A stretch of 64,000 nt of DNA from Oceanihabitans sediminis. GTDB lineage: Bacteria; Bacteroidota; Bacteroidia; Flavobacteriales; Flavobacteriaceae. The notes below the pieces were generated by a model, which worked only from the letters and a program-made list of their open reading frames with translations, had not been told where the DNA came from and did no database searches. Position numbers and translations under genes: made by a program. The stretch spans positions 186,001-250,000 of the forward strand of contig NZ_QPIG01000003.1 of assembly GCF_003337215.1 (NCBI RefSeq). The letters are read 5' to 3'. Positions 1 through 64,000 of the stretch are shown here, piece by piece. Each line of letters begins with the position of its first letter. Position 1 is the stretch's first letter.

Positions 1-646
1 TATATAAAATCAAACTTTGTTCTATAAAATACAAACCTCCTTGAGCTGCAGCATGTAAACCTAACCATGCGTCATGCCAATAACCATCCGGTGTAAAAAT
101 TGGAATAGCATTACTTTTAATACTCTTATTTATACAAACTGTTGCCCCAGTAATTTTATTCTTATTTAATACTAAGTCCTTATATGCTTCATCATTATCT
201 AACCATAGTTTACGCCTTTCTTTCGAAAAGCCCCATTCATCCCATAATGTAGAATTTATTAAATTCCCTTTATCATCTATCAAATCTCCATTTGTAAACA
301 CTAACTTAAAATTCTTAGTGTTTTTATAATAATCTACAATTATTTCAACCTTAGATGTCTTCCAAATATCATCCTGATCCGCTAAGAAAATTAAGTCTCC
401 ATTTGTCAAGGAAATAGCTTTTTCAAAGTTTTTTATTGTTCTTAAATTAGTCTTATTGTCAAATACTGAGATTAAGTTAGGATATTGAAAAGCATATTCT
501 TTTAAAATCTGTAGTGTTTTATCTGTTGAAGAATCATCACAAACAATAATTTCATCAACTTGATAGGTTTGATTAATTATGCTATCAAGCTGCTCCTTTA
601 TATATTTTTCACCGTTATAAGTGCATAATGCAACTGAAATAATCAT
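1..646 (-). CDS. Glycosyltransferase family 2 (3' end outside window)
   Basis: This reads as a GT-A fold sugar transferase acting on the cytoplasmic side of the membrane, probably adding a residue to the surface polysaccharide made by this locus. I translated it from the sequence: it begins MIISVALCTYNGEKYI and contains CDDSSTDKT (nucleotide-sugar loop) and LADQDDIW, whose acidic residues are the usual metal-binding site. About 215 residues are visible; the C-terminus lies beyond base 1. The start ATG at 644-646 fits the family's N-terminus exactly. It is the last visible gene of a minus-strand series running from the Wza/Wzc genes through an ABC exporter and two sulfotransferases. Rhamnosyltransferase-like members share the DQDD pattern, but the donor sugar cannot be told from sequence. 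Confidence 0.9.
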   Translation of the reverse strand, partial: MIISVALCTYNGEKYIKEQLDSIINQTYQVDEIIVCDDSSTDKTLQILKEYAFQYPNLISVFDNKTNLRTIKNFEKAISLTNGDLIFLADQDDIWKTSKVEIIVDYYKNTKNFKLVFTNGDLIDDKGNLINSTLWDEWGFSKERRKLWLDNDEAYKDLVLNKNKITGATVCINKSIKSNAIPIFTPDGYWHDAWLGLHAAAQGGLYFIEQSLILY

Positions 647-665
647 CTTTAATAATTTATCTATA

Positions 666-1370
666 TTAAACTAAATCCTGTGACTTTTTATAAAGTTTAA
701 TATAATCCAAGATGCTTTTTTTATCTTCAAATGTATATCCAAGAAACTGAATATCTTCTTGGTATAGATTATTTACTAACTTTTTTCTTTTATTATTATA
801 AAACGTCGAATAATGTTTATTGGGTTTTGAGTTAACATTATATTTTTTCTTAAAAAAACCTTCTTTCAAATTCAAGTCTTTTTCTAACTCAGGTAATTCA
901 TTCTTTAAATTCTCAAACCTTATCACTTTATCATAATTAATCAACTTGTTGTTTAGGTAGAAATAGTCAATCTGCTTATACAAATGATCTCCTCTATAAT
1001 TACTTGAAGAATTATCTGTTAAAGACCGCATAAATCTACCTTTCTTTTGCAAAAAATTACAAAAACTATCTTCCTTATTAATTTCCTTCATTAACCACTT
1101 ATAGTCTGAATAACCTCTGTCCCAAGGATTTCTTACAATAATGAACTTATAGTAAGAATCCCAAATTTTTTCATCTATGAATCCATTATCAATTAGTTGT
1201 TGTGGTGTAGCATGCTGTAAATACATTTTACTGCTAGGATTCCAGCCAAACAAGTTTTTATTATTTGTTTGAGAAATATTTGTTATATCTATCCCAAATG
1301 CTGCTTCGATCGAAGATCCAGCACACTTTGAGATATGAATAAAAATACATTTATGTTTATGAGATATCAT
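666..1370 (-). CDS. Sulfotransferase family 2-like protein
   Basis: Probable PAPS-dependent carbohydrate sulfotransferase. The N-terminus has IFIHISKCAGSSIEAAF, the 5'-phosphosulfate-binding loop of the Sulfotransfer_2 type (lysine about residue 16). A second motif, IVRNPWDRGYSDY near residue 79, is the 3'-phosphate-binding segment with Arg and Ser. At 234 residues it is normal for a minimal bacterial member. It lies 19 bases upstream of the partial glycosyltransferase and only 4 bases downstream of a second, different sulfotransferase, so the three genes are probably co-transcribed. The context suggests it sulfates an exported surface glycan. The acceptor is unknown. Confidence 0.82.
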   Translation of the reverse strand: MISHKHKCIFIHISKCAGSSIEAAFGIDITNISQTNNKNLFGWNPSSKMYLQHATPQQLIDNGFIDEKIWDSYYKFIIVRNPWDRGYSDYKWLMKEINKEDSFCNFLQKKGRFMRSLTDNSSSNYRGDHLYKQIDYFYLNNKLINYDKVIRFENLKNELPELEKDLNLKEGFFKKKYNVNSKPNKHYSTFYNNKRKKLVNNLYQEDIQFLGYTFEDKKSILDYIKLYKKSQDLV

Positions 1371-1374
1371 TGTT

Positions 1375-2205
1375 TTATGAAAAATAGGATATTCCAGTTA
1401 ATTCTTCCAATTCTCTATCTGAATCCTTATAATATGTCTCAAGCACAGAATTCGTTTTCGAGCTAATTGCTCTTTTATAATCTTGATTGAAAAACTTCAT
1501 TCCTTCGAAGTCGTTCCAATTAATTTTTTTTACTCCCAGAAAATTGGACACCATATGCAAATATTCTGGAGTATTCTGCTGCATATCCTCATTATCGATA
1601 AAAAGACAATTTTGAAAATGCATTTTTATGTTTCTTATACCAATGCTATAAAGACCTTGTGGCAAAATAACCGCCTCAATATTCATATTATTTGCAAACG
1701 CTTCTAATTCCCTTTCAACGTATAAATCAAAGTTATCAAGTTCCTCCACAGTTCTTGCTATCATTTTTGAGCTCTTTCCATGCATTCTCTCCTCCAACTC
1801 TTGAAACCATCTTTGATTTTGCTTAAATCTTTTTCGATACATGTTCCAAGCACTATACGCTCTATGAATTGGATTTCTTACCATGCATATTATCTTAAAA
1901 GAAGGATTATAGCTATACATTTTTGAAATAGCAAAGTCCTGATAAAGAACACTACTATATGAAGGTGAAGCATCTAGAAATATTTTCCCCTTAACCCTTT
2001 CAAAAAATGAGACTTTGAAATATGAGTGATAATGCGAAATACCTTTTGAATAATTTTTTGATGTAGAAAAGAAGTGTGTTTCCTTTGGATCTGAAACAAT
2101 TATATCAGGATGAAATGATAAAAATTGATGCAGCGCCGAAGTTCCACATTTTTGGAATCCAACAATAGCTGCATTAACCTTAATTTTCTTTTTAATTCTA
2201 ATCAT
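1375..2205 (-). CDS. Sulfotransferase domain protein (Sulfotransfer_1 type)
   Basis: Probable PAPS-dependent sulfotransferase, clearly a different subfamily from its neighbour. The 5'-phosphosulfate loop is AIVGFQKCGTSALHQFL (residues about 13-29). The 3'-phosphate site is CMVRNPIHRAYSAW (about 106-119), with the Arg and Ser expected of the family. An FSTSKNYSKGISHYHSYF segment resembles the substrate-facing region of heparan N-sulfotransferase-like proteins. The length of 276 residues is normal. It is placed between the ABC exporter ATPase and the second sulfotransferase, all on the minus strand. Two sulfotransferases in series suggest sulfation at two positions or on two sugars. The specificity is inference only. 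Confidence 0.85.
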   Translation of the reverse strand: MIRIKKKIKVNAAIVGFQKCGTSALHQFLSFHPDIIVSDPKETHFFSTSKNYSKGISHYHSYFKVSFFERVKGKIFLDASPSYSSVLYQDFAISKMYSYNPSFKIICMVRNPIHRAYSAWNMYRKRFKQNQRWFQELEERMHGKSSKMIARTVEELDNFDLYVERELEAFANNMNIEAVILPQGLYSIGIRNIKMHFQNCLFIDNEDMQQNTPEYLHMVSNFLGVKKINWNDFEGMKFFNQDYKRAISSKTNSVLETYYKDSDRELEELTGISYFS

Positions 2206-2326
2206 ATTTCAATAGAAAATATTAATACATTATAATTTAACTTAGCATTATATAAAAATGACTATTTAAATTATGTTTCAGTTTATCAAGACTAATTATT
2301 TTTCATATAGACAATTTTTGACAAAT

Positions 2327-3559
2327 TTAAGAGTCAAATGTCTTAAACTTAGAATGCAATAAAAATGGTTGCCAAACATCTCGATCGTGTATAACTTGAA
2401 AAGAGATTACATTATTAATTCGTAAGAATGGTTCCTCGGTAACAAATTTTAATGCTGAAATATTTATAGAATAAATTCCTTTTGATAATTGTATATTTTT
2501 ACTTTCAAACCCAAATTCTATAATTTTATCTTTCAAGTTTATATCTCCAATTTCATTTTCTTTAAATACAGCTACTGGCCGTTGTTCTTTATCAAACAAA
2601 ATCAATCTAAACATCGGCACTTCCTCCATTGGTTTTTGAAGCGAAAAACTTACTCTTAATTTTAGATTCTCCCCCCAATTAATTTGCTCTATCCCATCTT
2701 TACTTCTTTTAGAACCTATAACATCTATAGAATTCAAGCGAATACTCCCATCATCAAAAACAATATTACTCTCATTATCTGCAAATCTAGTATAATACAA
2801 ATCAATAGCCTTTCCAACATCATCTCCCTGAAATTGGGCCTTGCCCTGGTCCATTAAAATAATCTGACTACAAATTCGAGAAACCATAGGCATACTATGG
2901 CTTACAAATATCACAGCCGTATGTGGTAGAATAGTATCAATAGTTTTAAAACATTTTAAAACAAAGCCCAAATCCCCAACAGCCAAAACCTCATCTATAA
3001 TTAACACATCGGGTTCCATTTGTGCGGCTACTGCAAAACCCAATCGTACTTTCATACCAGAGCTATAATGCTGTACCGGCATATCTATAAATTCCTCTAA
3101 CTCTGCAAAGGCTATAATATCTTCTAGCTTACTATCTATTTCCTCCCGGCTAAATCCTAAAATAGCCCCGTTATTATAAATATTTTCACGCCCACTAAGT
3201 ATCGGGTTAAAACCAGCTCCAAGCTCTATTAAAGCACCAACACGTCCTCTAATAGTGACCTTTCCTGCATCGGGGTTTATGAGCCCGTTTAGTATTTTAA
3301 GTAAGGTACTTTTTCCTGCGCCATTATGCCCTATCAAACCCAAGCACTCCCCACGGCGTAACTCAAAATTAATATCCTTTACGGCCCAAAACTCTTTAGG
3401 GCGTAACTCCCGTTCTTCTGCTGAACCACGTACGCCACTAATCAAATCCTTCACCCCATACCAAAGACTGGTCTTGAGGTCCTTGCAAAACTTTTTGCTC
3501 AAACCCTCTACCTTCACCAGCACTTCCTTATCAGCAACTATAGATCTATCTTCAGACAT
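2327..3559 (-). CDS. Polysaccharide ABC transporter ATP-binding protein (Wzt-like)
   Basis: ATPase subunit of an inner-membrane exporter that moves a lipid-linked polysaccharide to the periplasm. Residues 1-250 are the nucleotide-binding domain: Walker A GHNGAGKST (about residue 78), ABC signature HYSSGMKVRLGFAVA, Walker B VLIIDEVLAVGD and the switch histidine in VSHSMPM. Residues about 255-410 form the beta-sandwich Wzt C-terminal domain, which in studied homologues recognises the glycan's end modification. The 410-residue length shows the domain is complete. Its partner permease lies upstream on the same strand with about 150 bases between them; that gap is low-complexity CACTTTTCACTTTT-like sequence. 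Confidence 0.92.
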   Translation of the reverse strand: MSEDRSIVADKEVLVKVEGLSKKFCKDLKTSLWYGVKDLISGVRGSAEERELRPKEFWAVKDINFELRRGECLGLIGHNGAGKSTLLKILNGLINPDAGKVTIRGRVGALIELGAGFNPILSGRENIYNNGAILGFSREEIDSKLEDIIAFAELEEFIDMPVQHYSSGMKVRLGFAVAAQMEPDVLIIDEVLAVGDLGFVLKCFKTIDTILPHTAVIFVSHSMPMVSRICSQIILMDQGKAQFQGDDVGKAIDLYYTRFADNESNIVFDDGSIRLNSIDVIGSKRSKDGIEQINWGENLKLRVSFSLQKPMEEVPMFRLILFDKEQRPVAVFKENEIGDINLKDKIIEFGFESKNIQLSKGIYSINISALKFVTEEPFLRINNVISFQVIHDRDVWQPFLLHSKFKTFDS

Positions 3560-3708
3560 GTATATTACTAGTTATTTCTCACTTTTCACTCACCAATCCA
3601 AGGCAACTACACCCCATTAATCTTTTACTTGTAGTCATTCACTTTTTGTTTACCCTTTTAACTTTCCACTTTTCACTTTTCACTTTTAGTTTTTCACTTT
3701 TCACTTAT
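3560..3708. repeat. Low-complexity TTTTCACTT-type repeat between exporter genes
   Basis: The gap between the permease and ATPase genes is built of imperfect copies of TTTTCACTTTT, strongest at 3660-3708. The same simple sequence appears at 14940-15025 and 18748-18760. No promoter or hairpin is convincing here, so the two exporter genes may still form one transcript. Confidence 0.5.
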
Positions 3709-4554
3709 TTAAGCGCTTAGTCGCTCCACAATAATAGGAATAGATATCCTATAAATAATCAGCCCTAAAAACAACAAAGGCAGACAAACCAACAACACAA
3801 TTAAAAAATAGTCTAAATGTGCTGGTGCAAAACCAACCACCAAATCACGTGCGGTTAATATAATAGGCGTTATCGGGTTCCAAGTCATAAGCGTTTTCAT
3901 GATGCCCGTTTTAGGTATTGCATATACTACCGGAGTCACATACATTAAAAACTGCATACCAAAGGAAATAATCTTTCCTATATCCTTATAAAGTAAGCCC
4001 ATAGGCGTTAAAAACAAACCTAAGGTAGTTCCAAACAAAATAGCACCTAACATGGCTACTGGAAACAACAATATGCTCCAATGAAAACCAACACCGTAGA
4101 AAAACACAAATAAAACAAGTAGTAGTATTTTAATAGAACTATCAAATAACAATTTATAAACCCCAGAAAGCAATAAAGCTTCTTTAGGAAAGTTGATTTT
4201 AGTAAGAATCCCCTTTGCCGCTTGGGTACTCTGCATGGGAGAATTGATAGAGGCTACAATAATAGACCAAATCAAAGTTCCTGAAAAAGCATACACTGGG
4301 TACGGCACACCGGTATCAGAAAGCCGAATAGTCCCACTGCTATTTAAGAAAATCCAAACCGCAGCTGTAGTTAAGGGAGTAAGAAAAGCCCATACAATCC
4401 CTAAATAAGACTGGCGGTACTGCGCTTTAATGTCCCGTTCTGCCAATTGCCTAGCCAAAAACCTAGAACCATATAAATCTCCCAAACTCGCTTTTAATAG
4501 CGCACCAAATTTGATGGTTCGTTCCTTTTGGTAAACACGAGTTTCTAATGCCAT
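3709..4554 (-). CDS. Polysaccharide ABC transporter permease (Wzm-like)
   Basis: Integral membrane subunit of the ABC-2 type exporter paired with the Wzt-like ATPase. The N-terminal half includes LARQLAERDIKAQYRQSYLGIVWAF, the coupling-helix region typical of the O-antigen/teichoic exporter permeases (about residues 32-57). About six hydrophobic segments follow, such as FLTPLTTAAVWIF, ILLLVLFVFFYGVGF and YFLIVLLVCLPLLFLGLII. The length of 281 residues matches the family (about 260-290). It is the first gene after the 2.4-kb repeat block on this strand; wza and wzc lie on the other side of that block. It probably exports the glycan built by the glycosyltransferases and sulfotransferases of the same locus. 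Confidence 0.9.
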   Translation of the reverse strand: MALETRVYQKERTIKFGALLKASLGDLYGSRFLARQLAERDIKAQYRQSYLGIVWAFLTPLTTAAVWIFLNSSGTIRLSDTGVPYPVYAFSGTLIWSIIVASINSPMQSTQAAKGILTKINFPKEALLLSGVYKLLFDSSIKILLLVLFVFFYGVGFHWSILLFPVAMLGAILFGTTLGLFLTPMGLLYKDIGKIISFGMQFLMYVTPVVYAIPKTGIMKTLMTWNPITPIILTARDLVVGFAPAHLDYFLIVLLVCLPLLFLGLIIYRISIPIIVERLSA

Positions 4555-4833
4555 AGGTAATTCTAATACGAGGAAAGTACAGTTTTAGTTAAATCTTTGT
4601 GGCTAATATAAACAATGAAGATTAATTATTGAAGAATATTGAATTAAGAATTAAAAAAACACAACCCAATCCAACACCACCTCAACCCCTACTCCCTATC
4701 ACCTCCTTTAAAACATTAGATCATTCTTACCCCAAATTGTCATTCCTGTAAAAGCTGGAATCCACTCAAAACCTATAAAGCAAATAATAAAAGAACCACT
4801 ATCCTATATAAGAAAAAGCCCCTTAGATGGCAA

Positions 4834-5081
4834 CCGGCCTATCGAGGGTTTATCGTAAAATTTGAAATGAAGACACCGTAAAATTTTAGGCTGTTTGAGC
4901 TTAACAAAACACTATTTGAACGAGAATGCTAATAGCGAGTTCCTAAAATTTAGGTGTCAAATGAAAAATTTAGATAAAGCATCGTCAGCCTAGACTTTTT
5001 TGATTACTTTTTTGGGCAATGCAAATCATAGATTCACGAACACAACTTTAAACAAATAAAAGATAGTGAGTAAAAAAGTAA
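4834..5081 (+). repeat. Element B copy 1, with long right-end hairpin
   Basis: The core (4834-4994) runs from CCGGCCTATCGAGGG to GCCTAGA. It folds into a long imperfect hairpin: TTTATC pairs with GATAAA, GACACC with GGTGTC, and TAAAATTTTAGG with CCTAAAATTTA. The right-end hairpin has arms TTAC-T6 and A6-GTAA (5004-5081). Its loop is expanded by an insert containing GATTCACGAACAC. The orientation is arbitrary, chosen so that the CCGGCCTA end is on the left. Confidence 0.75.
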
Positions 5082-5257
5082 TGAGATAAACAAACAAAGT
5101 ACCTACTGTCATTCAGAACGCAGTGAAGAATCTCTAAACCTTTCAAAGCACATCTAAAACCACGAATTGTCATTCCTGCGAAAGCAGGAGTCCTTTTATT
5201 TAAAAACAAATTAAAACGCAAGAAGTTAATTTACAAGAAAAAGCCAATTAGAAGGCA

Positions 5258-5436
5258 CCCGGCCTATTTTTCGTTTGCGTAGTAAAACAAATAAAAGCCG
5301 CAGTAAGGACGCGGAGGATGGCCTAGCGCAGCGTTTCGCCATCCGCATGATAAGGCTTTTATGTAGTTTTCAAGGAAACGAAAATCCGCCTAGATTTTTT
5401 TTGGTTCGTTTTTTTGATCAATGCAAAAAAATGAAC
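5258..5436 (+). repeat. Element A copy 1
   Basis: The core 5258-5394 is a long hairpin. Stems from outside in are TTTTCGTTT/AAACGAAAA, AAAAC/GTTTT, ATAAAAGCC/GGCTTTTAT and GGATGGC/GCCATCC. The right-end hairpin 5404-5436 has arms GTTCG-T7 and A7-TGAAC around loop ATCAATG. Confidence 0.75.
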
Positions 5437-5517
5437 ATGTTAAATAAAAAAAGCACCTTCTATCATTCCTGCAAAAGCAGGAACCCACTACCAAGAATAA
5501 AGCCTATCGCTTAGCAG

Positions 5518-5587
5518 CTCCCCTCTTTAGCCAAAGAGGGGAATGAATTTGCTGTAGCTCTGCGAAAGCAAAGAAAGGGGAGTTTGA
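5518..5587 (+). repeat. Element C copy 1
   Basis: A 70-bp palindromic element beginning CTCCCCTCTTTAGCC and ending GGGGAGTTTGA. CTCCCC and GGGGAG form the outer stem; CCCCTCTTT/AAAGAGGGG is an alternative hairpin within it. It is followed after 73 nt by D1. Confidence 0.8.
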
Positions 5588-5660
5588 CTATTGAAAATCA
5601 ATCATAACCAATACTAAAATTATCATTCAAAAGCTATAAGGAAACTATTAAAAATATCTC

Positions 5661-5727
5661 AAACCCTCCGTCTAGCCCTCCTCCGTCAAGCTATCCACCT
5701 CCCTTTGACTAAAGGGAGGAGCAGGGT
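5661..5727 (+). repeat. Element D copy 1
   Basis: Begins AAACCCTCCGTCTAGC and contains the hairpin CCTCCCTTTgactAAAGGGAGG. An outer ACCCT/AGGGT pairing closes it. Confidence 0.75.
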
Positions 5728-5820
5728 ATAAAGAAGCATTATCATTATTTGAGATTCTTCGGTCGTTGCCCTCCCTCTGAATGACAGACATCTTCTTTTG
5801 AAAAAACCCATTAGAAGGCA

Positions 5821-5999
5821 CCCGGCCTATTTTTCGTTTGCGTAGTAAAACAAATAAAAGCCGCAGTAAGGACGCGGAGGATGGCCTAGCGCAGCGTTTC
5901 GCCATCCGCATGATAAGGCTTTTATGTAGTTTTCAAGGAAACGAAAATCCGCCTAGATTTTTTTTGGTTCGTTTTTTTGATCAATGCAAAAAAATGAAC
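5821..5999 (+). repeat. Element A copy 2
   Basis: Identical to copy 1 over the core, displaced by exactly 563 bp. The right-end hairpin is 5967-5999 with GTTC/GAAC arms. Confidence 0.75.
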
Positions 6000-6080
6000 A
6001 TGTTAAATAAAAAAAGCACCTTCTATCATTCCTGCAAAAGCAGGAACCCACTACCAAGAATAAAGCCTATCGCTTAGCAG

Positions 6081-6150
6081 CTCCCCTCTTTAGCCAAAGA
6101 GGGGAATGAATTTGCTGTAGCTCTGCGAAAGCAAAGAAAGGGGAGTTTGA
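6081..6150 (+). repeat. Element C copy 2
   Basis: Same 70-bp element as C1, displaced by 563 bp in the tandem array. Confidence 0.8.
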
Positions 6151-6223
6151 CTATTGAAAATCAATCATAACCAATACTAAAATTATCATTCAAAAGCTAT
6201 AAGGAAACTATTAAAAATATCTC

Positions 6224-6290
6224 AAACCCTCCGTCTAGCCCTCCTCCGTCAAGCTATCCACCTCCCTTTGACTAAAGGGAGGAGCAGGGT
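6224..6290 (+). repeat. Element D copy 2
   Basis: Same as D1, displaced by 563 bp, 73 nt after C2. Confidence 0.75.
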
Positions 6291-6383
6291 ATAAAGAAGC
6301 ATTATCATTATTTGAGATTCTTCGGTCGTTGCCCTCCCTCTGAATGACAGACATCTTCTTTTGAAAAAACCCATTAGAAGGCA

Positions 6384-6561
6384 CCCGGCCTATTCTTCGT
6401 TTACGTAGTAAAACAAATAAAAGCCGCAGTAAGGACGCGGAGGATGGCCTAGCGCAGCGTTTTGCCATCCGCATGATAAGGCTTTTATGTAGTTTTCAAG
6501 GAAACGAAAATCCGCCTAGATTTTTTTGGTTCGTTTTTTTGATCAATGCAAAAAAATGAAC
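6384..6561 (+). repeat. Element A copy 3
   Basis: Start of the third, truncated tandem unit. It has the ATAAAAGCC/GGCTTTTAT stem and the GTTC/GAAC right-end hairpin (6529-6561), with one T fewer in the preceding T-run. Confidence 0.75.
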
Positions 6562-6666
6562 ATGTTAAATAAAAAAAGCACCTTCTATCATTCCTGCAAA
6601 AGCAGGAATCCATTCAACTTATTACTAAAAAAACAACCTTTTTAAGAACAAGCCCCTTAACATGCC

Positions 6667-6888
6667 CCCGGCCTATTTTTCGTTTACGTAGTAAAACAAA
6701 TAAAAGCCGCAGTAAGGACGCGGAGGATGGCCTAGCGCAGCGTTTCGCCATCCGCATGATAAGGCTTTTATGTAGTTTTCAAGCAAACGAAAATCCGCCT
6801 AGATTTTTTTGGTTCGTTTTTTCATCGATGAAATCGAAGATTCACGAACACCGATTAACAATAAGAGAGATTGAGTAAAAAAATGAAC
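6667..6888 (+). repeat. Element A copy 4, with long right-end loop
   Basis: Core 6667-6803, then arms GTTCG and TGAAC at 6812-6888. The loop is enlarged by an insert containing GATTCACGAACAC, as in B1 and A7. Confidence 0.72.
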
Positions 6889-6938
6889 ATGTTAAATAAA
6901 AAAAGCACCTTCTATCATTCCTGCGAAAGCAGGAATCC

Positions 6939-9416
6939 CTAAATCCTCTTCAACAAAGCCATAACCCTTTTTTTAAAAGACTTTTTATCATCCTGATGAT
7001 AAGCATTCCCATACACACCATAACCATAGCCATAACCGTAACCATAGCCATAATTCTGATTCGTTTTATGCCTATAAAAGTTCAATACAAAACTAACATT
7101 CTTAATCTCCCCTGCACGGTGCTTAGCGTTTATTAATTGCAACATCCCTTTCTTGGTATAATCCAAACGAATCATAAAAATAGAAGCGTCTGCATGCTGT
7201 ACTAATTCCAATGCATCGGTTACTAATCCTAAAGGCGGTGTATCCAACACTATCATATCATAGGTTTGACGTAAATCTGCTATCAAAGAAGACATCCTAT
7301 CACTCATCAATAACTCCGATGGATTTGGTGGTATAGGTCCAGATAGAACCAAATCTAAATTATCTATATGCGTATGATTTACTACCTCCTCAAAGGTACT
7401 ATCGCCTATAATATAATTAACAATTCCAAGGTCATTAGATAAACCAAAATCATCAAAAATCTTAGGCTTACGTAAATCTAAACCTAACAATATCGTTTTC
7501 TTCCCAGACAAAGCATATACGGTAGCTAAGTTGATAGAAGTAAAGGTTTTCCCTTCCCCACTTACCGAAGACGTAACCATGATAGTTCTACCTCCAGCAT
7601 CTGCATTTTTAAGCTTATTCTTATAAAAAAACTGCAAACTAGAGCGTATTGCACGAAAAGACTCTGCTACAGCCGATTTAGGTTTCTCAAAAACCACTAA
7701 ATTATTAGGATAACGATATTTCCCTATCAGCCCTAGAATAGGAATATTTGACAAATGTTCCACTTCATCCGAACCATGAATAGTATTATCTAATAAGAAA
7801 AAAATAAAAATTAATGTTATAGGAACAAAGAACCCTAACAACAAGGCCATCATATAGTTTAATGAAGTGTTTGGTCCTATTCTACCTCCACCTATGTCCT
7901 TAGCCTCATCTACAATAGAAATATCAGAGATATTTGCAGCCTTTACAATTGCAGCCTCACTACGTTTTTTCATATATACATTATAAGCTTCTTGGCTAAT
8001 GTCTAGCTTACGTTGTATTTTTAAAAAATCTTGTTGCTCCTGCGGAAGACTAGAAAGCTTAGCATTCATAGAAGCAATATTTCTATTTATAACATGTAAC
8101 TGGCCATTAATTGTATGAACGGTAGACTTAATGGTTTCTAGTAGCACATTTTTCTCAGCATCAATTTGCCTATCTATATTCTTAAATATTTCAGATTCCT
8201 CACGGGTAGTATATTCCAGACTCTTACGCTCTATAGCCAAAGTGGTTATCTTACTTACACTACTTAAAATATTCCCTTCTTCAATACCTACTGAGGTAGG
8301 TGCTGCTATATTGGTATAATCAGACTTTGTGTGTAAATAGTTCTCTAAACTATTTAAGTAGTTCAACTTGGTCTGCTCTGCCTCTTTTTGTGCTTCATAG
8401 CTTTTTAGTTTTGCAGAAACCTCTGCCATCTCAACCCCTACATCAAATATTTTATTCTTCTTTCTAAAGTCATTCATCTCCTGCGTAAAGTCTTTTAAAC
8501 TAGAATCTACAGCAGCCAAACTACTATCTATAAAATTAATGGTATTGGTAGCATATAAGTTCTTACGCTCTAATTCTGTTCTACTAAGGATTCTTGCGGT
8601 TGCATTTAAATAATCTACTATTTTTGCCTTATTTGTCCCTGCTAATGAAAGCTTTAAAACCGAAGCGCTTGAAGCATTAAAAGACCCTACCTGAATGCTG
8701 TTTTTATAGGAGTTTACAACCCCATCAAAATTCTTAAACTGAATAAAGTACTCACTCCCTGGTTGTACTGTTCTCCCTTTACGAACCTGTATGACTCCTT
8801 GAAAAAAGGGTAAATCTACTTTTTCTCCTATAGTGAAGGTTTGAACAAAAAGGCCAATAGGGGTATCTACCGTTACAAAGTCTTTTGTATCATAGCGCTG
8901 CCCTCTAGCACTGCTTCCTGTAAATTCGGTAAAAAGCTCATATTGGTTTGCACTTACAAAACGTATTCCGAGCGCTTGCCCTAAAACCTGTGGTTTAGAG
9001 AGATCTAAATCTACTTGAAAAGGAGCACGTTTGTATATATCAAGCTTTCTGTATTTTCCTTGCTTGAGGTAGTCCATATAATATTGTAAAGAATCCACTA
9101 CCAACTCATTATGGGTTCGGGTTTTTAAGGTTGTAATGGTCTTACCCATCTTTCCGGAAACTCCACCCCAGTTGAAAGAAATACTCGTATTGGCAGTAAA
9201 AAAAGGATTCTGATCGTTTTCTACACTAATTAAAGAGTCTAACCTATAAACACTCTGCTTTCTTACATTAATCAAATATGCAACAACTAGTGCTGCTGCA
9301 ATACACAGAAGAACAATCTTCCATAAATTAACAATCTTAAAAAGAAAACCTTTAAAATCAAAAATTACTTGATTAACGTCTCCATGATCTATTTCATCAT
9401 ATTCATTGTAGGCCAT
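6939..9416 (-). CDS. Wzc-like polysaccharide co-polymerase / BY-type tyrosine kinase
   Basis: Inner-membrane protein controlling export and chain length of exopolysaccharide. A first membrane helix lies near residues 31-50 (IVLLCIAAALVVAYLI), followed by a periplasmic Wzz-type domain with long coiled coils (about 330-490). A second helix follows (MMALLLGFFVPITLIFIFFLL, about 525-545), then a cytoplasmic ATPase domain. The kinase shows Walker A SVSGEGKTF, Walker A' LLGLDLRKPK and Walker B MIVLDTPPLG. The tail has a run of Gly-Tyr repeats (YGYGYGYGYGYGVYGNAY), the expected autophosphorylation cluster. At 825 residues it is full length. It starts 3 bases after the Wza-like gene, so the two are one operon. 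A Glu-rich C-terminal lysine tail follows the tyrosine cluster. Confidence 0.93.
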   Translation of the reverse strand: MAYNEYDEIDHGDVNQVIFDFKGFLFKIVNLWKIVLLCIAAALVVAYLINVRKQSVYRLDSLISVENDQNPFFTANTSISFNWGGVSGKMGKTITTLKTRTHNELVVDSLQYYMDYLKQGKYRKLDIYKRAPFQVDLDLSKPQVLGQALGIRFVSANQYELFTEFTGSSARGQRYDTKDFVTVDTPIGLFVQTFTIGEKVDLPFFQGVIQVRKGRTVQPGSEYFIQFKNFDGVVNSYKNSIQVGSFNASSASVLKLSLAGTNKAKIVDYLNATARILSRTELERKNLYATNTINFIDSSLAAVDSSLKDFTQEMNDFRKKNKIFDVGVEMAEVSAKLKSYEAQKEAEQTKLNYLNSLENYLHTKSDYTNIAAPTSVGIEEGNILSSVSKITTLAIERKSLEYTTREESEIFKNIDRQIDAEKNVLLETIKSTVHTINGQLHVINRNIASMNAKLSSLPQEQQDFLKIQRKLDISQEAYNVYMKKRSEAAIVKAANISDISIVDEAKDIGGGRIGPNTSLNYMMALLLGFFVPITLIFIFFLLDNTIHGSDEVEHLSNIPILGLIGKYRYPNNLVVFEKPKSAVAESFRAIRSSLQFFYKNKLKNADAGGRTIMVTSSVSGEGKTFTSINLATVYALSGKKTILLGLDLRKPKIFDDFGLSNDLGIVNYIIGDSTFEEVVNHTHIDNLDLVLSGPIPPNPSELLMSDRMSSLIADLRQTYDMIVLDTPPLGLVTDALELVQHADASIFMIRLDYTKKGMLQLINAKHRAGEIKNVSFVLNFYRHKTNQNYGYGYGYGYGYGVYGNAYHQDDKKSFKKRVMALLKRI
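7018..7053 (-). repeat. Hexanucleotide repeat coding for the kinase Gly-Tyr tail
   Basis: Six tandem hexamers of the CCATAA/CCATAG/CCGTAA type (minus strand GGTTAT-like) encode the (Gly-Tyr)n run at the kinase C-terminus. The units are imperfect, which limits slippage but does not exclude it. Confidence 0.7.
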
Positions 9417-9419
9417 AAC

Positions 9420-10211
9420 TTATAATCTATTAAACAGTAAAATAGTTGTAGTAATTACAGATAATACCGTTGCTACAGCACCTAGATTCTGTAAAGCATT
9501 GGTTCCTGTTCCCCAAGCCTTTTGTCGTAAAGGCTTTACATAAATCATATCGTTAGGTTGAATATAATAATACGGAGACTGCATCACATTGACATCGGTT
9601 AAATCTATATGATGTATTTTCTGCCCTTGCGGATATTGTCTAATAATTAACACATCTTTCTTATCTCCTGTCACAGGAATATCTCCAGCATTTGCAATGG
9701 CTTCTAAAATATTTACGCGTTCTTGAAACAAAACTTTAGTACCCTTACTACCTATTTCCCCAGTAGTAGTGTACTTTAAGCCTGTAAGTTTCACAGTAAC
9801 AAAAATATTCGCAGTTTCTTTAAATTCTTCTTCCAATAGCTTTTTCTCCAATAACTGCTCTATCTCTTCGGTGGTATACCCTAAAACATTAATCTTTCCT
9901 AGAGTTGGTATTCTAATATTTCCATGAATATCTACCGTAAACCCATCAAAATAAGAACGTTCCACACTACTAGCATTTAGATCTTTTTCTCCTATCGGAT
10001 TAAAAATCTTTACATTATCTTGATCTAATGCTTTTACTCGAATATTTAATATATCATTTATTTGAATGCGATACGGTCGTTGCTGCTCTACAATAGCATC
10101 TAAAGAATCTTTATTACCTTTTTCCTGTACGTATAATGTATCCTTATGCGGAATACAAGAACTTACAACCACACTCGCCAATATAGAAAGTGTCAATATT
10201 AATCTCTTCAT
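9420..10211 (-). CDS. Polysaccharide export outer-membrane lipoprotein (Wza-like)
   Basis: Outer-membrane exit channel for the polysaccharide. The signal peptide ends in a lipobox (SVVVSSC, Cys near residue 19). The Poly_export domain follows, with YRIQINDILNIRV (about 47-59). A SLBB-type domain follows, with KVLFQERVNILEAIANAGDI. A C-terminal hydrophobic helix (LGAVATVLSVITTTILLF) would cross the outer membrane, as in Wza. The length of 263 residues is usual for Bacteroidota members. It is the first gene of the wza-wzc operon and shares its upstream region with the divergent ABC-F gene. Confidence 0.92.
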   Translation of the reverse strand: MKRLILTLSILASVVVSSCIPHKDTLYVQEKGNKDSLDAIVEQQRPYRIQINDILNIRVKALDQDNVKIFNPIGEKDLNASSVERSYFDGFTVDIHGNIRIPTLGKINVLGYTTEEIEQLLEKKLLEEEFKETANIFVTVKLTGLKYTTTGEIGSKGTKVLFQERVNILEAIANAGDIPVTGDKKDVLIIRQYPQGQKIHHIDLTDVNVMQSPYYYIQPNDMIYVKPLRQKAWGTGTNALQNLGAVATVLSVITTTILLFNRL

Positions 10212-10234
10212 TCTTGAAGTTTAATGTTACCTAA

Positions 10235-10242
10235 CAAATATA
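10235..10242 (-). promoter_or_regulatory. Probable -7 element of the wza-wzc promoter
   Basis: Minus-strand TATATTTG matches the flavobacterial TAnnTTTG -7 box exactly and lies 23 bases from the start codon. No TTG at the usual -33 spacing is seen. Confidence 0.4.
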
Positions 10243-10316
10243 ACTTTTCAATAGGAATATAAAAACTAATGCTACTTTTTTTGGTATTTTGCACGTTATT
10301 TGTAAAAAAACTGATT

Positions 10317-12182
10317 TTGAATTACCTCAACGTTGAAAATATTTCTAAGTCTTACGGAGAACTAACCCTCTTCCAAGACATTTCTTTTAGCATCCATAAA
10401 GATCAAAAAGTAGCCTTTGTTGCTAAAAATGGGACTGGTAAAACTTCTATTCTGAAAATCCTCGCGAAGCTAGACGAACCGGATAGCGGACAAGTAGTAT
10501 TTAGAAAAGATATCGTGGTTTCTTATTTACCTCAAGAACCAGACTTAAACGAAAATCAAACGATTGAAGATGCCATCTTCAGCTCCGACAACGAAGTACT
10601 TAAAGTCATCAAAGCCTACGAAAAAGCGCTTGCCAACCCTAACGACACAGAGGCTTACCAAAGAGCTTTTGAAAAGATGGATGCGCATAACGCTTGGGAT
10701 TTTGAAACCCAATACAAACAGATCTTATCCAAACTGAATCTAGAGGATTTAACACAGAGAATTAGTGCCCTTTCTGGTGGACAAAAAAAACGCATTGCTC
10801 TTGCCAATGCGCTTATCAATAAACCAGACTTGCTAATTCTAGATGAGCCTACCAACCATTTAGATTTAGAAATGATTGAATGGTTAGAAGCCTTTTTCGC
10901 TAAAGAAAACATCACCCTGTTTATGGTAACACACGACAGGTATTTCCTAGAGCGTGTTTGTAATGAAATCATAGAATTAGATGAAGGCGAATTATTTTCT
11001 TATAAAGGAAACTACTCCTATTATTTAGAAAAGAAAGAAGAACGCCTTAACCGAGAGGCTGTAGAAACCGGAAAAGCGAAACAACTTTTCAAAAAAGAGC
11101 TTACTTGGATGCGCAGACAGCCAAAAGCGCGTACCACCAAATCTAAATCTAGAATAGACGATTTCACCGAAATAAAGCACCGAGCACACCAACGCAGAAA
11201 CGAACACGAGGTACAGCTAGAGCTCAACATGGAACGTCTTGGTAGCAAGATCATCGAACTACATAAAATCTCCAAATCCTATAAAGACAAGGTGATTTTA
11301 GACCAATTCGATTATAACTTCCAAAGAGGAGAACGCGTTGGTATTATTGGTAAAAACGGAACAGGAAAATCTACCTTCCTAAACATCCTTACAGAAACCA
11401 TAAAACCAGACGCTGGTAAAATTGTTATAGGAGAAACAGTAAAATTCGGTTACTACACCCAAAAAGGTATTGACGTAAAACCGGAACAAAAGGTTATTGA
11501 TGTAGTAAGAGAATTTGGAGATTATATACCACTAAAAAAAGGAAGACAAATTAGCGCCCAACAATTACTAGAGCGCTTTTTATTCGACAGAAAGAAACAA
11601 TACGATTTTGTCGAAAAACTAAGCGGTGGGGAACGCAAGCGTTTATACCTATGTACGGTTTTAATCCAAAACCCAAACTTCTTAATCCTAGATGAGCCTA
11701 CCAACGATTTAGACATTGTAACCCTAAACGTATTAGAAAGCTTTTTATTAGACTTCCCTGGTTGCCTTATTGTGGTTTCTCACGACAGGTATTTCATGGA
11801 TAAAATTGTAGACCACCTTTTTGTTTTTAGAGGCGAAGGTGTTGTTGAAGATTTCCCTGGAAACTATAGCGACTTCAGAGCATACGAAGACAGCCTACCT
11901 GCTCCTACCGAAAACGAAGAAGACAAGAAAGAAAAGAAATCTTGGAAAAAAGACAGCAATATCAAACTGTCTTACAACGAACAAAAAGAATACAAAAACA
12001 TTGAAAGCAAACTAAAGTCCTTAGAATTCGACAAGAAAGAACTTGAGGCTAAATTCCTTGACGAAACCCTAAGCCAAGACCAAATACAAAAACTTTCAGA
12101 AAAACTCCAAGACATCATCACCGAAATGGAAACCAAAGAAGAACGCTGGTTCGAACTCATGGAAAAAATGGAAGGCGAATAA
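10317..12182 (+). CDS. ABC-F family ATPase (Uup-like)
   Basis: Soluble tandem ATPase with no membrane domain; ABC-F proteins act on the ribosome, and Uup-like members also affect DNA repair or transposon excision. Two nucleotide-binding domains are present. The first has Walker A AKNGTGKTS and signature LSGGQKKRIALA. The second has Walker A GKNGTGKST and signature LSGGERKRLYL. A basic linker lies between them (WMRRQPKARTTKSKSR). A C-terminal coiled coil of about 80 residues is typical of Uup. I chose the TTG at 10317 (MNYLNVENISKSYGE, 621 residues) because homologues begin there. The ATG at 10269 would add a hydrophobic 16-residue extension overlapping the probable promoter. The start is moderately certain, the family very certain. 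Confidence 0.92.
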   Translation: MNYLNVENISKSYGELTLFQDISFSIHKDQKVAFVAKNGTGKTSILKILAKLDEPDSGQVVFRKDIVVSYLPQEPDLNENQTIEDAIFSSDNEVLKVIKAYEKALANPNDTEAYQRAFEKMDAHNAWDFETQYKQILSKLNLEDLTQRISALSGGQKKRIALANALINKPDLLILDEPTNHLDLEMIEWLEAFFAKENITLFMVTHDRYFLERVCNEIIELDEGELFSYKGNYSYYLEKKEERLNREAVETGKAKQLFKKELTWMRRQPKARTTKSKSRIDDFTEIKHRAHQRRNEHEVQLELNMERLGSKIIELHKISKSYKDKVILDQFDYNFQRGERVGIIGKNGTGKSTFLNILTETIKPDAGKIVIGETVKFGYYTQKGIDVKPEQKVIDVVREFGDYIPLKKGRQISAQQLLERFLFDRKKQYDFVEKLSGGERKRLYLCTVLIQNPNFLILDEPTNDLDIVTLNVLESFLLDFPGCLIVVSHDRYFMDKIVDHLFVFRGEGVVEDFPGNYSDFRAYEDSLPAPTENEEDKKEKKSWKKDSNIKLSYNEQKEYKNIESKLKSLEFDKKELEAKFLDETLSQDQIQKLSEKLQDIITEMETKEERWFELMEKMEGE

Positions 12183-12288
12183 AAAAGACAATGTCATTCA
12201 GAGCAAAGCGAAGAATCTCAACACCAATCCTTTAAAGACGTTATGTACTTCAATTACACTTTTTAAAAAAGGTGCTAATTAGAATGCA

Positions 12289-12463
12289 CCCGGCTTATTT
12301 TTCGTTTACGTAGCAAAACAAACAAAAGCCGCAGAAAGGACGTGGAGGATGGCCTAGCGCAGCGTTTTGCCATCCGCATGATAAGGCTTTTGTGTAATTT
12401 TCAAGGAAACGAAAATCTGCCTAGACTTTTTTGATTACTTTTTTGGGCAATGCAAAAAAGTAA
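12289..12463 (+). repeat. Element A copy 5
   Basis: Core 12289-12426. The third stem is ACAAAAGCC/GGCTTTTGT, where a C-G pair replaces the T-A pair of copies 1-4. The right-end hairpin 12435-12463 has TTAC/GTAA arms. Confidence 0.75.
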
Positions 12464-12541
12464 TGTTAAAAAATATTCCTATTCTGTCATTCCTGCAAAA
12501 GCAGGAATCCAATACCAAGAACAAAGCCCATCGTATAGACG

Positions 12542-12611
12542 CTCCCCTCTTTAGCCAAAGAGGGGAATGAATTTGCTGCAGCTCCGCGAAAGCAAAGAAA
12601 GGGGAGTTTGA
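12542..12611 (+). repeat. Element C copy 3 (left end of nuclease-bearing element)
   Basis: Complete 70-bp C element. The following leader resembles the remnant after C1 base for base over about 40 nt, but here it runs into the DUF559 start codon. Confidence 0.8.
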
Positions 12612-12657
12612 ACATAAAATCCATTATACAAATACCAAATATTATGTATTTTTAAAC

Positions 12658-13020
12658 ATGTCAAACCAAAACCTCGATAACAAAAAGAAACTACAGGAAT
12701 TAAGAAGGCATCTACGCAAAAACCTAACCCCAGCAGAGGCTTTTCTTTGGACACAATTAAAAGCAAAAAAATTAAATAATAAACGATTCACAAAACAGCA
12801 CAGTATTGGTAGATACATTGTGGATTTTTATTGTGCTTCCGAAAAATTAATTATCGAATTAGATGGAGAAGTTCACAACAACCAAACAACATTGGAATAC
12901 GACCAAAACAGAACCTTATATTTAGAAAACTTAGGATATAAAGTTATCCGTTTTGAAAATAAAATGGTTTTTGACAACCTACCCTCTGTCATCAAAGCTA
13001 TTCGAGATAATTTTAAATAA
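12658..13020 (+). CDS. DUF559 / Vsr-like endonuclease domain protein
   Basis: Small single-domain protein of 120 residues belonging to DUF559, a PD-(D/E)XK-fold family related to the very-short-patch repair endonuclease. All conserved family features are present. They are LTPAEAFLW near residue 22 (with the conserved Glu), GRYIVDFYC near 56 (with the Asp), LIIELDGEVH near 70 (with Glu, Asp and His), YDQNRTLYLENLGY, and KVIRFEN. It therefore looks intact and catalytically competent. It sits exactly between a C element (ending 46 bases upstream) and a D element (starting 3 bases after the stop). No other gene is in the block, which suggests it is cargo or engine of the repeat itself. Its target is unknown, and no member known to me explains such repeats. 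Confidence 0.88.
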   Translation: MSNQNLDNKKKLQELRRHLRKNLTPAEAFLWTQLKAKKLNNKRFTKQHSIGRYIVDFYCASEKLIIELDGEVHNNQTTLEYDQNRTLYLENLGYKVIRFENKMVFDNLPSVIKAIRDNFK

Positions 13021-13023
13021 CAC

Positions 13024-13085
13024 AAACCCTCCGTCTAGCTCTCCTATGTCAAGCTATCCACCTCCCTTTGACTAAAGGGAGGAGC
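13024..13085 (+). repeat. Element D copy 3 (right end of nuclease-bearing element)
   Basis: Starts 3 bases after the DUF559 stop codon and keeps the CCTCCCTTTgactAAAGGGAGG hairpin. The sequence just before it resembles that before D1 and D2. Confidence 0.75.
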
Positions 13086-13136
13086 CCACTACAAACAAAC
13101 ATTATAATAAAAACAATAAAGCCTATCGCTTAGACG

Positions 13137-13206
13137 CTCCCCTCTTTAGCCAAAGAGGGGAATGAATTTGCTGAAGCTCTGCGAAAGCAAAGAAAGGGGA
13201 GTTTGA
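13137..13206 (+). repeat. Element C copy 4
   Basis: Complete C element following D3 by about 50 nt. Its right flank runs into element B2 rather than a D element, so it is recombined. Confidence 0.8.
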
Positions 13207-13257
13207 TTACTGAAAACCAACATATTCATTTATAAGAAAAAAGCCCCTTAGAATCCA

Positions 13258-13456
13258 CCCGGCCTATCGAGGGTTTATCGTAAAATTTGAAATGAAGACA
13301 CCGTAAAATTTTAGGCTGTTTGAGCTTAACAAAACACTATTTGAACGAGAATGCTAATAGCGAGTTCCTAAAATTTAGGTGGCAAATGAAAAATTTAGAT
13401 AAAGCATCGTCAGCCTAGACTTTTTTGATTACTTTTTTGAGCAATGCAAAAAAGTA
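13258..13456 (+). repeat. Element B copy 2
   Basis: Core 13258-13419, nearly identical to B1 except GGTGGC for GGTGTC in the 3' arm. The short-loop right-end hairpin is at 13429-13456. Confidence 0.75.
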
Positions 13457-13571
13457 TTAACACGATAAAAACAAGTCTGTCATTCCTCCAAAAGCAAGAA
13501 TCCACTACCAACCTATAAGCAAATAATAAAAGAAACACTATCCTATATAAGAATAAGCCCCTTAGAATGCA

Positions 13572-13746
13572 CCCGGCTTATTTTTCGTTTACATAGTAAA
13601 ACAAACAAAAGCCACAGAGGGGACGCGGAGGATGGCCTAGCGGAGCGTATTGCCATCCGCATGATAAGGCTTTTGTGTAGTTTTCAAGGAAACGAAAATC
13701 TGCCTAGACTTTTTTGGTTACTTTTTTGGGCAATGCAAAAAAGTAA
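13572..13746 (+). repeat. Element A copy 6
   Basis: Core 13572-13708 with the ACAAAAGCC/GGCTTTTGT stem. Short right-end hairpin with TTAC/GTAA arms at 13718-13746. Confidence 0.75.
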
Positions 13747-13824
13747 TGTTAAAAAATATTCCTATTCTGTCATTCCTGCAAAAGCAGGAATCCAATACCA
13801 AGAATAAAGCCCATCGTATAGACG

Positions 13825-13894
13825 CTCCCCTCTTTAGCCAAAGAGGGGAATGAATTTGCTGAAGCTCTGCGAAAGCAAAGAAAGGGGAGTTTGA
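13825..13894 (+). repeat. Element C copy 5
   Basis: Complete C element whose right flank leads into element B3, the same junction as C4/B2. Confidence 0.8.
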
Positions 13895-13945
13895 TTACTG
13901 AAAACCAACATATTCATTTATAAGAAAAAAGCCCCTTAGAATCCA

Positions 13946-14145
13946 CCCGGCCTATCGAGGGTTTATCGTAAAATTTGAAATGAAGACACCGTAAAATTTT
14001 AGGCTGTTTGAGCTTAACAAAACACTATTTGAACGAGTATTCTAATAGCGAGTTCCTAAAATTTAGGTGGCAAATGAAAAATTTAGATAAAGCATCGTCA
14101 GCCTAGACTTTTTTGCTTACTTTTTTGGGCAATGCAAAAAAGTAA
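13946..14145 (+). repeat. Element B copy 3
   Basis: Core 13946-14107. Short right-end hairpin 14117-14145 with TTAC/GTAA arms. C5-B3 is a near copy of C4-B2, so that pair was duplicated as a block. Confidence 0.75.
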
Positions 14146-14226
14146 TGAGATAAATAAACAAGTACCTCCTGTCATTCCTGCGAAAGCAGAAATACACTAC
14201 CAAGAATAAAGCCCATCGCTTAAACG

Positions 14227-14296
14227 CTCCCCTCTTTAGCCAAAGAGGGGAATGAATTTGCTGCAGCTCCGCGAAAGCAAAGAAAGGGGAGTTTGA
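14227..14296 (+). repeat. Element C copy 6
   Basis: Complete C element with no D element after it. Confidence 0.8.
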
Positions 14297-14481
14297 AAGT
14301 GAAATACTATATATCTTAGTAAAATTGTCGTTCCTGCACAGACAAGAATCCACTCAAAACCCTAAATCCAAATGAAAAAGACAATGTCATTCAGAGCGAA
14401 GCGAAGAATCTCAACACGACTCCTTTAAAGCCGTTATATACTTCAATTACACTTTTTTAAAAAGACGATAATTAGAATGCA

Positions 14482-14704
14482 CCCGGCTTATTTTTCGTTT
14501 ACGTAGTAAAACAAACAAAAACCGCAGTGGGGACGCGGAGGATGGCCTAGCGCAGCGTTTTGCCATCCGCATGATAAGGCTTTTGTGTAGTTTTCAAGTA
14601 AACGAAAATCCGCCTAGACTTTTTTGATTACTTTTTTGGGCAATGCAAATCAAAGATTCACGAACACAACTTTAAAAAATAAAAAATAGTGAGTAAAAAA
14701 GTAA
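14482..14704 (+). repeat. Element A copy 7, with long right-end loop
   Basis: Core 14482-14618; one stem base differs (AAAAACC for AAAAGCC). The right-end hairpin 14628-14704 carries the GATTCACGAACAC insert in its loop. Confidence 0.73.
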
Positions 14705-14782
14705 TAGTAAAATAAAAATTCCTCCTGTCATTCCTGCAAAAGCAGGAATCCAATACCAAGAATAAAGCCCATCGTATAGACG

Positions 14783-14852
14783 CTCCCCTCTTTAGCCAAA
14801 GAGGGGAATGAATTTGCTGCAGCTCCGCGAAAGCAAAGAAAGGGGAGTTTGA
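14783..14852 (+). repeat. Element C copy 7
   Basis: Complete C element close to the methyltransferase gene; no D element follows. Confidence 0.8.
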
Positions 14853-15030
14853 CACAATCACTATTCACATTATTAGTAAAATTGTCATTCCCCAAAAATA
14901 CCTTCTAACAAAACAAAAAATAAACCCACCTACAAGCATTCCATTTAACTTTTCATTTTTAACTTTACACCTGCAATTACACACAACAAACTTTTAGTTT
15001 TTCACTTTAAACTTTTCACTTTAGCACCCA

Positions 15031-15804
15031 ATGCAACACCAAACCAAACAATACATAAAATTCCTAAAGAACTCCACGAATCAACACGGAGTCCACTCCC
15101 CTTTTATCTATAATTTGGTAACCAAATGCTTCTATAACAAAACAAAATTCACAGACTATAAGACTCTAAGCCAATACAGAGAGTCTCTATACAACAACCA
15201 CACTATCATCGAAGTAAAAGACTACGGTGCAGGATCTCGTATTTTCAAATCCAACAAAAGGAAAGTTTCCAAAATCGCTAAAACCGCAGGGGTAACAAAA
15301 AAAAGAGCAAAACTACTCTACCGTATTGCCAATTACCTACAAACCGATAATATGCTAGAACTAGGAACCTCTTTAGGGCTAGCCACAGCAGCATTAAGCT
15401 TAGGAAACAAAAAAGGAAATATCACCACTATGGAGGGCTGCCCAGAAACAGCAGCAATAGCCAAGCAACAATTTCAGGATTTTAAGCTTAAAAACATAGA
15501 CATCAAAGTCAATGACTTTACTGCAGAAATCAATGATTTAAAAAACAAAAATTTCGACCTAATCTATATAGATGGAAATCATCAAAAAGAAGCAACTTTA
15601 AGCTACTTCAATACCCTGTTAAACCATATTCACAACGACTCGCTAATGATTTTTGACGACATACATTGGTCTGAAGAAATGACAGAAGCCTGGCAAGAAA
15701 TTATAGAACACAAAAAAGTAACAGCAAGTATAGACTGCTTTTACTGGGGAATCGTCTTTTTTAGAAAAGAACAAGTAAAAGAACATTTTGTAATTAGACT
15801 GTAA
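15031..15804 (+). CDS. Class I SAM-dependent methyltransferase (O-methyltransferase-like)
   Basis: Transfers a methyl group from S-adenosylmethionine to an unknown acceptor. The central Rossmann domain has motif I MLELGTSLGLATAALSLG (about residues 108-125), an acidic GNITTMEG strand end, and DLIYIDGNHQKEATLSYF. It also has LMIFDDIHWSEEM, in which the DD and H pattern resembles the metal-binding site of Methyltransf_24 and COMT-like O-methyltransferases. The N-terminal 90 residues are basic and lysine-rich with no recognised domain. It stands alone between repeat blocks, and the next gene downstream has its own promoter. The substrate cannot be assigned. Confidence 0.8.
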   Translation: MQHQTKQYIKFLKNSTNQHGVHSPFIYNLVTKCFYNKTKFTDYKTLSQYRESLYNNHTIIEVKDYGAGSRIFKSNKRKVSKIAKTAGVTKKRAKLLYRIANYLQTDNMLELGTSLGLATAALSLGNKKGNITTMEGCPETAAIAKQQFQDFKLKNIDIKVNDFTAEINDLKNKNFDLIYIDGNHQKEATLSYFNTLLNHIHNDSLMIFDDIHWSEEMTEAWQEIIEHKKVTASIDCFYWGIVFFRKEQVKEHFVIRL

Positions 15805-15820
15805 CATCCTACTACTTTTG
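15788..15820 (+). promoter_or_regulatory. Flavobacterial promoter for the LolD-like ATPase gene
   Basis: TTG at 15788-15790, a 22-nt spacer, then TACTTTTG at 15813-15820. This matches the TTG-N17..23-TAnnTTTG consensus. It overlaps the 3' end of the methyltransferase gene and lies 85 bases before the start codon. Confidence 0.6.
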
Positions 15821-15905
15821 TCGTCTTATGGTAAAATAGAAATATGTACCTTGCAAATACAAAGCAACAGAAGGCACGTATAACTTAAAGCTACTACTAG
15901 AATTT

Positions 15906-16592
15906 ATGAGCAACATAATTGAAATTAAAAATATTATTCGAGACTTTAAACTAGGAACAGAAACCGTTCATGTTTTAAAAGGAATTGATTTAAATATAGA
16001 ACGTGGTGAATATGTAGCTATCATGGGCCCTTCTGGTTCTGGAAAATCTACACTCATGAATCTTTTAGGTTGCTTAGACACACCAACTGCGGGATCTTAC
16101 TTACTAAACAACCAAGACGTAAGTAAAATGACCGACGACCAACTTGCGGAAATACGTAACAAAGAAATCGGTTTTGTCTTTCAAACCTTCAATCTTTTAC
16201 CAAGAACCACTGCTTTAGACAATGTTGCTTTGCCTATGGTATATGCCGGTATGTCGAAAACAGCACGTCACGCCCGAGCAGCAGAAGTACTAAAGGACGT
16301 AGGTCTAGCAGACAGAATGGACCACAGACCCAACCAACTTTCTGGTGGACAACGCCAACGTGTTGCAGTAGGAAGAGCACTGGTGAACAAACCATCCATC
16401 ATCCTCGCCGATGAGCCAACGGGAAACTTAGATTCCAAAACAGGAGACGAAATCATGCACCTTTTTGATGAAATCCATAAAGCAGGGAATACGGTAATCA
16501 TGGTTACCCACGAAGAAGAAATCGCTGCCCACGCAGAAAGAATCATCCGCCTCCGTGACGGCATCATTGAAAGCGACACCAAAAACAGGTAG
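15906..16592 (+). CDS. ABC transporter ATP-binding protein (LolD/MacB type)
   Basis: Stand-alone ATPase of the LolD/MacB/FtsE group, 228 residues, the normal length. It has Walker [10 protein letters not shown] (about residue 38), the Q-loop [11 protein letters not shown], signature [15 protein letters not shown], Walker [14 protein letters not shown] and switch histidine VMVTHE. Members couple to FtsX-like permeases for lipoprotein release, efflux or peptide export. No permease is adjacent here, so its partner must be encoded elsewhere. A good promoter lies upstream and a repeat block follows. Confidence 0.9.
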
Positions 16593-16844
16593 TTTTTTTG
16601 TTCTACACATCATACCCCAAGTAGCATTTTATAATTTAAGTAGAAATACAACTTCTTTATAAGCACCATTGCAACAAGTATAAACTCTAGTTATACAAAT
16701 GCAATATTATCTTGCATTCTTAAAATGTTATACAATACAAAGCAAAGAATTTCATTAAACAAAAACCTTCATCTAAAACGATTCTGTCATTCCTGCACAG
16801 GTAGGAATCCACTAAATTCAGATGAAGTAACTTCTTAAAATAGC

Positions 16845-16905
16845 AAACCCTCCGTCTAGCTCTCCTTCATCAAACTAGCCACCTCCCTTTAACTAAAGGG
16901 AGGAG
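16845..16905 (+). repeat. Element D copy 4
   Basis: Divergent D element (hairpin CCTCCCTTTaactAAAGGGAGG). The D4-to-C8 spacer repeats that of D3-to-C4, so these are copies of one block. Confidence 0.7.
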
Positions 16906-16957
16906 CCCACTACAAACAAACATTATAATAAAAACAATAAAGCCCATCGTATAGACG

Positions 16958-17027
16958 CTCCCCTCTTTAGCCAAAGAGGGGAATGAATTTGCTGTAGCTC
17001 TGCGAAAGCAAAGAAAGGGGAGTTTGA
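16958..17027 (+). repeat. Element C copy 8
   Basis: Complete C element about 50 nt after D4. Confidence 0.8.
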
Positions 17028-17133
17028 AAGTGATACACTATATATCTTAGTAAAATTGTCTTTCTTGAGCAGGAAGAAACCCATTCAACTTATTAAAACA
17101 AATCACCCTTTTTAAGAATAAGCTCCTTAGTAT

Positions 17134-17311
17134 CCCCTCGGCTTATTTTTCGTTTGCGTAGTAAAACAAACAAAAGCCGCAGAAAGGACGCGGAGGATGG
17201 CCTAGCGCAGCGTTTTGCCATCCGCATGATAAGGCTTTTGTGTAGTTTTCAAGGAAACGAAAATCCGCCTAGACTTTTTTGATTACTTTTTTGGGCAATG
17301 CAAAAAAGTAA
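17134..17311 (+). repeat. Element A copy 8
   Basis: Core 17134-17273 with ACAAAAGCC/GGCTTTTGT stem and a diverged left end (CCCCTCGGCTTA). Right-end hairpin 17283-17311 with TTAC/GTAA arms. Confidence 0.73.
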
Positions 17312-17388
17312 TGCTAAACAAATACTTCTACTGTCATTCCTACAAAAACAGGAATCCACTACCAAGAATAAAGCCAATCGTATAGCAG

Positions 17389-17458
17389 CTCCCCTCTTTA
17401 GCCAAAGAGGGGAATGAATTTGCTGAAGCTCTGCGAAAGCAAAGAAAGGGGAGTTTGA
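17389..17458 (+). repeat. Element C copy 9
   Basis: Complete C element followed after 53 nt by D5, giving the C-remnant-D arrangement. Confidence 0.8.
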
Positions 17459-17511
17459 ATACTGAAAATCAATCATAACCAACACTGAAATTAGCATTCC
17501 TAAGCTCTCTC

Positions 17512-17578
17512 AAACCCTCCGTCTAGCCCTCCTCCGTCTAGCTAGCCACCTCCCTTTGACTAAAGGGAGGAGCAGGGT
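17512..17578 (+). repeat. Element D copy 5
   Basis: D element with outer ACCCT/AGGGT pairing, 53 nt after C9; same layout as C1-D1. Confidence 0.75.
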
Positions 17579-17959
17579 ATAAAGAAGCATTATCATTATT
17601 TGAGATTCTTCAGTCTTCACCTCCTTCTAAATGACAAAAAACAACATTATCTTTCATAAAAAAGACATCATTTTAAAGAAAAATGTCATTCAGAGCGAAG
17701 CGAAGAATATCTTAACAATATGCAATTATCAATACCTATTGTCATACCTACAAAATCACCCCCTATTAACAATCCATATCTTTAATACTCCAGCGATCCT
17801 CCCCTCAAAACCGCCACCTGAATAACACAAAAACAACCAACCCCTACCCCTAACCACAAATTACTAATCCCCAATCCCTACTCCCTAATCCCTAACTCCT
17901 ATTTCCCTTTCATTTCTCAAGCAAATCCTGTAACTTTCCACTTTCAAAAAAGAAAGCAC

Positions 17960-18532
17960 ATGAAAGTATATACAAAAACAGGAGACAAAGGAACTACCGC
18001 CCTTTTTGGTGGAACAAGAGTGCCTAAGCATCATATTAGAATAGACAGCTACGGAACCGTAGACGAGCTAAACTCTTATATCGGGTTAATTCGTGATCAA
18101 GAAATCAACAGCCATTACAAAGAAGTATTAATCCATATTCAAGACCGACTTTTTACCGTTGGAGCAATTCTAGCAACAGATCCAGAAAAAGCCATTCTTA
18201 AAAACGGAAAGGAACGCTTAAACATTCCTAAAATTTCTTCAGAAAATATTGAGTTATTAGAAAAGGAAATAGACGCTATGAATGAAGCCTTACCTCCTAT
18301 GACACATTTCGTACTTCCTGGCGGACATCAAACCGTGTCATTCTGTCACATTTCACGCTGCGTATGCAGAAGGGCTGAGCGTTTAGCTACCGCTTTAAAC
18401 GAATTAGAACCTATCGAACCTAATACTTTAATGTACTTAAACAGATTATCCGACTACCTTTTTGTCTTGGCACGAAAGTTGTCACATGACCTACAAGCAG
18501 ATGAAGTAAAATGGATTCCTGAAAAGCAATAA
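17960..18532 (+). CDS. Cob(I)yrinic acid a,c-diamide adenosyltransferase, PduO type
   Basis: Makes adenosylcobalamin by moving the adenosyl group of ATP to cob(I)alamin. The N-terminal ATP site is MKVYTKTGDKGTTALFGG, then RIDSYGTVDELNSYIGLIRD. The central FVLPGGHQTVSFCHISRCVCRRAER has the Arg residues that line the ATP pocket. NRLSDYLFVLARKL near the C-terminus completes the PduO signature. At 190 residues it is normal length, a single five-helix-bundle domain. A MeaB GTPase gene lies 11 kb away, so the product coenzyme probably serves methylmalonyl-CoA mutase. It follows a repeat block and stands alone. Confidence 0.93.
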   Translation: MKVYTKTGDKGTTALFGGTRVPKHHIRIDSYGTVDELNSYIGLIRDQEINSHYKEVLIHIQDRLFTVGAILATDPEKAILKNGKERLNIPKISSENIELLEKEIDAMNEALPPMTHFVLPGGHQTVSFCHISRCVCRRAERLATALNELEPIEPNTLMYLNRLSDYLFVLARKLSHDLQADEVKWIPEKQ

Positions 18533-18582
18533 CATATCGTCTGCATTTTAGTAACCATGCAAAACATTTTAGTTTTAAGTAG

Positions 18583-18707
18583 GTTCTACAAAAATAAAAC
18601 GTTCTTTTAATGTACTGAAAAACAAGTCCTGAAACAGAGAATTAGAAATAGAGACCTAAAATCTTCCTGTTTTCGGACGAAAAGAACCACTTATTTTTCA
18701 AAAGAAC
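18583..18707. ncRNA. Large nested palindrome, possible structured RNA or terminator
   Basis: Four nested pairings lie one inside another: GTTCT 18583-18587 with AGAAC 18703-18707; AAAAATAA 18590-18597 with TTATTTTT 18691-18698; GTTCTTTT 18601-18608 with AAAAGAAC 18680-18687; and GTCCTGAAACAG 18626-18637 with CTGTTTTCGGAC 18667-18678 (10 of 12 paired). A one-sided bulge of 17 nt interrupts the rod, which recalls 6S-type RNA. I have no proof it is transcribed; it could also be a remnant of a mobile palindrome. Confidence 0.4.
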
Positions 18708-18758
18708 TTTATTTTATAATAAAAGCAGGCTGAAAACAAGAAATAATTCACTTTTCAC

Positions 18759-18788
18759 TTGCCTATTTAAACTAAAAATTTATTTTTG
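18759..18788 (+). promoter_or_regulatory. Flavobacterial promoter for the DUF2795-like gene
   Basis: TTG at 18759-18761, a 19-nt spacer, and TATTTTTG at 18781-18788: a full match to TTG-N17..23-TAnnTTTG, 26 bases before the start codon. Confidence 0.65.
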
Positions 18789-18814
18789 CAAATAATAATA
18801 AAAATTATTTAGAA

Positions 18815-19036
18815 ATGTATTGGACCTTAGAATTAGCATCTTACTTAAGTGATGCACCTTGGCCTGCAACAAAGGACGAGCTTATTGACTATGCAATTAG
18901 AACTGGAGCACCTTTAGAAGTTGTTGAAAACTTACAAGCTATTGAAGACGAAGGAGATTCTTACGACTCAATCGAAGAAATTTGGCCAGATTATCCTACA
19001 GATGAAGATTACCTCTGGAATGAGGATGAATATTAA
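18815..19036 (+). CDS. Small acidic DUF2795-like protein
   Basis: A 73-residue protein with about a quarter acidic residues, ending EDYLWNEDEY. The first half (MYWTLELASYLSDAPWPATKDELIDYAIRTGAPLEVVENLQ in outline) resembles DUF2795. That family of short helical proteins is widespread in Bacteroidota and has no assigned role. It has its own strong promoter and a clear terminator, so it is a single-gene unit just ahead of secA. I cannot give a function. Confidence 0.8.
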   Translation: MYWTLELASYLSDAPWPATKDELIDYAIRTGAPLEVVENLQAIEDEGDSYDSIEEIWPDYPTDEDYLWNEDEY

Positions 19037-19052
19037 TATCAAAAAAATCAAT

Positions 19053-19079
19053 AAAAAAGTCTCTTACGAGGCTTTTTTT
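19053..19079 (+). terminator. Rho-independent terminator after the DUF2795-like gene
   Basis: Stem AAAAAAGTCTC/GAGGCTTTTTT with loop TTAC and a T-run on the plus strand, 16 bases after the stop codon. Confidence 0.8.
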
Positions 19080-19114
19080 ATTGAAAAAATTTAAAGAAAC
19101 AAAGCTACATAACG

Positions 19115-19315
19115 TATCTTTGAAGACTAATAAAAAACCCTAAAGGCTTTGCCCCGAGGGAACCATAGAAAGGTGTGCTTCCCTAAAACAGAAACACAAC
19201 AATCTCTATATTAGTTTTAAATTATATACAAATAACAATCAAAAAACTTTACAAACCTTGTGTTTGCTCATATAGCTTCACCTGTGGTAAGTAAAGAAAG
19301 TAAAACAAATAACAC
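19115..19315 (+). promoter_or_regulatory. Promoter -7 box and folded leader of secA
   Basis: TATCTTTG at 19115-19122 matches the -7 consensus. The expected transcript start (near 19126) is the first base of a closing stem, ACTAATA 19126-19132 with TATTAGT 19209-19215. Inside it are GGC/GCC (19145-19153) and AGGGAA/TTCCCT (19157-19184), the latter enclosing ACC/GGT. A second domain pairs CTTTAC 19247-19252 with GTAAAG 19291-19296. It contains CAAAC/GTTTG and ACC/GGT hairpins and ends about 20 bases before the start codon. I do not recognise a known riboswitch. Confidence 0.5.
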
Positions 19316-22300
19316 ATGAGTTTTTTAGATTCAGTACTAAAAGTGTTTGTTGGAGACAAGTCTAAACAAGACGTTAAAGCCATCACACCTTTAGTGAACA
19401 AAATAAAAACCTTTGAAGCTGCCTTAGAAGCTTTATCGCACGATGAGCTTAGAGCAAAAACGGCTTTCTTTAAAGAGAAAATTGCCGAGGCACGTAAACC
19501 ACTTCAAAGTAAAATTGACGAGCTTCTACTAAAAGCAGAAAACACCGAAGATATTGATGACCGTGAGGAAATCTACATACAAATCGATGGTATTAAAGAT
19601 GAGGTGTATAAAGTAACAGAAGATGTTTTAAACGAAATCTTACCGGAAGCTTTTGCTGTAGTTAAAGAAACTGCAAAACGTTTCACCCATAATACTAGCA
19701 TTCAAGTTACTGCTAATGAATTCGACAGACAAATCTCTGGAGATAAAGATTATGTTACTTTAGACGGTGACCAAGCACTATGGGCTAACTCCTGGGATGC
19801 TGCAGGAAAACCTATTACCTGGGACATGATTCACTATGACGTGCAGTTAATTGGTGGTATTGCTATGCACCAAGGTAAAATTGCAGAGATGCATACCGGG
19901 GAAGGAAAAACCCTAGTTGCTACACTTCCTGTATATCTTAACGCATTAGCAGGTCGCGGAGTACACCTAGTAACAGTAAACGACTACCTAGCAAAACGTG
20001 ATAGCGCATGGATGGCTCCTATTTTTGAGTTCCATGGTATGAGTGTAGACTGTATAGATTATCACCGACCTAATTCTGCCGCTAGAAAGAAAGCATATAA
20101 CGCAGATATCACTTACGGTACAAACAACGAGTTTGGTTTTGATTACCTAAGAGATAATATGGCACACAATCCAGACGATTTGGTGCAACGCCCACATCAC
20201 TACGCTATTGTAGATGAGGTGGATTCGGTTTTAATTGATGATGCAAGAACACCATTAATTATTTCAGGTCCTATCCCTAAAGGAGATCAGCACGAATTTG
20301 ACGCTTTAAAACCTAAGGTGGAAGATATCGTTTCGGTACAACGTAAATTTTTAACGGGAGTTTTAGCCGAAGCAAAAAAACTAATTGCTGCTGGTGATGA
20401 AAAAGAAGGAGGTTTCAAACTACTTCAGGTTTATAGAGGTATTCCTAAAAACAAAGCACTTATTAAGTTTTTAAGTGAAGAAGGTGTAAAACAACTACTT
20501 CAAAAAACTGAAAATTATTACATGCAAGACAACAACCGTGAGATGCCAAAGGTAGATGCGGAATTGTACTATGTAATTGAAGAGAAAAACAATCAGATTG
20601 AATTATCAGATAAAGGAATCGAATACCTTTCTGGAAAAGACAATCCGGACTTCTTCATCATGCCAGAAATTGGTACAGAAATAGCTAAAATTGAAGCAAA
20701 AGGTTTAAGCAAAGAAGAAGAAGCTGCAGAAAAAGAAGAATTATTCAGAGACTTTGGTATCAAATCCGAACGTATTCATACCCTTAACCAATTACTAAAA
20801 GCATACGCACTTTTTGAAAAAGATGTACAGTATGTTGTAATGGACAATAAGGTAATGATTGTAGATGAGCAAACCGGTCGTATTATGGATGGACGTCGTT
20901 ATTCAGACGGACTACACCAAGCGATTGAAGCAAAAGAAAGCGTAAAGATTGAAGATGCTACCCAAACATTTGCTACGGTAACCCTTCAGAATTACTTCAG
21001 AATGTACCGTAAGCTTTCTGGTATGACAGGAACGGCGGTTACAGAAGCTGGGGAGTTCTGGGAAATCTACAAATTAGATGTTGTTGAAATTCCTACCAAC
21101 AGACCTATTGCTCGTGATGACAGACAAGATTTAGTTTATAAAACCAAGCGTGAAAAATATAACGCAGTTATTGATGAGGTAACGAAACTTTCGCAAGCAG
21201 GAAGACCAGTATTAATTGGTACTACCAACGTAGAAATTTCAGAACTTTTAGGAAAAATGCTTTCTATTAGAAAAGTTCCTCACAATGTATTAAACGCGAA
21301 ACTGCACAAAAAAGAGGCAGATATTGTAGCAGAAGCAGGTAAACCAGGACAGGTAACCATTGCTACCAATATGGCAGGTCGTGGTACAGATATTAAGCTA
21401 AGCGAAGAAGTAAAAGCTGCTGGAGGTTTAGCCATTATTGGTACAGAACGTCATGATTCTCGTCGTGTAGACAGACAGTTACGTGGTCGTGCCGGTCGTC
21501 AAGGAGATCCAGGAAGCTCGCAATTCTATGTTTCGTTAGAAGATAATTTAATGCGTCTTTTCGGAAGCGAACGTATTGCGAAAATGATGGATAGAATGGG
21601 ATTACAAGAAGGTGAAGTAATTCAGCATTCTATGATTTCAAAATCTATTGAAAGAGCACAGAAAAAAGTAGAAGAAAATAACTTTGGTGTACGTAAGCGT
21701 TTACTAGAGTATGATGATGTAATGAATGCGCAACGTGAGGTAGTTTACAAACGTAGATATAACGCCTTATTTGGTGAGCGTCTTCGTGTAGACATCGCGA
21801 ATATGGTGTATGATACAACAGAACTTATTGTAGACACGAATAAAGCGGCAAACGACTTTAAGAATTTCGAATTTGAATTAATTCGTTACTTCTCTATGAG
21901 TTCGCCAATTACGGAAGCAGAGTTCACAAAACTTTCGGTTCAAGAAGCTTCTCAAAGAGTTTATAAGGCTGCTTTTGCGCATTATAAAGAAAAAATGGAG
22001 CGTAATGCAGAAGTTGCATTCCCTGTAATTAAAAATGTGTACGAAACACAAGGAGATAAATTCAGAAGAATTGTAGTTCCTTTTACAGATGGTGTAAAAT
22101 CTTTACAAGTGGTTACAGACTTAGAGAAAGCATACCAAACACAAGGAAAACAACTTATTACCGATTTTGAAAAGAATATCACTCTAGCCATTATTGATGA
22201 TGCGTGGAAAACACACCTTCGTAAAATGGATGAGTTAAAGCAATCGGTACAATTAGCGGTTCACGAACAAAAAGACCCGTTGTTAATTTATAAATTCGAA

Positions 22301-22666
22301 GCTTTTGAATTATTCAAATCCACAATAGACCAAGTTAATAAAGATGTCATCTCTTTCTTATTTAAAGGAGAACTTCCTACACAAGAGTCTAATATTCAAG
22401 AAGCAAGAGAAACTCCTAAAAAGGAAAACTTACAGACACAAAAAGAAGAAATCCCGAACTTAGACGAACGTTCTTCTCAAAACAGAGCTGCAGGTAATAC
22501 ACAACGTCAACAAGAAGTAGTAGAAACGATTGTTCGTGACAAACCAAAAATTGGACGTAACGACAAAGTGACTATCAAAAATGTGATGAGTGGCGAAAAT
22601 AAAACAGTAAAATACAAACAAGCAGAACCTTTAATTGCCAAAGGCGAATGGGTTTTAGTAGAATAA
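19316..22666 (+). CDS. secA: Preprotein translocase ATPase SecA
   Basis: Motor that drives unfolded preproteins through SecYEG. It has Walker A MHTGEGKTLVA (about residue 200), DEAD-like VDEVDSVLIDDARTP, GTNNEFGFDYLRDNM, and helicase motif VTIATNMAGRGTDI. The arginine-rich end of the motor is DRQLRGRAGRQGDPGSSQFY, followed by the helical scaffold with LEYDDVMNAQREVVY. At 1116 residues it is longer than E. coli SecA (901) because of insertions typical of Bacteroidota, for example about residues 340-410. The C-terminal zinc-binding CxCxnC/H motif is absent. In its place is GRNDKVTIKNVMSGE...GEWVLVE, also usual for the phylum. It is preceded by a long structured leader and followed by a strong terminator. 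Confidence 0.97.
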   Translation: MSFLDSVLKVFVGDKSKQDVKAITPLVNKIKTFEAALEALSHDELRAKTAFFKEKIAEARKPLQSKIDELLLKAENTEDIDDREEIYIQIDGIKDEVYKVTEDVLNEILPEAFAVVKETAKRFTHNTSIQVTANEFDRQISGDKDYVTLDGDQALWANSWDAAGKPITWDMIHYDVQLIGGIAMHQGKIAEMHTGEGKTLVATLPVYLNALAGRGVHLVTVNDYLAKRDSAWMAPIFEFHGMSVDCIDYHRPNSAARKKAYNADITYGTNNEFGFDYLRDNMAHNPDDLVQRPHHYAIVDEVDSVLIDDARTPLIISGPIPKGDQHEFDALKPKVEDIVSVQRKFLTGVLAEAKKLIAAGDEKEGGFKLLQVYRGIPKNKALIKFLSEEGVKQLLQKTENYYMQDNNREMPKVDAELYYVIEEKNNQIELSDKGIEYLSGKDNPDFFIMPEIGTEIAKIEAKGLSKEEEAAEKEELFRDFGIKSERIHTLNQLLKAYALFEKDVQYVVMDNKVMIVDEQTGRIMDGRRYSDGLHQAIEAKESVKIEDATQTFATVTLQNYFRMYRKLSGMTGTAVTEAGEFWEIYKLDVVEIPTNRPIARDDRQDLVYKTKREKYNAVIDEVTKLSQAGRPVLIGTTNVEISELLGKMLSIRKVPHNVLNAKLHKKEADIVAEAGKPGQVTIATNMAGRGTDIKLSEEVKAAGGLAIIGTERHDSRRVDRQLRGRAGRQGDPGSSQFYVSLEDNLMRLFGSERIAKMMDRMGLQEGEVIQHSMISKSIERAQKKVEENNFGVRKRLLEYDDVMNAQREVVYKRRYNALFGERLRVDIANMVYDTTELIVDTNKAANDFKNFEFELIRYFSMSSPITEAEFTKLSVQEASQRVYKAAFAHYKEKMERNAEVAFPVIKNVYETQGDKFRRIVVPFTDGVKSLQVVTDLEKAYQTQGKQLITDFEKNITLAIIDDAWKTHLRKMDELKQSVQLAVHEQKDPLLIYKFEAFELFKSTIDQVNKDVISFLFKGELPTQESNIQEARETPKKENLQTQKEEIPNLDERSSQNRAAGNTQRQQEVVETIVRDKPKIGRNDKVTIKNVMSGENKTVKYKQAEPLIAKGEWVLVE

Positions 22667-22692
22667 GTATTTTCTAAAATAGACAGTTAAGA

Positions 22693-22724
22693 AATCCTGA
22701 AGTATATGCTTCAGGATTTTTTTT
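22693..22724 (+). terminator. Rho-independent terminator of secA
   Basis: Perfect stem AATCCTGAAG/CTTCAGGATT with loop TATAT and eight T residues, 26 bases after the secA stop. Confidence 0.9.
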
Positions 22725-22878
22725 GCGCTATAGTTTTATATAATCGCTAATCTCATCGAAGAAACTATCTCCTACAAAACAAGACATCCGATAATCTTTT
22801 CCTTTCAACGAATAATGTAAACAACTGACAATCAATTATAATTTAATTCCCTAATTTAGTTTCGTTGGTGATTCCGAC

Positions 22879-22899
22879 AATCTATCCATAGATTTTTTT
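22879..22899 (+). terminator. Short hairpin with T-run before the dockerin gene
   Basis: AATCTAT/ATAGATT with a 2-base loop, followed by seven T residues, 45 bases before the start codon of the 1606-residue protein. It may be an attenuator in that gene's leader or merely a weak terminator. Confidence 0.4.
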
Positions 22900-22943
22900 C
22901 GATTAATAGCACAGTAAAACAAAACCGAAAAAAATAATATAAT

Positions 22944-25900
22944 ATGATGCTTTACAAAACCCTAAAGCAATATTTTGTGCTATTAATTATTTCCTACACG
23001 TTTAGTGTTTCACAAAATATTTCTGCACAAACTATCAGCTTTGGCTCTTCTGGATTAGTTGGTCAAACTGTTTTAAATCCTACTTCTTTAGATTTTGGAC
23101 CAGATGGAAGACTTTACGTTTCACAACAAGATGGAAAAATTTGGGCTTATACCATAAGTCGAGATGCAGCAATTTCTGGTAGCGGAACCTATACAATTAC
23201 CAATACCGAGGTAATTAATACCATTCAAACAGGAATTGTAAATCATAATGACTCTGGTGTTGCAAACACAACACAGCAACGCCTAATCACCGGAATATTA
23301 ACTGCAGGAACACCAACAAACCCTATTATATATGTAACCTCATCCGATTTCTTATTCGGTGGTGGTGGTGCTGGTAGCGATACCAACCTAGATACCAACT
23401 CTAGTATTCTTTCAAAATTAGAATGGACAGGAACTTCTTGGCATAAAATAGATTTGATTAGAGGTTTAGCTCGTTGCGAAGAAAACCATGCTATTAATGG
23501 TATGGACATGTTTGAAAAAGATGGCAACACCTATTTACTTATCTCACAAGGAGGAAACACAAACAAGGGAGCTCCTAGTAATAATTTTGCGGGTACTCCA
23601 GAGTATTTTCTTTCTGGATCTATACTAGTTGCAAATCTAACACAGCTAGAAAGTATGCCGGTATATACAGACCCAAGAACAAATACCGAGTATGTTTACG
23701 ATTTACCAACACTAAACGACCCTACAAGATTAGACATTGATAATACGCATCCGGAATTCCCATATCCTGTTGGACATCCAATGTATAACGCAACCATAGA
23801 CATCAACGACCCCTTTGGTGGAAACAATAGCTTAAACCAAGCTTTTCCAGAGCCAGGAGGACCATTACAGGTTTTTGCTCCTGGCTTTAGAAATGCTTAT
23901 GATATTTTAGTTACAGAAGGCGGAAGAATTTATACTTCAGATAACGGACCAAATTCTCTTTGGGGAGGAGTTCCAAAAATATACGACAGTGCCACAGACC
24001 AATATCTAGGAGATGAAAGCACGATTACTTATGATCCTTTATTGCACTATGTAACCAACGAAATGAATGAATCTGGATCTAGCTTAATTGGTGACCCACT
24101 ACATTATGTAGGAACGATTAACGATTCTAATAAAACTTATTATGGTGGACATCCAATTCCTATTGCAGCATTTCCTTCAAGAGCTAAAGTTATAGCCTAT
24201 CATAAAGTAAATGGAACATGGGAAGCAGCAAGCACACACGATTTCGGAACACTGTTAACAGGTGCTGCTGGTTATTTTAATAATTCCTTTTCCATAGCAG
24301 ATTTTCCAGACGAACCTAGGTTAGCAGAATATCTTTTAGATGAACCAGTGGGAAGCTCAAAAGTAAATATTCTAGATGTTAGAAACTCCTCTACCAATGG
24401 AATTACCGAATACACAGCTTCTAACTTTGGCGGAATCATGCAAGGAAATGTATTAACAGCTTCCTTCAACGGAGACATAAATAGATATAAATTTAATACT
24501 GCGGGAAATGCTATTGAGGAATACGAGGTTATTTTTAGTGGTTTCGGGTCCATTCCTTTAGACGTGATTGCGCAAGGTGATAACGATGTTTTCCCTGGAA
24601 CAGTTTGGGCAGTAACCTATGGTGCAAATAATATTACGGTTTTTGAACCTTCGGATATAGATTGTATACAACCTGGAGAACCAGGATATGACCCAGAAGC
24701 AGATAATGACGGGGATGGCTATACCAACCAAGATGAAATAGATAACGGAACAAATATCTGTTCACAAGGTAGTAAGCCAAAAGATAATGACGGAGACTTT
24801 GTTTCCGACTTAAATGATGATGACGACGATAATGATGGCATTTTAGATGTAAACGATCCTTTTGCTTTAGACCCAGATAACGGTTTAAGTACCAATCTTC
24901 CGGTAAACTTACCTCTATGGAACAACGATCCGGGCACAGGATTCTTCGGATTAGGATTTACAGGCTTAATGCTAGATCCTTCCGGAAACACAGATTATCT
25001 AACCCAATTTAACGAAGAAGATTTATCCTTTGGTGGTGCTGCAGGAAAAGCAACAGTCGATTTAGTGACTAGTGGCGATGCATTAACAAACAACCAAGCT
25101 AATGCGTTTCAGTTTGGTGTGAATGTTGACTCTAACTCCAACCCTTTTACGATTCACTCGAAAATTGAATCCCCTTTCTTCGGAATTAGTGGTTCGCAAA
25201 CAGAACCTGTAGATTATCAATCCTACGGAATTAGTTTAGGAAACGGTGATCAAGACAATTATTTGAAACTCGTTTTAATGAATGGAACTTCTAATGCTGA
25301 TACAGTGCAAGGCTTACAAGTTTTAATGGAAGACAATGGCGTAGTAACACATGATACTGCCTATGATATTCCCGGAATATTAAATGCAGGCTCTGTAAAT
25401 TTATACTTCAGTGTAGACCCTGCTGCCAATACAGCACAACCTTTTTATTCAATTGATGACGGACAAACACTAAATGTATTAGGTGCACCAATAACATTAC
25501 CGCTAAGCTTTTTAGACGCTACAGACAATATAGGTCTTGCCATAGGAATGATTTCCACCTCTAGAGGGGCTACCCCATTTACTGCTACTTGGGATTATTT
25601 TGAAGTGTATGAAAACCAAAACGGCATACTTTCCTCAGAGCCAGAACCTTTAGATTTCGGTCTCACACCAACAGCAAATTCCTTAAGAAAAAAACCTTTA
25701 AAGCTTAGTAATGAAGGAGGCCCAACTGATGACCCTATTACAATTTCAACTTTAAACTTTACTGGAGTAGATGCTGCACTCTTTAGTACAGATGCCGTAT
25801 TTCCTATAGTTGTTAACCCTGGTTCATCGGTACACATTCCTATTAACTTTTTATCTGATAATATAGTAGGTATTAAAAATGCTACGGTAGAAATAACGCA

Positions 25901-27764
25901 CTCCGGAAACAACCCACTAATCACTAATAATGTAACCGGAGAACTTACAGATATTTATCAACCAATAGTTAGGATTAATGCCGGTGGCGCAACCATTGCT
26001 GCTTCAGATGGAGGGCCAGATTGGGAAATAAATAATTCTAATGGCTCAACAACCGGACCTTCCTATACCGTTTCATCTGGTTCAAAATTTGAAATTACTC
26101 CTATGGAATTAGACTATGCAGCTAAAGACGCTTCTATTCCTGCATATATTGATGAGGCTACCTATCTAGAAATCATTCGTACACAACGAAGTATTTCTGC
26201 TAGCTCTACTCCTATGGTATTTTCTATACCTGTTCCAAACGGAGATTATATTGTGAACTTTTACGCAGGAAACCTGTATCACGGAACTAGATTTCCAGGC
26301 TCCCGTATTTTTAGTGTAGATATAGAGGGCGAAAGAAGAATAGATAATTTAGACGTTGTAGCATCTTATGGACACCGTGCTGCAGGGATGATTCAAAATA
26401 ACGTACAAGTAAATGATGGAATCCTAGAAATTGCTTTTTTTAGAAATATAGAAAATCCGCTTGTAAATGCCATAGAAATACTTGGAGTAGCAAATTCTAA
26501 TATTGTCATCGAACCAATCGCAGATATTACTAACTGTGAATTAGAAATATCCGACTTCTCAGCCATAGCTAGTGGAGGAAGTAGCTCTGCTAACTTCACA
26601 TATAGTATTAGTGGACAACCGAGTGGTTTATCTATTGAGCCAACCAACGGACTTATTTATGGAACTATAGATGCGAGTGCTGTTACTGGCGGACCGAATA
26701 ATGACGGTGTACACCAAGTAATAGTTACCGTTTCTAAACCTGGAAGTACAGATGCGACTGAAACCTTTACTTGGACTGTTTTAGAAGACATCGAAGCTCC
26801 TGCATTAACTTGTCTAGCAGACATCGCACAAACAGCAGATGCTGGTACGTGTAGTGCAATCGTAAGTATTGCAGAACCAACAGCCACAGACAATTGTACT
26901 AGCGCTATTACATATTCAGGAACAAGAAGTGACAGTTTAGAGTTAACAGATACATACCCATTAGGAAATACCATTATTACTTGGGTGGCAACAGATGCTG
27001 CTGGAAATAGTTCGGCTACTTGTGAACAAACAATAACGATCACAGATGATGAACTACCTATCATAACTTGTCCGGAAGATATTATAGAAATCATAGCGGA
27101 AGGCGAAACACAAGCTACAGTAGCTATTACAGAACCAACTGCTACAGATAATTGCTCCGGAGCTATAAGTTATAATGGTGTTAGATCGGATGCTTTAGCT
27201 TTAACCGATACCTATCCTTTAGGAGAAACCATTATTACCTGGATTGCAACAGATGCTGCAGGAAATGAATCGGGTGCATGTACACAAACCATAACCGTTA
27301 CGCATTCATACAGCTTAAGCTTAATGGTAAGCTTACAAGGAAGAACCGATTATTCCGGAAGCTATTCCGTAATCATCTATAAGGAAGAGGACTTAGTAAC
27401 ACCAATTCATAGTTTAAATGAAACAGCAGATACTAGTGGAAATATTCTGCTTAGCACAGAACTTATTCCGGGCAACTACAAGGTTTTAGTAAAGCACCCT
27501 CAGTACTTACAGCGACTACTTAATCTAACTTTAGTAGAAAACCAAACAGAAACTATAAGTCCAATGCTGGCAGGAGATATTAACAACGATAATAATGTCA
27601 ATTTCTTAGACTTCGGAATTTTATCTAGTACCTATGGACTAAGTTCCACAGACACTGGGTTTGACAGTCAAGCAGATTTAGACAATAATTTAACCATCAA
27701 CTACTTAGACTTCGGATTACTGTCTGGAAACCATAGCTTGTCTGGTGAAACACAAAATGATTAA
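22944..27764 (+). CDS. Secreted multidomain protein: sugar-dehydrogenase-like propeller, malectin, HYR and dockerin
   Basis: A very large exported protein of 1606 residues with a Sec signal peptide (about 1-29). Domains in order, with rough positions. Residues 30-570 are a GSDH/PQQ-sugar-dehydrogenase-like propeller (DFGPDGRLYVSQQDGKIWAY; FAPGFRNAYDI). Residues 575-645 are an Asp-rich thrombospondin-3-like calcium segment. Residues 650-890 are a beta-sandwich I do not recognise. Residues 900-1000 are Ig-like. Residues 1005-1185 are malectin (IRINAGG). Residues 1190-1280 are Ig-like. Two HYR domains follow (1282-1453). Residues 1454-1539 are a beta-sandwich (SLQGRTDYSG). Residues 1540-1606 are a type I dockerin with both calcium loops (DINNDNNVNFLD and DLDNNLTINYLD). 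No T9SS sorting domain is present, which is unusual for such a protein. The next gene, 11 bases on, encodes a cohesin-like protein. Function is inferred as carbohydrate-related. Confidence 0.88.
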   Translation: MMLYKTLKQYFVLLIISYTFSVSQNISAQTISFGSSGLVGQTVLNPTSLDFGPDGRLYVSQQDGKIWAYTISRDAAISGSGTYTITNTEVINTIQTGIVNHNDSGVANTTQQRLITGILTAGTPTNPIIYVTSSDFLFGGGGAGSDTNLDTNSSILSKLEWTGTSWHKIDLIRGLARCEENHAINGMDMFEKDGNTYLLISQGGNTNKGAPSNNFAGTPEYFLSGSILVANLTQLESMPVYTDPRTNTEYVYDLPTLNDPTRLDIDNTHPEFPYPVGHPMYNATIDINDPFGGNNSLNQAFPEPGGPLQVFAPGFRNAYDILVTEGGRIYTSDNGPNSLWGGVPKIYDSATDQYLGDESTITYDPLLHYVTNEMNESGSSLIGDPLHYVGTINDSNKTYYGGHPIPIAAFPSRAKVIAYHKVNGTWEAASTHDFGTLLTGAAGYFNNSFSIADFPDEPRLAEYLLDEPVGSSKVNILDVRNSSTNGITEYTASNFGGIMQGNVLTASFNGDINRYKFNTAGNAIEEYEVIFSGFGSIPLDVIAQGDNDVFPGTVWAVTYGANNITVFEPSDIDCIQPGEPGYDPEADNDGDGYTNQDEIDNGTNICSQGSKPKDNDGDFVSDLNDDDDDNDGILDVNDPFALDPDNGLSTNLPVNLPLWNNDPGTGFFGLGFTGLMLDPSGNTDYLTQFNEEDLSFGGAAGKATVDLVTSGDALTNNQANAFQFGVNVDSNSNPFTIHSKIESPFFGISGSQTEPVDYQSYGISLGNGDQDNYLKLVLMNGTSNADTVQGLQVLMEDNGVVTHDTAYDIPGILNAGSVNLYFSVDPAANTAQPFYSIDDGQTLNVLGAPITLPLSFLDATDNIGLAIGMISTSRGATPFTATWDYFEVYENQNGILSSEPEPLDFGLTPTANSLRKKPLKLSNEGGPTDDPITISTLNFTGVDAALFSTDAVFPIVVNPGSSVHIPINFLSDNIVGIKNATVEITHSGNNPLITNNVTGELTDIYQPIVRINAGGATIAASDGGPDWEINNSNGSTTGPSYTVSSGSKFEITPMELDYAAKDASIPAYIDEATYLEIIRTQRSISASSTPMVFSIPVPNGDYIVNFYAGNLYHGTRFPGSRIFSVDIEGERRIDNLDVVASYGHRAAGMIQNNVQVNDGILEIAFFRNIENPLVNAIEILGVANSNIVIEPIADITNCELEISDFSAIASGGSSSANFTYSISGQPSGLSIEPTNGLIYGTIDASAVTGGPNNDGVHQVIVTVSKPGSTDATETFTWTVLEDIEAPALTCLADIAQTADAGTCSAIVSIAEPTATDNCTSAITYSGTRSDSLELTDTYPLGNTIITWVATDAAGNSSATCEQTITITDDELPIITCPEDIIEIIAEGETQATVAITEPTATDNCSGAISYNGVRSDALALTDTYPLGETIITWIATDAAGNESGACTQTITVTHSYSLSLMVSLQGRTDYSGSYSVIIYKEEDLVTPIHSLNETADTSGNILLSTELIPGNYKVLVKHPQYLQRLLNLTLVENQTETISPMLAGDINNDNNVNFLDFGILSSTYGLSSTDTGFDSQADLDNNLTINYLDFGLLSGNHSLSGETQND

Positions 27765-27775
27765 AACAAGAAATT

Positions 27776-28567
27776 ATGAAAACGATTAAAAACTTAAGCT
27801 TTAAAATACTTTTGTTACTAACTATCATAGGTAGTTTTAACATGAAAGCGCAAACAAACAATGCATCAGTCGAAACAGTAGACATACTTGCAAGCGTTGA
27901 TGCAAATCCGCCACTCGCAATTGGTGATACATTTACGTATACACTACAAGCAGTTGCAGGTACGACCCCATATACGGTAGTTCAAATATATTTAGAATAT
28001 AATGAAGCCGTTATTCAACTAAATAGTTTAACTCCGGATTATACAGACCTGAATATTCCTTTAGCAAACGATACTTCTGTTCCTGAGGTTATTCGTTATT
28101 CTGCTGGTACTTTGTCGGGTCCTCTTACCGGAACCACCACCTTATTTACAGCTGTCTTTGAAGTTGTAGGTACTTCAGAATTTGTCATGATAACACATGA
28201 CTTAGCTGTTGACGGAAATTCTAATGGCACAGGAGTTGCAGGAACTGCAGGGCTAGATATTACAGGAAGTGTCAACGATATTATTCTAGCTACACTCCAC
28301 ACAGAAACAAATACCTTTAGCAATGCTATCTCCATTTATCCAAACCCAGCAAAGGATGTTGTGAATATTCAACTAAATGCTGCTAATCCAGGTATTCAAT
28401 CTATAAACATGTACACCATAGATGGAAAGCTTGTACTACAAAAGGAAAACATTACTAGCAATAGCATTTCTATAGATACCTCCAAGTTTCATAATGCCAT
28501 CTATTTCATGAAAGTTATATCAACTAAAAATGAAGTAGAGATCTTTAAGATACTTGTCGATCATTAA
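27776..28567 (+). CDS. Cohesin-like protein with T9SS type A sorting domain
   Basis: A 263-residue exported protein. The signal peptide ends near MKAQT (residue 24). Residues about 30-165 have the pattern of a cohesin: an opening strand with PLAIGDTFTYTLQAV, then VVQIYLEYNEAVIQLNSL, TTTLFTAVFEVV, and a closing DITGSVNDIIL. Residues about 185-263 are a T9SS C-terminal sorting domain (ISIYPNPAKDVVNIQL, then NMYTIDGKLVLQ, and the end IYFMKV...EIFKILVDH), which targets the protein to the cell surface. It directly follows the dockerin gene, from which it is separated by 11 bases, and shares its terminator. The natural reading is that this protein holds the dockerin protein on the surface or carries it out. 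The cohesin call rests on pattern and context, not on an alignment. Confidence 0.82.
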   Translation: MKTIKNLSFKILLLLTIIGSFNMKAQTNNASVETVDILASVDANPPLAIGDTFTYTLQAVAGTTPYTVVQIYLEYNEAVIQLNSLTPDYTDLNIPLANDTSVPEVIRYSAGTLSGPLTGTTTLFTAVFEVVGTSEFVMITHDLAVDGNSNGTGVAGTAGLDITGSVNDIILATLHTETNTFSNAISIYPNPAKDVVNIQLNAANPGIQSINMYTIDGKLVLQKENITSNSISIDTSKFHNAIYFMKVISTKNEVEIFKILVDH

Positions 28568-28588
28568 TTAATCCTAATATCGAGTTTA

Positions 28589-28626
28589 AATCAGGGTAGC
28601 ATATAAATGTAACCCTGATTTTTTTT
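28589..28626 (+). terminator. Terminator of the dockerin-cohesin operon
   Basis: Stem AATCAGGGT/ACCCTGATT followed by eight T residues, 22 bases after the cohesin gene. No comparable hairpin lies between the two genes, supporting one transcript. Confidence 0.88.
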
Positions 28627-28764
28627 ATTCTACCCAAGTTACACCTATAAATTAGTCGAAAATATATCTGATAAATCATCAAATAATTCTCATGAAAAGT
28701 CCGTTAGCTATTTAAAGATGCACAATTTTTAAAGTATATTTACACTTTAAAACAGTTTACAGAA

Positions 28765-29319
28765 ATGAATAGATTTTTAAAATGGGTTATAGGATTATTA
28801 GCTATCGCACTGGTTGTGGTTTCTTTTTATTCTTATAAAAATGGTGGCTTATTTAGCAATTCTCTAAGTCCTAAAAAAACAGTTGTTTTTCAAGTGGAAG
28901 ACTTAAAGTTAGAAGTGTTTTATAATAGACCATCCAAAAGAAATCGTGAAGTATTTGGTGCTTTAGTTCCTTACAATAAAGTGTGGCGAACAGGTGCAAA
29001 CGAAGCTACTACTTTTGAAACCAACAAAGCATTAAAAATCGGTAACGATTCTCTTCCTGCTGGAAAATATACGCTATGGACCATCCCGAATGATACTACT
29101 TGGAATGTAATGTTCAATTCAAAACAATATAAGTGGGGTGTTGATATGGAAATGAAACCGATGCGCAAACCAGAATTTGACGTTATTAACGTAAGTGTAC
29201 CCGTAAAAAAACTAGAAACAACCGTAGAGCAATTCACCATAGGATTTGATAATTCTACAGATAATTTATCCCTAACCATGGCCTGGGATGATACTATGGT
29301 TGTAGTTCCTTTAAAATAA
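28765..29319 (+). CDS. DUF2911 domain protein, membrane-anchored
   Basis: A 184-residue protein with one N-terminal membrane helix (WVIGLLAIALVVVSFYSY). It then has a DUF2911 domain: KLEVFYNRPSKRNREVFGALVPY, KVWRTGANEATTFETNKAL, LPAGKYTLWTIP and WNVMFNS. DUF2911 is common in Bacteroidota and its biochemical role is not known to me. The domain would face the periplasm. The gene stands between the dockerin-cohesin operon and meaB with about 200 and 57 bases of spacing, so it may be co-transcribed with meaB. Confidence 0.85.
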   Translation: MNRFLKWVIGLLAIALVVVSFYSYKNGGLFSNSLSPKKTVVFQVEDLKLEVFYNRPSKRNREVFGALVPYNKVWRTGANEATTFETNKALKIGNDSLPAGKYTLWTIPNDTTWNVMFNSKQYKWGVDMEMKPMRKPEFDVINVSVPVKKLETTVEQFTIGFDNSTDNLSLTMAWDDTMVVVPLK

Positions 29320-29376
29320 CACTATATTCTAGTCTAGAATTCTCCTACTAATAATAAGTTATAGATTTAAATTGTC

Positions 29377-30453
29377 GTGACTAAGCAAAAGAAATCAGCA
29401 TTAAAAGAACAGGAAGGTGTTTCACAAAGTGAAATCACTAACAGCATTTCTATAAAAAACATTCAACGAAAACGAAGAGCAAAACCTAGTGTTGAAGATC
29501 TGGTTTCTCAAATTCTAAAAGGAGATATTACGGCTCTAAGTAGAGCAATTACCTTAGTGGAAAGTAAAAATGCTTCACATGTTGAAAAAGCAAATGCTAT
29601 CATAAAATCCTGTTTACCAAATGCCAACAATTCGGTACGAATTGGTATTACCGGAGTCCCTGGAGTTGGAAAAAGTACGTTTATAGAGTCTTTTGGAAAA
29701 TATTTAACGGCACAAGGCAAAAAGGTAGCCGTACTAGCAATCGACCCGAGTAGCTCTCTAACCAAAGGAAGTATATTAGGCGATAAAACAAGAATGGAGG
29801 ACTTAGTAAAAGACAAAAATGCCTTTATAAGACCTTCCCCTTCGGGAGATTCTCTTGGAGGTGTTGCAAGAAAAACTAGGGAAACCATTACGCTTTGTGA
29901 AGCTGCAGGATTTGATACCATTATTATTGAAACTGTTGGTGTGGGACAAAGTGAAACTGCTGTACATAGTATGGTGGACTTCTTCTTACTACTTAAATTA
30001 GCAGGTGCAGGCGATGAGTTACAAGGTATCAAACGAGGAATTATAGAAATGGCAGATGCTATTGCTATCAATAAAGCAGATGGAGAAAATACGAAGTCTG
30101 CCAAAATAGCTAAAGTAGAATTCAATAGAGCTTTACATCTCTATCCTAAAAAAGAATCCTCATGGACGCCTAAAGTGACTTTATGCAGCGCCTTACACAA
30201 CGAAGGAATAGATAATATTTGGAATATTATTCAGGACTATGTAAAAATCACTAGTGAGAATAATTACTTACAGTTTAAAAGAAACGAGCAAAACAAGTTT
30301 TGGCTTATTCAAACTATTGAAGAGCAATTAAAAAGTTCCTTTTTTAATAATGCAGAAATCAAAGCTGCGCTAGAAAAACAATTGCAGCTTATAGAAGACA
30401 ATAAAACAACACCTTTTGCTGCTGCCGATTATCTTCTAGGATTAAGGAGTTAA
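29377..30453 (+). CDS. meaB: Methylmalonyl-CoA mutase-associated GTPase MeaB
   Basis: G-protein chaperone that protects and reloads adenosylcobalamin-dependent methylmalonyl-CoA mutase. It has Walker A GITGVPGVGKSTFIESFG (about residue 90), the DPSSSLTKGSILGDKTRM switch region, ETVGVGQSETAVHSMVDFF and the base motif INKADG. The length of 358 residues is slightly more than usual because of a lysine-rich N-terminal extension. The start is GTG at 29377, since no upstream ATG exists in frame. The C-terminal helices would form the dimer arm. The mutase genes are not in this window. Confidence 0.94.
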   Translation: MTKQKKSALKEQEGVSQSEITNSISIKNIQRKRRAKPSVEDLVSQILKGDITALSRAITLVESKNASHVEKANAIIKSCLPNANNSVRIGITGVPGVGKSTFIESFGKYLTAQGKKVAVLAIDPSSSLTKGSILGDKTRMEDLVKDKNAFIRPSPSGDSLGGVARKTRETITLCEAAGFDTIIIETVGVGQSETAVHSMVDFFLLLKLAGAGDELQGIKRGIIEMADAIAINKADGENTKSAKIAKVEFNRALHLYPKKESSWTPKVTLCSALHNEGIDNIWNIIQDYVKITSENNYLQFKRNEQNKFWLIQTIEEQLKSSFFNNAEIKAALEKQLQLIEDNKTTPFAAADYLLGLRS

Positions 30454-30454
30454 A

Positions 30455-31396
30455 TTACATGAAGTTCTCTTTATACCAATTAACCTGATATCTTACCCCT
30501 TCTAATAAAGTAGTTTTCGGATTGTAGTTTAGTAGCTTTCTAGCCTTATCAATATTTGCTTTGGTACGTAGTTGGTCTCCTGCCCTAGCCTCTACATGAT
30601 TAATCTTTATAGATTTACCAATAACAGCTTCTACAGCTTCAATTCCCTCTTGGGTGGTATGCTCCACCTCTGTTCCTAGATTAATGATTTCACCATCTAA
30701 TTTCCCTTCATTATTAATCACACTTACTACGCCATCTACAATATCTCCAACATAGGTAAAACTACGCAAATGTGATGCACTACCATCAAATAATGGAAAA
30801 GCCGAATCATTAAAAGCACAAGCAATTAGTTTGGTATACATTTTTTCTGGTCTTTCTCGAGGTCCAATCACAGAATATAATCGTAAGGAACAAGCTTTAA
30901 ACTGTTTCTCTCTACTCTTTTGTAAAACCAACTGTTCTGCTGTCAGTTTTGTCACTCCGTAATGCGAAGCAGGTTTCGGAGCTACATCTTCTGGAAAAGT
31001 TGCTTCTAGACCGTATATAGATGAAGTTCCTATGTTTACAAAAAGTTTTAAATCTGTTAGACTTTGTGCGTAGTCAATTAGATTTTTGGTAGCTAGTATA
31101 TTATTGGAGAAATAATCTTCAAATGTAGAAGTTTTAGAAATTCCTGGTTGAGCTGCAAAATGAAAAATATAATTAATGTCTTTTGGAAGCGCTTCCGCTA
31201 AATCGGTATCTCTTAGATCTTTATTTAATACAGGAACCCCTTTGCTTTTCAGTTCTTTTTCATTTAGTTTTTTCAATTCTAAACTATAGTAAGACGAAAA
31301 ATTATCGATACCAATAACATCATGGCCTAATTTTTTCAATCTTTCTGCGGTGTGTGATCCGATAAAACCTGCTGCTCCTGTAACTAATATTTTCAT
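30455..31396 (-). CDS. NAD-dependent sugar epimerase/dehydratase
   Basis: Short-chain dehydrogenase of the extended type, acting on nucleotide sugars. It has GAAGFIGSHTAERL (NAD-binding glycine motif), DNFSSYYS, HFAAQPGIS, the catalytic SSIYG and YGVTK (Tyr-x-x-x-Lys), and RLYSVIGPRERPEKMYTKLI. It most resembles UDP-glucuronate 4-epimerase or UDP-glucose 4-epimerase, 313 residues, complete. It lies convergent to meaB, 1 base apart, and divergent from a family 2 glycosyltransferase, which suggests glycan work. The exact substrate cannot be fixed. Confidence 0.87.
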   Translation of the reverse strand: MKILVTGAAGFIGSHTAERLKKLGHDVIGIDNFSSYYSLELKKLNEKELKSKGVPVLNKDLRDTDLAEALPKDINYIFHFAAQPGISKTSTFEDYFSNNILATKNLIDYAQSLTDLKLFVNIGTSSIYGLEATFPEDVAPKPASHYGVTKLTAEQLVLQKSREKQFKACSLRLYSVIGPRERPEKMYTKLIACAFNDSAFPLFDGSASHLRSFTYVGDIVDGVVSVINNEGKLDGEIINLGTEVEHTTQEGIEAVEAVIGKSIKINHVEARAGDQLRTKANIDKARKLLNYNPKTTLLEGVRYQVNWYKENFM

Positions 31397-31487
31397 AATG
31401 ATAGAATTACATTAAAAGTAACATTTTTTTTCGGAAATATTCCTTTCCACAAAAAAGAATACATTTGTATTCTCAATTCTTTCTATT

Positions 31488-32204
31488 ATGCACTTTCAGT
31501 TCACCATAATTATTCCTGTTTATAACGAAGAAGATAATTTACTTCGTTTGGAAAAAGAGCTGCTTTTATATCTTGAAATTGCAAATAAAAAATCTAAAGT
31601 GCTTTTTGTTAATGATGGTTCTTCAGATAAAAGCCAAGAAATCATCGAAGCTATTTGCAGTAGAAACCCTGCTTTTACTTTTATAAGTTTCAAGGTTAAC
31701 AAAGGATTAAGCGCAGCTTTAAAAGCTGGTTTCGACTTTACAAACACGGAATTAGTTGGCTATATAGATAGCGATTTACAAACGTCGCCAAAGGATTTCA
31801 ATTTACTATTAAGTCATATTAATACTTTTGACTTGGTGACAGGAATGCGAACAAACAGAAAGGACAGTCTTTTAAAAAAACTTTCGTCTAAAACAGCAAA
31901 CAGCTTTAGAAAGCTTTTTACCAAAGACGGTATGGATGACACAAATTGTCCGCTTAAAGTACTAAGAACAGATTATGCTAAAAACATTCCTATGTTTAAC
32001 GGCCTACATAGGTTTTTACCTGCAATGGTTTTATTACAAGGCGGAAAGATAAAACAGATTCCTGTGAAGCACTTTCCTAGACTTGCTGGTGATTCTAAAT
32101 TTGGGTTTTGGAATAGATCCATTGGACCTTTTATAGATTGTTTTGTTTTTCTATGGATGAAAAAGAAATACATCAACTATACCGTTAGCAAACAAAATAT
32201 TTAA
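31488..32204 (+). CDS. Glycosyltransferase family 2 (dolichol-phosphate mannose synthase-like)
   Basis: GT-A fold transferase, 238 residues, without the C-terminal membrane helices found in some relatives. It has IIIPVYNEEDNLLRLEKEL at the N-terminus, FVNDGSSDKSQEII, and YIDSDLQTSPKDF with the DxD-like metal site (about residue 88). Such proteins transfer a sugar from a nucleotide donor to a polyprenyl phosphate. A TACATTTG box lies at 31460-31467 upstream, but no -33 TTG is seen. It is divergent from the epimerase gene and convergent with the PAP2 phosphatase. Confidence 0.88.
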   Translation: MHFQFTIIIPVYNEEDNLLRLEKELLLYLEIANKKSKVLFVNDGSSDKSQEIIEAICSRNPAFTFISFKVNKGLSAALKAGFDFTNTELVGYIDSDLQTSPKDFNLLLSHINTFDLVTGMRTNRKDSLLKKLSSKTANSFRKLFTKDGMDDTNCPLKVLRTDYAKNIPMFNGLHRFLPAMVLLQGGKIKQIPVKHFPRLAGDSKFGFWNRSIGPFIDCFVFLWMKKKYINYTVSKQNI

Positions 32205-32216
32205 AGAAAATATCGC

Positions 32217-32801
32217 TTATTTTTCTACAGGAAGCGTTTCCACAAATCGTTTTAAAATATAACCTAAGAGTTTATAAAACATAAATCCAGAAAGCGCTCC
32301 GAAAGTCAATCCACAAACAATATCTAGCGGATAATGAACGCCAACATAAATTCGGCTATAAGCAACAAATGCACTCCAAAATAGTAAAATAAAAATGAGG
32401 TTTTTATAATACGGACGTAGCAATAAACCTGCAAAAACAGCTGCAGACATGGAGTTTGAAGAATGACCAGAAAAGAAACCATACCTACCACAGCGTTCAG
32501 CTATAAAACGCATAGACTCCATAACCCCTTCTTGTCGGCAAGGTCTAAAACGCTTAAATCCGTGCTTAAAGATATTGGTAATTTGATCTGTAAACGTAAT
32601 CATCAACACAATAACAAGAACAGAAATCAATAAGGTTTTTAGACCAAAGTGCTTATAAATTAAATACAATAATAAAGCATAAAGAGGAGCAAATGTTAAC
32701 TTATCTGTAACTACAAGCCAAAAAGCATCCCAAGTTTCAGAACCTAGATTATTTAAAAATAAAAATAAGTCTTGATCGTATTGTATTAATTGGTCTATCA
32801 T
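32217..32801 (-). CDS. PAP2-family membrane phosphatase
   Basis: Integral-membrane lipid phosphatase, 194 residues, with five or six hydrophobic segments. All three catalytic motifs are visible: KHGFKRFRPCRQ (motif 1, about 74-85), FFSGHSSNS (motif 2, catalytic His), and YSRIYVGVHYPLDIVCG (motif 3, His and Asp). Likely substrates are undecaprenyl pyrophosphate or phosphatidate-like lipids; its position beside a polyprenyl-type glycosyltransferase fits the former. Function beyond the family is inference. Confidence 0.9.
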   Translation of the reverse strand: MIDQLIQYDQDLFLFLNNLGSETWDAFWLVVTDKLTFAPLYALLLYLIYKHFGLKTLLISVLVIVLMITFTDQITNIFKHGFKRFRPCRQEGVMESMRFIAERCGRYGFFSGHSSNSMSAAVFAGLLLRPYYKNLIFILLFWSAFVAYSRIYVGVHYPLDIVCGLTFGALSGFMFYKLLGYILKRFVETLPVEK

Positions 32802-32823
32802 ATTAAAAGCAGAATTGTATTAA

Positions 32824-33063
32824 TTACTCTTCGTAACGAGCAATCTCTCTATCATAGAAGTCTGTAGCCTCTTGAATTAAGTTTTCGGCCTCTAATTCTA
32901 ATTCCTTTTGATCATGCTGATCAAAATCCTCAAACCATTCTACCTCATCATTTTCAAGATTAATTACAAACCTTGGAAAATCGGTATGAATTACAAAGAT
33001 AGCATTTGGGTAGTCTGTATTATCACCAAGTATAAATTTAGGTAGTTCCATGTTTTGAGTCAA
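32824..33063 (-). CDS. Conserved small acidic protein, unknown function
   Basis: A 79-residue acidic protein (WFEDFDQHDQKELELEAENLIQEATDFYDREIARYEE at its C-terminal half, mostly helical). I recognise no domain. It overlaps the 3' end of the MATE gene by 26 bases from the first ATG, or by 14 if translation starts at the second ATG (MELPKFILGDN, at 33051). Overlap and shared strand imply translational coupling with the transporter, though the connection may only be positional. Confidence 0.75.
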   Translation of the reverse strand: MTQNMELPKFILGDNTDYPNAIFVIHTDFPRFVINLENDEVEWFEDFDQHDQKELELEAENLIQEATDFYDREIARYEE

Positions 33064-34423
33064 TTAGTTTTTTTGTTAAATAATTAAAGCGAATATACAA
33101 TAAAATTGCAGCGGTTGTTAGTCCTGCAAGCAAACCTAACCAAATCCCGAAGCTAGCATAAGCATCTTCTTTTCCTAAAAACCAGCTAATAGGAAAACCA
33201 ATTAACCAATATGAAATAAAAGTGATTAGGGTTGGGATTTTCACATCTTGAAGTCCGCGTAAAGCTCCTAAAACAACAACTTGAATACTATCACTTATTT
33301 GAAAAATAGCTGCAGCAAACATTAATTTGGAAGCAATACTAACTACTTCCGTATTATCTACAAGGTTTTTAGCATCGTCAAGATCTACATATATTTTTGG
33401 CAGTTGATTGTGAAAAATAAAGAAGAATAATGCAAAGCAGGTTGCGAATATAGTTCCTAATAAAAATAAGGAAAAGGCAATTCTGCGTAGCTCTACATAG
33501 TTTTTTAATCCTTTTTGATTCCCTACTCGAACCATAGAAGCAACACTTAAGCCCATAGCAACCATAAATGTCATAGAACTTAAATTTAATGCTATTTGGT
33601 TTGCTGCCTGTGGATTTTTACCTAGCATACCACTTAACCAAACAGCAGCTGTAAATATTCCAACTTCAAAAAGCATTTGCATAGCACTAGGTGTTCCAAG
33701 GCTAATAATTCTTTTCATCATACCGCTTTCTAACACAAAAAACTTGATGTTAGTTACATAGTTTTTAGATTTTTCTTTCCCCTTCAACAACCACCATAGG
33801 TAAATTACCATCACAAATCGAGAAACTAAGGTTCCGTATGCCGCACCAATAATTCCTAATTCTGGAAAACCAAACTTTCCAAAAATCAACACATAGTTTA
33901 ATACAACATTTACAATATTTGCTAAAATAGTAGCATACATGGGATAGCGAGTCATAGATAAGCCATCACTAAATTGTTTAAATGCCTGAAAAACAATTAA
34001 TGGTATTAACGAAAATGCTACTAAATCTAAATATGGAATAGCTATTTCAACAACCTCTATTGGCTGTTTCATGAAATACATAAGAGGTTTAGCAAAATAG
34101 AGCAAGAAAAACAGGAAAACACCTAGGGTAGTACATAAAAACAATCCGTGTTTAAATGCCGATTTTCCTTGAATAAAATCTTTAGCAGTATCTGCTTCTG
34201 CAACCAAAGGTGTTATTGCTGTTGAAAAACCAATACCAATAGACATGGCTATAAACACAAAACTATTCCCCAGTGAAACTGCGGCTAGTTCTGCGGTTCC
34301 TAATTGACCAACCATGATATTATCTACAAACTGGACAAAAGTATGTCCTAGCATACCTAACATTACAGGTGCTGCCAACTTCCAGTTGTATTTAAATTCT
34401 TTGGTGTATTTACTTAAAATCAT
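33038..34423 (-). CDS. MATE family efflux transporter (NorM-like)
   Basis: Multidrug and toxin extrusion pump using a sodium or proton gradient. It has 461 residues with about twelve hydrophobic segments in two halves. The N-terminus carries APVMLGMLGHTFVQFVDNIMVGQLGTAELAAVSLGNS, a hallmark of the family (residues 19-53 in outline). The matching second half begins near LGTPSAMQMLFEVGIFTAAVWLSG. Downstream it overlaps a small acidic protein gene; upstream a bidirectional terminator separates it from the nitronate monooxygenase-like gene. Substrate unknown. Confidence 0.92.
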   Translation of the reverse strand: MILSKYTKEFKYNWKLAAPVMLGMLGHTFVQFVDNIMVGQLGTAELAAVSLGNSFVFIAMSIGIGFSTAITPLVAEADTAKDFIQGKSAFKHGLFLCTTLGVFLFFLLYFAKPLMYFMKQPIEVVEIAIPYLDLVAFSLIPLIVFQAFKQFSDGLSMTRYPMYATILANIVNVVLNYVLIFGKFGFPELGIIGAAYGTLVSRFVMVIYLWWLLKGKEKSKNYVTNIKFFVLESGMMKRIISLGTPSAMQMLFEVGIFTAAVWLSGMLGKNPQAANQIALNLSSMTFMVAMGLSVASMVRVGNQKGLKNYVELRRIAFSLFLLGTIFATCFALFFFIFHNQLPKIYVDLDDAKNLVDNTEVVSIASKLMFAAAIFQISDSIQVVVLGALRGLQDVKIPTLITFISYWLIGFPISWFLGKEDAYASFGIWLGLLAGLTTAAILLYIRFNYLTKKLIDSKHGTT

Positions 34424-34431
34424 TCAGCAAA

Positions 34432-34460
34432 AATAAGATTACTGAAAGAGTAATCTTATT
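34432..34460 (-). terminator. Bidirectional terminator
   Basis: Perfect stem AATAAGATTACT/AGTAATCTTATT with loop GAAAG and T-runs on both sides. On the minus strand it ends the nitronate monooxygenase-like gene. Confidence 0.85.
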
Positions 34461-34470
34461 ATTTTTTTAA

Positions 34471-35412
34471 TTATAAACTAGAAACACTTTTTTTAGCTTC
34501 TTCAAATTCTTGCATCATGTCTGCTACAATTTGAGCTGCTGGCTTGATATCATGAATTAGACCTGCAATTTGTCCTATTTCTAATTCTCCATCTTCTAAA
34601 TCTCCTTCAAACATACCGCGTTTAGCTCTAGCTCTTCCTAGTAACTCTTTTAATTCCTCTATGGAAGGACCTTTTTTATAAAGTTCTTGAACTTCGTTAA
34701 AGAATTTATTTTTCACCAATCTTACTGGCGCTAATTCTTTTAAAGTTAGCTGCGTATCTCCTTCTTTTGCATCTACAACAACTTCTTTGAATGCTTGATG
34801 TGCCGAACTTTCTTCACTTGCAACAAACCTACTTCCTACTTGCACAGCATCTGCTCCTAAAACCATTGCTGCCAACATTGCTTGCCCTGTTGCAATTCCT
34901 CCTGCTGCTATTAAAGGAATTTCTATCTGTTCCTTTACCATAGGAATTAAAGTTAGTGTAGTCGTTTCATCTCTTCCGTTATGACCACCTGCTTCAAAAC
35001 CTTCTGCTACAACCGCATCAACTCCTGCTTCTTGCGCTTTTAAAGCGAATTTCACACTACTAACTACATGCACGACAGTAATTCCTCTTTCTTGTAACCA
35101 TTTGGTCCAAGTTTTAGGATTACCTGCGGATGTGAAAACAATTTTAACTCCTTCTTCTACAATAATGTTCATTATTTCTTCAATGTTAGGATATAACATT
35201 GGAACATTCACTCCGAAAGGTTTATCTGTAGCCTTTTTACATTTCTGAAGATGTTCTCTTAAAACATCAGGGTACATACTTCCTGCACCTATAAGCCCTA
35301 AAGCACCTGCGTTACTTGCTGCAGAAGCTAACCTCCATCCGGAATTCCAAATCATTCCTGCTTGAATAATTGGATATTGTATATTAAAAAGTTTGGTGAT
35401 TTTGTTTTCCAT
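34471..35412 (-). CDS. Nitronate monooxygenase / FabK-like flavoenzyme
   Basis: FMN-dependent TIM-barrel enzyme of the 2-nitropropane dioxygenase family, 313 residues. It has YPIIQAGMIWNSGWRLASAASNAGALGLIG, PFGVNVPMLYP, VVAEGFEAGGHNGRD (with the family His), PLIAAGGIATGQAMLAAMVLGADAVQVGSRF (phosphate-binding glycine region). Members oxidise nitronates or act as enoyl-ACP reductase FabK; sequence alone does not settle which. It stands between mnmA and the MATE gene on the same strand, with terminators or gaps on both sides. Confidence 0.87.
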   Translation of the reverse strand: MENKITKLFNIQYPIIQAGMIWNSGWRLASAASNAGALGLIGAGSMYPDVLREHLQKCKKATDKPFGVNVPMLYPNIEEIMNIIVEEGVKIVFTSAGNPKTWTKWLQERGITVVHVVSSVKFALKAQEAGVDAVVAEGFEAGGHNGRDETTTLTLIPMVKEQIEIPLIAAGGIATGQAMLAAMVLGADAVQVGSRFVASEESSAHQAFKEVVVDAKEGDTQLTLKELAPVRLVKNKFFNEVQELYKKGPSIEELKELLGRARAKRGMFEGDLEDGELEIGQIAGLIHDIKPAAQIVADMMQEFEEAKKSVSSL

Positions 35413-35495
35413 ATTTAAAAGCTATTTGCGAGAAATTTAAAAACCTATTACCACGTTTTCGTTCTCGCAATTACGATACATGGAAAAATATTATT

Positions 35496-36683
35496 TTAAG
35501 AAATTACTCCAGAACCAATAAGTTCTTCACCGTGATGCCAAGCAACAAATTGTCCTTCGGTAATTGCAGATTGTGGTTTTTCAAACTCTACATACATACC
35601 GTTTTCTACTTGATAAAGAGTCGCATTTTGCAATTCTTGACGGTATCTAATTCTGGCTTGAACTTTCATAGTTTCTCCTACTTGAAGCGCTAAATCCTCA
35701 CGAACCCAATGTACTTCTTCATTTGAAACAAAAAGAGCTCTTTTGTATAAACCTGGATGTTGCTTTCCTTGTCCGGTATAAATGACATTATCATCTACAT
35801 TGGTATCAATTACAAACAATGGTTCTGCTGTACCACCAACGGCTAGCCCTTTACGCTGTCCTTTGGTGAAATAATGTGCTCCTTGATGTTTCCCTACAAC
35901 TTTTCCGTCTGCAACTTGATAACTAGCTTTTTCAGATAAATATTCTAATTCTTCTAATTTATTAGAGAAACTAGGAGTTTCTTTATGAAAAGCCTGGTTG
36001 CTTTCAGGAATTTCTACTATAACACCTTCTTTAGGTTTTAATTGTTGTTGTAAAAATTCTGGAAGTCTTACTTTCCCTATAAAACATAGTCCTTGCGAGT
36101 CTTTTTTATCTGCAGTGACTAAATCTAATTTCGCTGCTATTTCTCTTACTTGAGGTTTTGTTAATTCCCCAATAGGAAATAAGGATTTAGACAATTGCTC
36201 TTGGGATAACTGACACAAGAAGTAAGACTGATCTTTATTGGTATCTACACCAGCTAAAAGTTGGTAAATTTCCTTACCGTCTTTTTCTAGAGTTGCTTTT
36301 CTGCAATAGTGACCGGTAGCTACATAGTCTGCACCAAGTTCTAATGCAATTTTCATAAAGACATCAAACTTGATTTCTCTATTACAAAGCACGTCAGGGT
36401 TTGGCGTTCTTCCTTTTTCATATTCATGAAACATATAGTCAACAATACGCTCTTTGTATTGCTCACTTAAATCTACCGTTTGAAAAGGAATACCTAATTT
36501 ATCTGCTACAATCATAGCATCATTACTGTCATCTAACCACGGACATTCATTTGAGATTGTCACAGAGTCGTCATGCCAGTTCTTCATAAACAAGCCTATT
36601 ACCTCATAACCTTGCTCTTTAAGTAAATAAGCTGCAACGCTTGAATCTACTCCTCCTGATAGTCCTACAATTACTCTTTTCAT
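35496..36683 (-). CDS. mnmA: tRNA-specific 2-thiouridylase MnmA
   Basis: Adds sulfur to the wobble uridine (s2U34) of tRNAs for Lys, Glu and Gln. The N-terminus is the PP-loop [15 protein letters not shown] that adenylates the uridine. The first catalytic Cys is in [12 protein letters not shown] (about 102) and the second in [10 protein letters not shown] (about 200), both conserved. [14 protein letters not shown] marks the tRNA-binding region. The length of 395 residues is normal with a Bacteroidota-type insertion near 235-255. The -7 box ends only 4 bases before the ATG, so the mRNA may lack a leader. Confidence 0.96.
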
Positions 36684-36687
36684 GCTG

Positions 36688-36718
36688 CAAATTTACAAAT
36701 AATTAAGTCTCCTTTCAA
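36688..36718 (-). promoter_or_regulatory. Flavobacterial promoter for mnmA
   Basis: On the minus strand TTG (36718-36716), a 20-nt spacer, then TAAATTTG (36695-36688). The last G is 4 bases from the ATG, so transcription should begin at or next to the start codon. Confidence 0.55.
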
Positions 36719-36882
36719 TTATAATAAGGTGCATATTTTTACAAACAAATGCAGTTCGTCGAAAACTAGGCTGTAAATTTTTATATGCTAGAAATATTTA
36801 TAGATTTGTAATATAAATTTAGGTAATCCCTTTCATTGAGATTGATTAATAGCTTATTCACATTTAATGACTACCTAAATAA

Positions 36883-36912
36883 AAAGCTCCCTACGTAAGT
36901 AAGGAGCTTTTA
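36883..36912 (-). terminator. Terminator after the MORN-repeat gene
   Basis: Stem AAAAGCTCC/GGAGCTTTT around TACGTA; on the minus strand a T-run follows. It ends transcription 30 bases past the stop codon. Confidence 0.8.
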
Positions 36913-36945
36913 TACTTTTAAAGCTGTTTGTTTATTTGAAACGCT

Positions 36946-37644
36946 TTATTTTTTATAAGGATTCTTACTCTTTCTTGTAAAATCTTTTTCTTTTACTAAT
37001 TTTCCATTTTCGTAGTATTTCCAAACGCCATCTTTTCTGTCTCTTTTATATTGACCTTCTAAAACCATCACGCCGTTTTTTGTGTAGTACTTTGCAGGAC
37101 CATGTAATTCTCCAGCATCATAAGCATATTCTTTTATAACCACACCCGTTTCGGAATACCAAATAGATGGACCGTGAAGCTTACCATTAACATAAATTTC
37201 TTTTTGAGCTAAAGCACCGTTATCATAATACACTAGTCTTTCACCATCAAGTTCGCCTTTATCATTATAGTTATCTATACTTAAAATATTTTTAGATCGG
37301 TTTTGATAATATGTCCAAGCACCAACAAATAACTTACCGTCCATTTGCCCTTCACTTATAAGTTTTCCTGTGGAAGCAAAAAAGGAAACTTTTGCTAAGT
37401 TATTGTCTTTGTTAAACTCTTTTGTGGCAGCAATTACCGGCTTTCCGTTTACGTTTTTGTAATATTTAAAAACACCTATTTCTTTACCATGCAAAAACTC
37501 CCCTTCGTAACGAAGCACATTGGTGTTTTCAAAATTCTTTTTCCAAATACCATGACGCTTTCCTTTTGCATCCAATTGGTTGATATCTTGTGCCGAAGCA
37601 AAAATGCTTAGTATAAATACACAGAAAAATAATAGATTTTTCAT
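36946..37644 (-). CDS. Exported MORN-repeat (YwqK-like) protein
   Basis: A 232-residue protein with a signal peptide (LLFFCVFILSIFASAQ). It is filled by at least six MORN-like repeats of about 23 residues, such as YEGEFLHGKEIGVFKYY, LDGERLVYYDNGALAQKEIYVNG, LHGPSIWYSETGVVIKEY and LEGQYKRDRKDGVWKYYENGKLVKE. The E. coli/B. subtilis name YwqK marks the fold, and databases often call such proteins antitoxins. Nothing here supports that role: no toxin is nearby and the protein is exported. Function unknown. Confidence 0.85.
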   Translation of the reverse strand: MKNLLFFCVFILSIFASAQDINQLDAKGKRHGIWKKNFENTNVLRYEGEFLHGKEIGVFKYYKNVNGKPVIAATKEFNKDNNLAKVSFFASTGKLISEGQMDGKLFVGAWTYYQNRSKNILSIDNYNDKGELDGERLVYYDNGALAQKEIYVNGKLHGPSIWYSETGVVIKEYAYDAGELHGPAKYYTKNGVMVLEGQYKRDRKDGVWKYYENGKLVKEKDFTRKSKNPYKK

Positions 37645-37700
37645 AATTTGATAAAGGTTTCTATTTAAATAAAATTGTTTTCAATAGGTTTATATATAGC

Positions 37701-37745
37701 AAAAAAGCTGCCAAACTTTTTAATAAATAGTTAGCAGCTTTTTTA
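37701..37745 (-). terminator. Terminator of yidC
   Basis: Stem AAAAAAGCTGC...GCAGCTTTTTT with inner AACT/AGTT, about 28 bases beyond the yidC stop on the minus strand. Confidence 0.85.
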
Positions 37746-37772
37746 CTCTTAAAGTCTTCAATAACGGAAGAA

Positions 37773-39671
37773 TTATTTTCTTTTTTGAGCTTGTTTTTGT
37801 TTTTCTGCCTGCTCCATCATTTCAGCCATTTTTCTTTGAAAACGACTTTCTTTCTTAGGCTTTTTCTTATTAAGCTGAATCTTAGCATGAATTTTCTCTT
37901 CATCTAAAATGAAATTCTTAATCACGATCATGATTCCGATACTAATTACGTTAGAAATAAAGTAATATAAACTTAATCCAGAAGCGTAATTATTAAAGAA
38001 GAACAACATCATGATTGGCGAGAAGTAAATCATATACTTCATCATTTTTTGCATATCTGGCATCCCTTCCTGTGTAGGTTGCGAAGCCATTTGTTGTCCC
38101 GTAGTCATTTTCATATAGAAGAAAATTGCTATAGACGCTAAAATAGGGAATAAACTTACGTGATCTCCATAAAATGGAATATGGAATGGAAGTTCTGCTA
38201 CCGTATCATAAGAAGATAAATCGTCTGCCCATAAAAAGCTTTTTTGTCTTAAATCGAAAGCTGAAGGGAAAAACTGGAATAAAGCGTAGAATACAGGTAA
38301 CTGAATTAAAGCCGGTAAACAACCGCTTAACGGACTAGCACCTACCTTTGTTTGAAGCGCCATTGTTTCCTGTTGGATCTTCATTTTATTGTCTTTGTAC
38401 TTCTCTTTTATAGCATCTAATTCTGGCTTGATAATTTTTAATTTAGCCTGAGATAAGAACTGCTTGTATTGTACGAAGGATAATAATAATTTAATTAAAA
38501 TCGTCATTACAACAATTGCCACACCATACGGTAAGAAAGAACTTAGCATAGAGAATAACGGCACAAATAAATAACGGTTTATCCATCCGAAAATACCCCA
38601 ACCAAACGGAATACTATCTTCTAAACCTATATCATATTGCTTAAGTGTTTTATGATCTGTTGGTCCGAAGTAATATTTTAAAGGCTGATTAATTTCTCCT
38701 GCGTGAATGTTTAATGCAAACTTAGAAGCATACTGCTTTGTGAAAACAGTATCAATTTCTTCATCCTCTACTAGGTTCTTAGAAGTTAATTGCACCGATT
38801 TTATTGGTTGATCTGCAACTAATATAGAACTGAAGAAATGCTGTCTGTAAGAAATCCAACTAGCATCTTCTATCATTTCGTCGTCATCACTTGTTGGACT
38901 TAATTTATCTAACTTATCTCCTTCATATTGATATGTTAAACGCGTATATCTGTTTTCATAAGAAATACTTTTGTCATGTCTGAAAGTTTTCAGTTTCCAA
39001 TCTAAATTTATTTCTTGAGAACTATTTAAAACAGTACTTAAACCTTGTGAATTGATAGAAAAATCTATCATATAATCGTTTGGTTTCAATTCATATCTAT
39101 ATTCTAAAAACTGTGTTGGAGACACCTTTAGTTTCATAGAAACCACTGTGTTTTCTCCATTTTTAGAAATAGTTGGTTCAAAAAATAAATCCTGAGTATT
39201 TAAGTTTCTATTATCTGTAGTATTGAAGCTAATATTAAAAGCAGCGTTTCCGTCTTTAATTAAATAAATAGGGATAGAATCGTAATCTACAAAACTCTTT
39301 AATCTAACTTCACTTAGGTAACCTCCTTTATTACTAAACTTTAAAGCTAGTAAGTCGTTTTCTACAAGTGTTTCTTTGTCTGTTGCAGAAGGTAATGTAG
39401 AAGAATATGCAAATGCACCTAATTTATTATTAAGAGCAATTAATTGTAAAGAATCTGAAATAGTTGCTGCAGAATAATCTACTGCAGAAGTTACTAATGT
39501 TTCTTCTTGTTTGTTTGCTTTCTTCTCTGCCTCTACCTGTTCTTGCTTTGCTCTTTCTTGCTCTGCAAGTTCTTCAGGTGTAGGCTGATTCATGTACATC
39601 ATGTACACTAAAATTCCAAAAATCAGGATAAAACCTATAATTGAATTTAGATCTAGTTTCTTTTCTTCCAT
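37773..39671 (-). CDS. yidC: Membrane protein insertase YidC
   Basis: Inserts and folds inner-membrane proteins, alone or with SecYEG. The first membrane helix (IIGFILIFGILVYMMYMN) is followed by a charged linker and a large periplasmic beta-sandwich domain (about 60-360). The conserved insertase core begins at FGWGIFGWINRYLFVPLFSMLSSFLPYGVAIVVMTILIKLL. The positive groove Arg/Lys lies in KLLLSFVQYKQFLSQAK. PVFYALFQFFPSAFDLRQ and YASGLSLYYFISNVISIG follow. The tail is strongly basic (KKPKKESRFQRKM). At 632 residues it is normal for Bacteroidota. It is 177 bases downstream of pyrG on the same strand. Confidence 0.96.
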   Translation of the reverse strand: MEEKKLDLNSIIGFILIFGILVYMMYMNQPTPEELAEQERAKQEQVEAEKKANKQEETLVTSAVDYSAATISDSLQLIALNNKLGAFAYSSTLPSATDKETLVENDLLALKFSNKGGYLSEVRLKSFVDYDSIPIYLIKDGNAAFNISFNTTDNRNLNTQDLFFEPTISKNGENTVVSMKLKVSPTQFLEYRYELKPNDYMIDFSINSQGLSTVLNSSQEINLDWKLKTFRHDKSISYENRYTRLTYQYEGDKLDKLSPTSDDDEMIEDASWISYRQHFFSSILVADQPIKSVQLTSKNLVEDEEIDTVFTKQYASKFALNIHAGEINQPLKYYFGPTDHKTLKQYDIGLEDSIPFGWGIFGWINRYLFVPLFSMLSSFLPYGVAIVVMTILIKLLLSFVQYKQFLSQAKLKIIKPELDAIKEKYKDNKMKIQQETMALQTKVGASPLSGCLPALIQLPVFYALFQFFPSAFDLRQKSFLWADDLSSYDTVAELPFHIPFYGDHVSLFPILASIAIFFYMKMTTGQQMASQPTQEGMPDMQKMMKYMIYFSPIMMLFFFNNYASGLSLYYFISNVISIGIMIVIKNFILDEEKIHAKIQLNKKKPKKESRFQRKMAEMMEQAEKQKQAQKRK

Positions 39672-39848
39672 AATTAATATCTACTCTTCCGATAGGGAAA
39701 AGGTTAATATGTTATTTATTAAACTCTATTTTACGTGAAAAACAAACATCTAAATAGACATTTGTTTTTCTCTTTCGTTTTACTCACAAATTTATAATCA
39801 AAAACCTTCTTTCAAAGGTTCAGGATGTATTCAAAAATGTATCCGTTT

Positions 39849-41498
<1,650 letters not shown>

Positions 41499-41702
41499 TT
41501 AAACGCGAGCAAATTTACGATTTTAAGTTTAATAGTTTAAGTCTTTATGCGTTTAATTTTTGCTTTCGTTTTTAAAGTGTTTTTGGCTGTGAAAAAGCAC
41601 TATAAAACCAATAAGTTTGAGAGTTGTTTACGAGCAAAAAGCTGAAATAAAACACAAATTTCTTTGAAAGGAAAATGTTAAAAAAAGAAGAACTAGTTAA
41701 AA

Positions 41703-41936
41703 CTATTTCTTTGGAAAATTTTTCTGAATATTTCTAATCAGCATTTCAAGACCATTCAGCTTTAGCGTATAAACTGTTTCTAGCATTTCGCCCAGCTTTC
41801 CTTTAGGAAACCCTTTACTGTGATACCACACCACATAGTATTCTGGCAAATCTATAAGATATTTACCCTTATACTTTCCGTAAGGCATTTTAGTATGTGC
41901 TAATTTTATTAAAAACTCTCTATCTGGTTGAAGCAT
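41703..41936 (-). CDS. DUF3820 family protein
   Basis: A 77-residue protein matching DUF3820: MPYGKYKGKYLIDLPEYYVVWY, KGFPKGKLGEMLETVYTLKLNGLE. The first part resembles the small quorum-like PYGKYKG motif also found at the end of some exonucleases. It lies 2 bases downstream of the DUF922 gene and belongs to the LysM-DUF922-DUF3820 series. Function unknown. Confidence 0.85.
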   Translation of the reverse strand: MLQPDREFLIKLAHTKMPYGKYKGKYLIDLPEYYVVWYHSKGFPKGKLGEMLETVYTLKLNGLEMLIRNIQKNFPKK

Positions 41937-41938
41937 TT

Positions 41939-42481
41939 TTATTCTTCTGATTTATATGTAGCTAGTTTTGCTAATTCTTGTTCAATATACTTTTCCCAAA
42001 TAGCTTGCTGTTCAAAATCTCTAGAAAAATCAGTTTCAGCATCGTATTGAATTTGTTTTGCCGCAAGTTCTCTATTAATTTCTTTGTGTAAGGCTTCTAA
42101 TTGAAAACTTACATCTGTAGAAGGTTGTAAACGAGCAACTCTTTCTCTAAATTTTCTAGCATACAATTCTGTTATATTAAAATGAAATTGCTCATGTGCT
42201 AAAATATGCTCATCTGCTAAGGCAGCTTTGTACCATGATTTTTCTGGATAGAAATGTGCTAAGATTTTAGTCTTGAATCCGGAAACCTCTTTGTTTTCCG
42301 ATTTAATTGCATAGCCAAAACTAATCCCTGATGCTGTAATTGCAACCGCATCAGAGGCTGTTTCTATAGGTCCTTTAAAGTCACTCCATGTTAGGTTATA
42401 ATCTTCACTCCAAGTTATTGTTGCAACATCTGTTTGAATGTTGAGTAAGCAAAAACCAATAAACAGGAGTTTAAAATACAT
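41939..42481 (-). CDS. DUF922 putative zinc peptidase
   Basis: A 180-residue protein with a probable signal peptide and the DUF922 pattern ITWSEDYNLTWSDFKGP. The motif DEHILAHEQFHFNITELYARKFRERV contains HEQFH, an HExxH zinc-peptidase signature, with a downstream acidic helix. DUF922 is predicted to be a metal-dependent peptidase; no activity is known to me. Its start overlaps the end of the LysM gene by 11 bases, so it is translationally coupled to a cell-wall-binding lipoprotein. A role at the envelope is an inference from that. Confidence 0.83.
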   Translation of the reverse strand: MYFKLLFIGFCLLNIQTDVATITWSEDYNLTWSDFKGPIETASDAVAITASGISFGYAIKSENKEVSGFKTKILAHFYPEKSWYKAALADEHILAHEQFHFNITELYARKFRERVARLQPSTDVSFQLEALHKEINRELAAKQIQYDAETDFSRDFEQQAIWEKYIEQELAKLATYKSEE

Positions 42482-44441
42482 TTTTACCGGCTTCTACTAT
42501 TTTAAGGTCTTGATATTTCACAATATAAACGGTGTTGTTGTAATACGCACCGAAAGTTTGTTTGTTGTAAGCAAACTTGTTTTCAACATATTCTGTTAAA
42601 GGGAATTCGCTAACAGAATCATACATATTATCTGAAGCAGAAAGTCGTAAAACAACATCCATCATTAAATCGAAACCTCTAACTGCTGTTTTGTTTGGAG
42701 TTTCTCCATATGCTTTTTTATAAGTATTAGCGAAACTATTATTATCATCTTCATTATAAGTTCTTGAAACTGTAGGGAAATGAAAATTTAAATTAGATAA
42801 ATGATAATTTGAAATCTCATCGTTTTCAAAAGCAGCATTCATATTTGTTGTTGCTAAAACAATTTTATTTGTTTTATTGTTAAGAGAATTTAAAATACTA
42901 GTCACGTTAGAAACAAAAGTATAATTATCGGTTTCTAAAAATACGATGTTATTTCCTGCTTTTAACTTCGTTCTAATATCTCCTTCTAAAATATAATATA
43001 AGTCTTTTCCTTCTTTACCTTTTCTAGAATATACTTGTGCAGCTGCACCTAATTCTCTTTTTAAAATATTACTAGTAGAAGCATTTTTTGCATCTGAAAT
43101 AATAATGATATGGTTTTTTGAATTATCTGCTTTAATAAAGTCAATCATACTTTTTTCTAGTAAATCTGAAGCTGGCATGGTTTGAAAAACATTATCCGAT
43201 GTTTTTAAATCCTTTAAGTTAGGAGAAAACACTGGTACATTTTTTCTTTTTAACTCAGAAGCTACTCGTTGAAAATTATTTGGCATTAACGGACCAATAA
43301 CTGCATCTGCATCCTCTAAGTTTTTAGAACTTAATAAAGAAGCTACTTCACTTAATTGGTTTTTAGTATCGTAAACATCTAATTTTACAGAGATTCCTAG
43401 TTTCGCTAAAGAATCTGCTGCAATTAAAACTCCAGTATGAAAGTCTAAAGAAGTACTTAAAAACTTATCGGATTCTATTTTGTTTTTAGCATCTAAAATA
43501 GAATCTGAATTGATTCTATTTAGTCTAAAAGGCAACATTACCGCGATATGTTTTGTCTCGTAATTTTTAATATTAGCTACTAAACTAGAAGCAGGAAATA
43601 AATTAGAATCAGAAATTGGTGTAGAGGCTTCGTTTCCTGAAACAGCTTCAGAAAAAGGAATTTTTAAAACCATTCCTGATTTTAATCCTGTTTCTTTTAG
43701 TTCTGGATTTAAAGCTTCTAATGCTTCTTGATCTAGATTCAGTTTTATTTTTAATCTATAAAATCCTTCTTTAGGTAAAACGGTATAGTAGGAATATTTA
43801 TCGTCAATTTCTTTTAGATCCTTCTTATTTAAATTTGGCACTTTAATAACCTGACCAACATCTAAAGTTTCTGACATACCTGGATTGATTGCTTCCAGTT
43901 CCTCTACGGTGATTCCGTATTTATAAGCTATACGCCATTTTCCTTCTTTAGGTAAAACTGTATATGAAACATAGTCTTTTGCTTCCTCTACAGTGTCTAC
44001 AACTTCTTTTGTTTCTTCAACTTTAACTGTTTTGTAAACAGGAATTTTTATTCTATCTCCTTTACGTAAAGTATTTGCATATAAAAACGGATTGTGCTTT
44101 TTGATATCTTCTTGCTCTACTCCGTATTTTTTAGATAAACTGTAAAGAGTTTCTTTACGTTTTACTTTATGCTCTTTAAAACTATGTAGTTTTTTATCTC
44201 CACTAGTTTCAGATACAACAACTTTAGATTTAGGTATTACTAATACAGCATTTATTTTAAGTTCTTTTTTTGCATCTGGATTTAAGGCATAAATATCAAA
44301 AGGAGTTACATTATATTGTTTAGCAATAGATGTAACTGTTTCTCCAGCTTTTACTGTATGTGTTTTATGGCTTTGTGCTTGTGTTGTAGATGCACAACCA
44401 AATAACAAAATGAACCCAAAAATGTATAATAAATTTTTCAT
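42471..44441 (-). CDS. LysM and periplasmic-binding-protein-like lipoprotein
   Basis: A 656-residue exported lipoprotein (lipobox LLFGCAS, Cys about 16). Four LysM or LysM-like repeats follow: HTVKAGETVTSIAKQYNV (about 29), HKVKRKETLYSLSKKYGV (91), YTVLPKEGKWRIAYKYGI (156), and YTVLPKEGFYRLKIKLNL (219). Residues about 290-640 form a type-1 periplasmic-binding fold (HIAVMLPFRLNRINSD; DADAVIGPLMPNNFQRVAS; VRGFDLMMDVVLRLS). The architecture, known in Bacteroidota, is similar to E. coli LpoA in combining cell-wall binding with a periplasmic-binding fold. It may regulate peptidoglycan synthesis, but this is inference. It begins a three-gene operon. Confidence 0.87.
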   Translation of the reverse strand: MKNLLYIFGFILLFGCASTTQAQSHKTHTVKAGETVTSIAKQYNVTPFDIYALNPDAKKELKINAVLVIPKSKVVVSETSGDKKLHSFKEHKVKRKETLYSLSKKYGVEQEDIKKHNPFLYANTLRKGDRIKIPVYKTVKVEETKEVVDTVEEAKDYVSYTVLPKEGKWRIAYKYGITVEELEAINPGMSETLDVGQVIKVPNLNKKDLKEIDDKYSYYTVLPKEGFYRLKIKLNLDQEALEALNPELKETGLKSGMVLKIPFSEAVSGNEASTPISDSNLFPASSLVANIKNYETKHIAVMLPFRLNRINSDSILDAKNKIESDKFLSTSLDFHTGVLIAADSLAKLGISVKLDVYDTKNQLSEVASLLSSKNLEDADAVIGPLMPNNFQRVASELKRKNVPVFSPNLKDLKTSDNVFQTMPASDLLEKSMIDFIKADNSKNHIIIISDAKNASTSNILKRELGAAAQVYSRKGKEGKDLYYILEGDIRTKLKAGNNIVFLETDNYTFVSNVTSILNSLNNKTNKIVLATTNMNAAFENDEISNYHLSNLNFHFPTVSRTYNEDDNNSFANTYKKAYGETPNKTAVRGFDLMMDVVLRLSASDNMYDSVSEFPLTEYVENKFAYNKQTFGAYYNNTVYIVKYQDLKIVEAGKNVF

Positions 44442-44553
44442 ACTAAATCTTTACTTCTCTAATTTAAGCATTAGAAAGGTATCTTTTTTATTGTTTTTAT
44501 CCTAGTTAACAGTCCTCAACTTGATGCTCGCAACTATATTAGCAAGTTATCTC

Positions 44554-44646
44554 GCGTTAAGGATTCTAGTGGAAATCCTTTTTTATTTCATAAAAAAGAT
44601 TGCAGCGGAAAGCCTGACTTTTTGTTTTGAAAACAAAAAGTAACGC
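44554..44646. repeat. 93-bp element with inverted GCGTTA ends
   Basis: GCGTTA (44554-44559) at one end is inverted as TAACGC (44641-44646) at the other. Inside are AAGGATT/AATCCTT (44559-44580) and the perfect CTTTTTGTTTT/AAAACAAAAAG hairpin (44618-44640). It lies just past the guaA stop codon and may double as its terminator. It looks like a dispersed repeat, but no second copy is in the window. Confidence 0.5.
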
Positions 44647-44667
44647 CCAAATTATTTTAATGAGATT

Positions 44668-46203
44668 TTATTCCCACTCAATAGTTGCTGGTGGCTTACT
44701 GCTAATATCGTACACTACTCTATTAACGCCTTTTACTTTATTTATTATTTCGTTAGAGGTTTTTTGTAAAAATTCATAAGGAAGGTTTACCCAATCTGCT
44801 GTCATACCATCGGTACTTTCTACAGCTCTTAAAGCGACACATTTCTCATAGGTACGCTCGTCTCCCATTACTCCTACGCTATTTACTGGTAACAGAATTG
44901 CTCCTGCTTGCCAAACGCTATCGTATAGATTCCATTTCTTTAAGTTATCTATAAACACTGCGTCTACTTCTTGTAAAATGCGTACTTTTTCTGGGGTAAT
45001 ATCTCCTAAAATACGAATTGCAAGTCCCGGACCTGGAAATGGATGACGACCTAATAAGGCTTTATCCATATTCATAGATGCACCTACACGACGAACTTCG
45101 TCTTTAAATAATGCTTTAAGCGGCTCCACAATCTTTAATTTCATAAAGTCTGGTAAACCTCCTACATTATGGTGACTTTTGATAGTTGCACTTGGACCTC
45201 CTGTTGCAGAAACACTTTCTATAACATCTGGATAAATAGTTCCTTGTGCTAACCATTTTACATCTTCAATCTGATTTGCTTCATCGTCAAAAACCTCAAT
45301 GAACACACGACCTATAGCTTTACGTTTTTTCTCTGGGTCGCTTTCACCTGCAAGTGCATCCAAAAAGCGTGCCGAAGCATCAACTCCTTTTACATTTAAG
45401 CCCATGCCCTGGTATTGGTCTAATACACTTTGGTACTCGTTTTTACGAAGCAATCCGTTATTTACAAAAATGCAATAAAGATTTTCTCCAATTGCTTTAT
45501 GAAGTAACATTGCTGCTACACTAGAGTCTACACCACCGGATAAACCTAATACTACTTTATCATCTTTTAATTGGTGTTTTAGCGCAGATACAGTTTCATC
45601 TACAAAAGAATCTGGTGTCCAATCTTGCTCTAAACCAGCTATGTTTATTAAGAAATTTTCTAATAATTGCTTTCCGTCTGTAGAGTGATATACTTCTGGG
45701 TGAAATTGAATAGCATAAGTTTGTTCTTCTTCAATTTTGTAAGCTGCATTTTCAACATCTTGCGTACTTGCTAAAAGCACAGCATTTGTTGGTAATGTTT
45801 TGATGGTATCACTATGACTCATCCAAACTTGGCTTCCTTTAGAAATTAATCCGAAGAAAGGATCGTTTTCTTTTACATAGCTAAGGTTTGCTCTTCCGTA
45901 CTCTCTAGTATTAGAAGGAGCTACTTCACCACCTGAGAAATGCGCTAGGTATTGTGCACCATAGCAAACAGCTAGTAAAGGCTTGTGTCCTCTAATTTTA
46001 GATAAATCTGGATGTAAAACGTCTTCTCCTCTTACAGAGTTTGGACTACCAGAAAGAATTACAGCTTTGTAATCTTCTATGTTTAACGGAATTTTGTTGT
46101 AAGGGTGTATTTCAGATAAGATGTTAAGTTCTCTAACTCTACGCGCAATAAGTTGTGTGTATTGCGATCCGAAATCTAATATAAGTACTTTGTTGTGTTG
46201 CAT
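44668..46203 (-). CDS. guaA: GMP synthase (glutamine-hydrolysing)
   Basis: Converts XMP to GMP with glutamine as nitrogen donor. The amidotransferase domain begins [21 protein letters not shown], has [12 protein letters not shown] (catalytic Cys about 82) and [10 protein letters not shown]. The ATP-pyrophosphatase PP-loop is [16 protein letters not shown] (about 222). The dimerisation domain ends [19 protein letters not shown], the universal C-terminus. I start at 46203 (MQHNKVL), because homologues do and the -7 box occupies 46207-46214; an upstream ATG at 46209 would lie inside it. The mRNA may therefore be leaderless. Confidence 0.96.
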
Positions 46204-46269
46204 GCGCAAAAATAGTAAGGATTTTATAATTACGTTTTACGTTTTACATTTTTTTTTAAATAGATTTCA

Positions 46270-47868
46270 CTATATAGTTATTATAGTAAAATCTCCACGT
46301 AATGGTTTTAATTCTTTGATTAATTCTGGTATTAATTCTTCGCCATGCTCTAAATAATACGGTGAAAAATTGGCATTGCGTTCTTGTAAGCTACAATTAG
46401 GGAACAATTGGTTTTGTAGCGTTTTCACTTTTTCTAATTGCTCTTGTAATTTACGCTTTTGCGCTTTCATTAATCGTTTCTCTAAATTTTCTAAACCTTT
46501 TATTTGCTTTCGCTCTTGCGCTGCAACCGCTCCTAAAAAGGATTTATCGGTTTGCTCTGCTAGTTTATATAAATCTGCAAACTGCTTTTCTAAATGTGCT
46601 TTTTGTTTAGAAAAATCTATTTCAATAGCAGAAAGTTCTCTTGTTTTCTTCTGAAGTAAATCTTCTTGATTTAAAAATAAATCTACAGTTGAAAGGTTCA
46701 GTTTCTCTTGTATTTCAGCTTGTTTTTGAGTTTTAATCAATGCGGAATTCCTAAGTAATAACATAGGAAATACCACCTTTACTTTTTTGAAATAGTCTTG
46801 TAACTGAAACCAATATGCAAGTTCTCCACCACCACCTATATAACAAAGATTTGGAAGAATCACCTCTTGATATAACGGTCGCATAATTACATTAGGACTG
46901 AAACGTTCTGGATGTGACTTTACTTCTTCTAAAATTTCGCTTTCGCTCCAGCTTATATCGGAGTTTATTACGCTGTAAACATTATTTTCGAAAACAATTC
47001 GTTCTCGTAGTTTTTTGGTTAAGTAGAAAAGGTTAATCTCTCTAGGGTTTACCTGAGTACCGAAACCTAATTCTTCTATTAGTTTATTGGTTTTTGAAAC
47101 TTCCTGAAAAGAAGATTGCTTGCTTAGCTCTTCTTCTATAAAAGGAACAAATAACTGTTTTAATTCTTTTGTATTAGCATCTACAATCACCAATCCGTAT
47201 GCTGCAAATAAAGCGTTTGCCAAATATCTTGTTGCATCTGCAAGATTAGTGTTCTTGGTATATGCCTCTTGAAACAGATTTCTTAAAGCTCTTGCATTAT
47301 TACCAACACCCAGTTCTTTAGAAAAAGCCTGAAAAACAACATCTAAACCTTCCGTTGATAATTCTCCTACTGCTCCGGAAGCGTTTCTATTCCATTGCAC
47401 TTTTTTTCCTTTGAAATTGAAAAAGTTTATTTCTTCAAAATCATGATCTTCGGTTGCCATCCAATAAATTGGCACAAAATTATATTCAGGATATTTCTGC
47501 TTTAACTCTGTACTAAGATTGATAGTAGAAACAATTTTATATAGAAAATATAATGGTCCAGTAAATAGATTTAACTGATGTCCGGTAGTTATGGTAAATG
47601 TATTTTGTTTTTTTAAAGCTTCAATATTCTGAAGTGTTATTTCTGAAGCTTCCGTTTTTTGATATTGCTTTAGAAGGGATTCAGATAAGATTTTCCGACT
47701 ACCTTCAGATAAACCGTTCTTAGCCTTCTCTTCTATTTGAGCTTTAAAATTTTCAATTTTAGGGAATCTATTATAAAGTGGTTGAAGTGCTTCTCTTTCC
47801 TCTAAATAATCACAAATTAAGGATGAAAAATAATTAGTTTCTCTAAAAGTAATACATTCTGTTGGCAT
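46270..47868 (-). CDS. bshC: Bacillithiol biosynthesis cysteine-adding enzyme BshC
   Basis: Last enzyme of bacillithiol synthesis, joining cysteine to glucosaminyl-malate. The 532-residue length is normal. It has TGHQLNLFTGPLYFLYKIVSTINL, YNFVPIYWMATEDHDFEEINFF (conserved HD region), and NVIMRPLYQEVILPNLCYIGGGGELAYWFQL. A long coiled coil (about 390-480, lysine and glutamate rich) follows, as known for the family. The gene is 66 bases upstream of guaA on the same strand. Bacillithiol is the low-molecular-weight thiol of many Flavobacteriaceae. Confidence 0.95.
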   Translation of the reverse strand: MPTECITFRETNYFSSLICDYLEEREALQPLYNRFPKIENFKAQIEEKAKNGLSEGSRKILSESLLKQYQKTEASEITLQNIEALKKQNTFTITTGHQLNLFTGPLYFLYKIVSTINLSTELKQKYPEYNFVPIYWMATEDHDFEEINFFNFKGKKVQWNRNASGAVGELSTEGLDVVFQAFSKELGVGNNARALRNLFQEAYTKNTNLADATRYLANALFAAYGLVIVDANTKELKQLFVPFIEEELSKQSSFQEVSKTNKLIEELGFGTQVNPREINLFYLTKKLRERIVFENNVYSVINSDISWSESEILEEVKSHPERFSPNVIMRPLYQEVILPNLCYIGGGGELAYWFQLQDYFKKVKVVFPMLLLRNSALIKTQKQAEIQEKLNLSTVDLFLNQEDLLQKKTRELSAIEIDFSKQKAHLEKQFADLYKLAEQTDKSFLGAVAAQERKQIKGLENLEKRLMKAQKRKLQEQLEKVKTLQNQLFPNCSLQERNANFSPYYLEHGEELIPELIKELKPLRGDFTIITI

Positions 47869-48017
47869 AGTTCCTTTTCTAATTAAGTGTAAATATACAG
47901 TCTTTTATTATTAAAAAAATGTTAAGCGCGAATCGATTTTATAATTTCATAAATGGAGTTAAAAAATAAAAAGATTATCTTTATAGGAATAACATTGAAT
48001 ATCTTATTCATCTAAAT

Positions 48018-48779
48018 ATGAAAAAACTAATCACTTTTATTTTTTTTATATTTTTCGCCACGTTTACATGTATACTTACCTGTAGAAATCATGACGAGAA
48101 CACTTCTAATGTTACACAAAATTCAACAAACAATAAAAACCTTAATATTCTTCCACTTGGAGACTCTCGAGTGGAGGGTGCAACAAGCAACTCTGTAAGT
48201 TATAGACATGAACTATGGAAACATTTGGTCACCAATAATTGGAGCTTTGATTTTATTGGTACGCAACAGGACAATACAAATTATCCCTATTTATTAGACA
48301 AAGTCTTTGACCCCGACCATGAAGGCATTGGAGGTTATAAAACCGAAGATATTTTAAATAATATAACAAGTGTAATTCAAGAAGTTGGAGTTCCGGATAT
48401 TGTTTTACTTGGTATTGGTGGGAATGATTTATTAGCAGAAATTCCAATTTCTGAATCTATAAACAACATTAGCGAAACCATCGATTTTCTACAAAACGAA
48501 AACCATAGTGTCTATATTTTTATTGAAAAAATTGCTCCAGGAAGATCGGATATCATGACCCCCGAAAACAATAATACATTCCTTTCTTTTAATAATAACA
48601 TTACAACTTTAGCTGAAACAAAAACAAATACGACGTCTAAAGTAATTCCCGTAGACATGTCTGAAAATTGGTCTGACAACTACTTTGCAGATACTATACA
48701 CTATAACCTTCTTGGAGCAAAAGAAGTTGCTAATAGATATTTCTATTCGCTTCAAGAACATATATCTGATTTAAACTAA
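48018..48779 (+). CDS. Secreted SGNH/GDSL-type hydrolase
   Basis: A 253-residue esterase-like protein. The N-terminal signal ends in ILTC, a weak lipobox, so it may be a lipoprotein. Block I is ILPLGDSRVEGATS (nucleophile Ser, GDSR instead of GDSL, about residue 55). Block III is LGIGGNDLL (Gly, Asn). Block V is DTIHYNLLGAKEVA, with the Asp and His of the triad. Family members deacetylate polysaccharides or hydrolyse lipids. The gene is monocistronic, divergent from bshC. The exact substrate is not readable. Confidence 0.87.
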   Translation: MKKLITFIFFIFFATFTCILTCRNHDENTSNVTQNSTNNKNLNILPLGDSRVEGATSNSVSYRHELWKHLVTNNWSFDFIGTQQDNTNYPYLLDKVFDPDHEGIGGYKTEDILNNITSVIQEVGVPDIVLLGIGGNDLLAEIPISESINNISETIDFLQNENHSVYIFIEKIAPGRSDIMTPENNNTFLSFNNNITTLAETKTNTTSKVIPVDMSENWSDNYFADTIHYNLLGAKEVANRYFYSLQEHISDLN

Positions 48780-48788
48780 AAGCATAAA

Positions 48789-48820
48789 AAAAGCCGTCTA
48801 AATGGATTTAGACGGCTTTT
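48789..48820. terminator. Bidirectional terminator between the SGNH hydrolase and rimO
   Basis: Perfect 15-bp stem AAAAGCCGTCTAAAT/ATTTAGACGGCTTTT with a two-base loop, serving convergent genes on both sides. Confidence 0.92.
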
Positions 48821-48841
48821 CTTTATTTAAGTATTATTGAT

Positions 48842-50143
48842 TTATATTACTTCTGCATATAAATCAAAATCTTCTGCTTCAATTACTTTTACTGTTGCAA
48901 ATTCCCCTGTTTTTAAATAGGTTTTAGATGCATCAATAAGTACTTCATTATCAACATCTGGACTATCAAACTCTGTTCTTCCTACAAAGTAGTTTCCTTC
49001 TTTTCTATCGATAACCACTTTAAATTCTTGTCCGATTTTCTCTTGGTTTAACTCCCAAGAAATCTGCGACTGAATTTCCATGATTTGATTTGCTCTATCT
49101 ATTTTTACTTCTTCAGGAACATCGTCCTCTAAGCTGAAAGCGTGTGTATTTTCTTCGTGAGAATAGGTAAAACATCCTAAACGTTCAAAACGCATTTCTT
49201 GAACCCAGTTTTTAAGTTCTTGGAAATTCTCTTCTGTTTCACCAGGATAACCAACAATTAAAGTTGTTCTAATAGTCATATTAGGAACTGCTTCTCTAAA
49301 CTGACCAATTAGTTTGGTAGTTTTTTCTTTAGTTGTACCACGACGCATACTTTTTAAAATAGAGTCGCTAATATGTTGTAAAGGAATATCTAAGTAGTTA
49401 CAAATCTTAGGTTCTCTATTCATTACATCAAGCACATCTAACGGGAACCCTGTTGGGAACGCATAGTGCAAACGAATCCACTCGATTCCTTCTACTTTTA
49501 CTAAAGCTTCTAGAAGTTCGGCTAAGTTTCTTTTTTTGTATAAATCTAATCCGTAATAAGTTAAATCTTGGGCAATAAGAATTAATTCTTTTACTCCGCT
49601 AGCAGCCAATTTTTCAGCTTCTGTTACTAAATCTTCAATTGGTGTACTCTTATGTTTTCCACGCATTAAAGGAATAGCACAAAAACTACAAGGTCTATCA
49701 CAACCTTCTGCTATTTTTAAATATGCATAGTTTTTTGGAGTGGTTGTTAAACGCTCTCCAATTAACTCATGTTTATAATCTGCTCCTAAAGCTTTAAGTA
49801 AATGAGGTAGTTCTGTAGTTCCAAAGTATTCATCTACATTAGGAATTTCCTTTTGTAAGTCTGGTTTATATCTTTCACTCAAACAACCGGTAACAAAAAC
49901 CTTATCAACTTCACCATCTTCTTTTTTCTGCATGAACTCTAAAATAGTATTCACACTTTCTTCTTTTGCATTATTGATAAAACCACAAGTATTAATCACA
50001 ACGATGTTTCCTTCCTCTTCATGAACAACATCTTTGCCGCTAGCTTTTAACTGGCCCATTAAAACTTCACTATCGTATACGTTTTTACTACAACCAAGAG
50101 TTACAACGTTGATTTTATTCTTTTTAAGTGTCTTTGTTCTCAT
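48842..50143 (-). CDS. rimO: Ribosomal protein S12 methylthiotransferase RimO
   Basis: Radical-SAM enzyme that methylthiolates Asp88 of ribosomal protein S12. The N-terminal UPF0004 domain has TLGCSKNVYDSEVLMG, NTCGFINNAKEESVNTI and GCLSERY, supplying the first iron-sulfur cluster's cysteines. The radical-SAM cluster is AEGCDRPCSFCAIPLMRGKHKS (Cys-x3-Cys-x2-Cys, about 149-156). A C-terminal TRAM domain ends the protein. The length of 433 residues is normal. It follows ftsY by 230 bases on the same strand, with a terminator between. Confidence 0.95.
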   Translation of the reverse strand: MRTKTLKKNKINVVTLGCSKNVYDSEVLMGQLKASGKDVVHEEEGNIVVINTCGFINNAKEESVNTILEFMQKKEDGEVDKVFVTGCLSERYKPDLQKEIPNVDEYFGTTELPHLLKALGADYKHELIGERLTTTPKNYAYLKIAEGCDRPCSFCAIPLMRGKHKSTPIEDLVTEAEKLAASGVKELILIAQDLTYYGLDLYKKRNLAELLEALVKVEGIEWIRLHYAFPTGFPLDVLDVMNREPKICNYLDIPLQHISDSILKSMRRGTTKEKTTKLIGQFREAVPNMTIRTTLIVGYPGETEENFQELKNWVQEMRFERLGCFTYSHEENTHAFSLEDDVPEEVKIDRANQIMEIQSQISWELNQEKIGQEFKVVIDRKEGNYFVGRTEFDSPDVDNEVLIDASKTYLKTGEFATVKVIEAEDFDLYAEVI

Positions 50144-50320
50144 ATTATTTCTGGTGAAAAAAGTGAATCTTTAAACGATTACTAATTTTATTTTCAGACC
50201 GCAAAGATACAACCTTAATTAAACCTATTATATATTTAGTAGTCTTAAATTAAAAGCAGTAAAAGAAAAATGAAATATTTCCCCGCCTATTTATTTTATT
50301 CATAAAAAAATGGGCATAAA

Positions 50321-50353
50321 AAAATCAGCTACTCATTATGAATAGCTGATTTT
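50321..50353 (-). terminator. Terminator of ftsY
   Basis: Stem AAAATCAGCTA/TAGCTGATTTT, 21 bases past the ftsY stop on the minus strand. Confidence 0.85.
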
Positions 50354-50373
50354 AATTAAATTTTACAGAAAAA

Positions 50374-51348
50374 TTATTTGAAGAACGAATCTACAAATTC
50401 AAATTTATTGAAAACTTGAAGATCTTCAATTCCTTCTCCTACTCCGATATATTTTACAGGAATTTGAAATTGATCGCTAATACCAATAACAACTCCTCCT
50501 TTTGCTGTTCCATCTAATTTTGTTACAGCTAAACTTGTAACTTCTGTTGCTGCAGTAAATTGTTTTGCTTGTTCAAAAGCATTTTGTCCAGTAGAACCAT
50601 CTAATACTAATAGCACATCATGTGGCGCATCTCCAACAACTTTTTGCATAACGCGCTTAACTTTAGTTAGCTCGTTCATTAAGTTTATCTTATTATGTAA
50701 ACGACCTGCAGTATCAATAATAATTACATCTGCATCTTGATTTACACCAGATTGTAATGCATCAAAAGCGACAGAAGCAGGATCTGATCCCATTTCTTGA
50801 CGTATCATAGGAACATCTACTCTATCTGCCCAAACTTGAAGTTGATCTATTGCTGCGGCTCTAAAGGTGTCTGCTGCACCTAACACCACTTTTAAGCCTT
50901 TCTTTTTAAACTGATAAGCTAGTTTACCAATAGTAGTAGTTTTACCTACACCATTAACACCAACTACCATAAGAACATAAGGCGTTTTTTTACCGTTTTC
51001 TTGTTTCGGTAATTCCGGTATCACGTATTCTGTTTCTTCACCAGAGTTTGTTTCGCTTAAAAGTCCAGCGATTTCCTCTCGAAGAATTCTATTTAATTCA
51101 TCTGTACCTAAATATTTATCTTTAGCTACTCTTTCTTCAATACGTTCAATTACTTTTAATGTAGTATTTACACCAACATCACTTGACACAAGAACTTCTT
51201 CTAAATTATCTAAAACAGCATCATCTACTTTAGATTTTCCAGCTACAGCCTTACTTAATTTTCCTAAAAAACTAGTACTAGATTTCTCTAAACCTTTGTC
51301 TAGTGTTTCTTTTTTGTCTTTAGAAAATATCTTCTTAAAAAAACTCAT
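50374..51348 (-). CDS. ftsY: Signal recognition particle receptor FtsY
   Basis: GTPase that docks ribosome-SRP complexes at the membrane. The short basic N-terminus (MSFFKKIFSKDKKETLDKGL) is followed by the N domain. The G domain has Walker A VVGVNGVGKTTTIGKLAY (about 130), DTFRAAAIDQLQVWAD, VIIIDTAGRLHNK, TKLDGTAKGG, and the C-terminal GVGEGIEDLQVFNKFEFVDSFF. At 324 residues it lacks the long acidic A domain of E. coli, usual for the phylum. It lies downstream of the rpmB-rpmG-DUF4295 operon. Confidence 0.96.
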   Translation of the reverse strand: MSFFKKIFSKDKKETLDKGLEKSSTSFLGKLSKAVAGKSKVDDAVLDNLEEVLVSSDVGVNTTLKVIERIEERVAKDKYLGTDELNRILREEIAGLLSETNSGEETEYVIPELPKQENGKKTPYVLMVVGVNGVGKTTTIGKLAYQFKKKGLKVVLGAADTFRAAAIDQLQVWADRVDVPMIRQEMGSDPASVAFDALQSGVNQDADVIIIDTAGRLHNKINLMNELTKVKRVMQKVVGDAPHDVLLVLDGSTGQNAFEQAKQFTAATEVTSLAVTKLDGTAKGGVVIGISDQFQIPVKYIGVGEGIEDLQVFNKFEFVDSFFK

Positions 51349-51557
51349 TCCTTATTATTTTTTTTTCTCTCATTTTTAGGTGAGAATTATCTTTATACAA
51401 ATGCATAAAGATTAAGAATTGCTTTTGAAACTGAATAATAGTTCGAGCAATAATATGCTATTTATTTAATAGCGTAACTAATATTCCTTAACAAAAGTCA
51501 GACCTTTTTTATTATACTGAAATTTTGTCAATATAATGAAATGTAAATATAAAACAA

Positions 51558-51587
51558 AAGCCGCTTTCTTAATTAGAAAGCAGCTTT
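51558..51587 (-). terminator. Terminator of the rpmB-rpmG-DUF4295 operon
   Basis: Stem AAAGCCGCTTTCT/AGAAAGCAGCTTT with a 5-base loop, 24 bases past the DUF4295 stop. Confidence 0.85.
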
Positions 51588-51610
51588 AAAATATCTTAGT
51601 ATAAGTAAAC

Positions 51611-51763
51611 TTATTTTTTTGCTAAAAAGTCGTTTACTAATTCTGGTGCCATTACAGATTCAACAAACATGTAAGCTCCAGTTTTTGGAGACTTTACCAT
51701 CTTTATTGCCTTCGTTAATCTTTTAGATCCTGTTTGTAATGATGCTACTGATTTCTTTGCCAT
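51611..51763 (-). CDS. DUF4295 small protein (possible ribosomal protein)
   Basis: A 50-residue basic protein that I translated from the sequence: MAKKSVASLQTGSKRLTKAI at the start and ELVNDFLAKK at the end, with KMVKSPKTGAYMFVESVM between. It matches DUF4295, found only in Bacteroidota and always beside L28 and L33 genes. It ends the rpmB-rpmG operon, 41 bases after rpmG. From memory, a novel protein named bL38 was seen in the Flavobacterium johnsoniae ribosome structure; this may be it, but I cannot confirm. Confidence 0.88.
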   Translation of the reverse strand: MAKKSVASLQTGSKRLTKAIKMVKSPKTGAYMFVESVMAPELVNDFLAKK

Positions 51764-51804
51764 GACGTATGTTTTTATGGAGATTTATAGTAAAACCTCT
51801 ATTC

Positions 51805-51987
51805 TTATTTAATCTCTTTATGAACAGTCATTCTCTTTAAGATAGGATTGAATTTTTTAATTTCCATTCTATCTGGAGTGTTCTTTTTATTTTTAGTTGT
51901 AATATAACGAGAAGTTCCTGGTTGACCAGACTCCTTGTGCTCTGTACACTCTAATATTACCTGTACTCTGTTACCTTTCTTTGCCAT
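51805..51987 (-). CDS. rpmG: 50S ribosomal protein L33
   Basis: A 60-residue large-subunit protein: [47 protein letters not shown] and the end RMTVHKEIK. The zinc-binding Cys pairs are mostly lost (one Cys at residue 14), as in zinc-free paralogues and usual in Bacteroidota. It lies between rpmB and the DUF4295 gene on the same strand. Confidence 0.95.
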
Positions 51988-52045
51988 TGTAAAATCTTTT
52001 TATTTATTCATTTCCTTGAAAAGGAAAACTCACTAAATTCGGCTA

Positions 52046-52282
52046 TTATTTAATAAAACCTTTGGTTCTTGCTTCTTTTAATGCAGCAGAAATTCCTATT
52101 TTATTAATAGTTTTTAATGCTGATGTAGATATTTTTAATGTAATCCACTTATCCTCCTCAGGAATAAAGAAACGTTTTTTGATTAAATTGGCATCAAATG
52201 TGCGTTTCGTTTTATTCATTGCGTGCGATACGTTGTTTCCAACCATCGCCTTCTTTCCTGTAAGTTCACAAACTCTTGACAT
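52046..52282 (-). CDS. rpmB: 50S ribosomal protein L28
   Basis: A 78-residue protein: MSRVCELTGKKAMVGNNVSHAMNKTKRTFDANL, then LKISTSALKTINKIG. Full length and typical. It is the first gene of the operon and has its own consensus promoter 37 bases upstream of the start codon. Confidence 0.96.
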   Translation of the reverse strand: MSRVCELTGKKAMVGNNVSHAMNKTKRTFDANLIKKRFFIPEEDKWITLKISTSALKTINKIGISAALKEARTKGFIK

Positions 52283-52318
52283 TGTTCTACTGTATTATTG
52301 TTATTTCAAAACGAGGTG

Positions 52319-52348
52319 CAAATATATAAAATCTTTACCTTTTAACAA
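52319..52348 (-). promoter_or_regulatory. Flavobacterial promoter for rpmB-rpmG-DUF4295
   Basis: On the minus strand TTG (52348-52346), a 19-nt spacer and TATATTTG (52326-52319), the strongest consensus match in the right half of the window. It lies just inside the 3' flank of cinA. Confidence 0.65.
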
Positions 52349-52356
52349 TCTTATTT

Positions 52357-53610
52357 TTATCTATTTTTTAAAAATTCTTTTTGAAGCATCTCAAAAGCTT
52401 TATTTACCGCCTTATTTATCACTTTAACTCTATGATTTCCAAGCATGTATTTTTCTGAATAAACAAAACCTTTTCTTGCGATGGCAATGTACACTGTACC
52501 AACCTCTGCATCAGAATCTCCTTTTGTTGGTCCTGCGTTGCCTGTTGTAGCAATTGCATAATCTGTTTCAAAGAGTTTTAAAGCGCTTACCGCCATAGCT
52601 TCAGCTACTTCTGCACTAACCACAGAATGTTTTTTGATTAATTCCTCTGAAACCTTTAAAACACTTGTTTTTACTTCGGTTGCGTAACTAACAATACTTC
52701 CTTTAAAATAATTGGATGCTCCTGGAACTTCTGTTATCCGCTCTGCTATTTTACCTCCTGTACAGCTTTCTGCAGCGGATAAAGTTTTGTTTTGGGCAAT
52801 AAATTGTTTTGCTACAAGCGCTTCAATAGTTTCCTCTAAATCTTCAAATCCAGTGAAATATTCTTTTATTAAAGGCAAAAGCAACTGGATCTGCTCATCT
52901 ACCTCCTTAATAATTTGTTCTTTATGAAACCCTTTTGCCGAAATTCGTAATCTAACTTTTCCTAAATTAGGTAAATAGGCAAGTTTAATATGTTTTGGGA
53001 GATTAGCTTCCCAGTCTTCTATTAATTCTGCTAGACTACTCTCTCCTAATCCGTATGTAAGTAATGTTCTATGAAGAATATATGGTGACTTATATTTTTT
53101 CTGTAATCTAGGAAGAACTTCTTCTTGAATTAAAGTTTCCATTTCAAAAGGAACACCTGGAAGCGAAATAAATGTTTTATTTCCTTTTTCCATCCACATA
53201 CCTGGAGCACTTCCTACCTTATTCATAAGAGCAATTGCCTTACTAGGTATTAATGCTTGATCTATATTTAATTGCGAAAGTGGTTTTTGAACATAATTTT
53301 CCCAAAGGAATTTAATATTCTCTAAAACAGCTTCATCTTGCACTAATGTATCTTGAAAATATGCGGCTAGAGTATTTTTTGTAATATCATCCTTGGTTGG
53401 CCCTAAGCCACCCGTTAGAATAATGATATCTGCATTCTCTTCGGCTTCTTTTAGTGACTTTAAAATATGTTCTTCTTCATCCTGAACAGAAGTAATTTGA
53501 TAAACAGAAACACCTATTTTATTAAGCTGTTTAGCAATAAAAGCGGAATTTGTATCAACTATTTGACCAATAAGAATCTCATCTCCTATGGTAATAATTT
53601 CTGCTTGCAT
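52357..53610 (-). CDS. cinA: CinA family nicotinamide-nucleotide amidohydrolase
   Basis: Recycles nicotinamide mononucleotide and ADP-ribose-type damaged cofactors. The N-terminal MoCF-like domain (about 1-170) has TIGDEILIGQIVDTNSAFIA and ILTGGLGPTKDDITKNTLA. The C-terminal amidohydrolase domain (about 255-410) has LSAAESCTGGKIAERITEVPGASNYF, KGSIVSYATEVK and AIATTGNAGPTKGDSDAEVGTVYIA. The length of 417 residues is normal for the two-domain form. Its ATG overlaps the stop codon of the Hpt-protein gene (TAATG), so they are coupled. Confidence 0.94.
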   Translation of the reverse strand: MQAEIITIGDEILIGQIVDTNSAFIAKQLNKIGVSVYQITSVQDEEEHILKSLKEAEENADIIILTGGLGPTKDDITKNTLAAYFQDTLVQDEAVLENIKFLWENYVQKPLSQLNIDQALIPSKAIALMNKVGSAPGMWMEKGNKTFISLPGVPFEMETLIQEEVLPRLQKKYKSPYILHRTLLTYGLGESSLAELIEDWEANLPKHIKLAYLPNLGKVRLRISAKGFHKEQIIKEVDEQIQLLLPLIKEYFTGFEDLEETIEALVAKQFIAQNKTLSAAESCTGGKIAERITEVPGASNYFKGSIVSYATEVKTSVLKVSEELIKKHSVVSAEVAEAMAVSALKLFETDYAIATTGNAGPTKGDSDAEVGTVYIAIARKGFVYSEKYMLGNHRVKVINKAVNKAFEMLQKEFLKNR

Positions 53611-53951
53611 TATATTTTAAAATCTGCGCGTATTTCTTTAGATGCCTGATCTATAGCAGCTAGAACTACTTTTAAATGAGGGAGGATATTCACATCTTTT
53701 TTCTCAAATTTCCCCCAGTCTTGCACTTCTATCAAGCAATCAAGAACACCTAGTTCAAACATATCTATTGTTGGCTTCATCTTATGAGCAACTTGGTAAG
53801 CCGCTAAATAGTTTTCGTTTTCAACAGCCTCTTTTAGAATTTTAGCATCTGCTGGAACTTCTTCTAAAAATGTTTTTGCTAAAAGACTTACAAAAGACTC
53901 ATCGCCGTCTGCTAATTCCCGAACTCGGTATAGTTTATAATATTGTTCCAT
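53610..53951 (-). CDS. Stand-alone Hpt (histidine phosphotransfer) domain protein
   Basis: A 113-residue four-helix protein. The Hpt signature is ELADGDESFVSLLAKTFLEEVPADAKILKEAV followed by AYQVAHKMKPTIDMFEL; His (about 56) is the likely phosphorylation site, with the Lys after it. It would pass phosphate between a hybrid histidine kinase and a response regulator. No two-component gene is nearby; it lies between the fumarylacetoacetate hydrolase and cinA genes with no gap to either. Confidence 0.85.
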   Translation of the reverse strand: MEQYYKLYRVRELADGDESFVSLLAKTFLEEVPADAKILKEAVENENYLAAYQVAHKMKPTIDMFELGVLDCLIEVQDWGKFEKKDVNILPHLKVVLAAIDQASKEIRADFKI

Positions 53952-54563
53952 TTATTTTACTGTTATTGAAAACATTTGTTTGTCTTCTAAATACCCAACT
54001 AATTTATCATTAGGCGCTACGCTACTAACTCCTGCAGGAGTCCCCGTAAAGATAATGTCTCCAATCTTTAAAGTGAAATATTTAGACACATATTCGATAA
54101 TTTCATCAATTTTATAGAGCATATGACTTGTATTTCCCTGCTGCACAATCGTTTCATTTTTATAAAGAGAAAAGTTTAATTCATTTATATTTTCAAACTG
54201 CTCTTTATCTATCCAATCACTCACAACTGCTGCTCCGTCAAAGGATTTTGCTTTTTCCCAAGGTAAGCCTTTATCTTTTAATTTCTTCTGCAAATCACGA
54301 GCAGTAAAGTCAATTCCTAAGCCAATTTGATCATAATATTTATGAGCAAACTTTTGCTGAATATGTTTACCAACCCTGATTATTTTTACTAAAACCTCCA
54401 CCTCATGATGCACATCATTTGAAAAATCAGGAATAAAAAACGGCTGTTTTTTCAATAAAATAGCTGTGTCTGGCTTAAGAAAAACTACTGGCTCTGTAGG
54501 TTTTTCATTTTCTAATTCTTTAATATGCTCTGTATAATTACGTCCTATGCAAATTAGTTTCAT
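53952..54563 (-). CDS. Fumarylacetoacetate hydrolase family protein
   Basis: A 203-residue enzyme of the FAH superfamily, which cleaves or hydrates beta-keto and acylpyruvate-like compounds. It has MKLICIGRNYTEHIKELEN at the start, PVVFLKPDTAIL, HHEVEVLVKI (metal-binding His and Glus), and IGLGIDFTARDLQ, then the end FTGTPAGVSSV. Short members like this are usually acylpyruvases. The adjacent Hpt gene follows with no spacer and cinA follows that, so the three are one operon. The actual substrate is unknown. Confidence 0.88.
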   Translation of the reverse strand: MKLICIGRNYTEHIKELENEKPTEPVVFLKPDTAILLKKQPFFIPDFSNDVHHEVEVLVKIIRVGKHIQQKFAHKYYDQIGLGIDFTARDLQKKLKDKGLPWEKAKSFDGAAVVSDWIDKEQFENINELNFSLYKNETIVQQGNTSHMLYKIDEIIEYVSKYFTLKIGDIIFTGTPAGVSSVAPNDKLVGYLEDKQMFSITVK

Positions 54564-54620
54564 GAAGAATACTTCTTTTTATTCCATATATATGGAACCC
54601 TTATTATTTTAATAGATTTG

Positions 54621-55397
54621 TTAATTCAGCTTATTATTAAGTGCTCGTAACTTAATTGCTGTAAGCACCTTTTTGGTATAAAGAGGAAAATCGGCATTTT
54701 GTAACCATCCAAAATACCCTGGCTCTTCTTCTAGAATATCCTCTACGCGTTTGCCTTTATGCTTACCGAAAGAAAAACATTCTTCTCCTTCTTTATTATA
54801 CACAAGGAAGCCTGCAAAATCTGCAAACTTTTTACGAGAACTAAAGTCTGCTAGAAACTTCGTATTGTTTTCTAAGGTGTCATATTTTTCAACCTGAGCT
54901 TTTAAAACTTCATACGTTGCGTTGGTATCTGCTTCAGCACTATGCGCGCCAACCAGATCTTTATCGCAATAAAATTTATATGCAGCACTTAGGGTACGTT
55001 GTTCCATTTTATGATAGATTGTCTGAACATCGACAGAAACTCTGTTTTTCATATCAAAATCTACACCAGCACGTAACATTTCTTCTGCTAAAAGAGGAAT
55101 ATCGAATCTGTTAGAGTTAAATCCGCCTAAATCTGAATCTTTAATTAAAACATGAACATCTTTTGCTATTTCCTTAAAAGTTGGTTTATCTGCAACATCT
55201 TCATTAGAAATTCCATGAATAGCTGTAACCTCAGCAGGAATAAGCATTTCAGGATTCACCAACCAGGTATGGTTTTCTTTTTTTCCGTTAGGAAAAACTT
55301 TTAAGATAGCTATTTCAACTATTCTATCTTTAGTGATATTTATACCTGTAGTTTCTAAATCGAAGAAACAAATTGGTTTTGTCAAATTTAAATTCAT
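54621..55397 (-). CDS. 3'-5' exonuclease, DnaQ-like (DEDD family)
   Basis: Exonuclease domain related to the polymerase III epsilon subunit. Motif I is CFFDLETTGINITKDRIVEI, motif II GFNSNRFDIPLLAEEML, and motif III GAHSAEADTNATYEVLKA with the His of the DEDDh group. The C-terminal 60 residues include FSFGKHKGKRVEDIL and PGYFGWLQNADFP, a DUF3820-like tail seen in other Bacteroidota members. The length of 258 residues is normal. A minus-strand TATATTTG box at 55417-55424 may be its -7 element. Its role in repair or proofreading cannot be told. Confidence 0.9.
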   Translation of the reverse strand: MNLNLTKPICFFDLETTGINITKDRIVEIAILKVFPNGKKENHTWLVNPEMLIPAEVTAIHGISNEDVADKPTFKEIAKDVHVLIKDSDLGGFNSNRFDIPLLAEEMLRAGVDFDMKNRVSVDVQTIYHKMEQRTLSAAYKFYCDKDLVGAHSAEADTNATYEVLKAQVEKYDTLENNTKFLADFSSRKKFADFAGFLVYNKEGEECFSFGKHKGKRVEDILEEEPGYFGWLQNADFPLYTKKVLTAIKLRALNNKLN

Positions 55398-55651
55398 CTA
55401 TATATATTGGTTTCTGCAAATATACTTTTAATATATTTATACTAATTAATGAATAAGCTTTGATTTTAAAGTTTATCAACTAAATGAGCATTCAAATCTC
55501 ATTACTCAAAGAAACACCTCTCTACTTTAACAAAGGAACTTTTGGTAAGTTTGTTGTATAACTTTTAAGTTGAAATAGCATCTCGGTTTTCTTTCATTTA
55601 TTAATATGCATAAAAGCTAGAGAAGACTTAAACCAAAAATATAATTAGTTT

Positions 55652-56287
55652 ATGAATCGCATGTACTTACTCCTATTATTACTTTTCTTTCCTTTTTTTA
55701 ACCATGCACAAAACGAACACGAATTTGTTAGTATTAAAGAAAAAGTTACTGGAAAAAGAGTAGAGTTATTTGCTATAAACACTAATGATATTTCTTATGA
55801 TGTATTTTTAAAAGTAAACGCAACCGGATTTAGACGAAGTAGCTCTAGACCAATAATTAAGAATGTTCCTGCAAATTCTAAAGTGAGAATGCTCACGCTT
55901 ATCAAGTTAGACAATGTAGCATCTAGTTATAATTATACCTTGGTAGTTAACGAGATTAGCGTTGATCTTAAAATACAAAAGGACAAAACGGCTCTTGACT
56001 TAAAAATTGATAAATCATTGAATTCTAAAACCGTTACTCTTTTCACTAAGGATAACTGCTTATTATGCAACCAAACAAAAGACCTTTTAAGGAGAAATAA
56101 AATAAGCTATGAGGAATACAATATTGACAAGGATTCCACCTATTTAATAAAGTTAATTAAAGAGCTCAAGCTTGAAAATACTCATACAAAAACACAAGTA
56201 CCTATTATAAAAGTGGAAGACTCACTTTATTCTGATATCAAAACACAAAACCAATTAATTAAAAAATTACGAAAACATTACCAATAG
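55652..56287 (+). CDS. Exported glutaredoxin-like protein
   Basis: A 211-residue protein with a signal peptide (YLLLLLLFFPFFNHAQ). The middle (about 25-115) is a beta-rich segment I do not recognise, with VASSYNYTLVVNEIS. Residues about 126-211 are a glutaredoxin/thioredoxin-fold domain: VTLFTKDNCLLCNQTKDLL contains the redox site CLLC, followed by the cis-Pro segment TQVPIIKV. An exported protein of this fold should act in the periplasm, where glutaredoxins normally do not work, so its reductant is unclear. A bidirectional terminator follows. Confidence 0.82.
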   Translation: MNRMYLLLLLLFFPFFNHAQNEHEFVSIKEKVTGKRVELFAINTNDISYDVFLKVNATGFRRSSSRPIIKNVPANSKVRMLTLIKLDNVASSYNYTLVVNEISVDLKIQKDKTALDLKIDKSLNSKTVTLFTKDNCLLCNQTKDLLRRNKISYEEYNIDKDSTYLIKLIKELKLENTHTKTQVPIIKVEDSLYSDIKTQNQLIKKLRKHYQ

Positions 56288-56314
56288 ACACTAAATCTAA
56301 ATAGTGGGAACAAA

Positions 56315-56345
56315 AAAAAGCATCATTTTAAAATGATGCTTTTTT
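56315..56345. terminator. Bidirectional terminator
   Basis: Nearly perfect palindrome AAAAAGCATCATTTT/AAAATGATGCTTTTT, ending the glutaredoxin-like gene on the plus strand and the E2 gene on the minus strand. Confidence 0.92.
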
Positions 56346-56365
56346 AATCTGTATTTAGTTTGGAA

Positions 56366-57664
56366 TTAAATATCTCTATTAGGGTCCCAAGCTTCTAAAT
56401 AATCTTTTACCGCTTTCACAAACTGACCTCCTAGAGCTCCGTTTACCACTCTATGATCATAAGAGTGTGACATTATCATTTTATAACGGATACCAATAAA
56501 ATCTCCTTCTGGAGTTTCAACTACCGCAGGCATTTTACGAATTGCTCCTAAAGCTAGGATACCTACTTGTGGTTGATTGATTATTGGAGTTCCCATGATA
56601 CTTCCAAAAGTACCAACGTTTGTTACTGTATAAGTACCTCCTTGGATATCGTCTGGTTTTAATTTGTTCTCACGAGCACGTTTAGCTAAATCATTAACTT
56701 GCTTCGTCATACCAACTAGATTTAATTGATCTGCATTTTTAATTACAGGAACAATTAAATTTCCGTCAGGTAAAGCAGCAGCCATACCTAAATTAATGTT
56801 TTTCTTTTTGATGATTTTATCTCCTTGAACAGAAATATTCATCATTGGGAAATCGCGAAGTGCTTTAGCTACAGCTTCCATAAAGATTGGAGTAAAGGTT
56901 AGGTTTTCACCTTCTCGTTTCATGAAACCATCTTTAACTTTCTTTCTCCAATTCCAGATTTTAGTAACATCTGCCTCAATAAAACTTTGTACGTGAGCAC
57001 TAGTTTGAACTGAGTCTATCATGTGATGAGCAATAAGTTTACCCATTCTTGACATTTCTATAATTTGATCTTCACCACTTGCTATTACCGGAGCAGCAGT
57101 TTCTGCTTTTGGTTTAGCAGCTGCAGCAGGCGTAGTAGCTACTGGAGCTGGCTGCGAACCTCTGTTTTCAACGTAAGCTAAAATATCGTTTTTAGTTACT
57201 CGGCCATCTTTACCAGTTCCTGGCACAGCATCTAATTCTTCTTGTGAAAGACCTTCTTTCTTAGCAATATTTTTAACTAAAGGAGAGTAAAAACGATCTC
57301 CGCTAGAAATTACAGGAGCAGCGGTTTCTTGAGCAGCAACTACTGTTTGAGCAACTTCAGCTACAGCCTCTTCTTGCTTTGGTGCTTCTTCTTTAGGAGC
57401 CGCAGGAGCTACAGAAGCATCTGCATCTGTTTCAATGATTGCAATAGTTTGTCCTACCTGAACAACATCATCTACTTGAAATAATATTTCTGCTAAAACT
57501 CCGTTAACCTCACTTGGCACTTCACTATCTACTTTATCTGTAGCAATCTCTAGTATTGCTTCATCTTCTTCAATTGTGTCTCCAACTTGTTTTAACCATG
57601 AAGTAATTGTTGCTTCCGCAACACTCTCTCCCATTTTAGGTAATTTCAGTTCAAATTTTGCCAT
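56366..57664 (-). CDS. Dihydrolipoamide acyltransferase, E2 of a 2-oxoacid dehydrogenase
   Basis: Core of a 2-oxoacid dehydrogenase complex. The lipoyl domain (1-75) has EIATDKVDSEVP with the lipoylated Lys. An Ala/Pro/Glu linker follows. The E1/E3-binding domain has FYSPLVKNIAKKEGLSQEEL and GTGKDGRVTKNDIL (about 130-167). The acyltransferase domain follows, ending SHSYDHRVVNGALGG. In most E2 proteins that end reads HxxxDG; here the Asp is Asn (HRVVNG). The length of 432 residues suits the branched-chain or oxoglutarate types. No E1 or E3 gene is beside it. A TAATTTTG box lies at 57702-57709 on the minus strand. Confidence 0.92.
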   Translation of the reverse strand: MAKFELKLPKMGESVAEATITSWLKQVGDTIEEDEAILEIATDKVDSEVPSEVNGVLAEILFQVDDVVQVGQTIAIIETDADASVAPAAPKEEAPKQEEAVAEVAQTVVAAQETAAPVISSGDRFYSPLVKNIAKKEGLSQEELDAVPGTGKDGRVTKNDILAYVENRGSQPAPVATTPAAAAKPKAETAAPVIASGEDQIIEMSRMGKLIAHHMIDSVQTSAHVQSFIEADVTKIWNWRKKVKDGFMKREGENLTFTPIFMEAVAKALRDFPMMNISVQGDKIIKKKNINLGMAAALPDGNLIVPVIKNADQLNLVGMTKQVNDLAKRARENKLKPDDIQGGTYTVTNVGTFGSIMGTPIINQPQVGILALGAIRKMPAVVETPEGDFIGIRYKMIMSHSYDHRVVNGALGGQFVKAVKDYLEAWDPNRDI

Positions 57665-57766
57665 ATCTATAATGTATGCCTTAGTTTTTATTTTTGTTTT
57701 GCAAAATTAATAAAAAATGAATGATTCTATTTAATATTCATTAAAAATTAAAATTGTATTCTGTTT

Positions 57767-58864
57767 TTAAAAATGAATAACTTCTCCTCTATTTTGAGAG
57801 TCGTTACTTCCGAGGATAAAATTAGAGTTTTTAGGAATAATTTTAAAGCTATGTTTTTGCTTTTTTTGAAAATCTATCATATTCTGAATTATTTCCTTAA
57901 AACTCAATGAATTTGCATCAAAAACAACCTCTGTATTTGATGGTACTTTATTTAATTCTGTTAATTTTTCTGCCTTAAATGGTAAACTTTCTAATAGTTT
58001 ATTGATATCATTAGTAGAATAAACCACATAGTTCTTTGGGGTTTCCTGTTTTTTATTAGGGCTTTTTTTTAACCTTTTTACCAACTGTAAACCCATCCAT
58101 ACTATAGCATCAAAAAACATATGTGATCTAAAATGCTTTTTATAGAATATCTGCATGGCTCCGTAAAATCGTTCTGCATACAAAGCATCTTTAAGAGTAC
58201 TTTCGCCTTTGTAATGAATTATAGAGGTCTCACCAAAATAGTAGTTTGAATAACCCGCTTTTAAAATTTTATAGGATAAATCTACATCTTCACCATACAT
58301 AAAGTAATCCTCATCAAAACCATTTACTTCGTTATATACTTGACGCTTTAGAAACATAAAAGCACCAACTAATATATCTGTTTTTCCGTTTTCTTTTTCT
58401 TGTAAAAGATTGTTGTAATAATTTTTATCATAGCCAATCATTTTCTGCATGGCCACTTTTACAACTGGAATGTTTCGTTTGCTTTCTGGAAGAAACGTTC
58501 CGCTTCCATCTACTAACCTACAGCCAATAGCACCAAGATCTTTTTGTTTTTCAGCGTAAGCTAAAATTTTAGTAAAAGTATCTTCTGCAACAACTGTATC
58601 TGGGTTAAGAATACAAAGATATTCGCCTTTTGCTTGTGCTACACCTATATTATTTCCTTTAGAAAAACCTGCATTTTCTTTGTTTTCTATTAATGTAACA
58701 TTTGGGTGTTTAGTTTTCACCATCTCACAACTATCGTCTGGAGAGTTGTTGTCTACTACAAAGATTTCGGCATGTATATCTGCAATAGCATTTTCCACAC
58801 TTTGAAGACATAAATCTAAAAAATAGCGAACATTATAATTTAATATGATGATGGATAGTTTCAA
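57767..58864 (-). CDS. Glycosyltransferase family 2 (rhamnosyltransferase-like)
   Basis: A 365-residue GT-A fold enzyme. It has LSIIILNYNVRYFLDLCL, IFVVDNNSPDDSCEMV, NAGFSKGNNIGVAQAKGEYLCILNPDTVV, and GFDEDYFMYGEDVDLSYKI with the metal-binding acidic cluster. These are features of WsaF/RfbN-like bacterial glycan transferases. The C-terminal third (about 260-365) is basic and lacks known domains. It lies 9 bases downstream of recR and is probably co-transcribed with it, a common arrangement with no obvious functional link. Confidence 0.88.
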   Translation of the reverse strand: MKLSIIILNYNVRYFLDLCLQSVENAIADIHAEIFVVDNNSPDDSCEMVKTKHPNVTLIENKENAGFSKGNNIGVAQAKGEYLCILNPDTVVAEDTFTKILAYAEKQKDLGAIGCRLVDGSGTFLPESKRNIPVVKVAMQKMIGYDKNYYNNLLQEKENGKTDILVGAFMFLKRQVYNEVNGFDEDYFMYGEDVDLSYKILKAGYSNYYFGETSIIHYKGESTLKDALYAERFYGAMQIFYKKHFRSHMFFDAIVWMGLQLVKRLKKSPNKKQETPKNYVVYSTNDINKLLESLPFKAEKLTELNKVPSNTEVVFDANSLSFKEIIQNMIDFQKKQKHSFKIIPKNSNFILGSNDSQNRGEVIHF

Positions 58865-58873
58865 TGTAAAGTA

Positions 58874-59491
58874 TTATGATTTTAGAGAAGCTTCAAACGG
58901 AATTCTATTAATAATACTTCTTCCTAGTGTAATTTCATCTGCATATTCTAATTCGTCTCCTACCGAAATACCTCGTGCAATAGTAGACGTAACAATAGCA
59001 TATTCTTGAATTTGTTTAAAAATGTAAAAGTTGGTGGTGTCTCCTTCCATAGTAGAGCTTAAAGCAAAAATTAATTCTTTTACTTTTCCTTCTTTTACTT
59101 TTTCTACTAATGAAGTTACATTTAAATCATGCGGACCAATTCCGTCCATTGGAGAAATTTTCCCTCCTAAAACATGATACAAACCTTTAAAAGAACTTGT
59201 GTTTTCAATCGCCATTACGTCCTTTACGTCTTCAACTACACAAATGAGTTCTTGATTTCTATGCGGATTAGAACAGATTTCGCATAAATCTACATCACTA
59301 ATATTATGACAAGATTTACAAAACTTAATCTGCGTACGCATAGTTTGTAATGCTTGCGCCAAATTTAAAGTTTGAGATTCTGGCTGACGTAATAAATGCA
59401 ATACCAAACGTAACGCCGTACGCTTACCAATTCCTGGTAATTGAGACATTTCGCTTACTGCGTTTTCTAAAAATTTTGAAGAAAATTCCAT
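58874..59491 (-). CDS. recR: Recombination protein RecR
   Basis: Helps RecO load RecA on gapped DNA. It has [17 protein letters not shown] (helix-hairpin-helix), the four-cysteine zinc site [16 protein letters not shown] (about 58-73), and the Toprim domain starting [16 protein letters not shown]. The Walker-like end is [22 protein letters not shown]. The length of 205 residues is normal. It is first in a two-gene unit with a glycosyltransferase and divergent from the symporter gene. Confidence 0.96.
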
Positions 59492-59579
59492 GGTTGCGAA
59501 ATTACTATTTAGAGTCGAATTTCACTAATTTTCATCAAGCTTTTAAATAAACTAAAATAAGGTTTGGATATTGGAATTT

Positions 59580-59587
59580 TATATTTG
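59580..59587 (+). promoter_or_regulatory. Probable -7 element of the symporter gene
   Basis: TATATTTG matches the -7 consensus and lies 27 bases before the start codon. The only TTG upstream (59564-59566) is spaced at 13 nt, closer than usual. Confidence 0.35.
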
Positions 59588-59614
59588 TAATTTGACTTCT
59601 GAAAACAAGATTTT

Positions 59615-61051
59615 ATGTCAGCTACTCAAATCATTTTACTTATAGCATCTTATTTTGGTGTATTAATTTTAATCTCCTATTTCACTGGAAAAAAAGCTGG
59701 AAACGATGCTTTTTTTAAAGGAAACAAACAATCACCTTGGTATTTAGTTGCTTTTGGAATGATTGGAGCATCCTTATCTGGAGTAACTTTTATTTCTGTT
59801 CCTGGTTGGATTGAAGCATCGCAGTTTAGCTATATGCAAGTAGTTTTAGGGTATGTAGTAGGATATTTAGTTATTGGTACCGTTTTACTTCCGCTTTATT
59901 ATAAGTTAAACTTAACTTCCATTTACACGTATTTAGAACAACGCTTTGGAAACTACTCCTACAAAACTGGAGCCTCCTTCTTTTTGATATCAAGAATTGT
60001 AGGTGCGAGTTTTAGACTATACCTAGTTGCTAATGTTTTACAAATTATTTTATTTGATGAATTAGGGGTAGAATTCTGGCAAACCGTAACCATCACGGTT
60101 CTTTTAATTTGGCTATACACCTTTAAATCTGGGATAAAAACCATTGTTTGGACAGATACCTTACAAACACTTTTCATGCTAATTGCTGTAGGGGTTGCCA
60201 TTTATTTTGTGAGTGACGAATTAAATATAAGCGGTGGAAATCTTTTAGGTTTTATTTTAGATAATGACCTAAGCAAGACCTTCTTTTTTGATGATTTTAA
60301 ATCGGGAGATTACTTTTGGAAACAGTTTATTTCTGGTGCTTTTATAGCAATTGTAATGACTGGTTTAGATCAAGACATGATGCAGAAAAACCTAACCTGT
60401 AGAACACTAAAAGATGCTCAGAAAAACATGTTTTGGTTTACAATTGTATTAACGGTAGTAAACTTTATTTTCTTAAGCCTAGGTTTATTATTAACGGTTT
60501 ACGCAGAACAAAGCGGAATTGACGCTCAGAAAGATAACTTATTTCCTTTACTAGCTAAAAACCATTTAGGTTTTGGAGTATTTGCCTTTTTCTTACTAGG
60601 ATTAATTGCTGCTGCTTATTCTAGTGCAGATTCAGCATTAACTTCTTTAACTACCTCTTTTAGTATTGATATTCTAGATATTGAAAAGAACCATAACGAA
60701 GAAAAACAAGTGAAAATAAGAAAGCGAATTCATGTATTAATTTCTATTATTTTAATACTTGTAATTATTATTTTTAAATATGTGATTAAAGATGAAAGCG
60801 TAATCTCAAAGCTCTTTGTTTTTGCTGGTTACACCTACGGACCATTATTAGGTTTATATACTTTTGGTTTGTTTACAAATTGGCAAGTTAAAGATAAGTT
60901 TGTTCCAATTATTGCAATCCTTTCCCCTATACTATCTTATATAATAAGTGTGAATAGTTCGAAGTGGTTTGGCTTTGAATTTGGTTTCTTTATTTTAATC
61001 TTAAACGGATTTTTAACCTTTTTAGGTTTGCTATTAATAAAGAAGAAATAA
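59615..61051 (+). CDS. Sodium:solute symporter (SSS family)
   Basis: A 478-residue transporter with about thirteen hydrophobic segments. Family features are [21 protein letters not shown] near residue 50, [22 protein letters not shown], the sodium-site region [20 protein letters not shown], and [19 protein letters not shown]. Substrates of this family include sugars, proline, iodide and vitamins; none can be chosen here. The gene is monocistronic and convergent with the CoA-binding protein gene. Confidence 0.92.
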
Positions 61052-61078
61052 GCTTAAAATTTTAACTAAGACAGAATA

Positions 61079-61441
61079 TTAGTATTGGTTCGTTCCCAAT
61101 AAAACTAAAGTACAAGCTGTTTCAAAAGCAATATTGTTTTCTTTTAAAATTGCATAAAACTCAGGGTTCTCGGTTCCTGGGTTAAAAATAACACGCTTAG
61201 GTTTTAAAGAAACAATGTAGTCGTAATACTCCTCTTGACGTTTAGGGTTTAAATACAAAGTAACCGTGTCTACATCCTCATAAGACTTTAACTCTGTATC
61301 TATATTTACTCCAGCAACTTCTCCGTTACGTAAGCCAATGGCAAGGGTTTCATGATTATGATTCACTAATCTGTTTATAGCCATATTAGAATATCTATCC
61401 GGATTTAAGGATGCACCAATTACTAAAGTTCGTTTGTTCAT
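61079..61441 (-). CDS. CoA-binding domain protein (YccU-like)
   Basis: A 120-residue Rossmann-fold protein: TLVIGASLNPDRYSNMAINRL, then VDTVTLYLNPKRQEEYYDYI and RVIFNPGTENPEF. It resembles the CoA-binding part of succinyl-CoA synthetase and the small YccU family, whose function is not established. It stands alone. Confidence 0.88.
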   Translation of the reverse strand: MNKRTLVIGASLNPDRYSNMAINRLVNHNHETLAIGLRNGEVAGVNIDTELKSYEDVDTVTLYLNPKRQEEYYDYIVSLKPKRVIFNPGTENPEFYAILKENNIAFETACTLVLLGTNQY

Positions 61442-61620
61442 ATGGAATAATTTTAAGCTCTATAAAAAGCATTTAACCACAAAAGTAACCTTCTAATAAG
61501 ATAATAGCAAACTTAAAAAATCTCTAGTCTTACTACGGAAGCAAATTAAAAACTAAACAAGTTTCATTAAAAAACAGACTAATAACTATAAATTAGTAAG
61601 GCTGAATATTAGCAAAATAA

Positions 61621-61652
61621 GAAAACCCAAAGCAAAATTGCTTTGGGTTTTC
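61621..61652. terminator. Strong palindromic terminator-like hairpin
   Basis: A 13-bp perfect stem GAAAACCCAAAGC/GCTTTGGGTTTTC with loop AAAATT; T-rich on both sides. It could end fabH read-through on the minus strand or a plus-strand RNA. Confidence 0.75.
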
Positions 61653-61830
61653 TTGTCTGTACTACCTACTTATGTTAAAATTCGTTAAAGTTTGATTATC
61701 AAGCAAATAAACTCAAAAAAGTCACGTTAAAATACCACACCGACTTTGCTACAGAATATTTTTTTGAATTAGTCAACTCACCTTATATTCCTCAACAAAC
61801 AGTTAGTGTTATAATTTGATTATAGCTTTA

Positions 61831-61865
61831 AAAGCTCGGATTTGCTAAGTGTTCGGGCTTTTTTA
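61831..61865 (+). terminator. Terminator-like hairpin next to the fabH stop
   Basis: AAAGCTCG and CGGGCTTT pair with one G-U, followed by a T-run on the plus strand; on the minus strand it lies 22 bases past the fabH stop and its T-run is weaker. Confidence 0.55.
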
Positions 61866-61886
61866 CTGTGCGTCAAACTTCTTTTT

Positions 61887-62897
61887 TTACCACTTAATAA
61901 TAGCACTTCCCCAAGTAAATCCGCTACCAAAAGCAGCAAGCACAACGGTATCACCTTCTTTTATTTTACCTTCCTCCCAAGCTTCTGTTAAAGCAATAGG
62001 AATAGAAGCAGCTGTTGTGTTTCCGTACTTTTGGATATTGTTAAAAACTTGATCATCGTTTAAACCAAATTTCTTTTGAACAAACTGAGCAATTCGAAGA
62101 TTCGCTTGATGCGGAATCAACATATCTATCGCTTCCTTGGTTAATTTATTTTTCATTAATCCTTCCATTATCACTTCACTAAAACGAACTACAGCGTTTT
62201 TAAACACAAATTGTCCGTTCATATGTGGAAAATAACTTTCGTCATTAGGGTCATTATCTTTTAAAATATCATTCACCCAACGTTTACCCATTCCTGGTGC
62301 AACTAATACTAGTTCTTCTGCATGTTCTCCTTGTGAATGTAAATGCGTAGATAAAATTCCTTTATCTGTTTTTTCTTCTCTTGTTAAAACTACTGCTCCT
62401 GCTCCATCTCCAAAAATAACAGTAACTCCGCGCCCTCTTGTTGTTTTATCTAATCCGTGAGAGTGTAACTCACTTCCTATAACTAGAATGTTTTTATACA
62501 TTCCTGTTTTAATAAAATTATCGGCTACAGATAGCGCATAAATAAAACCAGAACATTGGTTACGCACATCTAAAGCTCCAACGGTTTTAATACCTAAAGC
62601 ATGCTGCACTTGCACTCCTGGTCCAGGAAAATACATGTCTGGACTTAAAGTAGCAAAAATAATAAAATCTATATCATCTTTATCAATCCCTGCTCTTTCA
62701 ATAGCTATTTTGGCAGCTTTCACTCCCATAGTTGCTGTAGTATCGCCAGATCCAGGCTTTACCCATCTTCTTTCCTTAATCCCGGTACGTTCTGTAATCC
62801 ATTCATCGTTAGTATCCATCATTTTGGATAAATCATCATTTGTAACTACGTTATCAGGTACATACTTACCAAGTCCTATTATTTTCGAATTGTACAT
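61887..62897 (-). CDS. fabH: Beta-ketoacyl-ACP synthase III
   Basis: Starts fatty-acid synthesis by joining an acyl-CoA to malonyl-ACP. The 336-residue protein has the full Cys-His-Asn triad: Cys115 in DVRNQCSGFIYAL, His263 in IPHQANLRIAQ and Asn293 in YGNTTAASIP. Near the start it has MDTNDEWITERTGIKERRW, characteristic of the family. It is alone, without plsX or rpmF, and probably not the only KAS III in the genome. The initiating acyl group (acetyl or branched) cannot be told. Confidence 0.92.
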   Translation of the reverse strand: MYNSKIIGLGKYVPDNVVTNDDLSKMMDTNDEWITERTGIKERRWVKPGSGDTTATMGVKAAKIAIERAGIDKDDIDFIIFATLSPDMYFPGPGVQVQHALGIKTVGALDVRNQCSGFIYALSVADNFIKTGMYKNILVIGSELHSHGLDKTTRGRGVTVIFGDGAGAVVLTREEKTDKGILSTHLHSQGEHAEELVLVAPGMGKRWVNDILKDNDPNDESYFPHMNGQFVFKNAVVRFSEVIMEGLMKNKLTKEAIDMLIPHQANLRIAQFVQKKFGLNDDQVFNNIQKYGNTTAASIPIALTEAWEEGKIKEGDTVVLAAFGSGFTWGSAIIKW

Positions 62898-63106
62898 TAA
62901 AAATCTTTATTCGCAACCCTCGTTTAATTGAAAATTACATGTTTAACAGCGTGCAATTTAACTATTTCAAAAGTAAGAGGTTCCTATATCTAAAAATATT
63001 TATTATGCATGCATAATAAACAAAGGCTTTTACTCCCATTTCCCCTAAGGGATCTTACATTGTTTTCCTTATCTTTCGCTTTTTTAAAAATTAACACTAT
63101 TTAATT

Positions 63107-64000
63107 ATGAAATCATGGATTAATTACATCCTGCTATTTATTGTAATTGCAGGGTATTCACAAGAAAACCTCAGCTATCAAAAACCTCACAAAAACGTAC
63201 TAGAATTAGCCGAAGCTCCTTTAGCTCCTAGTACAATAATGGATAGTAAAGGGGAAAACATTGTATTCTTATACAGAAGTGCTTATAAAAGCATTGAAGA
63301 ACTATCTGAAACCGAAATGCGTCTTGGTGGTTTACGTATAAATCCAGTAACTAATATTGGTAGTCGAACTAGATACTATAATAATATAGAAGTAAAAAAT
63401 AACATAAAAGGAAATCCTAAAGCGGTTTCAGGTTTACCAGAAAATGGCCGATTTGCAAATTTCTCATGGTCGCCTAACCAAAAATATATGAGCTTTACCA
63501 ATACTGTTTCAACGGGAGCAGAATTATGGATATTAGACATAAAAAATGGAAGCGCTAAAAAACTAACAGAACCACAATTAAACGCAAATATGCGTACTCC
63601 CGCAGTTTGGTTCAAAAACAGTGAAGCTTTACTAGTTAAAATGTTACCTAAAAACAGAAAAGCTTTAATCAACACGAAAGAAGCTGTTCCTACAGGACCA
63701 ACAATTTCAGTAAGTGAAGCTGGTGTAAAAGCGCAAAATCGTACTTATCAAGATTTACTAAAAAACAAAAATGACGAGCATAATTTTGAGCAATTAGCGC
63801 AAGCAGAATTACATAAAGTAACTCTAGATGGTAATTCAAGCTTATGGAAAGCATCAGACATGTATCGTCGTATTTCATTTTCACCAGATGGTAATTATGT
63901 GCTAATTACAACCATACAAAAACCATTCTCGTACTTAGTTCCTTATTCTAGATTCCCTTCAGAAACTATCGTTTATACATCTAATGGAGATCTAGTAAAA
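63107..64000 (+). CDS. S9 family peptidase, glutamyl-endopeptidase-like (3' end outside window)
   Basis: The first 298 codons of an exported serine peptidase, translated by me. The signal peptide is MKSWINYILLFIVIAGYSQ. The beta-propeller part follows: KNVLELAEAPLAPSTIMDSKGENI, LGGLRINPVTNIGSRTRYY, RFANFSWSPNQKYMSFTN, TYQDLLKNKNDEHNFEQLAQAEL and YLVPYSRFPSETIVYTSNG. This run matches, in order, the pattern I know from the plant chloroplast glutamyl endopeptidase (S9D) group, so I expect an alpha/beta hydrolase domain beyond the window. The catalytic residues are not visible here. Confidence 0.87.
   Translation, partial: MKSWINYILLFIVIAGYSQENLSYQKPHKNVLELAEAPLAPSTIMDSKGENIVFLYRSAYKSIEELSETEMRLGGLRINPVTNIGSRTRYYNNIEVKNNIKGNPKAVSGLPENGRFANFSWSPNQKYMSFTNTVSTGAELWILDIKNGSAKKLTEPQLNANMRTPAVWFKNSEALLVKMLPKNRKALINTKEAVPTGPTISVSEAGVKAQNRTYQDLLKNKNDEHNFEQLAQAELHKVTLDGNSSLWKASDMYRRISFSPDGNYVLITTIQKPFSYLVPYSRFPSETIVYTSNGDLVK

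Follow-up and report, generated by a model that had tools for sequence, protein, structure and literature searches.

How could a very large protein reach the outside of a marine flavobacterium if it lacks the sorting domain required by the type IX secretion system (T9SS)? The question is raised by two adjacent genes in the window, by which we mean the whole 64,000-nucleotide stretch of Oceanihabitans sediminis contig NZ_QPIG01000003.1 that was analysed. A preliminary description had proposed that the first gene ends in a complete type I dockerin and lacks a T9SS sorting domain, and that the second gene, 11 bases later, encodes a cohesin-like protein that has one, so that the partner could carry the large protein or anchor it at the surface. 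We confirmed this arrangement, and its coordinates proved to be exact. The features of the locus are summarised in the table.

Features of the two-gene locus, with positions in the window
Feature	Positions	Strand	Basis
secA, upstream neighbour (not part of the system)	19316..22666	+	ORF of 1116 aa, recognised as SecA by eye
Gene 1, large exported protein without sorting domain, ending in X-module and dockerin	22944..27764	+	1606 aa
Gene 1, Sec signal peptide	22944..23030	+	residues 1-29, read from the sequence; cleavage site inferred between NISAQ and TISFG
Gene 1, N-terminal putative beta-propeller domain	23031..24659	+	used to define the protein family; weak ScyE / SSL_N hits
Gene 1, malectin domain	25965..26474	+	PF11721, E 3.7e-17
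Gene 1, He_PIG Ig-like domain	26544..26780	+	PF05345
Gene 1, two HYR repeats	26850..27299	+	PF02494 in two stretches, E 3.2e-24; PF23237
Gene 1, X-module-like domain (VSLQGRTDYSG...YLQR)	27288..27563	+	strongly conserved in the alignment; profile match to 2b59_B
Gene 1, dockerin, two calcium-loop/helix repeats	27564..27743	+	PF00404; profile match to 2y3n_B
Gene 1, C-terminal tail GETQND	27744..27761	+	exactly so in 6 of 12 orthologues
Gene 2, cohesin adaptor with T9SS sorting domain	27776..28567	+	263 aa
Gene 2, Sec signal peptide	27776..27853	+	residues 1-26, read from the sequence; A25 Q26 invariant in six genus sequences
Gene 2, cohesin domain	27854..28330	+	PF00963 in orthologues; predicted fold; profile match to 3l8q
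Gene 2, type A T9SS C-terminal sorting domain (CTD)	28334..28558	+	PF18962 (Por_Secre_tail), E 2.6e-14, residues 187-259; TIGR04183, 1.2e-11; model vs RemA CTD 8gl6_D, Z 11.9

In the first step, we examined the C-terminus of gene 1. The Pfam Dockerin_1 match at residues 1543-1593 scored 21.3 bits in the protein scan, just under the cut-off of 22.9, but 26.2 bits, over the cut-off, in the genome scan. Both calcium loops, DINNDNNVNFLD and DLDNNLTINYLD, can be recognised by eye, and a profile built from 12 orthologous dockerins hit the solved dockerin 2y3n_B with an E value of 4.2e-9. The profile of the domain preceding the dockerin aligned with part of the X-module plus dockerin of CipA (2b59_B, E 2.4e-8). 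No CTD was found in gene 1 by Pfam, NCBIfam or a local profile, and it is therefore not filed as an ordinary T9SS substrate. The N-terminal region, which had been described as a sugar-dehydrogenase-like propeller, has only weak support (ScyE, 2.8e-4) and no relative of known structure by sequence.

Regarding gene 2, the identity of the N-terminal domain was less straightforward. A direct Pfam scan of the protein and its genome gave no cohesin hit, and single-sequence and 6-sequence searches against the PDB recovered no cohesin either. The 14-sequence profile, however, hit the type II cohesin 3l8q (E 3e-4). Orthologues at the same locus reached the curated PF00963 cut-off of 24.1 bits, with 28.4 in genome G283, 28.3 in G289 and 26.9 in G258 (G-numbers denote genomes), while G127 gave 23.9 (24.3 with neighbours). 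The domain of the window protein is 32-66% identical to the 13 aligned relatives, which include those of G283, G289, G258 and both G127 copies. A two-cohesin paralogue scored 32.5 bits. The whole 2668-aa partner from G317 gave no PF00963 row in hmmscan, although its excised domain (27.8 bits) and the genome scan (28.3) did. The predicted structure of gene 2 is of middling confidence (pLDDT 61.6), but its residues 32-176 match the cohesin 2vo8 with Z 12.7 over 130 residues at 3.3 A, and 42 of the 50 rows in the list are cohesin entries. The best hits of both halves are type II modules, although type I dockerins also match (2ccl_B, 3e-5) and the best structural match of the model is a C. perfringens cohesin. 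The label type I would better read type II-like, but the subtype remains open.

The genome encodes the T9SS protein SprA (PF14349, 9.6e-131), 39 type A CTD matches, one dockerin and one gene of this cohesin type. The genome is 97% complete, and no glycoside hydrolase family was found in the Pfam scan of gene 1. The locus does not fit the definition of a cellulosome, with several cohesins on a scaffold and several dockerin-bearing enzymes.

We then asked whether the same two-gene arrangement occurs in other Flavobacteriaceae. Scanning genome contigs with one sequence found nothing, but the alignment found six loci. Both genes are adjacent in 5 of 5 same-genus genomes that have gene 2 and in the loci (L-numbers) L026, L029 (twice), L030, L031 and L033. 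The ATG of gene 2 lies 10-12 nt after the stop codon in 11 of 12 pairs and 6 nt after it in one. A gene like secA lies directly upstream in L009, L011, L012, L026, L030, L031 and L033, but not in L008, L010 (two other small genes there) nor in the analysed part of L029.

The strongest evidence is comparative. Using only the N-terminal domain of gene 1, we found 48 places in 31 of 299 Flavobacteriaceae genomes. Of these, 38 have a complete C-terminus: 25 end in a CTD, 9 in a dockerin, 1 in another double-loop module and 3 are unclassified, and none ends in two. All 10 classified members without a CTD lie within 32 bp of a CTD gene, and none of the 25 CTD-bearing members lies within 120 bp of one. 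The count of places was preferred because 8 of the 18 ORFs (out of 63) that ran off their sequences were fragments of genes complete in another locus. Upstream of the CTD-ended members, for which 1.5 kb was inspected in 24 of 25, seven have a same-strand CTD ORF at gaps of 234 bp or more, and L029 has one at 273 bp; downstream, at least 900 bp could be inspected for 24 of 25. The profiles used for classification were not independent of the census, as 5 of the 25 CTD-ended members (L029, L119-L122) and several partner genes trained the CTD profile, and 11 of the 14 dockerins and all 3 modules of the other kind trained theirs. Seven further plug-ended members (L009-L012, L026, L225, L229), out of 17, were retrieved because of their partner gene and fit the pattern by selection. 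Seven of the ten members without a CTD are one locus or derive from it (those of G317, G259 and G219 are the others), so independent events are few, and the tree needs 4 label changes.

In one genus, nested inside the dockerin clade and at the same locus, dockerin and cohesin are both replaced by an undescribed pair, with a CTD kept on the partner; a gene like secA lies directly upstream here as well (L225, L229). A Mangrovimonas relative in that clade ends directly in a CTD. It lies in the 15-row clade (support 100/99), but its place inside it is weak (86/76), so an ancestral CTD kept there is not excluded. The two dockerin repeats co-vary within each protein (7.67 vs 6.11 of 11 identities, 0 of 20000 shuffles), as expected for two-fold symmetric binding to one partner. 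However, the segment (positions 8-18) was chosen after seeing the alignment, the 12 sequences share ancestry and are not 12 independent cases, and gene conversion between repeats would give the same signal.

Most likely, the two genes encode a two-piece (split) T9SS substrate, a reading to which we give a probability of about 0.68. Both proteins would enter the periplasm through Sec, and the X-module and dockerin of gene 1 would bind the cohesin of gene 2, restoring the linear order from propeller and malectin to CTD that single-chain relatives have. The CTD of the small protein would then take the complex through the translocon and, as is presumably usual for type A CTDs, be exchanged for a surface anchor, leaving the large, probably carbohydrate-binding protein held non-covalently at the cell surface. 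The binding, its occurrence before export and the surface location are inferred. The either/or distribution and the joint replacement favour the piggy-back export suggested in the preliminary description. Some observations do not sit easily with a role of docking in export. In the phylum sample, 24 of 29 complete dockerin ORFs carry their own CTD, where docking cannot be needed for export. In the four dockerin neighbourhoods outside this protein family that we looked at, two dockerin proteins have their own CTD (G121, G267), one short lipoprotein-like one (G207) has no CTD gene beside it and one is a contig fragment (G093). Proteins with cohesin and CTD also occur without a dockerin found in the genome (G185, G293, G302), and G283 has a two-cohesin CTD protein without a dockerin gene beside it.

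As an alternative, the large protein could leave the cell by another route (vesicles, lysis or an unrecognised signal) and then be captured by surface-anchored cohesin. This is how known cohesin-dockerin systems assemble, it has been proposed for Ca. Stygibacter (PMC8542988), and the dockerin ORFs with their own CTD would agree with it. We consider it unlikely, as no CTD was found in gene 1 by Pfam, NCBIfam or the local profile while its single-chain relatives use one, and the operon is tight with one gene of each kind. It seems still less likely that the two modules serve a periplasmic or vesicle complex in which neither protein needs joint export and the CTD only sorts gene 2. Gene 1 indeed has only a Sec signal, but relatives of the same N-terminal family carry a CTD, so the family is built for the outside, and both modules were exchanged together with a CTD kept on the partner. 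That the cohesin-like domain is an unrelated Ig/jelly-roll domain and the dockerin a calcium-stabilised tail without a partner is very improbable given the Pfam scores of the orthologues and the cohesin-dominated structural matches, even though the window protein itself has no Pfam cohesin hit and beta-sandwich matches of middling Z are common.

The nearest solved relatives of both halves appear to come from type II cohesin and X-module-dockerin pairs (C. thermocellum CipA X-dockerin with anchoring cohesins, Acetivibrio ScaB, B. cellulosolvens), in which the dockerin is likewise on the large protein and the cohesin on the anchored one. Here, however, the anchor is a T9SS sorting domain, whereas theirs is probably SLH or sortase, there is one cohesin and one dockerin, and the dockerin bearer is itself the cargo and is inferred to depend on its partner for export. 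A cohesin scaffold carrying a CTD was already proposed in Cloacimonadota, where the Ca. Stygibacter protein is a 3755-aa scaffoldin with tandem cohesins and CBMs to which several dockerin enzymes are proposed to dock, and no two-gene adaptor operon is described in the relevant section (PMC8542988). Single-chain type A substrates such as RemA and RemZ (PMC10994853) share the CTD fold and family but have cargo and CTD in one chain. Type B CTD proteins with SprF/PorP-like partners (PMC9143113, PMC12618676) also use a second, dedicated protein for surface placement, but there the cargo has its own CTD and the partner is a PorP-like or shuttle protein. In Tat hitchhiker co-translocation (cited in PMC9251779), a protein without a signal crosses with a signalled partner, though through another membrane and machinery. 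Among open-licence papers, we found no description of a CTD-less dockerin cargo paired with a cohesin-CTD adaptor. T9SS cargo is described as requiring a CTD (PMC9251779), and cargo in human pathogens is said to "invariably possess" one (PMC8545088). If cargo can borrow a CTD through a non-covalent adaptor, secretomes predicted from CTDs alone miss proteins, the translocon must pass preassembled complexes, and a ready-made plug-and-socket display system exists in marine flavobacteria.

It is about as likely as not that type IX secretion has a general split-substrate mode, in which cargo proteins may trade their sorting domain for a C-terminal plug whose socket, encoded next door, carries the sorting domain. 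There would then be at least two plug-socket chemistries: cohesin-dockerin, and the pair that replaced it in one genus and would also serve a second, different carrier protein elsewhere in those genomes. This pair consists of a 100-aa double-loop module (GDxNGNNQxRYLGPxND) and a putative beta-sandwich (YEFSxSFVGIN...ELVLFDVI). The second socket shows no similarity to cohesin in profile-profile comparison (prob 0.9). Its model (pLDDT 51.5) matches chitinase accessory domains at Z 8.5, integrin alpha at 8.4 and cohesins up to 7.9, so it looks like a beta-sandwich of that general class, but its membership among cohesins is undecided. The second plug hits no Pfam or PDB family convincingly and resembles dockerin weakly (hhalign E 2.9e-4, prob 40).

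The short tail that follows the dockerin in gene 1 is exactly GETQND in 6 of 12 orthologues, and 12 of 12 end in Q-[N/Y]-[D/N], while the codons vary synonymously.

The two genes lie exactly where the preliminary description had placed them, on the same strand and 11 bases apart. Pfam found malectin, He_PIG, two HYR stretches and a C-terminal Dockerin_1 in the first gene and a type A T9SS sorting domain (CTD; E 2.6e-14) in the second, while no sorting domain was found in the first. The dockerin score is borderline for the single protein (21.3 bits, cut-off 22.9), but it is over the cut-off in the genome scan (26.2) and clear when a profile of 12 orthologues is used (2y3n_B, 4.2e-9). The genome has SprA and 39 type A CTD matches, one of them gene 2, together with one dockerin and one gene of this cohesin type. 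The number of HYR repeats varies strongly between close orthologues, being 2 in the window, fewer in the locus L009 and many more in the loci L008 and L010, and the lengths of the protein within the genus range from 1523 to 2039 aa.

Coordinates of the two genes and of associated features, in the window and in loci of other genomes (L numbers)
Location	Coordinates	Feature
window	22944-27764	gene 1, 1606 aa
window	24696-24866	aspartate-rich calcium-loop repeats between the N-terminal domain and the malectin domain of gene 1, thrombospondin type 3-like by eye (weak NCBIfam hit, E 0.15)
window	26850-27299	HYR repeats of gene 1
window	27744-27761	conserved C-terminal tail of gene 1, after the second helix
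window	27776-28567	gene 2, 263 aa
window	28568-28764	197 bp between gene 2 and the next conserved gene
L029 (Mangrovimonas)	1-16000	two tandem dockerin/cohesin pairs followed by a relative of gene 1 that ends directly in a CTD
L032 (G283)	8109-9290	two-cohesin CTD protein with no dockerin gene beside it
L113	2062-7738	undescribed plug/socket pair
L224	5455-7248	undescribed plug/socket pair
L226	2175-3993	undescribed plug/socket pair
L227	2619-4477	undescribed plug/socket pair
L228	658-2465	undescribed plug/socket pair

Regarding the nature of gene 2, Pfam does not recognise a cohesin in the window protein itself. However, it does so for orthologues at the same locus in other genomes, with 28.4 bits in G283, 28.3 in G289, 26.9 in G258 and 23.9 in G127 (24.3 with neighbours in the frame), at a cut-off of 24.1. 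The two-cohesin paralogue in G283, with both cohesins located before its CTD, reached 32.5 bits. The structure predicted by AlphaFold2 from a 6-sequence alignment (pLDDT 61.6, pTM 0.44) matches cohesin 2vo8 at Z 12.7 over 130 residues, and 42 of the 50 listed rows are cohesin entries. The C-terminal part of the model matches the RemA CTD of the T9SS translocon structure at Z 11.9. The 14-sequence cohesin profile finds type II cohesins first (3l8q 3e-4, 5g5d 5e-4), the dockerin profile finds the type II complex 2y3n first and then 5k39 and 2b59, and the profile of the X-module plus dockerin aligns with the CipA X-dockerin 2b59_B across part of the X-module and the dockerin (2.4e-8). Both halves thus seem to point to type II-like modules, and the Pfam family name 'type I' should not be read literally.

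Of 60 genomes in the search of relatives, six including the window's own have gene 2. Among the six other genomes of the same genus five have it, with both genes adjacent in all five, and the sixth is only 84% complete. In 299 genomes of the family the cohesin profile finds seven, including the window's own and G001. These comprise adjacent pairs in G258, G289 and G283 and two tandem pairs in G127, while G317 shows another layout. A separate scan added Formosa maritima (locus L026). The ATG of gene 2 follows the stop codon by 10 to 12 nucleotides in 11 of 12 pairs and by 6 in Formosa, although in G003, G258, G289 and G283 the longest ORF starts earlier, inside gene 1. A secA-like gene lies directly upstream in the window and in the loci L009, L011, L012, L026, L030, L031 and L033. 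In L008 and L010 two other small genes lie there but the downstream block is the same, and the examined part of L029 shows no secA. In relatives, a peptidase-like gene, a ~500-aa protein, a small protein and a sigma-factor-like gene (names assigned by eye) lie between gene 2 and the next conserved gene; in the window only 197 bp separate them, so this block is missing or moved there.

The N-terminal domain of gene 1 belongs to a family found at 48 places in 31 of 299 Flavobacteriaceae genomes. We took the DNA behind all 48 and classified the C-termini using local profiles. Ten run off a contig end. Of the 38 complete ones, 25 end in a CTD, 9 in a dockerin, 1 in another module (A6) and 3 in none of these (two are masked by N and the one at locus L141 has only a weak CTD score, E 0.04). 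None combines two. All 10 dockerin- or A6-ended proteins have a same-strand CTD gene next to them within 32 bp, 7 of them downstream and 3 (in G317, G259 and G219) upstream. In contrast, none of the 25 CTD-ended proteins has a CTD gene within 120 bp downstream (24 of them with at least 900 bp of sequence) or upstream. Seven more plug-ended members (L009-L012, L026, L225 and L229) show the same and bring the count to 17 of 17, but they were selected because of their partner gene and do not test the pattern. In G317, G259 and G219 the partner is a 2668- to 3067-aa protein with an N-terminal cohesin (PF00963 27.8, 19.3 and 16.8 bits, the last two under the cut-off) and a CTD. The independent events behind the pattern are few.

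In the genus of genome G136, the propeller protein at this locus ends not in a dockerin but in a 100-aa module with two 'GDxNGNNQxRYLGPxND...LK' loops, and the next gene, 16 bases away, encodes a 259-aa protein with a different N-domain and a CTD. For G136 itself the downstream block was seen, and its congeners at L225 and L229 also show secA upstream. The same two modules recur elsewhere in those genomes (L224, L226), and in G011 (L227, L228), on a different small secreted protein and its neighbour. Across these undescribed pairs the double-loop module ends in PN, the neighbouring protein with the CTD has ~260-270 aa, and neither its N-domain nor the module gave a convincing Pfam family. In a maximum-likelihood tree of 42 family members (874 of 3806 columns kept), the three A6 proteins form a clade inside the dockerin-bearing group, sister to G258 (97/94). 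The Mangrovimonas relative that ends directly in a CTD lies in the same 15-row clade (100/99), though its exact place is weakly supported (86/76). The tree needs 4 changes of C-terminus where shuffled labels need 14.5. So plug and socket were exchanged together, and we read this as genetic evidence that a plug plus a socket-CTD does the job of a CTD. Profile comparison gave no similarity between the second socket and the cohesins, and the low-confidence model of this socket is undecided.

In the 12 orthologous dockerins, the two repeats resemble each other within a protein more than across proteins over the helix segment (7.67 vs 6.11 of 11 identities; 0 of 20000 shuffles reach it). The signal is driven by repeat positions 10, 11, 13 and 16, and position 20, just outside the scored segment, behaves likewise. 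Two-fold symmetric recognition of one cohesin would select for this, but the segment was chosen after viewing the alignment, and ancestry and gene conversion have to be considered as well. The dockerin proteins end in a conserved tail (12 of 12 Q-[N/Y]-[D/N]), which is kept at the protein level while the codons vary. The second plug also has an invariant C-terminal PN (7 of 7).

Most likely, both chains enter the periplasm by Sec, the X-dockerin binds the cohesin there, and the CTD of the small protein takes the complex through SprA, after which a type A CTD is probably exchanged for a surface anchor. The order of events, the binding and the location are inferred. T9SS is reported to carry folded and very large substrates (PMC9251779). 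The main alternative is export of the large protein by another route and docking outside the cell. Some observations speak against the proposed mechanism. Among dockerin hits outside this family, of which only four neighbourhoods were inspected, those in G121 and G267 have their own CTD, the one in G207 (a short lipoprotein-like protein) has no CTD neighbour, and the one in G093 is a fragment. Cohesin+CTD proteins also occur without any dockerin hit in the genome in G185, G293 and G302.

Cohesin profiles hit 115 and dockerin profiles 122 of 355 genomes of the phylum sample, with 82 shared (Fisher p 7e-24, although the genomes are not independent). Among the 30 best-scoring cohesin loci taken from that sample, all 14 with a complete C-terminus score over 10 bits with a home-made CTD profile, but so do 24 of 29 complete dockerin ORFs. 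T9SS-borne cohesins thus look common, and a CTD-anchored scaffoldin was already proposed for Ca. Stygibacter (PMC8542988). Judged against the open-licence papers searched (among them PMC8542988, PMC5831590, PMC10994853, PMC3534657, PMC10266427, PMC9251779, PMC5445135, PMC10202324), what is new here is the CTD-less dockerin cargo with a minimal dedicated adaptor, the either/or pattern and the second adaptor pair. At the loci L153-L212 of the phylum sample, cohesin, dockerin and CTD often share one ORF (for example L157/L203 and L201), a T9SS-anchored network layout.
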